Assembly (NCBI GenBank): GCA_024998685.1
Contig: JACOEH010000050.1
Coordinates: 1 to 34,126 of the forward strand
Length of the DNA stretch: 34,126 nt
Direction: 5' to 3'
From: Nitrospira sp.
GTDB lineage: Bacteria; Nitrospirota; Nitrospiria; Nitrospirales; Nitrospiraceae
Both the position numbers and the translations under genes were made by a program. This document shows positions 1 to 34,126 of the stretch, one piece after another. Below the pieces are notes generated by a model, which had not been told where the DNA came from, ran no database searches, and saw only the letters and a program-made list of their open reading frames with translations. Each line of letters opens with the position of its first letter. Position 1 is the first letter of the stretch.

Positions 1-102
1 CCGCGACACTGGAAAAATCCAAGCGCTGCGCGTCGCTTGATGACGTTCTCTCCAGGTTTCATACACATTTCCATCACTAACCGCTGGAATGAAGAGGAGA
101 CT

Positions 103-1710
103 ATGTCGAAGACATCATTGCGGTGGGTCTTGCTCATGGTGCCGCTCCTTGTTTTGGGAACGGACAGAGCGAACGCCGTCGAATATGGAGAACTGGTCCA
201 GAAAAACCCGTACGGATGCGAATCAACCGCCCCCGGGATCAGTGAGAAGCGATCCCCAGAAATCCCGTGCGGAACCTGGACGTTTAAGAGCACGGAAGAT
301 CCGGTGTTCAAGTTCATGCGGGATACCGGATGGATTACCCATGAGCGATATTTTGCCGTCTCAGAACAGACCGGGAAAAACTGGATCGAACCGCCCGATG
401 CGCATCTCAATCGCCGGAAGGACATCGACTGGAATCGCTACCTCAAAACCGCGCTGCACCTGCCGGACTGGATCGATCTCGGGCTCGAAAACCGGACCAG
501 ATTTGAGTCGTATGACCATCCTTGGCGGGCCAGCCAGATCGCCGGGAACGGAGCGACGGATTCGCAAGTCCCAATGCGTTCGCGGCTTCGTGTGGGACTG
601 GGCGGCAACGGGCCGTTGCGATTTCTGTTCGAAGGACAGGATTCGCGATCGTTTTTCAATGGAGAGCCTGGATCGTTCCGGGACACCACCATGATCGATG
701 AATTTGATATCACCCAATTGTTCGGCGCCTTGAAATTGGACAATGTCCTGGGAACCGGGTTGCGGACTGATTTCCTCTTTGGACGGTTTACCCTGGACCT
801 GGGCAATCGACGCCTGGTGGCGCGCAACGATTTTCGAAACACCACCAATGCCTTCGATGGGTTTCACTGGGCGATCAGTCGGGCCAAAAGCTGGAAGCTC
901 AGCGCCTTCGTCACGGAGACGGTCAATCGAGATGATGTGAGGCTCGATTCCGAGAACGACAAGTCGCTCTTCTGGGGCACCTATTTTGAGAGCCAGCATG
1001 TCCGCTGGTTTAACCTGGACGCCTACTACCTGGGCCTGAACGATCGGCGCGTGGCCAATGTCGCCAGCCAGCGCACCTATAACACGTTCGGCGGCCGGCT
1101 GTACAAAGACCCCAAGCCGGGAGAATTCGATTATGAAATTGAGACCGCCTGGCAGATCGGCCACCGGGGCGTGACCAAACACTTCGCCCATTTTGAGCAC
1201 CTCGATATCGGCTATATGTTCAACCTCCCGTGGACGCCCCGACTGATGTTTCAATTCGACTATGTCAGCGGTGATCGCAAGCCGGGCGATAGTCAGGACG
1301 AGGGGTTCGATACGTTATTTGGCGCGCGCAACTTTGAATACAACATGACCAGCATGTGGGGGCCGTTTTACCGCACCAACCTCATTACGCCGGGGTGGCG
1401 GCTGATCGTCAACCCCACACCCGATTGGATTTTGGAAGTCAAACATCGCGTCTGGTATCTCGCGCAGAGCCGGGATTTCTTCGGCAGTTCCGGCTTGCGG
1501 GATACCACTGGGAGCGCCGGCACCTCGCTGGGGCACGATATGCAACTGCGCGCCAGGTGGGCGGTCAGCAAGAATCTCGACTTTGACACCGGCTATATCC
1601 ATTGGTTCAAGGGGTCCTATTTCGACAGTCCCGTGATCCTGGCCCAAATGCCGACCGGCGGGAACAAAGATAGTGATTACTTCTATTTTCAAATACGACT
1701 TAGGATCTAG
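103..1710 (+). CDS. Alginate-export-family outer-membrane porin
   Basis: Predicted outer-membrane beta-barrel protein of about 535 residues, of the alginate export (AlgE-like) type, forming a channel for small solutes or anions. The N-terminus has a clear signal peptide (hydrophobic core VLLMVPLLVLG, likely cleavage after ANA near residue 25). The rest is rich in alternating aromatic and charged residues typical of barrel strands, and the C-terminus ends in a strand-like YFYFQIRLRI. I chose ATG 103 over the in-frame ATG at 37 because GAAGAGGAG lies just upstream and the signal peptide begins there. It sits 12 bases before modA, so it may share a transcript with the molybdate importer and could let oxyanions cross the outer membrane. 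That role is inference; the family name rests on overall sequence character. Confidence 0.75.
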   Translation: MSKTSLRWVLLMVPLLVLGTDRANAVEYGELVQKNPYGCESTAPGISEKRSPEIPCGTWTFKSTEDPVFKFMRDTGWITHERYFAVSEQTGKNWIEPPDAHLNRRKDIDWNRYLKTALHLPDWIDLGLENRTRFESYDHPWRASQIAGNGATDSQVPMRSRLRVGLGGNGPLRFLFEGQDSRSFFNGEPGSFRDTTMIDEFDITQLFGALKLDNVLGTGLRTDFLFGRFTLDLGNRRLVARNDFRNTTNAFDGFHWAISRAKSWKLSAFVTETVNRDDVRLDSENDKSLFWGTYFESQHVRWFNLDAYYLGLNDRRVANVASQRTYNTFGGRLYKDPKPGEFDYEIETAWQIGHRGVTKHFAHFEHLDIGYMFNLPWTPRLMFQFDYVSGDRKPGDSQDEGFDTLFGARNFEYNMTSMWGPFYRTNLITPGWRLIVNPTPDWILEVKHRVWYLAQSRDFFGSSGLRDTTGSAGTSLGHDMQLRARWAVSKNLDFDTGYIHWFKGSYFDSPVILAQMPTGGNKDSDYFYFQIRLRI

Positions 1711-1722
1711 AAAGGAGCAACC

Positions 1723-2478
1723 ATGAAACGAATAATTCTTGCATGGTGTCTGGTTCTCATCGCATGCACAGCGGTGACCCCGGTCTTCGCCGAACAAATG
1801 CTGGTGGCGGTGGCCGCGAATTTCATTCCCCCGTTCCGGGAAATCGCCCTGGAGTTCGAAAAATCCACCGGCCATCAGTTGAAAGTGGTTGGAGGGTCCT
1901 CCGGCAATTTCTATACGCAAATCAAGAACGGCGCCCCGTTCGACGTGTTCTTCTCCGCCGACAATGAACGTCCCAAAAAGTTGGAGGATGAAGGGTTGGG
2001 GGTCAAGGACACCCGCTTCACCTATGCCACCGGCCGACTCGTCCTGTGGAGTGCGAATGCCGACTTGATCAAGGGCGAAGAGACGGTACGCTCGAAGAAC
2101 TTCAAACGCCTGGCCATGGCGAATCCCAAGACGGCGCCTTACGGCGTCGCAGCGATGCAGGCTCTGCAAAAACTGGAACTCTGGGAGAGCGTACAGCCGC
2201 ACATTGTGATGGGGGAGAGCATCGGCCAGACCATGGGGTTCATCGAATCCGGCAATGCGCAGTTGGGCTTCGTGGCCTTGTCCCAGATCATGGACCCGAA
2301 GATCAAGGGAAAGGGCAGTCGCTGGGATGTCCCGACTAATCTGCACGAACCGATCCAACAAGATGTGATTCTATTGACGAAGGGAAAAGATAACGCAGGA
2401 GCCAAAGCCCTCTTGGAGTTCATCGCTGGCCCGCAATCCAAGACCATCATCGAACGCTATGGTTATGAATTGAACTAG
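1723..2478 (+). CDS. modA: Molybdate ABC transporter periplasmic binding protein ModA
   Basis: Periplasmic binding protein that captures molybdate (or tungstate) and delivers it to ModBC. It has 251 residues, the usual ModA length. A signal peptide ends near VFA (residue 23). The mature start MLVAVAANFIPPFREIA, the following GGSSGNFYTQI and the GAPFDVFFSAD segment are the conserved ModA oxyanion-pocket regions. LIAC at residues 12-15 resembles a lipobox, but the spacing is short, so a soluble periplasmic protein is more likely. The start is supported by AAAGGAG about 8 bases upstream. The gene follows the porin by 12 bases and is followed by a 120-base gap containing a strong hairpin, then modB. 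Confidence 0.93.
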   Translation: MKRIILAWCLVLIACTAVTPVFAEQMLVAVAANFIPPFREIALEFEKSTGHQLKVVGGSSGNFYTQIKNGAPFDVFFSADNERPKKLEDEGLGVKDTRFTYATGRLVLWSANADLIKGEETVRSKNFKRLAMANPKTAPYGVAAMQALQKLELWESVQPHIVMGESIGQTMGFIESGNAQLGFVALSQIMDPKIKGKGSRWDVPTNLHEPIQQDVILLTKGKDNAGAKALLEFIAGPQSKTIIERYGYELN

Positions 2479-2554
2479 GAGGACACTGGACCGTTCTGCC
2501 TTCTTTGAGGAGCGATTTCTACGGTCCGTTGACAACGTGGACGACTGACGATAC

Positions 2555-2580
2555 GCGCCGTCATCATCGGATGACGGCGC
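2555..2580 (+). promoter_or_regulatory. Perfect 11-bp hairpin between modA and modB
   Basis: GCGCCGTCATC (2555-2565), loop ATCG, then GATGACGGCGC (2570-2580) form an uninterrupted 11-bp stem. It ends 18 bases before the modB start, with no T-run after it. The position suits partial termination, transcript processing or protection of the modA 3' end, which often needs more copies than modBC. That role is inference. Confidence 0.5.
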
Positions 2581-2598
2581 TCACCACGGAACGCACAT

Positions 2599-3273
2599 AT
2601 GGGAGCCTTGACAGACCTGGATCTGAGCGCGCTGTGGGTCACCATTCGACTGGCCACGATGACCGTGGTCGTCCTGTTGATCGTGGGCACGCCCCTTGCC
2701 TGGTGGCTGGCTCACACCCGCTCTCGGTTTCGGCCGATTGTCGAGGCACTCGTGGCACTCCCGATCGTGCTGCCTCCCACCGTCCTGGGATTCTACATCC
2801 TCATCGCGCTGGGTCCTTACGGACCGCTCGGTCGTTTTGCAGATCTCACCTTGGCATTCACCTTCACCGGGCTGGTGATCGCCTCCGTCTTTTATTCAAT
2901 GCCGTTCGTGATTCAACCGCTGCAAAGCGCATTTGAAGCCGTCGGCAAGGCTCCATTGGAAGCGGCCTGGTCGCTTCGCGCGTCAAAGTGGGATGCGTTT
3001 CTCACGGTGATATCTCCGATCGCGCTGCGAGGATATATCAGCGCCATTGTGCTGGGGTTCGCGCATACGATGGGAGAGTTTGGAGTGGTGCTCATGGTCG
3101 GTGGATCGATCCCCGGACACACGCGTGTGCTGTCCACGACCATCTTTGAGCATGTCGAAGTCGGGGAATACGCCCACGCGCATGTCGTCTCGGCTTTCAT
3201 GCTGACGTTTTCGTTTCTCGTGTTGTTGGCCGTATTCATCGCGAACCGCCGATTTCCCATCCATGTGTCATGA
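2599..3273 (+). CDS. modB: Molybdate ABC transporter permease ModB
   Basis: Inner-membrane permease of the molybdate importer, 224 residues, the usual ModB length. About five hydrophobic segments are visible, beginning with TIRLATMTVVVLLIVGTPLAW. The cytoplasmic coupling region is recognisable around LEAAWSLRASKWDAF, and the family signature HTMGEFGVVLMVGGSIPG follows. There is no strong Shine-Dalgarno at ATG 2599, and the hairpin just upstream could affect translation. The stop codon overlaps the modC start in ATGA, which implies translational coupling. Substrate specificity is inferred from the modABC order. Confidence 0.92.
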   Translation: MGALTDLDLSALWVTIRLATMTVVVLLIVGTPLAWWLAHTRSRFRPIVEALVALPIVLPPTVLGFYILIALGPYGPLGRFADLTLAFTFTGLVIASVFYSMPFVIQPLQSAFEAVGKAPLEAAWSLRASKWDAFLTVISPIALRGYISAIVLGFAHTMGEFGVVLMVGGSIPGHTRVLSTTIFEHVEVGEYAHAHVVSAFMLTFSFLVLLAVFIANRRFPIHVS

Positions 3274-4361
3274 GCCGCTTGCTGGCCCGCTTTGATGTGC
3301 GATTTCCTGCTTTTCATCTGAACGTCGAGATGGATGCCCCCATGTCGGGTACTACCGCAATCTTCGGACCGTCCGGCTCGGGAAAAACCACGCTGTTGAG
3401 ATGCCTCGCCGGACTTGAGCGGGCTCCGAATGGCTTCATGCAGTTCGGCGACGAGATCTGGCAGGACGAAAAAAGAAATCTGTGCCGACCGCTCTCTCAA
3501 CGTCCAGTCGGGTATGTGTTCCAAGAACCGCGCTTGTTTCCCCATTACAACGTCCGCGCGAATCTTCTATACGGCTACAAACGCGTGCCTTCGGAGGAAC
3601 GCCGAATTGCGATGGAGCAGGTCGTCGAGATCTTGGGAATCGGCCACTTGCTTGAACGTCGCATTCACAAACTCTCCGGCGGCGAGCAACAGCGCGTCGC
3701 GATCGGTCGAGCCCTGCTGACCAGTCCCCAATTGCTGCTATTGGACGAACCTCTTGCCTCGCTCGATATTCAACGCAAACAAGAACTCCTTCCGTTCATG
3801 CGTCGCCTTCATGAGGAGTTGCACATTCCAGTGATGTACGTCAGTCATGCGGTCGCCGAAATTCTTCAACTGGCGGACCGTGTCGTGCTGCTGAAAGAAG
3901 GTCAGGTCGTCGGCGTCGGCACGCTCAATGAGATGTTCACGTCCCTCACGTTTCGTGGACAGTTCGGCGCGCATCGAATCGGCGCCATTTTGGAGGCTCC
4001 TGTGGTGGCTCATGAAGCGGAGTACGGCTTGACTCGACTGGAATTTAAGGGCCAGTTTCTCTTTGTGCCGCTTCAGGCCGTCGCAGTCGGGCAGGTCATG
4101 CGCGTCCACATCCTTTCCAGTGATGTGAGCGTGGTCATCGGTCGAACCGGCTGCCCGACCAGTGTGCTGAACGTTCTGGAGGCCACGATTATCGAAATCC
4201 GGGAAATGGATCAGGCGTCGGTAGACGTGCGGTTGGATATGGGCGCGCCCCTCGTGGCCAGCATCACGCGCAAATCGCTGATCACGCTGGGATTGAAACC
4301 GGGGCAGCGAGTCTTCGCGCATATCAAAGCCGTCGCGCTGAATGAAGAGTTGAGGGCCTAG
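3270..4361 (+). CDS. modC: Molybdate ABC transporter ATPase ModC
   Basis: Cytoplasmic ATPase that powers molybdate import, 363 residues. Walker A is GPSGSGKTT near residues 33-41, the ABC signature LSGGEQQ at 135-141, Walker B LLLLDEP at about 155-161, and the switch histidine is in MYVSHAVAE. The C-terminal third (about 290-355) is a TOBE/Mop domain that binds oxyanion and tunes the transporter; this domain distinguishes ModC from generic importers. The gene starts inside the modB stop codon (ATGA). The next confident gene downstream also carries a Mop domain. Confidence 0.94.
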   Translation: MSRLLARFDVRFPAFHLNVEMDAPMSGTTAIFGPSGSGKTTLLRCLAGLERAPNGFMQFGDEIWQDEKRNLCRPLSQRPVGYVFQEPRLFPHYNVRANLLYGYKRVPSEERRIAMEQVVEILGIGHLLERRIHKLSGGEQQRVAIGRALLTSPQLLLLDEPLASLDIQRKQELLPFMRRLHEELHIPVMYVSHAVAEILQLADRVVLLKEGQVVGVGTLNEMFTSLTFRGQFGAHRIGAILEAPVVAHEAEYGLTRLEFKGQFLFVPLQAVAVGQVMRVHILSSDVSVVIGRTGCPTSVLNVLEATIIEIREMDQASVDVRLDMGAPLVASITRKSLITLGLKPGQRVFAHIKAVALNEELRA

Positions 4362-4394
4362 CGGATTGAATCATCTGTGATCGGAGGTCTGATC

Positions 4395-4655
4395 ATGAAT
4401 CGTGAAACCACCTATGGCGGAAGAGTGCATGACCATCCCGGAGGAAACGTCCTCATCTCCGATTCCATGGTCAACGTGGTTGAAGGCATCGTGCATGGTC
4501 AACATTCGTGCAGGATGCCGGCTCAATCACACCTCTGGCGACTCCAGCGGTCGATAACGAGAGGCGACAAATCCGGCGCGCGCAATGTCTCAAACATCAT
4601 TCGTATCCAGGTGATCGACCCCCCGTTGCCGCAGCAGTCATCTCATTCCAATTAA
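4395..4655 (+). CDS. Small hypothetical protein, uncertain
   Basis: Possible 86-residue protein of unknown function. The best argument for it is GGAGG about 8 bases before ATG 4395. The first half (NRETTYGGRVHDHPGGNVLI) looks protein-like. The second half is Ser, Arg and Gln rich and looks like read-through of non-coding DNA, so the true peptide may be shorter or the gene decayed. It lies between modC and the HTH-Mop gene. No family was recognised. Confidence 0.28.
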   Translation: MNRETTYGGRVHDHPGGNVLISDSMVNVVEGIVHGQHSCRMPAQSHLWRLQRSITRGDKSGARNVSNIIRIQVIDPPLPQQSSHSN

Positions 4656-4771
4656 GAGGACCGATTGTCCCTGGTGAGCTCTCCTCTTCTTATGGATCAC
4701 CAATCAGGCCTGTCGAACTGCAATTCCGCAACAGATACTCAAAGCGTAGACCATTCGGATAGGAGCCGACG

Positions 4772-5164
4772 ATGGCCAAAAGGATGATGGGCGATGTGCT
4801 CACCGCTCGGGAAGCGGCACGATATGTTCGGCTGACCTTACCGACTTTCTACCGCTATATCTGGGAGGGCAAAATTGAGGCGCCGAAAATCGGAGGACGC
4901 TATCGGTTTACCAAATCATTGCTCGACCGGTGGCTGGGCAAAAAAACCTCAGGCGCCGGTGACGTCAGTGGGCGAAATAAGCTCGTCGGTCTGGTGACGG
5001 CGATCAAGCGGGATGCGATCATGGCGCAGATCGATGTCGACATCGGTGTTCACAAGATTACCGCCGTGATCACTCGGGATGCGCTGGACGAACTCGGGCT
5101 TCGCATCGGGGACACTGCGATTGCCTTGGTCAAAGCGACCGAGGTCATGATCGTGAAAGACTAA
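4772..5164 (+). CDS. HTH-Mop fusion: excisionase-like DNA-binding and molybdate-binding protein
   Basis: A 130-residue two-domain protein. Residues about 8-58 form an excisionase/MerR-like winged helix-turn-helix (LTAREAARYVRLTLPTFYRY, followed by GKIEAPKIGGRYRF). Residues about 68-130 form a Mop/TOBE molbindin domain that binds molybdate or tungstate, ending IALVKATEVMIV. The layout suggests a molybdate-sensing DNA-binding protein, analogous to but not homologous in its DNA-binding part with ModE. The likely targets are the adjacent transporter genes; that is inference. The start is supported by TAGGAG upstream. It closely resembles the free Mop protein at 5305. Confidence 0.82.
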   Translation: MAKRMMGDVLTAREAARYVRLTLPTFYRYIWEGKIEAPKIGGRYRFTKSLLDRWLGKKTSGAGDVSGRNKLVGLVTAIKRDAIMAQIDVDIGVHKITAVITRDALDELGLRIGDTAIALVKATEVMIVKD

Positions 5165-5304
5165 CTCGCTCGATTGATCGACCTCTTGCTTCAAAAAGAC
5201 TAGCAAGAAATTCTTACCGAACATACATCATTTTCTCAGCGGAGGATGCTACGCTACGATTAGAAGTCAGGGAGGATTCTTTACTTACATAAGGAGGACA
5301 GACG

Positions 5305-5508
5305 ATGAAACTCAGCGCACGCAATCAATTTCAAGGCACCGTCACTCGCATCACTGAAGGACAAGCGATGGCCGAGGTGACGGTCAAGGTCGGCACACTC
5401 GAGTTTGTTGCAGCCATCACGGAAGGGTCCGTGAAGAGCATGGGCTTAAAGGTGAACGACTCTGTGACGGTCGCCATCAAGGCGACCGAGGTGATGGTCG
5501 GAAAGTAA
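5305..5508 (+). CDS. mop: Molbindin (single Mop domain)
   Basis: A 67-residue free-standing Mop domain, the standard length for molbindins, which oligomerise and store or buffer molybdate in the cytoplasm. It starts MKLSARNQFQGTVTRI and has the conserved end VAIKATEVMVG, nearly the same as the end of the HTH-Mop protein upstream, so the two Mop domains are paralogous. AAGGAGG lies about 8 bases before ATG 5305. A perfect hairpin follows 39 bases after the stop, consistent with the end of a transcript. Confidence 0.88.
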   Translation: MKLSARNQFQGTVTRITEGQAMAEVTVKVGTLEFVAAITEGSVKSMGLKVNDSVTVAIKATEVMVGK

Positions 5509-5547
5509 CACCGCTGTTTATCACATCGCGATAGAGCCGCATATGTC

Positions 5548-5579
5548 CCGCTTGCCTGCTCATTGGAGCAGGCAAGCGG
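5548..5579 (+). terminator. Perfect 14-bp hairpin, probable terminator
   Basis: CCGCTTGCCTGCTC (5548-5561), loop ATTG, then GAGCAGGCAAGCGG (5566-5579): 14 of 14 pairs. It lies 39 bases after the mop stop and faces the recombinase remnant on the other strand. No T-run follows on either side, so it may work as a transcript-end stabiliser or bidirectional barrier rather than a classical intrinsic terminator. Confidence 0.6.
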
Positions 5580-5639
5580 TCCGTTGGGCGTGTCGTAGAC
5601 GACTGCCGATTCCGTACATCTTCTCTTCAACCTGTTGAT

Positions 5640-5861
5640 CCCTTCTGCTACCACGAGCCTCTGCTGTCCCTGGATCAGGCGGTATAAATCGACCAGATCC
5701 AATGCCCATGCTCCCAACTTTTTCAACAAGCGGCCGTACGTGGTCACAGTCAACCCCATAGATGCATGGTCCAGTGGCTCATCCGTCAACAAGATCGACG
5801 CACAGGTATACCGCCAACAATACAATACGAAGTGAGACTCAAGAGAATCGAAAAAGATACA
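5640..5861 (-). pseudogene. Tyrosine recombinase/phage integrase, decayed C-terminal remnant
   Basis: On the - strand the translation reads RYTCASILL, then LDHASMGLTVTTYGRLLKK. This matches the C-terminal boxes of tyrosine recombinases: the R-H-T-x-A-S box (here with Tyr for His), L-G-H-A-S (here L-D-H-A-S), and T-V-x-T-Y-G-R with the nucleophilic Tyr encoded at 5736-5738. About ten residues normally lying between the boxes are missing, and no N-terminal or core-binding part is visible, so this is a broken gene. Its limits are approximate. It lies between the molybdenum block and the accessory operon, where an island edge would be expected. Confidence 0.55.
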
Positions 5862-6244
5862 CCCATGTATCTGTTTTGATTCTAGAGCTCTTCCATTAGT
5901 TTCTATCAGTCAAAAGCCGACTCAACAATTCTACATAATGAAGAACTTACGAAGTGTGAGAGATAGACGCACGGATTCCCACCGTGAGCACCATCCTTGC
6001 TTGTCGGCATAACCAGATCTTTATCGACGCATCAAACGCTTGGTCACATTGACGAATCGATTACACGAGGGGACTTCTCTCAGGACAGTATTTTATACAT
6101 TGCCGAGTCATTCGGCTTCCTGTAGAAATCCGATGCGCGATGATCTCTTGAAGTATTTGAGCCTAGGAGAAATCTGAACCTTTAACGTGTGATTCCATCA
6201 AGAACGCCGAACATCACGAAGCTCTTAAAAATTGGGAGGTCCCC
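5862..6244. other. Intergenic region before the protease/TIR operon
   Basis: This 383-base stretch holds no convincing gene and looks AT-richer than its flanks. It should contain the promoter for the + strand run starting at 6245. The best pair I can see is TTGCCG (6100-6105) and TAGAAA (6123-6128) with a 17-base spacer, which is weak. AATTGGGAGGT just before 6245 is the ribosome binding site of the first gene. Confidence 0.4.
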
Positions 6245-8224
6245 GTGGCTGAAGAACAGAAACCACGATCAATGGAACGGCGAGGCATATTTCCGGCTCG
6301 GGAACTCATTGTCGTTGCAAAACGCGAAGCCGAATTGCGTGTGACTCATGAAGGGATCGCTTCCCCCAAGGGAACAGATACGACGCCTCTGACGGAGTTG
6401 CTTTCGTCGGAAGGCGCCGTTCTGCGTCCACTCTTCGGCGTTAGTGAAAATCGATTGAGGAATGAGGCCTTGTCAAAGAAGTCGCCCACGAATGCGGAAG
6501 TGCCGGATCTTGCGGTGTACTACAAGGTCGAGGCGCCAGATGAGAGGCTGGATTCTTTAGCTGAGCGTCTACGACAGTTGGATGTTATTGAGGCGGCCTA
6601 TGTGAAGCCGGCTGCGCAGCTTCCTCGCCTCAACGACATGCTTCCCTCTAAAGAGGAACCTCCAGTTCATACACCGGACTTTACGGCCCGCCAAGGTTAT
6701 CTCGACGCCGCACCGGGCGGGATCGATGCACGATATGCATGGACACAACTTGGTGGTGGCGGTGCCGGCGTGAGAATCGTGGACATTGAAGGGGCCTGGC
6801 GGTTCAGCCATGAGGATTTGGGACAGAGTCAGGGAGGGGTAATCGGCGGGACACAATTAGATGATCTCGTCTGGCGCAACCATGGAACAGCCGTGATTGG
6901 CGAGTTTGGTGGAGACCGGACCGGTTTTGGCGTAACCGGTATTTGTCCAGAGGCCAACGTCCAAGCGGTTTCGATCGGTGATCTTGGCTCGGCTCCCGCT
7001 ATCCGACAGGCCGCGAATACGCTCAATCCTGGCGATATCCTCCTGATTGAACTCCATCGGCCCGGCCCACGGGCAACCGGACAAGGCCAGGAGGGATTCA
7101 TCGCAATCGAGTGGTGGCCTGATGATTTTGACGCCATTCGGTATGCCACCAGTCGTGGCATCATCGTGGTAGAAGCCGCAGGCAACGGGGCTGAGAACCT
7201 GGATGATCCAATCTACAATACGCCAGAGGCCGGCTTTCCCTCGACCTGGACAAATCCCTTTAATCGTGCCAATCGCGATTCCGGTGCAATTGTCGTGGGG
7301 GCTGGTGCTCCACCGCCAGGCACGCATGACCGGGATTATGGGCCTGATCGGTCCCGCCTGGATTTCTCAAACTGGGGTGCGGTGGTGGATGCCCAGGGTT
7401 GGGGACGGGAAGTCACCACATGTGGCTACGGCGATCTTCAGGGAGGAACCAACGAGGATGAGTGGTACACCGATCAGTTTAGTGGAACCTCCAGCGCGTC
7501 ACCAATCGTTGTCGGGGCATTAGGGTGCGTGCAGGGGATTGTCCGTGCTCAAGGAAAGTCTCCTCTGGCTCCGGCGGAGGCAAGGAATTTACTTCGGGCT
7601 ACTGGTTCCCCTCAGCAGGATGCACCTGGACGTCCAAGCACTCAACGGATCGGCAACCGACCCGATCTTCGACAAATGGTTCTCCGTATAAAAGGGAAGG
7701 ATGTCAAAGATACGAAGGAGAAGGACCGGAAGGAGCTCAAAGACGTTCCCAAAGAAAAGGACAAGGATCGCAAGGAGTTCAAGGACCTGCCGAAAGAAAA
7801 AGATTTCAAGGAGTCTAAAGAACTCAAAGAGAAAGAGAAGGACAAGGAAGGGAAAGAAGGGAAAGAAAAGGATCACAAAGAAACGAAGGACGTAAAAGAC
7901 AAGGAAAAAGAACACAAAGAGAAAGATCGAAAGGAATTTAAAGAAAAAGACAAAGACAAAGACATCAGAGAGGATTTGTCGATCGAACCACAGAGATCCG
8001 CTTCATTCGAAGAACGTCTCGTCCGGATAGAGAAGGCCGTGAACCAGTTGGTCCACTTTATCGGACCGGAGCTACGCCCGGATTTGAAATGGGGTGCACT
8101 GATGCACGAACCGGCGGCGCCCGGTTCAGATCCCACCATATTGAGCCAACAACTTCGCAAAGAGGCTTCAGATACCAAACGAGTCAAGGATGGTAAGGAC
8201 CTCGAAAAGCTGAAAGAAGGCTAG
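6245..8224 (+). CDS. Subtilisin-like (S8) serine protease with Lys/Glu-rich tail and shared C-terminal module
   Basis: A 659-residue protein starting at GTG with GGGAGG 5 bases upstream. No signal peptide is seen, so it is probably cytoplasmic, which is unusual for this family. Residues about 20-140 resemble a propeptide-like region. Residues about 160-470 form an S8 catalytic domain with a complete triad: Asp180 in IVDIEG, His213 in RNHGTAV and Ser416 in SGTSSASP. Residues 483-580 are an almost pure Lys/Glu/Asp low-complexity stretch. Residues 587-659 form a small module (HFIGPELRPDL and a DLEKLKE end) repeated at the C-terminus of the next gene product. It heads a co-directional run of seven genes. 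The protease call is firm; its target is unknown. Confidence 0.9.
   Translation: MAEEQKPRSMERRGIFPARELIVVAKREAELRVTHEGIASPKGTDTTPLTELLSSEGAVLRPLFGVSENRLRNEALSKKSPTNAEVPDLAVYYKVEAPDERLDSLAERLRQLDVIEAAYVKPAAQLPRLNDMLPSKEEPPVHTPDFTARQGYLDAAPGGIDARYAWTQLGGGGAGVRIVDIEGAWRFSHEDLGQSQGGVIGGTQLDDLVWRNHGTAVIGEFGGDRTGFGVTGICPEANVQAVSIGDLGSAPAIRQAANTLNPGDILLIELHRPGPRATGQGQEGFIAIEWWPDDFDAIRYATSRGIIVVEAAGNGAENLDDPIYNTPEAGFPSTWTNPFNRANRDSGAIVVGAGAPPPGTHDRDYGPDRSRLDFSNWGAVVDAQGWGREVTTCGYGDLQGGTNEDEWYTDQFSGTSSASPIVVGALGCVQGIVRAQGKSPLAPAEARNLLRATGSPQQDAPGRPSTQRIGNRPDLRQMVLRIKGKDVKDTKEKDRKELKDVPKEKDKDRKEFKDLPKEKDFKESKELKEKEKDKEGKEGKEKDHKETKDVKDKEKEHKEKDRKEFKEKDKDKDIREDLSIEPQRSASFEERLVRIEKAVNQLVHFIGPELRPDLKWGALMHEPAAPGSDPTILSQQLRKEASDTKRVKDGKDLEKLKEG
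7691..7972 (+). repeat. Lys/Glu/Asp-rich low-complexity coding repeat (S8 protease tail)
   Basis: About 94 codons are almost only AAA/AAG, GAA/GAG and GAT/GAC, in degenerate KEKD/KDKE units. The stretch is predicted to be a highly charged helix or disordered linker. A shorter region of the same composition occurs in the next gene at 9369-9498. Confidence 0.85.
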
Positions 8225-8282
8225 GTGCGTTGAAGTCCATTAACTGAACAACGCGACTCCCAGATATGACAAGGAGGGAAAG

Positions 8283-9785
8283 ATGGCAGACAGACTGAAT
8301 CCTAATGAGAGTCTCCCGATCGGCAGTTCGGTTACATCTCAAGACGGTCGGTTTACGCTGAACATGCAAGGAGACGGCAACCTGGTCTTGTACGGTCCAA
8401 ACGGAAAATATCGCTGGGACTCAGCGACGAACGGCCGGTCGGTGACTCAAACAGTGATGCAGGGCGATGGAAATTTCGTAATTTACGGGCCGGGAGGGGC
8501 GCTTTGGGCGAGCGGTACCTACGGCCATCCCGGAGCCTGGTTGGTCGTACAGGATGATGGAAATTTGGTCATTTACGACCCATCGGGAAATGCTCTCTGG
8601 GCCACGGGCACCTATATACATTGCGTTAACGTTCCAGGATTTTTGCCGTCCACCTCAGGGTTTCACTTTGCGAATTCTTTTTCAGCGGTGCCACACTTCA
8701 CCATTGATATTCTCGGTCAGCAGATTCCCATCGGGAATGCGGCCAACGGCCTGTGCGGTGGGATGGCGTTCGCAGCCCGAGATTACTTTGAAGCGGGAGT
8801 CGCCATTCCGAGCGAAACGACAAGTCCTTCGTCCGGTCCGGTATTTGATTTCCTCGTGAGGCGGCTGTACGACAGCTTTAATCTTTTCCTTCCTCCTCCG
8901 CCTCCTCCTGCTCCCTTCGCTTTCATCCCACCGCTCCCTCCGTTTGGCCCTGGGCCCCTCACATATATGCATCTGATGAACTCTTCATTGCCGGACCATG
9001 AAACCTGGGCGAGCAATGCCGGGTTCTCGTATCGAGGTAGAGCCTGGACCATGATTAATAGCGAATGGCCCAAGATCCGGGCAGACATTGATAGTGGGCA
9101 TACCTCGCCCATAGGTTTGATTCGGATCAAATCATTGAACCCATTCGAAATGGGTCAGAACCACCAAGTGTTGGCCTATGGGTATTGTCTGGACGGAACT
9201 GATTTGACGATTCGGCTCTACGACCCGAACCATCAAGACGACGATACTGTGACGATATCCTTCAGTATTGCCGATCCACAACACACGACTCTTGTGACGT
9301 CTTCCACGGGAGACACCGTCTGGTGTTTTTTCCGCCCTGTCTATACCTTTGCAAGTCCGCCAGCTCCGAAGGGAAAGGAGAAAGAAAAGGAAAAGGAAAA
9401 GGAGAAAGAGAAAGATCGCAAGGAAGGAAAGGAAAAGGACAAAGAGTTTGCCAAACGAGAAAACAAGGAAATTCCTAAAGAGAAGGATAGAGACTTCGAG
9501 CCATTGGCAAAGACAAAAGAATCATTCGAAGGCGGTGTAAGCACTCCTATGGGTCATCTTTCCCTGGAAGATCGGTTGACCCGTCTTGAAGCGGTAATCG
9601 GTCAATTGTCACACTTCATCAAGCCGGAGTTGCGTCCGGATCTGAGCGCCGGCTCCCTCAAGCGAGAGCCTGATGCCGGCAGTCCTAATCTGGCTACATT
9701 GAGACAACAGCTCCAAAAACGGGCTGCCGATGCCAAACAGGCCAAGGACAACAAGGATCTCGAGAAGTTAAAAGAGAATAATTAA
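8283..9785 (+). CDS. Bulb-type lectin fused to a probable papain-like cysteine protease, with Lys/Glu tail
   Basis: A 500-residue protein with no signal peptide, starting at ATG 8283 behind AAGGAGG. Residues 1-115 form a bulb-type (monocot mannose-binding) lectin domain with three full QxDxNxVxY sugar-site motifs: QGDGNLVLY, QGDGNFVIY and QDDGNLVIY. Residues about 120-355 look like a papain/C39-fold cysteine protease: Cys158 in NGLCGGM, His294 in GQNHQVLAYGY and Asp314 in LYDPNHQ are spaced as a Cys-His-Asp triad. A proline-rich loop (PPPPPPAP) lies between them. Residues about 361-410 are Lys/Glu rich. Residues 427-500 repeat the C-terminal module of the S8 protease upstream. The lectin call is strong; the protease assignment rests on motif spacing only. 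Confidence 0.8.
   Translation: MADRLNPNESLPIGSSVTSQDGRFTLNMQGDGNLVLYGPNGKYRWDSATNGRSVTQTVMQGDGNFVIYGPGGALWASGTYGHPGAWLVVQDDGNLVIYDPSGNALWATGTYIHCVNVPGFLPSTSGFHFANSFSAVPHFTIDILGQQIPIGNAANGLCGGMAFAARDYFEAGVAIPSETTSPSSGPVFDFLVRRLYDSFNLFLPPPPPPAPFAFIPPLPPFGPGPLTYMHLMNSSLPDHETWASNAGFSYRGRAWTMINSEWPKIRADIDSGHTSPIGLIRIKSLNPFEMGQNHQVLAYGYCLDGTDLTIRLYDPNHQDDDTVTISFSIADPQHTTLVTSSTGDTVWCFFRPVYTFASPPAPKGKEKEKEKEKEKEKDRKEGKEKDKEFAKRENKEIPKEKDRDFEPLAKTKESFEGGVSTPMGHLSLEDRLTRLEAVIGQLSHFIKPELRPDLSAGSLKREPDAGSPNLATLRQQLQKRAADAKQAKDNKDLEKLKENN
9369..9498 (+). repeat. Lys/Glu-rich low-complexity coding repeat (lectin protein tail)
   Basis: The KEKEKEKEKEK-type stretch is similar in composition and place to the tail of the upstream protease. 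It joins the probable protease domain to the shared C-terminal module. Confidence 0.82.
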
Positions 9786-9862
9786 TCTCAGGGAGGGGCG
9801 GGGCCGAACCAGATATGGTGTCGGCTTCGCACCTCTTCCTGTTGAACAGGGATTCCTGGCAT

Positions 9863-10612
9863 ATGTGGCTCGTACTTTGCCCTTCCACCGATGTTGCTGC
9901 ACTGTGGGCATATGAGGGTCTGAAGTCCAGAGGGCTGACACCGCTCGAACTGGTATGTGCTGAAGAGCTGGCCTGCAGCCTGCATTGGGAACATCAGGTA
10001 TCGTCATCCGGCATTCATGTCACGATCACGCTCGCCGACGGTCGAACGATCACGCACCATGCGGTTCGTGGAGTGCTCAACCGTCTCGCGCACCTTCCGC
10101 AGGAACATCTCGCGTTGGGGGAGTCGTCTGATCGCGACTATGCCGGGCAGGAGCTCACCGCCTTCTACATGAGTTGGCTCTATGCTATGCCGAGACCCAT
10201 GCTCAACTTGCCGACAGCACAGGGCTTGTGTGGGGCATGGCGACATATCTCTGAATGGATCTGGTTAGCTGGGAAAGCGGGATTGCCGACCATGCCATAC
10301 AGACAGAGCAGCTTTGATAAGAGTAAGGAGGAGCAAGCCCGTGGAAGTCTCACCTCGGCACAAGTTCCGACGAAGACCGTTATCGTGGTCAATGGACATA
10401 TCGCTGGTGTTTCGCCCCCTGAGCACATTACGGAAGGTTGTAGACGACTCGCTGAACTGTCTGGGACAGGATTGCTCGGCATAGAGTTTACTGCCGATGG
10501 AACTTCGTCCTGGACGTTTTCGGGGGCCACACCGCTACCCGATCTCAGGTTGGGAGGAGACGGTTTACTCGATCTGATGGCTTCTCTGTTTCAGGAGGGT
10601 GGAAGCGCATGA
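9863..10612 (+). CDS. ATP-grasp partner protein, function unknown
   Basis: About 249 residues from ATG 9863; an in-frame ATG at 9815 would add 16 residues. I prefer 9863 because the folded region seems to begin at MWLVLCPSTDVAALWAYEG. Neither start has a strong Shine-Dalgarno. Conserved-looking patches are GVLNRLAHLP, SSDRDYAGQELTAFYMSWL and LPTAQGLCGAWRHISEWIWLA. From memory, proteins with such patches occur beside RimK-like ATP-grasp genes in other bacteria. The stop overlaps the next start (ATGA), so the two products are probably translated together and may form a complex. No catalytic residue was identified. Confidence 0.7.
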   Translation: MWLVLCPSTDVAALWAYEGLKSRGLTPLELVCAEELACSLHWEHQVSSSGIHVTITLADGRTITHHAVRGVLNRLAHLPQEHLALGESSDRDYAGQELTAFYMSWLYAMPRPMLNLPTAQGLCGAWRHISEWIWLAGKAGLPTMPYRQSSFDKSKEEQARGSLTSAQVPTKTVIVVNGHIAGVSPPEHITEGCRRLAELSGTGLLGIEFTADGTSSWTFSGATPLPDLRLGGDGLLDLMASLFQEGGSA

Positions 10613-11610
10613 TCTTGTTATGCGGCATTCCCACCGAAAGCCCGCTCGCGATGGTTCGGGAGGAGCTTGATGAATTTGGTCTCGCCTATGTCGAGTTCAA
10701 TCAACGCAATTTCAGGGCCATGGAGATGGAGTTTGAGGTCTCAGCCGGGTCCGTCACTGGTCGGATGCAAGTAGACAATCGTGACCACCGGCTTGAGGAT
10801 ATTCAGGGTGTCTATACGCGACTCATGGATGACCAGCTCGTGCCGGAGCTCAAGCATGAGCCGACTCACTCACCGGAGCGGCAGTACTGTCGCTCCCTCC
10901 ACGAGACCTTGACGCGCTGGTGCGAGATCATGCCCGGTCGTGTACTCAATCGTACCGGACCGATGGGGTCCAATTCCTCCAAGCCGTACCAGGCTCAACT
11001 CATCCGTCAATATGGTTTCGCAGTGCCGGACACGATTGTGACGAACGAGCCGGACCTGGTGATGAAATTCCATGCCGAGCATAAGCGGACAATATACAAG
11101 TCCATCAGCGGGGTTCGGTCTATCGTGCAAACACTTGAGGAGAAAGACCTTGCACGGTTGGACCAAATCCGATGGTGTCCGACACAATTTCAGGAGTTCA
11201 TCGAAGGAACGAATGTCAGGGTACACGTCATCGGGTCGGAAGTGTTTGCCACCTCCATCACGACGGACGCCACTGATTATCGCTATGCCCAGCGCGCAGG
11301 CAAGGAGGCAATTCTGGAAGCCATTGAGCTACCGGCTGAACTCTCAGAGAAGTGCGTCGGTCTTGCCGAAGCATTGGGATTGGCATTCGCCGGCATTGAT
11401 CTCAAGATGACGCCTGCCAATGAGGCGTATTGTTTTGAAGTCAATCCCAGTCCGGCCTTCAGCTACTACCAGAGCCACACTGGTCAGAATATTGCTCGCG
11501 CTGTTGCGCGATATTTGGGATGGGTGGAGCAGTCCTCAGGAGATACAGCCGGGCGAGGGGCGACCTCGTTGACGAATGTCTGTCCGGCCGGAGAGTCGTG
11601 CGGGACATAA
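10609..11610 (+). CDS. RimK-like ATP-grasp ligase
   Basis: A 333-residue ATP-grasp enzyme of the RimK/MvdC-MvdD (peptide-modifying) type. These enzymes activate a carboxylate as an acyl phosphate and join it to an amine. Visible features are the ATP-binding lysine region TIYKSISGVRS, the QEFIEGTNVRVHVIG strand-loop with the acidic ATP-gripping residue, and the metal-binding GIDLKMTP and CFEVNPSP (Glu277, Asn279). The N-terminal 110 residues form a pre-ATP-grasp domain. It overlaps the preceding gene by 4 bases. No classical graspetide precursor (PFFxRFL-type leader) is next to it, so the substrate is unknown. The Lys/Glu-rich tails of the two upstream proteins are an attractive but unproven substrate. 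Confidence 0.82.
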   Translation: MILLCGIPTESPLAMVREELDEFGLAYVEFNQRNFRAMEMEFEVSAGSVTGRMQVDNRDHRLEDIQGVYTRLMDDQLVPELKHEPTHSPERQYCRSLHETLTRWCEIMPGRVLNRTGPMGSNSSKPYQAQLIRQYGFAVPDTIVTNEPDLVMKFHAEHKRTIYKSISGVRSIVQTLEEKDLARLDQIRWCPTQFQEFIEGTNVRVHVIGSEVFATSITTDATDYRYAQRAGKEAILEAIELPAELSEKCVGLAEALGLAFAGIDLKMTPANEAYCFEVNPSPAFSYYQSHTGQNIARAVARYLGWVEQSSGDTAGRGATSLTNVCPAGESCGT

Positions 11611-11635
11611 AATAGACACAGAGGGAGGAGAGATC

Positions 11636-12013
11636 ATGGACGACAAGGTGATCGTCACCAATCGCAGCGCGCTGATGAAGAAGTATGGCCGTCAAGGAAC
11701 CGCAAAGATTCGCCAAGCCGTTCGCGCTTTGTCATCGGCAGACAAGAAACGGGGCATGAAGACTCGAACGGTGTACCTCGACGACGCGAAAGTCATGAAG
11801 AAGCTCGGTGGGAGATCAGTCACAAACGTGGCAGACCCTCGGGCCAATAAGGAGGCGATCGATGCAGTCTTCACGTCTCTTCAACGGGATTACCTGATGA
11901 TTCTTGGGGCGCCGGACGTGGTCCCGCATCAGGATCTCGATAATCCTATATATGATCCGGCGGATGGTGACGATGATACCAGAAGCGTGGGGCGATGTCC
12001 CGTACGCCTGTAA
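11636..12013 (+). CDS. C25/caspase-like protease, N-terminal part (frameshifted)
   Basis: A 125-residue fragment starting at ATG 11636 with GGGAGGAGAG upstream. It contains the N-terminal region and the LMILGAPDVVPHQDLDNP strand typical of the entry to C25 (gingipain-like) peptidase domains. It then leaves the expected frame and stops at 12011. Removing one G from the GGGG run at 11989-11992 restores SVGDVPYACKAPYSRD and joins it to the following frame, giving one 512-residue protein over 11636-13175. It is therefore best read as the first part of the next entry, unless the shift is real and inactivates the gene. Confidence 0.7.
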   Translation: MDDKVIVTNRSALMKKYGRQGTAKIRQAVRALSSADKKRGMKTRTVYLDDAKVMKKLGGRSVTNVADPRANKEAIDAVFTSLQRDYLMILGAPDVVPHQDLDNPIYDPADGDDDTRSVGRCPVRL

Positions 12014-13175
12014 GGCTCCGTACTCCCGGGACCCCGCCCGATTTGTGGGTCCGACGCGCGTCGTGGGGCGCCTGCCGGATTTGGTGAGTGGTGCCGAGCC
12101 CTCCTATCTCATCATGCTCCTCAAAGCGGCGGCGAGCGCGCAGAGCCGGGAACCGGACACCTATACCGGCTACTTTGGATTGTCTGCAGAAAAGTGGCAA
12201 GGCTCTACTCGGCTGAGCCTCAACAACATTTTCGGCCAGGCCAGCGACCTGCTTCTTTCCCCATCTGCCGGTCCACAATATTCAGATGGTGAACTAAGAA
12301 ACCGAATGCACTTTATTAACTGCCATGGGGGACCGGCGTCACCGGAGTTCCAGGGCCAACGTGGCAACAGCTATCCAATCTCCTTGACCACGAAGGCAAC
12401 AGAAGGAGAAATTGTGGACGGCACGGTTGCAGCCGTGGAATGTTGTTATGGAGCTGAGCTGTACGATGCCCAGACGCTGGGGATTGATCTGCCGATCTGT
12501 CAGAGCTATCTCCGGCAAGGAGCGTATGGCTATTTCGGCAGCACCACGATCGCCTACGGCCCGGCGGACTCTAATGGGGCTGCCGATCTGATCTGTCAGT
12601 ATTTTTTGCTCAACGTGTTAGAGGGCGCCTCGCTCGGACGCGCGGCACTGGCGGCGCGCCAGCAGTTCGTGCAGGGTACGGCGCAAATGGACCCCATCGA
12701 TTTGAAGACGCTGGCGCAGTTTTGTTTACTGGGCGATCCAAGTCTGCATCCAGTATTGCGGAACACGCCGACGACTGTGCCGAAAAGTATGGTGACAAGC
12801 CAAGCCGAGCGATTCTTCCGGGCCGAGCGACGAGCGAAGCTGCAAGGGGTGGGATTATTTTTGTCGAAGACCAAGCCCACCGCATCTCAACGGGTACCGG
12901 CACAAAAAGTATCGTCGACGACAAAACAGGCCCTTTCGAATATCGCGAAGCTCGCGGGACTGGAATCCAACCAGGCGTTTTCCGCCTTTGCGGTAAAGGG
13001 GGCACCAGCTCCGAAGCGCGGAACAGGAAAAGGCTCGGCCACTCCCTCCCGCTACTTCGTGACCGTAGGAACGCCACGCGATGGTCAGATCGACAACGTC
13101 AAACGGGGAGTGGCGGTGGTGGCCAAAGAAACAAATGGTCGTATCGTCGGATACCGGATCTATCACCAGCGGTGA
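11964..13175 (+). CDS. C25/caspase-like cysteine protease, catalytic part (frameshifted)
   Basis: Main part of a clan CD (C25 gingipain/caspase-like) cysteine protease. The catalytic dyad is visible as His in HFINCHGGP (codon 12324) and Cys in VAAVECCYGAELYD (codons 12441 and 12444); in the repaired 512-residue protein these are His230 and Cys269/270. LTLAQFCLLGDP-like ending (LAQFCLLGDPSLHPV) is also typical. The C-terminal 140 residues are Lys, Ser and Thr rich, then a small domain with FVTVGTPRDGQ. No good ribosome site precedes ATG 11964, which supports a frameshift rather than an independent start. There is no signal peptide, so it is intracellular. It is the third protease of the operon. 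Such proteases often act in bacterial conflict or cell-death pathways; the role here is inference. Confidence 0.75.
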   Translation: MVTMIPEAWGDVPYACKAPYSRDPARFVGPTRVVGRLPDLVSGAEPSYLIMLLKAAASAQSREPDTYTGYFGLSAEKWQGSTRLSLNNIFGQASDLLLSPSAGPQYSDGELRNRMHFINCHGGPASPEFQGQRGNSYPISLTTKATEGEIVDGTVAAVECCYGAELYDAQTLGIDLPICQSYLRQGAYGYFGSTTIAYGPADSNGAADLICQYFLLNVLEGASLGRAALAARQQFVQGTAQMDPIDLKTLAQFCLLGDPSLHPVLRNTPTTVPKSMVTSQAERFFRAERRAKLQGVGLFLSKTKPTASQRVPAQKVSSTTKQALSNIAKLAGLESNQAFSAFAVKGAPAPKRGTGKGSATPSRYFVTVGTPRDGQIDNVKRGVAVVAKETNGRIVGYRIYHQR

Positions 13176-13184
13176 GCCAAGGTT

Positions 13185-13436
13185 ATGAATGGCTCACAGC
13201 CGACTCCCGTGAAGGGCTTACGAGGCCGCGTAACGCGCGGCCTCTATGCCCAGGGCAGCAAGAGCGAACGCGAGGCGATCTTCCTAGAGACCGACAAGGG
13301 ACGGTACGTTCTACGCCGAAAGGGCGGCCCGGTTTTTGGCGATGCAGAGTTAGAGCAGTATGTAGGACGAGAAGTGAGCTGTGACGACTTTCTTGTCGGA
13401 AATAGCCTTCTGGCAGAAAGAATCACAGTTAGGTAG
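13185..13436 (+). CDS. Small hypothetical protein (83 aa)
   Basis: An 83-residue protein starting 9 bases after the caspase-like gene stop, with AAGG just upstream. It reads as a compact beta-rich domain (GLRGRVTRGLYAQGSKSERE, then FLETDKGRYVLRRKGG and ELEQYVGREVSCDDF), somewhat like an OB or small barrel fold. No family was recognised. Tight packing between the protease and TIR genes suggests an accessory or inhibitor of the protease, which is inference. Confidence 0.65.
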   Translation: MNGSQPTPVKGLRGRVTRGLYAQGSKSEREAIFLETDKGRYVLRRKGGPVFGDAELEQYVGREVSCDDFLVGNSLLAERITVR

Positions 13437-13469
13437 AACCACTTCAATACGTTGAGGGGTGATTTCGCC

Positions 13470-14900
13470 ATGCCGCAACCGAAGCAAGTCTTTATGAGTT
13501 ATCACTCGACCGACCTCGCTTTCGCCAGACGTCTCGACAGCGACCTGTTGAAGCGCGGCATCCAAGCCTCAATCGACGCAAGGTTTGTACCAGGGAAGTC
13601 CAGGCACTGGACGATCAAAGAGCAGATCTTGGCCACGGACTGCGTTATCGCCTGTCTATCACCTCAATACTTGGCGGACGAGTTTTCGCGGACGCAGCTC
13701 TTCATGGCGCGGGCCTACGGAAAGCGAGTCTTACCGATCCTCGTTGCGACTTTCACCCCTGGACAGAGCCCGCGCATTGATCTTCTCACAGCCGGTCAGA
13801 AGTACACGCATGCGATCAAAGGAATTGAGGAGTTGGATATTGCGGACTTCAGCGACGCCTATCCTGTGTGGGGCCTGGGTTCCTATGAGAAGAACTTTGA
13901 GAGATTGGTCGATGTGATCCAACCCGTACCCAAGCCGGCGCCGCTGAACTCCAAACTCATCTACGTCAGCTACAACTGGAAAGATGAACCATTCGCCATG
14001 CGGCTTGCCAAGGACCTGGAACTCGCTCGTGCCAACGTGTGGATCGATAAGCGGAACATCGAGATCGGGAGCCTCTGGCGCTCGGCGATGTACCAAGGAT
14101 TGCAGAAAGCAGACTATTTCATCGTGTGCCTGAACCCTGACGCGGCACGGAGCGACAACGTGAATCATGAGGTCCTTGTAGCGAATATGCGCAAGATTCC
14201 CATCTATCCCGTGGTCTCGGAGGGCATTTACCGAAGTCCGGACCTGATGGCGGAACTCAAGCATGCCCTCGCTGAATCGAGCGAAATGAAATCGCTGCTG
14301 GATCCGGTATGGTTCACGCCTGAAGTAAGCTACGAAACGATGCTCGATGATCTCAAGAAAGCGGTTGGTCTCGATCAGGCCTTGGAATCGCGCAGAGACG
14401 GCATCTTCATCTCGTATCGCCGAGCCGACAGTCAGGCGATCACGGGTCGTATTCATGAACACTTGGCTCGTGAATTCGGCGCTGAGAATGTATTTAAGGA
14501 TGTCGATACTATTCCTCCCGGTGCTGATTTCTCAGTATATTATCGGAAGTGGCTCACAGGCAGGGCCGCCGTAGTCTTGGTCGTTATGGGGAAGCTCTGG
14601 GCGACCATGAAAGAAGAGAACGATCCGAACTGCGTCACCCGTATCTGCAAAAATGGTGACCATGTGCGGATCGAGGTCGCGACAGCATTGCATCTAAAGG
14701 AGCTAACTGTACTGCCGGTTCTAGTGGACGAGGCCAAGATGCCGCAAAGTGCGGAGCTCCCACAAGACCTTATACGGCTCACCACAATAAATGGTCTTCT
14801 TGTTCGGCACGATCCCGACTTCGGGCGTGACATAGAAAGGTTAATTAAGGCCATCCGTGCAACGCAGCAGTCTAACTCGACAGCTCAAACTCAGGGGTAG
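13470..14900 (+). CDS. Triple TIR-domain protein
   Basis: A 476-residue protein starting at ATG 13470 (GAGG upstream; a TTG at 13452 is less likely). It holds three tandem TIR domains: TIR1 about residues 5-150 (VFMSYHSTDLAFARRL), TIR2 about 162-300 (LIYVSYNWKDEPFAMRL) and TIR3 about 311-465 (GIFISYRRADSQAITGRI). TIR domains in bacteria bind or hydrolyse NAD+ in antiphage and toxin systems. The likely catalytic Glu is present in TIR2 (Glu234, NHEVLVA) and TIR3 (Glu402, RIEVATA) but replaced by Gln76 in TIR1 (SRTQLFMA), so TIR1 may be a scaffold. It is the last gene of the + strand run and probably its effector or signalling output. Confidence 0.88.
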   Translation: MPQPKQVFMSYHSTDLAFARRLDSDLLKRGIQASIDARFVPGKSRHWTIKEQILATDCVIACLSPQYLADEFSRTQLFMARAYGKRVLPILVATFTPGQSPRIDLLTAGQKYTHAIKGIEELDIADFSDAYPVWGLGSYEKNFERLVDVIQPVPKPAPLNSKLIYVSYNWKDEPFAMRLAKDLELARANVWIDKRNIEIGSLWRSAMYQGLQKADYFIVCLNPDAARSDNVNHEVLVANMRKIPIYPVVSEGIYRSPDLMAELKHALAESSEMKSLLDPVWFTPEVSYETMLDDLKKAVGLDQALESRRDGIFISYRRADSQAITGRIHEHLAREFGAENVFKDVDTIPPGADFSVYYRKWLTGRAAVVLVVMGKLWATMKEENDPNCVTRICKNGDHVRIEVATALHLKELTVLPVLVDEAKMPQSAELPQDLIRLTTINGLLVRHDPDFGRDIERLIKAIRATQQSNSTAQTQG

Positions 14901-14930
14901 AAAACCGACATCGAACTGCGACAACAACGT

Positions 14931-14946
14931 CACAGCTGAAGCTGTG
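14931..14946. other. Short hairpin between converging TIR genes
   Basis: CACAGC, loop TGAA, GCTGTG (6 bp) lies 30 bases after the triple-TIR stop, in the 255-base gap (14901-15155) between two converging genes. It could serve as a weak terminator but has no T-run. Nothing else was seen in the gap. Confidence 0.3.
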
Positions 14947-15155
14947 GGATCGGGTAGTGCACTCGGTCCGTGAAGAAGAATGGTCCAGGAGAAATGGATC
15001 TACAGCCGGCGTTAACACAATCACGCGAAGGGAAGGCATGTCGGCATCCTTTCACGGATACATAAGGCCTAACGCATGCTAGTACAAAAATCGATGCGCG
15101 ATAAAGAGTGATGAGATTTTGGTAACGACCGTTACGTCTTGCACCGAGCTCAAAT

Positions 15156-18065
15156 CTACGGATTCTTAGGTGTGGGCGTGTTCCCCTGGTTGGACATTGC
15201 AGCGAAGTGCTCCAAGATCAGTCGATGAATGAACACGTAACCACCACCGACTTTTCGTAAAAAGATCAGGCTCACAGCATAGTTCAGGAATTCGACATAG
15301 TGACGGGGAGTTGCACCCCTCCAATACAGGATAGTTCGTAGCACATAATGTTGTACCACATCTGTGCCAAACCAGGCTGCGATCGGGAGAAGATATATCA
15401 AAAAGGCCGGCATCATCGAAGTACCCATAAACGCCGACATCTTTGAAGTGCCCTTTGGGGCAATGAACCACCAAGCGACCATAAAAAGTAAGATAAGAGG
15501 AAGCGCAAACGATGAAACAAAGAAGGCGTTCTTGATGGATAGTACTATCCCTTGATTCGGATAGCTTGGAGTACTGCTGATCGATCTCCGTTGAATTCCG
15601 CCGAATGTTGCGAACACGAGTCCGAAGGACAGAATAGATGCATCGAGAATCGATATGGCAGCGCCAACCTTCCCAAGAGCGCTTTCTTCCAATAAGTACC
15701 ATGCGATGTAGCTAAGGACTCCAATGACCATTTGGATGAGAAAGAGGATACGCACTGTTTGTCCTGGGGCAAAAAAAACGAGTGAACGCAATTGTAACAG
15801 CATCCGGTAGGTGGACGATTGCATAAGCTGGGCACGATATACAAATATCAAGGTGGAAACGATGGCTAGAAGAAACAACAGAACGATCACAAAGAGTTTA
15901 CTGTTCATATCGAAGTAATAAAACAGGGAGGCAATTGGAATGGCAATGGCCAGGTAAGCGAAGACAAGTATTGGTCCCATTAGATACGCCCGGCCAGCTT
16001 TCTCCCAAGACCAGGGGAGAGTTTCAGTTGTGCGGATATCTGACACCAGAGTTCGCTTGGCGCTTCGGAAACCGGGTATGAGTCCCAATAGACCGAACTC
16101 AATCACCAGTATCCAAATAAATAGCCAGTCCGCTTTCGAAGAATTTAGAGTCACCAGCAAACCAACTAGACCTCCAATAGCTCCATAGGTTAGGACGTGT
16201 GCGGACACGTGCTTGATGCGATGGGGCAGTAGCTGCTGTTTAGTCGCATTACCTTGTGTGCCTAACAGCAGTCCATCTAATATCCCAGCGGGTAGTCCAA
16301 AGATGAGGCCAAATAATAATGGATATGTAGCTATTATACCGAGGCCCAGTAGTAGATTCTTGGGCCCTTGAAGATTTCCCAATGCTCCTTTCCAAATGCT
16401 TATAAGGCTCACCAGGCCAATGATTGAAATCAGTAGCCCCACGACCAAAGCGACTGGGATTGTTCGGGAAAAGATCCAATACAGCCAGCGATCGCCAGAT
16501 CTAACGAGCCAGCTTGGCTGCAATTTTTCTAAATAGAATGTTGTCTGAGAATGCTTCTTTAGTTGTGTTGCCAGCCAAGAAAGGCCGCTAGTCACCACCT
16601 CTGCTGCGTACCGACGGCTGGAAGTGCCTTTTCTCTCGAGCATGGTCTTGACGTATCGATTGAACAATCGAGTGTGACGATCCTTGGACGTGGTGGCTGC
16701 TCTGAGCTCAAGCGCGTACTCGGGTGCTTCCTCATACGCTAAGCGCATAATACTCAACATGAGCGGAGATTGGGCTAGCTCTCGGAGTGTCTCGTCGGAC
16801 TCAATCAGATTGCGGAGTACAAGACTCCTCTTTCCTGCGACATCCTCAATGTACTGGCTGATTTGTGAATCGGTGAGACTCTGCAGCTGAACTGCGGCGT
16901 TGAGTTTTAGCTTGGTTGGGAGTTGGCTGTATTCGCTCGTTCGGCTGCACACCACCATCCCAGGAGCCCCACGATCGGTAAGAAACGAGTTAATGGCTTG
17001 AACACATGCGGCTCGACTTTCAGCTGGAATTTCATCGAGGCCATCGAGCAGCAAGTGCAGACGCCTATCCTTTATCAAAGAGCGTCCTAGGTCCTTAGGC
17101 ACCCGATAGTGATCCCCAAGTCCGTCAACCATCCAGTCCGTGAATGAGTTCCATTTACCTGACCAAGTTGAAAGATTGAGAATAACTGGTACAGGCTCGT
17201 CTGCATCTGCTTCGGCACGGTCAAGGAGGCCAACCGCCAATTCAAGAAGGGAGATTGTCTTCCCGGAACCGGGCTCACCAAGAATCAACAAAAATCCTGT
17301 CGCATCATCGAAAAGCTCGATCAACCGCTTGCCTTGAGGTACATCTCGTGAAACTGCATTGGGGAGTCCAACCGTATTCTTCAAGGGATGATCGACCTGA
17401 TCACTTCCGATGGTTTTATGGAGAGTGATGGTCCGAGAGTCTTTGAGATTCGGTTCCAAATAACCTTTGATCCAGGTGCTACGGACGGCATTCAGCAGGT
17501 TTTTTGTGTCCCTATCGCGCGGGTGCTCTGGAGCGTGGTGGATATGGATGTCCCGTCCTGCTTGATAGACATCACCAAGGATGATCAATGATTGCTGAGC
17601 AAACATGGTCTTGGCCTGTTTAAGTGCCGCTTCCTTGTCTGTGGCGGTGACAGTAGCCAGACTGGAAATGACTGGGTTCCGGCGTTGTGCATCTGCCAAT
17701 GGCGCAGCTCGCAAGGACGTGATGAGTCCGCTCACATCTTCCAGACGCGGGCCATGAAGTGCGCTAAGAATTGGGGCAAGCGCCGTATCATCGAGCAGGC
17801 AGGGCACGATCGTTTTCTTGAGCGCGATGGCGGTGTTCCATTCCAGCTCGACGAAGTGCGAGGTAGCTGAATTCTTCGACCAGGCAAGGAGAAACACGTC
17901 CTGATCGGCAATGGCCTCACCTAAAACCTTCGGCCACTTCTGCCCGCCGTAAATCTTTTCTTGGTCGCGCCAGATGGAAATGTCAGAGGAGGCTTGCAGC
18001 TGTGCCGCTAGTTCTTCGATGAGTAGCAGGTCTTCGTGTGAATAGCTGAGAAAGACGCTTGGCAT
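15156..18065 (-). CDS. TIR-NACHT-transmembrane STAND NTPase
   Basis: A 969-residue protein. Residues 1-125 form a TIR domain (VFLSYSHEDLLLIEELA, likely catalytic Glu75 in FVELEWNTA). A GDVYQAGRDIHIHH strand motif (residues 164-177), of a kind seen in linkers of STAND proteins, comes next. The NACHT NTPase covers about 240-450, with Walker A GEPGSGKT (263-270), Walker B HLLLDGLDE (337-345) and a following VCSRTSEY sensor. Residues about 560-930 hold roughly nine or ten hydrophobic membrane segments in place of the usual LRR/TPR sensor repeats. By analogy with bacterial NLR-like proteins it would oligomerise on sensing infection or membrane disturbance and activate TIR NAD+ consumption. It is the last gene of the - strand run. 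The coding DNA looks AT-richer than neighbours. Confidence 0.9.
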   Translation of the reverse strand: MPSVFLSYSHEDLLLIEELAAQLQASSDISIWRDQEKIYGGQKWPKVLGEAIADQDVFLLAWSKNSATSHFVELEWNTAIALKKTIVPCLLDDTALAPILSALHGPRLEDVSGLITSLRAAPLADAQRRNPVISSLATVTATDKEAALKQAKTMFAQQSLIILGDVYQAGRDIHIHHAPEHPRDRDTKNLLNAVRSTWIKGYLEPNLKDSRTITLHKTIGSDQVDHPLKNTVGLPNAVSRDVPQGKRLIELFDDATGFLLILGEPGSGKTISLLELAVGLLDRAEADADEPVPVILNLSTWSGKWNSFTDWMVDGLGDHYRVPKDLGRSLIKDRRLHLLLDGLDEIPAESRAACVQAINSFLTDRGAPGMVVCSRTSEYSQLPTKLKLNAAVQLQSLTDSQISQYIEDVAGKRSLVLRNLIESDETLRELAQSPLMLSIMRLAYEEAPEYALELRAATTSKDRHTRLFNRYVKTMLERKGTSSRRYAAEVVTSGLSWLATQLKKHSQTTFYLEKLQPSWLVRSGDRWLYWIFSRTIPVALVVGLLISIIGLVSLISIWKGALGNLQGPKNLLLGLGIIATYPLLFGLIFGLPAGILDGLLLGTQGNATKQQLLPHRIKHVSAHVLTYGAIGGLVGLLVTLNSSKADWLFIWILVIEFGLLGLIPGFRSAKRTLVSDIRTTETLPWSWEKAGRAYLMGPILVFAYLAIAIPIASLFYYFDMNSKLFVIVLLFLLAIVSTLIFVYRAQLMQSSTYRMLLQLRSLVFFAPGQTVRILFLIQMVIGVLSYIAWYLLEESALGKVGAAISILDASILSFGLVFATFGGIQRRSISSTPSYPNQGIVLSIKNAFFVSSFALPLILLFMVAWWFIAPKGTSKMSAFMGTSMMPAFLIYLLPIAAWFGTDVVQHYVLRTILYWRGATPRHYVEFLNYAVSLIFLRKVGGGYVFIHRLILEHFAAMSNQGNTPTPKNP

Positions 18066-18083
18066 GGTCGTTTGTCTCAGAGG

Positions 18084-18206
18084 CTAATGAGCGTGACAGG
18101 TCAGTCTCTTGATCACCTGCTCAAAGTGACTCTTGGTCGAGACAAACTCCTGCCCCGAGGCAAGGAATGTTCCGACCGTAGGCCGAGCATCCTGTTCAGA
18201 ACGCAT
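18084..18206 (-). CDS. Very small ORF upstream of the TIR-NACHT gene (40 aa)
   Basis: A possible 40-residue peptide (MRSEQDARPTVGTFLASGQE start) whose ATG at 18206 has a perfect AGGAGG about 7 bases upstream. An in-frame ATG at 18251 also has GGAGG and would give 55 residues. It ends 18 bases before the TIR-NACHT start, so it may be a leader peptide coupling translation, or a small regulator. No homologous family was recognised. Confidence 0.45.
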   Translation of the reverse strand: MRSEQDARPTVGTFLASGQEFVSTKSHFEQVIKRLTCHAH

Positions 18207-18447
18207 GGATAGCCCTCCTGTTTTTGAGCTCGTGAGCAATGCGGTCAACATTGTATTGTCCTCCCAATACACCTAGACCCTGCTTCTAAACAAGGTTTTC
18301 GCGCACAGCTGAAGCGCTGGGGCCAACTTTCCATCGGCCGCATGGCTGTACGAAAGGAAAGCATCAAATGGATGGGTTGTGTTTGACATGCAGCCTCAGA
18401 CTATTGCCTGGTGCAGACCACTGCTCAGACCGTACATGGGACATTGT

Positions 18448-18693
18448 TTATAGGGTTCGGAATCTTTTGAGGGTTGCCTCCAGCTCTGTAATGTCTGTAT
18501 CGGTCGGACACGGTGGGACATATTTCTGCAGCAGATATCGTAGAACCTCGACAGCCCTGCGCTCGCCGTCTTCATCTGTGCCCTGAGCTCCCTTCAAAAA
18601 ACCACCGAGAGTTGTGGGGTCTGCGTAATACGCATTTCCTCGGAGGTCATCGAAGATGTGTTTGGCAACCTGTGTGGTTTGTTCGCTAGGCAT
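18448..18693 (-). CDS. Small hypothetical protein (81 aa)
   Basis: An 81-residue acidic protein starting MPSEQTTQVAKHIFDDLRGN. The start at 18693 has AGAGGAG about 6 bases upstream, better than the in-frame ATG at 18747. It is predicted to be mostly helical (AVEVLRYLLQKYVPP, ELEATLKRFRTL). It lies 92 bases after the coiled-coil gene. The 241 bases between it and the 40-residue ORF hold no other gene and could carry a promoter for the TIR-NACHT gene. Function unknown. Confidence 0.6.
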   Translation of the reverse strand: MPSEQTTQVAKHIFDDLRGNAYYADPTTLGGFLKGAQGTDEDGERRAVEVLRYLLQKYVPPCPTDTDITELEATLKRFRTL

Positions 18694-18785
18694 CGTACGC
18701 TCCTCTGAAATTGTGATGGCCCGGGTCCCATTCTCGATCGCTCCCATGAACGCATCGAATCTCTGAATACATCTGCGCGAGCGTT

Positions 18786-19043
18786 CTATCTAGCTACGCG
18801 GTCAAGGGAACCGTTCACCAGGCTCGGGTCCGCCTGAGTAGTGTCACCAGTCGTTCCATTGTCAGGTGCGATAGACTGGTCTTCAGCCTTGAGCTCTTCC
18901 TCCAAAACCTGAATCGCGCCGCTGATGCGCAGCAGGGTTTGGTGCAACGTCGCTTGTTGCTGCTCCAATTCCGTCGCGCGTGCTCGCCCAGCATGAAACT
19001 CCTTTTTCAATGCTTCCAGTCGTCGCTCTAATTGATCACGCAT
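18786..19043 (-). CDS. Short coiled-coil protein (85 aa)
   Basis: An 85-residue protein. Residues 1-52 form a strong heptad coiled coil (LERRLEALKKEFHAGRARAT onward, then LLRISGAIQVLEEELKAED). The last 30 residues are Ser, Thr, Gly and Asp rich and probably disordered. GAGGGAAG lies upstream of ATG 19043. It follows the tail-fibre-like gene by 39 bases, so it could be a chaperone or trimerisation aid for it. That is inference. Confidence 0.68.
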   Translation of the reverse strand: MRDQLERRLEALKKEFHAGRARATELEQQQATLHQTLLRISGAIQVLEEELKAEDQSIAPDNGTTGDTTQADPSLVNGSLDRVAR

Positions 19044-19082
19044 AAATTATCTTCCCTCTTGAAATCGAAACTCGTTCATGGC

Positions 19083-20315
19083 TCACGTGCCTATTACAAC
19101 GTACTGGATCATTACCGGAAGTGGGTCATTCTTATTCCAATCAAATTTCCATCTGATCATAAATGAGGTCGTATTAGATGGCTTGCATTCATACGTCGTG
19201 AAGATAGCGTTTCCCAAACCCGTATGAATTTCACTCGCTTTAGCAATAACGACGTAGGAATCTGTAGAAGTGAATGTTTCCCCATGTGGAAAAGTACTTA
19301 TCCAAGGGCCGTCATCCTTTTTATAATTAGCGCCAATGTTAATGACTCCGAACCGGATCTTTACATTGGCGATTCCTGGAACAACGGGAACATGCCCTTT
19401 TGTGGTGCTGATATCACCTCCGATCGTTAAGTCCCCCGCGCCAGTAACAGCCATCACTTCAGTGCCATCATGCCCGTTTTGCCTGATGGAGAATCGACCT
19501 CCGGCGGGCACAAACGCATTCAGGTTCCCGGAGTTGAGCCCCAACCCATAACGATCAGTGGGGCCATTGTCATAGATCACGATCTTGTTCCCCCCGCCGT
19601 TATCAAACTGCAGCTTACCGGCAACGGGCTCGGCTGTCCCAATACCGACGTTGCCGTCTGATTGCACAGTCAGCCGCCAGGCATTGCCATTCCAAAACCC
19701 AACTTTATTAGTCGAATGGCCACCAATAAAACGATCCCCAGCAACCCACAACCCTCCATCATTGTTATTGGACTGCAATCGACCATTCACAATCAGGTCG
19801 ATACTTGCACCCCCACCTCCTGCTACTTCTAATTTCCCGCCAGGACTCGTCGTCCCAATACCGACGTTGCCCGAGCTATCAATTAGAAGTCGATCGACCC
19901 CGTTATCCGCGTCCGTAATATGCAGGCTGCCAGAACCGGAATAAATGCCGTAGGTCTTCCCTCCTGGGGCCGTGTTCTTGAGCTGCAGGCCGGAGCCCCA
20001 GCCAGGCCCCGAGGAGTTCAAGACCAAAGCCACGTCATTCGTTGGCCCCTTGTCAATTTCCAATCCGGCACTCGGATTCGCTGTGCCAATACCAACATTC
20101 CCGCCAACGAAAGCAGTTTTTCCGTTAGGAGCGGTATTGCTGAACAAAAAGATCCCGTCCGATCCGCCATCGTATTCCACATCTGCACTCTTTGAGAAAA
20201 ATGTGAGGCGACCCTGGCCTGGCTGCACGAGTCCTTCTAGAGTTAGTTGGCCAGCTGGTTCCGGTGTTCCAATTGCCAACGGTCCTGAGATGTACCATTT
20301 GTCTGGGTTATCCAT
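19083..20315 (-). CDS. Tail-fibre-like protein with NVGIGT repeats
   Basis: A 410-residue glycine-rich beta protein. It carries the repeated motif NVGIGTxxP at several places (GNVGIGTANPSAGLEI, GNVGIGTTSPGGKLEV, GNVGIGTAEPVAGKLQF), which is typical of phage tail fibres and large bacterial surface adhesins that fold as trimeric beta helices. The usual S74 intramolecular chaperone end is absent. Instead the last 100 residues form a separate domain (KIRFGVINIGANYK to IQYVVIGT) with Thr, Tyr and Trp, possibly the binding tip. AAGGAG precedes ATG 20315. There is no signal peptide. It sits 42 bases after the 587-residue gene, so it probably belongs to the same complex. Confidence 0.78.
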   Translation of the reverse strand: MDNPDKWYISGPLAIGTPEPAGQLTLEGLVQPGQGRLTFFSKSADVEYDGGSDGIFLFSNTAPNGKTAFVGGNVGIGTANPSAGLEIDKGPTNDVALVLNSSGPGWGSGLQLKNTAPGGKTYGIYSGSGSLHITDADNGVDRLLIDSSGNVGIGTTSPGGKLEVAGGGGASIDLIVNGRLQSNNNDGGLWVAGDRFIGGHSTNKVGFWNGNAWRLTVQSDGNVGIGTAEPVAGKLQFDNGGGNKIVIYDNGPTDRYGLGLNSGNLNAFVPAGGRFSIRQNGHDGTEVMAVTGAGDLTIGGDISTTKGHVPVVPGIANVKIRFGVINIGANYKKDDGPWISTFPHGETFTSTDSYVVIAKASEIHTGLGNAIFTTYECKPSNTTSFMIRWKFDWNKNDPLPVMIQYVVIGT

Positions 20316-20357
20316 CAGTCGGCTCCTTTGATAAGAAAAAACTTCTTTTAGAAGTCC

Positions 20358-22121
20358 TCAACTTGGTTTCTGGTTGTCAGTATCTGGAGGTACAAGTTGA
20401 TCAAAGACCAGCCCACTTGACCCTTCGCCCCGTCCCACTTCATTCTTCCGTCCGACCCAGAGATAGGATTCGCCGTTGGTCCAACGGGTGTACTGATACG
20501 CTCGTGAAACGCGCACACCTTCGCGCGGCACTTCCTCGCCGTACAAAGGCTTCCCTGATTGGTTGACGGTCCAGAGCTCCGTCATGACTCGCCCCTTAGG
20601 CCGGCGACCGGTCGTGAGCCCGAGGTGGTTCCCATTGATCGGCACCGGCAGCATCGGTACCCAGTGGGAAGGGACTTCTGAGGCGAGCTTATAGAGCTTG
20701 ATCAGATTCGCGTCAGGCCCACCCGATGGAAGAGTCTTCTCCTTGCGGGAACGGAAGTAGGCCTCCGACTGATTGAGGGGACGGCCAAGGGCACCTTCAA
20801 TGGTTCGCTCCACCGCCCACACCATGTTCGCCATTTCGTCCCGCATGAACAGCACTTCTTCTATCGATTTGCCCTGCAGGCTCTTGCCTAAGGTCGGCGG
20901 AAGAAAGAGAGCGTCCGTCTTCGACTCATCGCCGGAAAGGTGAAATAGGTCCCAGGGAGCCAAGCTGGACGACGGATTTTTATCCTTTAACTTTTTATCA
21001 AATGCCCGCGTGGAAGGGATTGTAGTGGGCACACCAAACGTGTCCAATACCGTCAGGGTGTCCGTATAACAGAGCGTGCCGACGGGGAGCGTCACGGGAA
21101 TGATGAACCAATCATCACCGGAGACCAGTCCGAATTCGATCAAGAGCAAGTGGGCCAACTGTTGCTCGCCGGCGGCGATCGCGCCGAAGTCAACTTTGGC
21201 ATCTTCGAATTCCCAATAGCGCGAAACCGGCATGCCGGGAAAACGAACTGGTGTGGGGATCAGTGAGAGTGTCCGCTTGCGGTTGGGATCCGTATCGATC
21301 TTCGAGGCATCATCAAGCTGCGCCCCCAGCGACGCGCCGCCGACGGCATCGAAGGAATACCAGTCCAAATGCTCGTCCGCATATTCGGTCGCATTGAGGA
21401 CAACCTCCCCCTTCGGCGTCGACGCAGCAATCATAGCTTGGTACTCCAAGCGTGGGGGAACCCATGACGAGTCTTGTGTTTCATAAAAGAGCCGGTCGTA
21501 CCAGGTCCCCCAACTTTTGATCGTTGCTTGGACGGCAGCCTGATGTTGTGTAGGAACTCCAGACCATGACTGAACACCTGCGCGAAGCAACCGGCCATCA
21601 GGAACCCGCCCGCTCATGACTTCAATAAAACGGACCGCCTCCGAGTCCCAGCGCTTCTTCTCCTCTTCGGTGAGATCCGTCAGCGGATTCTTCAGGGGAA
21701 AATCGGCGATCGCCTTCGCGCGAAGCTCCCCCGCCCCATTGACGTTTAGGAGCCGAAGAAAATGCAGACCGGCCTCGGCCGCAAGGCGAAGAGGCGGAAA
21801 GCTGCCTTCTGCGTTACGCACCGTTTCTTGCTCGACCAATGTTTCCAGCGGGACCGATCCATTAAGTGTCTGACCCACCACGTTGACTTGAGATGGTGGC
21901 TTGTCTTGTGGATGCAGGTGGTAGCGCGTGATGGGGGTATAGGTGACGTTGAGATCGGCCCAAATCGGCGAGCCCGCATCTTCTCCCCAGAATTCTAGTA
22001 ATTGCCACTGCCGGGCCAACAGCCACAGCGGATCGTGGACCTCGGCATTCAATCCATACTGAAGACTGGGATCACGGGAGTACGGTTCTAAACGAGTCCA
22101 TCTAGGGTTCAGTGCGTCCAT
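20358..22121 (-). CDS. Large conserved-looking hypothetical protein (587 aa)
   Basis: A 587-residue protein of unknown function with no signal peptide or membrane segment. The N-terminus MDALNPRWTRLEPYSRDPSL leads into a Trp/Arg-rich patch (LWLLARQWQLLEFWGEDAGSP, residues about 32-52) that I recall from uncharacterised proteins in other bacteria. The middle contains RYWEFEDAKVDFG and WFIIPVTLPVG; the C-terminus contains SYLWVGRKNEVGRGEGSSGL. It starts 6 bases after the 1353-residue gene stops, and AAAGGAAAC inside that gene's end is its ribosome site, so the two are translationally linked. It is likely structural; that is inference. Confidence 0.75.
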   Translation of the reverse strand: MDALNPRWTRLEPYSRDPSLQYGLNAEVHDPLWLLARQWQLLEFWGEDAGSPIWADLNVTYTPITRYHLHPQDKPPSQVNVVGQTLNGSVPLETLVEQETVRNAEGSFPPLRLAAEAGLHFLRLLNVNGAGELRAKAIADFPLKNPLTDLTEEEKKRWDSEAVRFIEVMSGRVPDGRLLRAGVQSWSGVPTQHQAAVQATIKSWGTWYDRLFYETQDSSWVPPRLEYQAMIAASTPKGEVVLNATEYADEHLDWYSFDAVGGASLGAQLDDASKIDTDPNRKRTLSLIPTPVRFPGMPVSRYWEFEDAKVDFGAIAAGEQQLAHLLLIEFGLVSGDDWFIIPVTLPVGTLCYTDTLTVLDTFGVPTTIPSTRAFDKKLKDKNPSSSLAPWDLFHLSGDESKTDALFLPPTLGKSLQGKSIEEVLFMRDEMANMVWAVERTIEGALGRPLNQSEAYFRSRKEKTLPSGGPDANLIKLYKLASEVPSHWVPMLPVPINGNHLGLTTGRRPKGRVMTELWTVNQSGKPLYGEEVPREGVRVSRAYQYTRWTNGESYLWVGRKNEVGRGEGSSGLVFDQLVPPDTDNQKPS

Positions 22122-22127
22122 GGCGGA

Positions 22128-25100
22128 TTACTGGTTTCCTTTCGACAGGTACGAACGGATCGTGTCAGGAAATTTGTCTGAATCGACGTACATCGCCGGC
22201 AGATATTGCCCGAGTTCTCCTAAGGCCGTGAGATCGACGGCGCGCAGTTTGGCGAGTTCCAATGTCTCGCGTAGCGTGTTTTCCAGTCTTGTGGGATCCC
22301 ACTGGTCCACGCCGTCCGGCACCACGGCGAGCAGGAGCGCTTGGGGAGCGCGTGGCTGCGGCGCATCGTAATGGAACGTGAGACCCGTCACCTCTTCTTT
22401 GTTTGGAACTGATTCAACCCATTCCTCAACCATCAATCCCGCGAGCGGCTTGGTAAAGTCCTTCACTGTGGTGAGACAGGCGAGAGAGAGACGATTACCT
22501 TGCGGAGGATTCTCTAAAGCCACCCACCGTTCCCCATCTCCATAGGGCAGCTGACCGATCTGAAAATTGAGCGAAGGCCCATTCAGCGCTTCCGCATATT
22601 GCATCGTGGTATCAAGCCGAGCGGCTCCGTCTCGCACACGGGCGATCCGTTGGAACCAGGTGATCGAGGCCAAGGGATCGCCACCTTGCCACGCGGTTGA
22701 TTTGGCAAACGTCTGGCTCAGATCTTTCCCATTGTCGGGTGTGAACGCCGGGACGACTCGAAAATCTTCCCCAAAAATTGCTTTGAGCACCTCGAGACCC
22801 TGAGCCGTGGTTGTAATCGATGTCGATACCGCTTGAGCACGCTGCTGACGATTCTGCGCTTCACTCAAGACAGCACGTGCCTGCGCATGCAACTGTTTCA
22901 GCGCGGCATCGCTCGTATCTGTCGGGTTAGGTGGAATGGCTCCCAAGGCGCCATAGGAGGCGAGCCCGATCAGGGCTTGTCGAACAGCCGGGGGATCAGC
23001 GAGCGGAGTTTCGGGCTTCTCAGGCAGCTTGGTGCGTAATAGGTCAACGGCCTTGAGAAAGGCGTCTTGTACAGCGGTGGCTCTGGCGACCAGGGATTGA
23101 TCCAAGGGCCATGCGGCATCGATGGCCGCCTGCTCGGGCAACTGGACATCACGCGGTTCTAGGGCACGCGCACCGGTGAGGAGTCGCCGGATGGTCCGCG
23201 CCACCTCCACGATTTCACCAAGACTCGGAGGGACGCCACCATCTGATCTCTCAAATCCCAAGCAGATGTCGGTGATCGGCGGCTTGTCGCTTTTGTCCTT
23301 CTGGACAAAATACAGAATCCGTTGCTCGATTTCCGACTGTTTGCCGCCTACCTCTCCATCCAGTAGATAAACAAGATCCAAAGGGGCAAGTTTAAGATCC
23401 TCGATGGTGACATTCAGAAACTGCAGCTTTGAGTTTTCGATATATGTGACCGTACAAAATGCCTTCTCAGCTTGTGGTCCAAGCAATTGAGCCGCCCAGG
23501 CATTGAGCAGCGGCTCCGCTTGGGCTCTGGGTGTTGTAATGCTCCACGGCACTGGAGTTGGCGGAGTCGGCAGCGCACTAAAGATCATGCTGATCCGATG
23601 GGTATGGTTGATCCCCGTACGCGGTGTTCGAACGAACTCGAGTTCTGGAGGCGGCGTTTCTCCCCTCGTGATGGCTTCCAAGGTCGCCCCAGCCCGGACA
23701 TGATTGCCTTGGGCGACATGATGGACCGATTCGGCCAGGACGAGATCAGCCACGGCGTCGAGGGCCTCTTCGAGGCGATCGACTTCGGGTTGGCATTGCC
23801 ATCTATCTATGAGTTCGGGGAGTTCTGGAGGGATCGGTTTTTCTGGCACGTCGGGGATTGGGTCCGGCGGGTCGGACGGGTTCTTCAGTTTTTTGTAAAT
23901 TTTGTAACTCGTTAAGAGCGCTAATCCATCGAGCACCAGGTGACTGAGCTTTTTCTGGGTCTCTTTGCTTGGATCAGCTGTGGAAATGAGCTCGGTTGAG
24001 CCTGGAAATAATTCGCGAAACTTTGGAATAGAACCGTCCTTATTATTCTCATGCAGCGCCCGCTCGAACCGATAGCCCAACAGGGTTCCGAGTGATTGGC
24101 CTCCGCGCACGCCATCTACGAGATGCAAGGCAAGGCGGATCCGATCGGAGGTCAGATTAATGGCCAAGGCATTGCCGTCAGTGTTGTCTGGAGGGGTGTC
24201 ACGCGATCGTCGTGTCAGGTACCCGCTGCGCAGAATGGCGGCCGTCGTGGCATGTGCGAGGGATGGGGCATGGATGTAAGCATCAGGATCCTTATTAACA
24301 GTACCCTTGTTCCCCTGGTTCGGATCCTCGTTATCAGTATCTTTGTTCTGGTCCGGCTCAAGATTCTGGACCCAGCCATACCCGCCAATAGAGAGCCCTA
24401 TGGGTGGTGGCGTGGGAGGTTGCGTGGGTCGTGGATTTCGGAGTTCGTCCAGTCGCTTCGTCGCCAGGGAGGTAATCCACGCATCCAGTCGATGCGAGCA
24501 AAGATCCAATGTCTCCCGCAACAACAACTCACGGGCCGCCTTTGGGAATGCTCCGAAGTCGCCGGAAGCCGTAAGAAGGTTGAAGAGAAAGATATGGCCG
24601 TTTGCTCCGAAGTCGCCATCTTCGTCCGACGATGAACGCAGAAGAAAAAGTCCAGAGGGAGAGGTAAAGACTGTACGTTGATGTGGGGTCACGGTGTCGT
24701 TCCCGAGCATGGCGTCCAGGGCAGTCTGAAGCTCGGTAGGTGAGGGAACTCTTCCGGTCTTTTTCCGACCTTCATCGCTTGTAGGGGACGACACCGCCAC
24801 AATCCTGGTACAGTTCCGTCCGACATAGTCGATACCTGTCGGGGTCATTGCCAGGACTTGCAGAAGCGTGTCGCTGTTGTTTTTCTGTTGTTCCGGGGTC
24901 TGTGGTCGATCCAGTCGAGGGACATGTTTCAGTGACTTACGCCAAATCTCCCGTAGGGCACGCAGACAGGCGACCGGATTGGGCAGGGCCGTCTGGTTAT
25001 TACCTTCGGCGAGCGCCATCACAGGGAGCACTCCATAGGGCTGGGTCCCAATTCGCAGGGCGGGAAGAGGACCACGGGCGCGCACGTAGTCCACGAAGTG

Positions 25101-26189
25101 GCCCTTCATCTTGTTGTCGATATCATTCTGGTGCGAGTCCTTGAGCGCCAACATTTCTTTGAGAAAATATCCCCAGGTGGCCTCCCAGAGCATGTCATTC
25201 ATATCGCGAGCAGCCCGTTGCTCCTGCGTAATAGCATCTTGCACGTTGACCAAGATTGTTGGATTAATGTTCAGGGCCTCAGCCATGACTGCATAGTTCG
25301 GCTTGGAGCCAGGCTCTGTCAAAGCCGTTTGCTGCCGCTCGATCTCGAAGCTGTCGACCGCTTCCGAGCTGTATCCGGAGGATGCACTGATCGTGTTATT
25401 CGTGGGGGTCCCTTGAGAAACGAACCCGAGACCTTGCGTGTAATGGTGAGCCTCAAGCGCCTTCTCCAAACGCTGCTTTGCATCTTCGACCTTCAGCGAA
25501 GCCTTGACGCCATAGACAAACAATTGGTCGATTTTCCACTTACTGCCGGGCAAGTCTATTGTTAAGCCCATTCCTATCTGCTCCGCCCTGGCAAAGTTCA
25601 CGAGCCATCCGACATGGGGATCATCTTTGAATTTGTCCGGAGTGAGGCCTTCCTCCAACCGTGGCATCACGAAGATGCGGTCCGAACCACCTTCGTATTT
25701 GATATTGTTTCCCCGTTTAAAAAGTGTGTCGGACTTTAAGTCGCCATTCTCTTCATAAGAGAAAAGTCCGCTCGCTACCCAATAGTCAGGTAAGAGTTCC
25801 GTGCAAGCTGTATGAGCAGTCCTGGGATCAACCAGCTTCTCCGCCTGATTCGTCGTTTCTTGCTTGGCGATCCAAGCGGCGCGCTGGGGGCCGAACACTT
25901 GTACCAACTGCTTCCAGGCATTCCGCTCTTTGGCTTTGCGCGCTTCAGGATCGGGTTCATTCTTGGCGAGTTTGGTTTGCTGCCAAAAGCGTGTTCTCCA
26001 TTCGATCTCGACCTCGGTCAAGCGTGGCTCAAAGGAATCCACATGCACTGCGTCCGGATACACGCGAACGAGGAGCTGGTTGCCACGAAACCGTGTCTCC
26101 AATCGCACCGGCAGCAAGAGAAGTGGGACGGTGGTTGTGACATCAAAAGCAATGGCCTGAGGGGCCTTGGTTGACGATGTTGATGGCAT
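22128..26189 (-). CDS. Very large hypothetical protein (1353 aa)
   Basis: A 1353-residue soluble protein of unknown function. It starts MPSTSSTKAPQAIAFDVTTT, then VPLLLLPVRLETRF, with no signal peptide. Visible patches are PALRIGTQPYGVLPVMAL (about residue 380), a helical region near residues 1090-1140 (DAALKQLHAQARAVLSEAQN) and a C-terminal domain with FHYDAPQPRAPQALLLAVVP. The start has only a weak ribosome site and lies 22 bases after the LamG gene stop. It shares size, lack of export signal and close spacing with its neighbours, suggesting subunits of one large complex. No enzyme motif was recognised. Confidence 0.75.
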   Translation of the reverse strand: MPSTSSTKAPQAIAFDVTTTVPLLLLPVRLETRFRGNQLLVRVYPDAVHVDSFEPRLTEVEIEWRTRFWQQTKLAKNEPDPEARKAKERNAWKQLVQVFGPQRAAWIAKQETTNQAEKLVDPRTAHTACTELLPDYWVASGLFSYEENGDLKSDTLFKRGNNIKYEGGSDRIFVMPRLEEGLTPDKFKDDPHVGWLVNFARAEQIGMGLTIDLPGSKWKIDQLFVYGVKASLKVEDAKQRLEKALEAHHYTQGLGFVSQGTPTNNTISASSGYSSEAVDSFEIERQQTALTEPGSKPNYAVMAEALNINPTILVNVQDAITQEQRAARDMNDMLWEATWGYFLKEMLALKDSHQNDIDNKMKGHFVDYVRARGPLPALRIGTQPYGVLPVMALAEGNNQTALPNPVACLRALREIWRKSLKHVPRLDRPQTPEQQKNNSDTLLQVLAMTPTGIDYVGRNCTRIVAVSSPTSDEGRKKTGRVPSPTELQTALDAMLGNDTVTPHQRTVFTSPSGLFLLRSSSDEDGDFGANGHIFLFNLLTASGDFGAFPKAARELLLRETLDLCSHRLDAWITSLATKRLDELRNPRPTQPPTPPPIGLSIGGYGWVQNLEPDQNKDTDNEDPNQGNKGTVNKDPDAYIHAPSLAHATTAAILRSGYLTRRSRDTPPDNTDGNALAINLTSDRIRLALHLVDGVRGGQSLGTLLGYRFERALHENNKDGSIPKFRELFPGSTELISTADPSKETQKKLSHLVLDGLALLTSYKIYKKLKNPSDPPDPIPDVPEKPIPPELPELIDRWQCQPEVDRLEEALDAVADLVLAESVHHVAQGNHVRAGATLEAITRGETPPPELEFVRTPRTGINHTHRISMIFSALPTPPTPVPWSITTPRAQAEPLLNAWAAQLLGPQAEKAFCTVTYIENSKLQFLNVTIEDLKLAPLDLVYLLDGEVGGKQSEIEQRILYFVQKDKSDKPPITDICLGFERSDGGVPPSLGEIVEVARTIRRLLTGARALEPRDVQLPEQAAIDAAWPLDQSLVARATAVQDAFLKAVDLLRTKLPEKPETPLADPPAVRQALIGLASYGALGAIPPNPTDTSDAALKQLHAQARAVLSEAQNRQQRAQAVSTSITTTAQGLEVLKAIFGEDFRVVPAFTPDNGKDLSQTFAKSTAWQGGDPLASITWFQRIARVRDGAARLDTTMQYAEALNGPSLNFQIGQLPYGDGERWVALENPPQGNRLSLACLTTVKDFTKPLAGLMVEEWVESVPNKEEVTGLTFHYDAPQPRAPQALLLAVVPDGVDQWDPTRLENTLRETLELAKLRAVDLTALGELGQYLPAMYVDSDKFPDTIRSYLSKGNQ

Positions 26190-26211
26190 AGTGAGTCCAG
26201 GACTTCCTGTC

Positions 26212-29200
26212 TTACGGTTGTGGTTCCATTGGAGGTTTGTCCGGTTCCTTCACAACCTTGATTTCCTGATAGAACCTTTCCCGAAGGATGTTGCCGGCGA
26301 TCTCTGCGCTGGTTTTTAATGCACGTGGAAAAGACACGTAGGCACCATCCGTAGCATCCGGAGCGCCCATGTACGGCTCCGTGAAATGTTCCTCCACGAA
26401 AAATTTCCAATCTTTTATTTCTGTCTTTGCGATGGTGAATCCCACAAGCGCCACACCTGTGATGGGCGAGAACCGTGGGGAGGGAAGGCGCAGTTCGGCC
26501 CCGTTTCGGGCATAGATGAGCGCATTGGGATAGCGAACGATCAGTTCGCTGCGGATCAAGAGGAATGTGAGACCAGCACCCCGACCTGAGGCGAGATGAT
26601 CACCGAGGTCCAGAGGCTTACCGTCCTTCTCGTTTTCCCAATCACCGATCGACTTCGGGATATCAGGATATTGCGAATCATCGCCTCGCGCATCCCAGAA
26701 CTGTCGGAAGTAGGGCACATTCAACATGGTGGGGAATTCACGCCAGAGGAATTCACGGCTGAGTTCATGGTTCAGCCCCACCATATAGGCCTCAATGAAC
26801 GGCGCATCCACCGTGAGCGTCGTCGCTCGATCATTAGGAATCTTGTCGAGACCCGGCAGCAGCATCTCGGGGAACTGATCCCGCAACGGCTCATACATGG
26901 GGTTGGAGAAAGACGGCGCATAGGTGAATGGGGCGAGCTCTCCATGCTGTTGAAAACGCTCCTCTTGCGATCCGGCCTTTTTAAGGCGAGGTTGGTCCGG
27001 ACGTTTTACCCGATGAGCAACTTCCTGCGCGAAGATCTTTTGTGGATCGGTCCGTTTCAGCCAGTCTTGTTTGAGACTGTCAAGGCGCGAGACATCGGTC
27101 CTTGCCGCTTTGGTGACGGTGGGGGAAGCTTTAGAGAGACTGTTTCTGGATACAGACCTGTCTCCTTCCCTTACCCCTGGTGGTGGGGCAATGCGATCCG
27201 GATCGTAGTCACTAATGGTTCCCTTGATGGACCACGATCGACCGGCTCGGGTCATGCGGCGGAACTGTGGGATGATGGCGACCTGTTCCAATGGGGTCAG
27301 TGGGAATGCGGCCACCGCATGCGCTCGAATGCGATCGGCGGACAGGGCTCGGTCATAGATGGCCACTTCATCGATGAGGCCCTTGAACGGCCGTGCTCGG
27401 CCCACTTGGTTTCCTATGCCGATGTCACTGCGTTGTCCAAAGCTCATAAATACGTCGCCTTTGACCACGGTCGAATTGTCCAAGACCCCATCGATGTACA
27501 GGCCCATGGTGCTTCCGTCATACGCGCCAACCAGATGGACCGGAACACCAATGGTCACTTTCCCTCGGCTTGTGAGTCCAACGGGTTCATTTCGCGTGGT
27601 AATGGTAAGCTCAAACAGGACGCTGCCGTCAGGATTCACATTCAACCCATAGGTTGGCCAGCTGGGTGAGGCTCCGGAGTAAGATTTCTCGACGATTCGT
27701 TGTTGGTAGGGATTGGGGCCATGCCAACTGATGAGTGCCTCGATACTAATCCGTGTTGGGCTCAATAGTTGTGTCTCGGGGACGACGATGCGGCCGTCAT
27801 CGAGCCCTTCAAATTCAGCGGCAGCATCATTCTGCCCTGCATTGGATACTCCCAACATGACCCCCTGAGCTGAGACCGTCCCGCTATGATTGTGACCCGA
27901 TGAATCCCGCACAGTGGGGGACCCTTGGGTTTCATTGAAACGGTAGTACGCAACCGGTCGATCGGCGAGGACTGTTGCGGCAAAGCTAGTCAGTGGCTCA
28001 TCGGTCTGCTGAGCTGACGGCGCTGATGTGCCGGCTTTGGCCGCTGCATCTCTGGATCTGCTGCGCGCGCTCTTCATCTGAGTGTGAGGGAGCTGTCGAA
28101 AACCGGCCTTGGTGGAATTGAGAGAATCGTTCACCGGAAGCGGCACCGGCTCCGTCACTTGCAAAAAGGCATAGGGCGAGAGGGAAGTCAGCCGCTTCTT
28201 GTGAATCGAGTCGGTAACATGGCGGGCAAACTCCTTGCGCTGCAGGAATTCGTTCACTGCCTGCAACTCTCCGACTTCTTTCCAGACCGCCGCGATGATA
28301 TGTTCCTGCTCCTTTTGGATAATGCTGGTGCCGAGCGCCGCCGCGACACGATACCGTGGGTCGAGATTCAAGGTCTCCAACCATAGATGAGTATCCAGTT
28401 GTGTTGAGAGATCGGCGGGCGGAGCATGCCAGCTGCCATAGACTGGTGGAGGAAGTGGAGGGTTTTTATCCTTCGCTTCCGGAAAGCTAGTGAGGAGTGT
28501 TTTCAGCGCCTTTTGGTCAAAGCCAGCGGGTAAATCGTCTGTCGATGACGAAGTCGTGTCTGTGGAAATCCGCAGTGCACTGGGAATCGATACGGTGAGC
28601 GAGGTATTGGAAGGCTCTATACCGTTTTCCGGATTAGTGATGTCCATCTTGCCGGCGATACCCGGGTGAACGATCTTTGCTTCATCATCACTGAGCGGCT
28701 TCAGCTGTTGCGCGAGCTTGATGAACTGATCCTTATCGGCCGTGCTGAACGACCAATGGTAATAGACGGGTAATTGCACGTCCTTGTCTTCCTTGAAGGA
28801 CCAATGGGCGAGGGGTTCCTGATCTGGGTCGAATTCCATTCCCAAGCCCGCTTTGCGTCCCACTTCGAAGGCCGGGACCAGGCAAGCTTCATACTGTGTG
28901 TGTGCCTTGAGTTTGCGCGGGCACAGGAGACGGGAGAGATTCCGATCCTGTGGGTCACTTTGTAAGAGGGCTCCGATAATCTCGGCCTTAGATCTATTGG
29001 GTCTATTGTCATCTATGACTTTACCGGCGTACACGCCGTGGGCCCAGGCCCAGGATTCATTCAGGTCAGTGAACACCTTATCCGGCGGTTCTTTGTCCGG
29101 TGGTTCCTTCCGATGCGGCAACTCTGTGACGGGACAACTCAACACCGGAAGTCGGTTGTCGGTCGGCGGGGTAATCGTAGCCTGGCTTTTCTCCACCACG

Positions 29201-29604
29201 AGGAGGACGAGCCAGGGGTGGAGACGGTCCTTGCTCTGCGCGCCTGGAGTGAAGAGCCAGGGGAAATCCGGGCGGTCGAATTCGATGAAGGTAAACCGTT
29301 CCGGCGGATAGTCGGGCGTCAGATGCAGCGGTCCGGTGCGGATGATCTCGCGGACATCGATACCGACTACGTCTCTCGGACCGTAGAGTTGTACTGGGTC
29401 TTCGTCGGGCGGAGTCGCGGCGTCCTTCGGCTTCACCACTTGTTGTGAAATTGTCCCATCGGTCTTCTTGGCCTTCAAGGTGATGGTCACGGGAAGCGAG
29501 ATCCGACCTGATACGTCCGGCAAGGTGTCGTTTCCCAAGTCCGGCGTCGTGATCAGTCGAGCCATGCCGGAACGGACCCACGGTAGAAAATAATAGGTGC
29601 TCAC
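26212..29604 (-). CDS. Very large hypothetical protein with inserted LamG domain (1130 aa)
   Basis: A 1130-residue protein starting at GTG 29604, which overlaps the previous stop as GTGA; an in-frame ATG at 29643 is less likely. The translation begins VSTYYFLPWVRSGMARLITT. Residues about 540-765 form a LamG/concanavalin-like domain (VAYYRFNETQG, then GAYDGSTMGLYIDGVLD and GLIDEVAIYDRALSADRI), which usually binds sugars or proteins. The parts on each side look like one continuous domain into which LamG has been inserted. The C-terminus ends in a long fold with GLTFLLIRSELIVRYPNAL. No signal peptide is seen. It is translationally coupled to the DUF6603-like gene. Confidence 0.78.
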   Translation of the reverse strand: MSTYYFLPWVRSGMARLITTPDLGNDTLPDVSGRISLPVTITLKAKKTDGTISQQVVKPKDAATPPDEDPVQLYGPRDVVGIDVREIIRTGPLHLTPDYPPERFTFIEFDRPDFPWLFTPGAQSKDRLHPWLVLLVVEKSQATITPPTDNRLPVLSCPVTELPHRKEPPDKEPPDKVFTDLNESWAWAHGVYAGKVIDDNRPNRSKAEIIGALLQSDPQDRNLSRLLCPRKLKAHTQYEACLVPAFEVGRKAGLGMEFDPDQEPLAHWSFKEDKDVQLPVYYHWSFSTADKDQFIKLAQQLKPLSDDEAKIVHPGIAGKMDITNPENGIEPSNTSLTVSIPSALRISTDTTSSSTDDLPAGFDQKALKTLLTSFPEAKDKNPPLPPPVYGSWHAPPADLSTQLDTHLWLETLNLDPRYRVAAALGTSIIQKEQEHIIAAVWKEVGELQAVNEFLQRKEFARHVTDSIHKKRLTSLSPYAFLQVTEPVPLPVNDSLNSTKAGFRQLPHTQMKSARSRSRDAAAKAGTSAPSAQQTDEPLTSFAATVLADRPVAYYRFNETQGSPTVRDSSGHNHSGTVSAQGVMLGVSNAGQNDAAAEFEGLDDGRIVVPETQLLSPTRISIEALISWHGPNPYQQRIVEKSYSGASPSWPTYGLNVNPDGSVLFELTITTRNEPVGLTSRGKVTIGVPVHLVGAYDGSTMGLYIDGVLDNSTVVKGDVFMSFGQRSDIGIGNQVGRARPFKGLIDEVAIYDRALSADRIRAHAVAAFPLTPLEQVAIIPQFRRMTRAGRSWSIKGTISDYDPDRIAPPPGVREGDRSVSRNSLSKASPTVTKAARTDVSRLDSLKQDWLKRTDPQKIFAQEVAHRVKRPDQPRLKKAGSQEERFQQHGELAPFTYAPSFSNPMYEPLRDQFPEMLLPGLDKIPNDRATTLTVDAPFIEAYMVGLNHELSREFLWREFPTMLNVPYFRQFWDARGDDSQYPDIPKSIGDWENEKDGKPLDLGDHLASGRGAGLTFLLIRSELIVRYPNALIYARNGAELRLPSPRFSPITGVALVGFTIAKTEIKDWKFFVEEHFTEPYMGAPDATDGAYVSFPRALKTSAEIAGNILRERFYQEIKVVKEPDKPPMEPQP

Positions 29605-32600
29605 CGTGCACCTCGTGTCGCACCGATCTTCGGCACCACCCACGTCCGTCGGCGGGGAGCACGTTGTCGGGCCTGGACCGTCCGCGCCAGGGCCGCGGAG
29701 TAGCTCATGACCGGCTCGGCGATTGCCGCCATGTCGTCCATGGCTTCTTCGAAGAGATTGGATGGAGATGGCGTTCCGGCTCGTCGGGTCGCCCGCGCGT
29801 TCGGTTCCGTACTGTCATCCTCTTCGCCCACCACACGATATTCCGCTTTGCCCAGCGTGATACCCTGATCCCACCAGGTAGGATCCCCATACTTGGCTGC
29901 TCCCGCCGCGCGAATCGGCGCTTGCCCTGCGGCGCCGAGGTGAGCCACTTGATCCAGGTATGTTGCCGCTTTCAGGTCCGATGGCCCATTCTTAGACTGG
30001 GCTGCTTTTATTTCGCGCGACACCGGTTCCCCGCAGGTAATGCCATCTTCGGCCTTTACGCGGAGTCCAGAATCTTTTTCCTCAAAGGAGGGCGCTGACA
30101 GTTTCTGGTCATCCGACATGACATAGAACTGGGCGAGCGCAAACCAATCAGAAAGGTCAGAGACGGTCAGCGCGGATGTGCTCGGTGTTTTCTCCTTCTC
30201 CGTGACTTCGAGTGCAAAGGTGGTGGCTCCCGTCGGAGTCGTCGTCCCATATCGGGTAATGGGATCGGCATTCAATGGGACCAGACGTTGGTTGATGTGC
30301 AGCTCCGCAAGGGGATGGACTAAGACTTTCTTTTTTGGCGGTGCGGCGGCCGGATCCTTGGGCGGAATCGAGTCACGGAACGTAACTAATGGATGCTCTC
30401 CTACCGGCAACTGTGAGGACCAGTTGCTGGCCTTTTGCAACTCCTCCAGCAATTTCTCTTCGACGTTGATCGGCGGAGGAAGGTGCGGCGGCTCTGCGGG
30501 GCCGGTGACCACCGAGAACTCGGCTGATTGTTTCATGCCTAAGATCTCAAAGTACGCTTTCCCCCATGCATGCCAGGGGGAGGGCCCGGTCAGATTCATT
30601 TGCAGTCCGACGGACAGCAAATTGAAGCCTTCCCAGGAGACGGCCACCATGGCTTCAAATGACGCGATCAGTCCGAAGGGCTGGAATTGAATGAGTGCGT
30701 CGAATGCCAACAGCCCGACGACTTTGCCACCCCCGATTCGTGCCAGGAGATCGAGATGGGCGCCAAACTGCACCGTATTCGAAGTCAACGCGAAATAGGC
30801 GGAGAGCTGGAGTCGCACTTCGACGTCACCCTCACGCTTATTCAGGCTGATGGCGACCCGATCGATAGATGGAAATCCAGCCGGGACCTGAAAGGCGGGA
30901 TGGAAGCCGCCGACCGAGAGGAGGAACATAGGCCTCGCACCGAAGCTGGCCCGTAACGCCATGCCTCCGGTGATGGTAAAGGGGCCGATGGTGGAATCAT
31001 ACAAATAGGCGTCCAGTGAGATATCCCCGCTCCCGAAATCGATGATGCCCAGGGAATCGAGCTGGAGTTTGATCTTTGGGGTGTCTTGCCTTTTCTCCTC
31101 ACCGTCAGTTCCTGAGCCTCCGGCTTGACTCGACTCGTCCGATTTACCGGGGAGTGTGACACTCAGCCGGCCTAGGATGATCAGACGAACCGGATCGGGC
31201 AATTCCAAAATGATGCCGATCTCCATCGACAGAATCGGCGGCGAGCCGCCCCAGCCGATAATGGCCATGGGGCCAAAGAGGAATCGGTCTTGCGCCGATG
31301 GAAAAATGGCGGAGAGGTTGCTGATGATCTGCGGTGCGTTCTCGACGACGTTCTGCGGAAAGAGAATCGATCCCAATGCACCTCGGCGCAGCCCATCTCG
31401 CAGCACCTCGGTCGTGACCGTTCGATTGACGCCGAGCAGACCACCGAGACCGTTGAGGCTAAACCCATAGCCGAGTTGGATTCCGGGATCGAAACGGACA
31501 GAGATAATGACAAGGAGTGAAAAGCCTGGTTTGCCATCCGGCATCTTCGTGGTCAGGAGACCTACGGCTGTGAGGGAAAACTTTTGGGCGATCTCCAGTT
31601 GCAAGACCCCGGCGTACTGTTCCTTCTCAAAGTCGAAGTAGAGATAGCCGCCCCCGGTGACCACCTGGGCCTTTATAGAAAGGCCAATACCTTTTGGACC
31701 GCTCAGGCGAAAATCGATTGAGACAGGACCAAATTCACCTGCTCCTTTGGACGGTTTTGTTGAAATCTGCAAGCCAATATCCTGAACGACTCCGAATACA
31801 GGTCCGAGTCGTAGCTCGATGTTGGTAGACGCACCCAATGCAATTCCGTCTGTCCTCAGTTGTGCCCGGAGCGTAAATGGGCCAATACGGACTCCAGCGA
31901 GTTGGAGATAACTCTCAAAAGTCTTTTCCGCACCTACACCCGCGTTAAATTGTATTCCATGTCTGAGCGATACCGTAAATCCTATATCAGCTTCTAAAAG
32001 AGCGGAGTTAGTGGTTGGGAGATTTTGGGATATGAATGAGTCTCGACCATCTGCTTGTAGCTTGAAACGTAATCCGCGCAGAGCAAATTTTCCAGTAATG
32101 TCTGGAGGATCTTGTGCGGTTAGAGTTAACGATACCTCAATGGCATCAACAGAGAGAACTGGTGCAGTAGCCGACCCAACAAACAAAGCCTTTCCACCTG
32201 TCTGGATGCCAGGCATGGCAAATTGCAATGCGATTGATGGAGGTTCAGAGTCAGAAGACCCAGGCGTCTCTATTTTGTTTCGACCAAACAAGATTGCACG
32301 AGGGAGATGATTGATGAGAAGCGAGGCACTTGCCGAAGGGGTTCCATATGAGAAGCGTAGATTTCCGGATGTACCTATTAAGAGAGCTGGGCCGGAACCA
32401 TCTGACGCGGGGACAATACCTGCTATCAGGCGCTGTAGGCTTAATGCCTCTTCTTCGTTGCTGATCGTGGGTATCCAGCAATTTACGATCAGTAATCGCT
32501 GGGTAGCATCGACTCGTTCTTGGGAGGGGCTCGCACCGGTTCGTATTGTTAACCCGCCATAGCTGGCTTCAACTCCCATATTGTTGAGTAGGTCTGCCAC

Positions 32601-33218
32601 CAGTGGCAACAAGACGTCGGCTAGGGCTTCTGCAGGGACTTGATTGCCAGTTTCGTCTCGGCTCATCTTTTCGATGTTGCCGAGAGGATTTTGCAGGGCA
32701 TCAGCTACTCGGTTGAATCTTAGGCGGGCATCAAGTGTTTCCCGGCGAACCGTTCTGTTTCCAGAAGTGATAGCGGTTCCGGTCGTGAGATCGAGAATCC
32801 CAAGAAGCACTAGCAAGCCTCTCAGGATGGGATAGTTTCTGCTAAGGTAAGTATCGAGAAGGCCGTTGGTTAGATCGTCTATCAGACGACTGCCGGTGTT
32901 TGATGGAAGCGACTGCGGGACTGACCAGTGCGACAACACGTCTACCAGACGTAAAACCTCAGTGCGAACCGCTAAGATGCTGGAAGTCGCTTGCGTGATG
33001 CCATCAGACCCTTTGGAAACGAGAGTATCCACTGCTTCGCGGAGAGCAGCGGCAACTTTAATTAGCGCTTGGAGGTCGAGCCCACTCAGAGCATCGAGAT
33101 TCCATCCTAACGAACCCACAAAGGACTGTAGTTTCGCTGGATCATCTTTGACATCGGTCAAGGGGCTCAGGAGAGTGGCGAGTTCTTCCTTAATGATTGT
33201 TTCAAAGGGACGGTCCAT
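29601..33218 (-). CDS. Very large DUF6603-like protein (1205 aa)
   Basis: A 1205-residue protein with a helical N-terminus (FETIIKEELATLLSPL) and a very long glycine-rich beta central part (about residues 330-900), with many amphipathic strands such as GGGYLYFDFEKEQYAGVLQL and FLFGPMAIIGWGGSPPILSM. The composition and FGP/GWG patches recall the uncharacterised DUF6603 family, named from memory. No signal peptide is present. The C-terminal 250 residues are Pro/Lys rich and end in an Arg-rich tail (QARQRAPRRRTW). The first part of the gene looks AT-richer than the rest. It starts 9 bases after the upstream gene and overlaps the next start by 4 bases. Function unknown. Confidence 0.76.
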   Translation of the reverse strand: MDRPFETIIKEELATLLSPLTDVKDDPAKLQSFVGSLGWNLDALSGLDLQALIKVAAALREAVDTLVSKGSDGITQATSSILAVRTEVLRLVDVLSHWSVPQSLPSNTGSRLIDDLTNGLLDTYLSRNYPILRGLLVLLGILDLTTGTAITSGNRTVRRETLDARLRFNRVADALQNPLGNIEKMSRDETGNQVPAEALADVLLPLVADLLNNMGVEASYGGLTIRTGASPSQERVDATQRLLIVNCWIPTISNEEEALSLQRLIAGIVPASDGSGPALLIGTSGNLRFSYGTPSASASLLINHLPRAILFGRNKIETPGSSDSEPPSIALQFAMPGIQTGGKALFVGSATAPVLSVDAIEVSLTLTAQDPPDITGKFALRGLRFKLQADGRDSFISQNLPTTNSALLEADIGFTVSLRHGIQFNAGVGAEKTFESYLQLAGVRIGPFTLRAQLRTDGIALGASTNIELRLGPVFGVVQDIGLQISTKPSKGAGEFGPVSIDFRLSGPKGIGLSIKAQVVTGGGYLYFDFEKEQYAGVLQLEIAQKFSLTAVGLLTTKMPDGKPGFSLLVIISVRFDPGIQLGYGFSLNGLGGLLGVNRTVTTEVLRDGLRRGALGSILFPQNVVENAPQIISNLSAIFPSAQDRFLFGPMAIIGWGGSPPILSMEIGIILELPDPVRLIILGRLSVTLPGKSDESSQAGGSGTDGEEKRQDTPKIKLQLDSLGIIDFGSGDISLDAYLYDSTIGPFTITGGMALRASFGARPMFLLSVGGFHPAFQVPAGFPSIDRVAISLNKREGDVEVRLQLSAYFALTSNTVQFGAHLDLLARIGGGKVVGLLAFDALIQFQPFGLIASFEAMVAVSWEGFNLLSVGLQMNLTGPSPWHAWGKAYFEILGMKQSAEFSVVTGPAEPPHLPPPINVEEKLLEELQKASNWSSQLPVGEHPLVTFRDSIPPKDPAAAPPKKKVLVHPLAELHINQRLVPLNADPITRYGTTTPTGATTFALEVTEKEKTPSTSALTVSDLSDWFALAQFYVMSDDQKLSAPSFEEKDSGLRVKAEDGITCGEPVSREIKAAQSKNGPSDLKAATYLDQVAHLGAAGQAPIRAAGAAKYGDPTWWDQGITLGKAEYRVVGEEDDSTEPNARATRRAGTPSPSNLFEEAMDDMAAIAEPVMSYSAALARTVQARQRAPRRRTWVVPKIGATRGAR

Positions 33219-33227
33219 ATTGTGAAA

Positions 33228-34019
33228 TCAATCTACCGGAGTGGTAGCGATGACATTACCTATTTCCTTGAACCATTTCCTCATGGTCCAATTATTATCT
33301 CCATCAAAATCCCTGGAAGTATCCATTAACTTAGTGAATCGTTCTTCGTAGAGCTTCTCGATCTCATCCAGAAGGCGTTTTGTTGCCGTACGCATTCGTT
33401 CCCCTTTCAGCTCCCCTGGAAAAGCAGCTCGCACGTCCTTATCAATATTGGCGAGCGCGGTGGTTACACTTTCTAGTCGTTGCTCTGGAGGTAGGTGTTC
33501 AAGAATTCCTGGCAATGAGGTACCTTCCTCCCTTAATCGTGCTAATAGCATCAGGTTGCCTCTGTGTTCTAACCGTGTCAGATTTACTGCGGGCATCCTG
33601 TACTTCTGGTCGAAAATGTGCTGTAGAAGTGGCCATCGCTCGAGAAGGTTGGCCGGAACAAAATGGTGCGCTTCTAAACCACAATGAACGATGAAGGTAG
33701 TAGAAGCATTAGGACTTTGCTCGCCCACTTGCCTAATAATTTCTCGCGCCAAAACGTTAATAACTTCGTTTTTTTCTTTTAGGTCGTCGTAGAGAGAAAT
33801 CTTAAGATAGCCCTCTTCAAAATAATGAAAAAATATTGGGGTGTATGCATGATAAATAGACCCGATCTTCTTTCCCTGTTCTACTACCCGCCCCGAATGG
33901 TTTTTGACTCTGAGCATCCGCTTACTCCACCTTCGTTCTCTCTCTATGTCGTCTAGGTGTCTAATCATCTTCTGGATGAACGCCTCGACAACGAGGCCTA
34001 ATTGTGTTACACGAGCCAT
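33228..34019 (-). CDS. Hypothetical protein with AHH/HNH-like motif (263 aa)
   Basis: A 263-residue protein, first visible gene of the - strand run, with AAAGG about 7 bases before ATG 34019. The stretch GLEAHHFVPANLLERWP (residues about 114-130) followed by VNLTRLEHRGN (Asn146, His152) resembles the A-H-H and Asn/His metal-binding positions of AHH/HNH (ENDO VII) nucleases. The match is partial and the final His is uncertain, so this may be an inactive relative or coincidence. The flanks are helical and charged. Base composition looks AT-richer than the following genes, hinting at separate origin. Confidence 0.6.
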   Translation of the reverse strand: MARVTQLGLVVEAFIQKMIRHLDDIERERRWSKRMLRVKNHSGRVVEQGKKIGSIYHAYTPIFFHYFEEGYLKISLYDDLKEKNEVINVLAREIIRQVGEQSPNASTTFIVHCGLEAHHFVPANLLERWPLLQHIFDQKYRMPAVNLTRLEHRGNLMLLARLREEGTSLPGILEHLPPEQRLESVTTALANIDKDVRAAFPGELKGERMRTATKRLLDEIEKLYEERFTKLMDTSRDFDGDNNWTMRKWFKEIGNVIATTPVD

Positions 34020-34085
34020 TAGAGAGCCTTTACAAATCGTAAACCCTTCCCAATACCTGCCGTTGCCACTTCTTCAACTTGTGAT

Positions 34086-34107
34086 TCCCCGTAGCTTGCT
34101 ACGGGGA
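34086..34107. other. 9-bp hairpin upstream of the - strand run
   Basis: TCCCCGTAG (34086-34094), loop CTTG, CTACGGGGA (34099-34107) form a perfect 9-bp stem about 65 bases upstream of ATG 34019. It resembles short dispersed palindromes (REP-like) or the terminator of a gene lying beyond the window edge. There is no T-run on the - strand. Confidence 0.4.
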
Positions 34108-34126
34108 TCCTCTTGTCTGGTACCCT

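What the first reader, a model, noticed from the sequence alone, without database searches (positions are those of the whole stretch)
19083..34019. Second candidate system: cluster of very large proteins without export signals
Seven adjacent co-oriented genes (263, 1205, 1130, 1353, 587, 410, 85 residues) with gaps of 42 bases or less (one 4-base overlap) encode mainly giant beta-rich proteins, a LamG protein and a tail-fibre-like protein. No secretion signal, tail tube, sheath or baseplate gene is recognisable, so this is not an obvious phage tail or contractile injection system. It may build an unknown particle or complex.
Basis: partly seen in the sequence, partly recalled or inferred. Interest (0 to 1): 0.7.

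Follow-up and report, generated by a model that had tools for sequence, protein, structure and literature searches.

The report
Swappable-cargo protein platform, unknown type
These adjacent genes encode a four-protein platform found in the same order in about a dozen bacterial phyla and in salt-loving archaea, onto which different enzymes (lipid-cutting, protein-cutting and others) are swapped together with their own adaptor half-protein, which suggests an undescribed machine for carrying enzymes to targets.

Summary
In detail: seven co-oriented genes lie at 18786-34019. Genes 2-5 (A = DUF6603 protein, B, C, D) are not a local oddity. A-B-C-D occur in the same order and strand in nearly every locus examined that is not cut by a contig end, in about 12 bacterial phyla and three haloarchaea. 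They were found in no IMG/VR contig, and no paper in the held library names DUF6603. In the sampled phylum all 28 genomes with C also have A and D.

Upstream of A is a variable gene Z encoding an enzyme: PhoD-like, PLD, M64, subtilase, trypsin-like or Het-C-like. Here it is P0001, an orphan with an AHH/HNH-like motif. Between close relatives, Z and the first ~500 residues of A are exchanged together, breaking at the same place (~500-525) in three separate pairs, while the rest stays 72-91% identical. Some Nitrospira carry two Z-A cassettes on one B-C-D platform. B, C and D carry variable adhesion-type inserts; the downstream fibre-like gene diverges towards its end.

Best reading: a polymorphic cargo platform, in which A's N-terminal half docks its own enzyme and the DUF6603 half joins the constant platform. 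Delivery to other cells is inferred, not shown.

The parts
33228..34019 (-). Z, variable cargo slot: P0001, 263 aa, orphan with an AHH/HNH-nuclease-like motif
   Evidence: Position of the slot filled by enzymes elsewhere; no relatives found; motif by eye against PMC3482391; 45% GC
29601..33218 (-). A: 1205-aa DUF6603 protein
   Evidence: PF20248 1.1e-120; AF2 model; conserved core
31719..33218 (-). A N-half (residues 1-500): putative cargo-specific adaptor, exchanged together with Z
   Evidence: 22-33% identity to L039 against 74-91% beyond residue 500; covaries with Z; 50% GC against 58%
31644..31721 (-). Recurrent exchange junction inside A (residues ~500-525)
   Evidence: Same break in window/L039, L088/L093 and L081/L085
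26212..29604 (-). B: 1130-aa core protein with a variable central insert
   Evidence: Core family; insert site
27328..27795 (-). LamG (concanavalin-like) domain inserted in B
   Evidence: PF13385 1.5e-21 at residues 604-759; found in 2 of 42 B proteins
22128..26189 (-). C: 1353-aa core protein, no known family
20358..22121 (-). D: 587-aa core protein, no known family or fold match
19083..20315 (-). Fibre-like 410-aa protein with GIGT repeats
   Evidence: phrog_18345 3.5e-13; relatives in L039 and L040; identity to L039 falls from 48% to 22% along its length
18786..19043 (-). 85-aa probable coiled-coil protein
   Evidence: Relatives at the same place in L039, L040 and L074

Best explanation
A polymorphic cargo platform. 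B, C, D and the DUF6603 half of A form a constant assembly. The gene upstream of A encodes an interchangeable enzyme (cargo), and the N-terminal ~500 residues of A are its own adaptor; the two are exchanged as one cassette by recombination at a conserved stretch inside A. Variable adhesion-type domains inserted in B, C or D, and a variable fibre or propeller gene downstream, aim the assembly at a surface. Shown by sequence: the constant four-gene core, the variable enzyme slot, co-exchange of Z with A-N at a recurrent junction, tandem Z-A cassettes, variable inserts, spread across phyla. Inferred: that Z physically binds A-N; that A, B, C and D assemble; that the assembly leaves the producer (no signal peptide seen, so perhaps by lysis) and brings the enzyme to other cells; that the amphipathic beta structure of A touches or crosses a membrane or shields the cargo. 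The modular cargo/adaptor part I hold at about 0.85; the confidence below is for the whole, delivery included.
For: Core A-B-C-D collinear in 71 of 88 loci, most others cut by contig ends. 28 of 28 genomes with C also have A and D. C-D fusion in L042. Slot Z holds PhoD, M64, PLD, S8, trypsin-like, Het-C and other proteins, 20 of 48 overlapping A by 4 bases. For pairs with A C-half >=60% identical, A N-half identity is 63.5% with homologous Z (10 pairs) and 20.5% without (13 pairs); Spearman 0.91 in 22 close pairs; partial correlation 0.28 given the C-half, above all 500 permutations. Same junction in three separate pairs. Tandem cassettes such as PLD-A-S8-A-B. GC step between cassette (45-50%) and platform (55-58%). 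Adhesion-type inserts LamG, PA14, FG-GAP, Kelch. Fibre-like gene diverging along its length.
Against: No export signal or known secretion partner found. No immunity gene identified. Many slot enzymes could be ordinary digestive enzymes. No particle has been seen. B and C were not folded and D has no fold match, so assembly is not supported structurally. Close pairs are not independent; only about three exchange junctions are clearly separate events.
Confidence: 0.45

Rival explanations
1. A surface-anchored or released enzyme scaffold for feeding or matrix processing: the same modular architecture, but the enzymes digest phospholipids, phosphoesters and proteins in the environment rather than attack other cells.
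For: Slot enzymes are hydrolases; inserts are carbohydrate- or surface-binding types; no immunity gene seen.
Against: No leader peptide; rapid exchange of cargo with a cognate adaptor and a diverging fibre tip look more like conflict than housekeeping.
Confidence: 0.22
2. An intracellular conflict (immune or suicide) system: the platform senses an invader through B/D binding parts and releases the enzyme inside the producer.
For: No export signal; in the window a TIR-NACHT gene lies downstream and a triple-TIR gene beyond it; a TPR-S gene precedes one cluster.
Against: No PADLOC model matches the core; the window's TIR and NACHT genes have no relatives at the other loci; LamG, PA14 and fibre-like parts are usually extracellular.
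Confidence: 0.15
3. A lipid-handling complex: DUF6603 forms a large hydrophobic beta groove or barrel that carries lipid, and the slot enzymes process it.
For: Foldseek hits of A to apoB-100 (2e-3) and LptD (about 9e-3); amphipathic strands; PhoD and PLD in the slot.
Against: M64 and S8 peptidases occupy the same slot on the same platform; the exchange pattern suits cargo specificity rather than one lipid pathway.
Confidence: 0.1
4. A phage tail, prophage remnant, contractile injection system or Tc toxin in divergent form.
For: Fibre-like gene; one relative in a record labelled Bacteriophage sp..
Against: No relative in viral contigs; no tail, sheath, tube or Tc family in the seven proteins; D unlike viral structures; genes scanned beside the 'phage' copy are not phage structural genes.
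Confidence: 0.05

Closest known systems
DUF6603 (Pfam PF20248)
   Same: A is a full, high-scoring member (1.1e-120).
   Different: A family of unknown function; no paper in the held library names it, and nothing found ties it to a B-C-D platform or to cassette exchange.
Polymorphic toxin systems (PMC3482391)
   Same: Diverse enzyme domains swapped onto a constant carrier by recombination.
   Different: Here the variable enzyme is a separate upstream gene exchanged together with the N-terminal half of the next protein, not a C-terminal tip; no immunity gene identified; the carrier proteins belong to no known trafficking family.
Streptomyces umbrella toxin particles (PMC11062931)
   Same: Non-contractile multi-protein idea: variable toxin plus diverse lectins on a scaffold.
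   Different: Umbrella particles use a secreted ALF-repeat toxin protein with UmbA and UmbB; no such repeats were recognised here, and the core is built of other families. Not compared directly.
Extracellular contractile injection systems / tailocins
   Same: Fibre-like protein, no leader peptides, variable cargo.
   Different: No sheath, tube, baseplate or spike family among the seven proteins; the same genome has a sheath and gp25 on another contig.
Tc toxin complexes
   Same: Several giant proteins with an enzyme cargo and a beta-rich carrier.
   Different: No TcA/TcB/SpvB/RHS domain in the seven proteins; a TcdB-type gene lies elsewhere in the genome.

Membership tests
DUF6603 (PF20248) | Match above Pfam's curated cut-off | tested here: met
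   404 bits against a cut-off of 27
Contractile injection system / tailocin | Sheath, tube and baseplate genes in the cluster | tested here: not met
   No such Pfam, NCBIfam or PHROGs family in the seven proteins; sheath and gp25 occur only on other contigs
Tc toxin complex | TcA/TcB-type and RHS domains in the cluster | tested here: not met
   None in the seven proteins; TcdB_toxin_midN only on contig C16
Phage structural module | Core genes found in viral genomes | tested here: not met
   No relative of D in IMG/VR by pattern search; one doubtful record in the phage collection
Known anti-phage defence system | Core proteins match PADLOC models | tested here: not met
   None for P0001-P0007
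Polymorphic toxin system | Variable enzyme domains exchanged on a constant carrier | tested here: met
   here as a separate gene plus adaptor half, not a C-terminal tip
Polymorphic toxin system | Dedicated immunity gene next to the toxin | tested here: inconclusive
   No recurrent small neighbour stood out in the gene maps; not tested family by family
Polymorphic toxin system | Cargo is toxic to competing cells | not testable with these tools
   Needs experiments
Umbrella toxin particle | ALF-repeat UmbC with UmbA and UmbB partners | tested here: inconclusive
   No repeat family reported for the core proteins by Pfam; UmbA and UmbB were not compared directly

The most novel reading that the evidence does not exclude
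A new class of non-contractile, fibre-bearing delivery particle shared by Bacteria and Archaea, in which cognate enzyme/adaptor cassettes are loaded onto a constant four-protein body and the beta-barrel-like DUF6603 half of A inserts into a target membrane to let the enzyme through.
Probability: 0.25. Interest if true: 0.92.

Novelty: categorically new. Interest (0 to 1): 0.78.

Why it matters
A four-protein machine kept in order across about a dozen bacterial phyla and haloarchaea, with interchangeable enzymes, would be a delivery or antagonism system that current annotation misses: the window's B (outside its LamG insert), C and D match no curated family. The cognate Z/A-N rule makes a testable prediction about cargo loading, and offers a way to find new effectors by reading the gene upstream of a DUF6603 gene.

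Tried and rejected
Phage or tail origin: rejected. Defence-island reading from the neighbouring TIR-NACHT and triple-TIR genes: these have no relatives at the other loci. Shared ancestry of B, C and D: profile comparison gave nothing for B and only a weak local C/D similarity (E 7e-4, probability 26%). Pfam hits of the 85-aa protein are generic coiled-coil matches. A-profile hits in the PDB are mostly designed helical bundles matching its N-terminal helices, taken as chance. D: best Foldseek E 0.057, best Z 4.9, so no usable fold lead. That the window's true cargo is the PLD of L039 lying on another contig: no close copy in the genome; a PhoD gene on C105 was not examined further. Long N-terminal extensions of A in L054, L061 and L109 matched no family, so fusion of Z to A is neither shown nor excluded. 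Literature: no paper in the held library has DUF6603 or PF20248; other searches found no description. Preprints and most subscription papers were not searchable.
Full report
WHAT IS THERE. The minus strand of the window carries seven tightly packed genes between 34019 and 18786: Z (P0001, 263 aa), A (1205), B (1130), C (1353), D (587), a fibre-like protein (410) and a small coiled-coil-like protein (85). Spacings are 9, -4, 22, 6, 42 and 39 bases. An inverted repeat resembling a terminator lies just upstream of Z, close to the contig end, so Z is probably the first gene. The window is a whole contig (C79) of a 4.8 Mb genome; the nearest relatives of C are from Nitrospira. A carries DUF6603 (PF20248, 1.1e-120) and B has a LamG domain; C, D, Z and the small protein match no curated Pfam or NCBIfam family at its cut-off.

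IT IS A CONSERVED SYSTEM. A search with C found 447 relatives in the genome collection, of which 80 were kept, and eight more records were fetched through plasmid and phage searches. In these 88 loci, iterated profiles recover A, B, C and D in 71, and most others are cut by contig ends; order and strand are A-B-C-D throughout, often with 4-base stop/start overlaps. Hosts include Nitrospirota, Pseudomonadota, Acidobacteriota, Cyanobacteriota, Actinomycetota, Myxococcota, Bacillota, Chloroflexota, Verrucomicrobiota, Bacteroidota, Gemmatimonadota, a Goldiibacteriota candidate phylum, and three haloarchaea with all four genes. In 296 genomes of the window's phylum, 28 have C; all 28 also have A and D, which are found in 30 and 29 genomes, the extra D being a fragment. 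C and D are fused in one acidobacterial locus, L042. A tree of D puts the window with Nitrospira LK70, Nitrosomonas and the actinomycete Citricoccus at full support. The first two of these share the fibre-like gene and all three the small coiled-coil gene; the Citricoccus gene between them also begins with the same WYxSGP stretch (by eye). That suggests transfer of the whole module between phyla, with the usual caution about binned contigs.

THE VARIABLE SLOT. The gene directly upstream of A differs between loci. Of 49 such proteins, members match PhoD-like phosphatase (15), peptidase M64 (6), phospholipase D (5), subtilase (4), trypsin-like (2), Het-C (1), DUF2515 (1), a peptidoglycan-binding domain (1) and a beta-lactamase-like family (1). 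Twenty of 48 overlap A by four bases. In the window the slot holds P0001, which has no relative in the plasmid collection or in the other 197 phylum genomes searched. Its 'EAHH...NL...H' stretch resembles the AHH/HNH nuclease motif described in PMC3482391; this is a lead, not a test.

THE EXCHANGE. Compared with L039, the window's A is 22-33% identical per 100 residues up to residue 500 and 74-91% afterwards, while B, C, D and the small protein are 72-77% identical and Z is unrelated. The same junction (residues ~500-525) appears in L088/L093 (A C-half 88%, A N-half 17%; PLD against a PhoD-cluster protein) and in L081/L085 (91% and 29%; two distant members of the subtilase cluster). Control pairs with similar Z (L078/L085, L079/L083, L043/L044, L100/L115) are 84-93% identical in the N-half, so the N-half is not simply fast-evolving. 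Over pairs with the A C-half at least 60% identical, A N-half identity averages 63.5% when Z is homologous (10 pairs) and 20.5% when it is not (13 pairs); rank correlation with Z identity is 0.91 over 22 pairs. Over all 1128 pairs the partial rank correlation given the C-half is 0.28, above all 500 permutations (maximum 0.22), whereas the C-half shows almost none given the N-half (0.04). Pairs are not independent; three junctions are clearly separate events. The window's cassette also differs in base composition: P0001 45% and A-N 50% GC, against 55-58% for the platform. Several Nitrospira carry two cassettes in a row, PLD-A-subtilase-A-B or PLD-A-M64-A-B (cargo types by similarity to loci typed). 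Z plus A is therefore an exchangeable and stackable unit on a constant B-C-D.

BINDING PARTS. B takes its variable insert at one place: LamG in the window, FG-GAP repeats in Micromonospora and Polyangium, others unassigned. D carries PA14 (and a sub-threshold F5/8C match) in Caulobacter, a Kelch propeller in Polyangium, and is annotated with a lamin-tail domain in haloarchaea; C carries a decapeptide-repeat insert in Halalkalicoccus and is annotated with a BGTF domain in haloarchaea. Downstream genes include fibres and WD40 and PQQ propellers. The window's fibre falls from 48% identity to L039 at its start to about 22% near its end, the pattern expected of an anchored fibre with a diversifying tip.

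STRUCTURE. The D model is good (pLDDT 80) but has no convincing match among solved or viral structures. The A model has a helical N-terminal region and a long antiparallel beta meander at ~430-905 with strongly alternating hydrophobicity; it resembles porins, ushers, LptD and apoB only loosely, with rmsd mostly above 10. Hosts include Gram-positives and archaea and no leader peptide is seen, so it is not a normal outer-membrane protein.

INTERPRETATION. Shown: a constant platform, an exchangeable cargo/adaptor cassette, variable adhesion-type parts, wide spread. Inferred: physical docking of Z on A-N, assembly, release (perhaps by lysis), and delivery to target cells. The lack of an export route and of an identified immunity gene, and the digestive nature of many cargo enzymes, leave room for an enzyme scaffold, an intracellular conflict system or a lipid-handling complex. 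It works like a polymorphic toxin carrier, but by the tests made it is not a member of the contractile, Tc or phage families; umbrella particles were not compared directly.

LIMITS. Gene calls in loci are mechanical ORFs. Enzyme names are family matches, not tested functions. The literature library lacks preprints and most subscription papers, so a description elsewhere cannot be excluded.

Noticed in passing
window 6245-13436 (+): A second operon: subtilase, B-lectin-like protein, 265-aa protein, RimK-type ATP-grasp and C25-like peptidase. The subtilase and the lectin protein end in very similar C-terminal stretches ('...HFI.PELRPDL...'); the 265-aa/ATP-grasp pair may be a peptide-modifying pair.
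   Followed up: no
window 11576-13175 (+): The C25-like peptidase appears split over two overlapping frames (11576-12013 and 11904-13175), so the gene may be frameshifted here.
   Followed up: no
window 13452-14900 (+) and 15156-18065 (-): A protein with three TIR domains and a TIR-NACHT protein with hydrophobic segments lie back to back next to the cluster; no relatives at the other A-B-C-D loci.
   Followed up: partly
L034 (MT835531.1): A record labelled Bacteriophage sp. from faeces carries A-B-C-D beside a dehydrogenase-like gene and no recognised phage structural gene among those scanned; probably bacterial DNA in a virome.
   Followed up: partly
G000 contigs C12 (61673-78909), C20 (32457-32759), C16 (1996-2307): The same genome has phage-sheath and gp25 families on C12, another gp25 on C20 and a TcdB-type gene on C16.
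   Followed up: no
L134, L135, L138: An extra gene of 269-345 aa lies between B and C in the tandem-cassette Nitrospira clusters; its role is unknown.
   Followed up: no
L064:9287-10264: The downstream fibre of this Chloroflexota cluster ends in a stretch resembling the S74 tail-fibre chaperone (by eye).
   Followed up: no
G189:C7:738366-739739 and G210:C86: Two genomes have DUF6603 without a detected C or D; they could be stand-alone, divergent or broken clusters.
   Followed up: no
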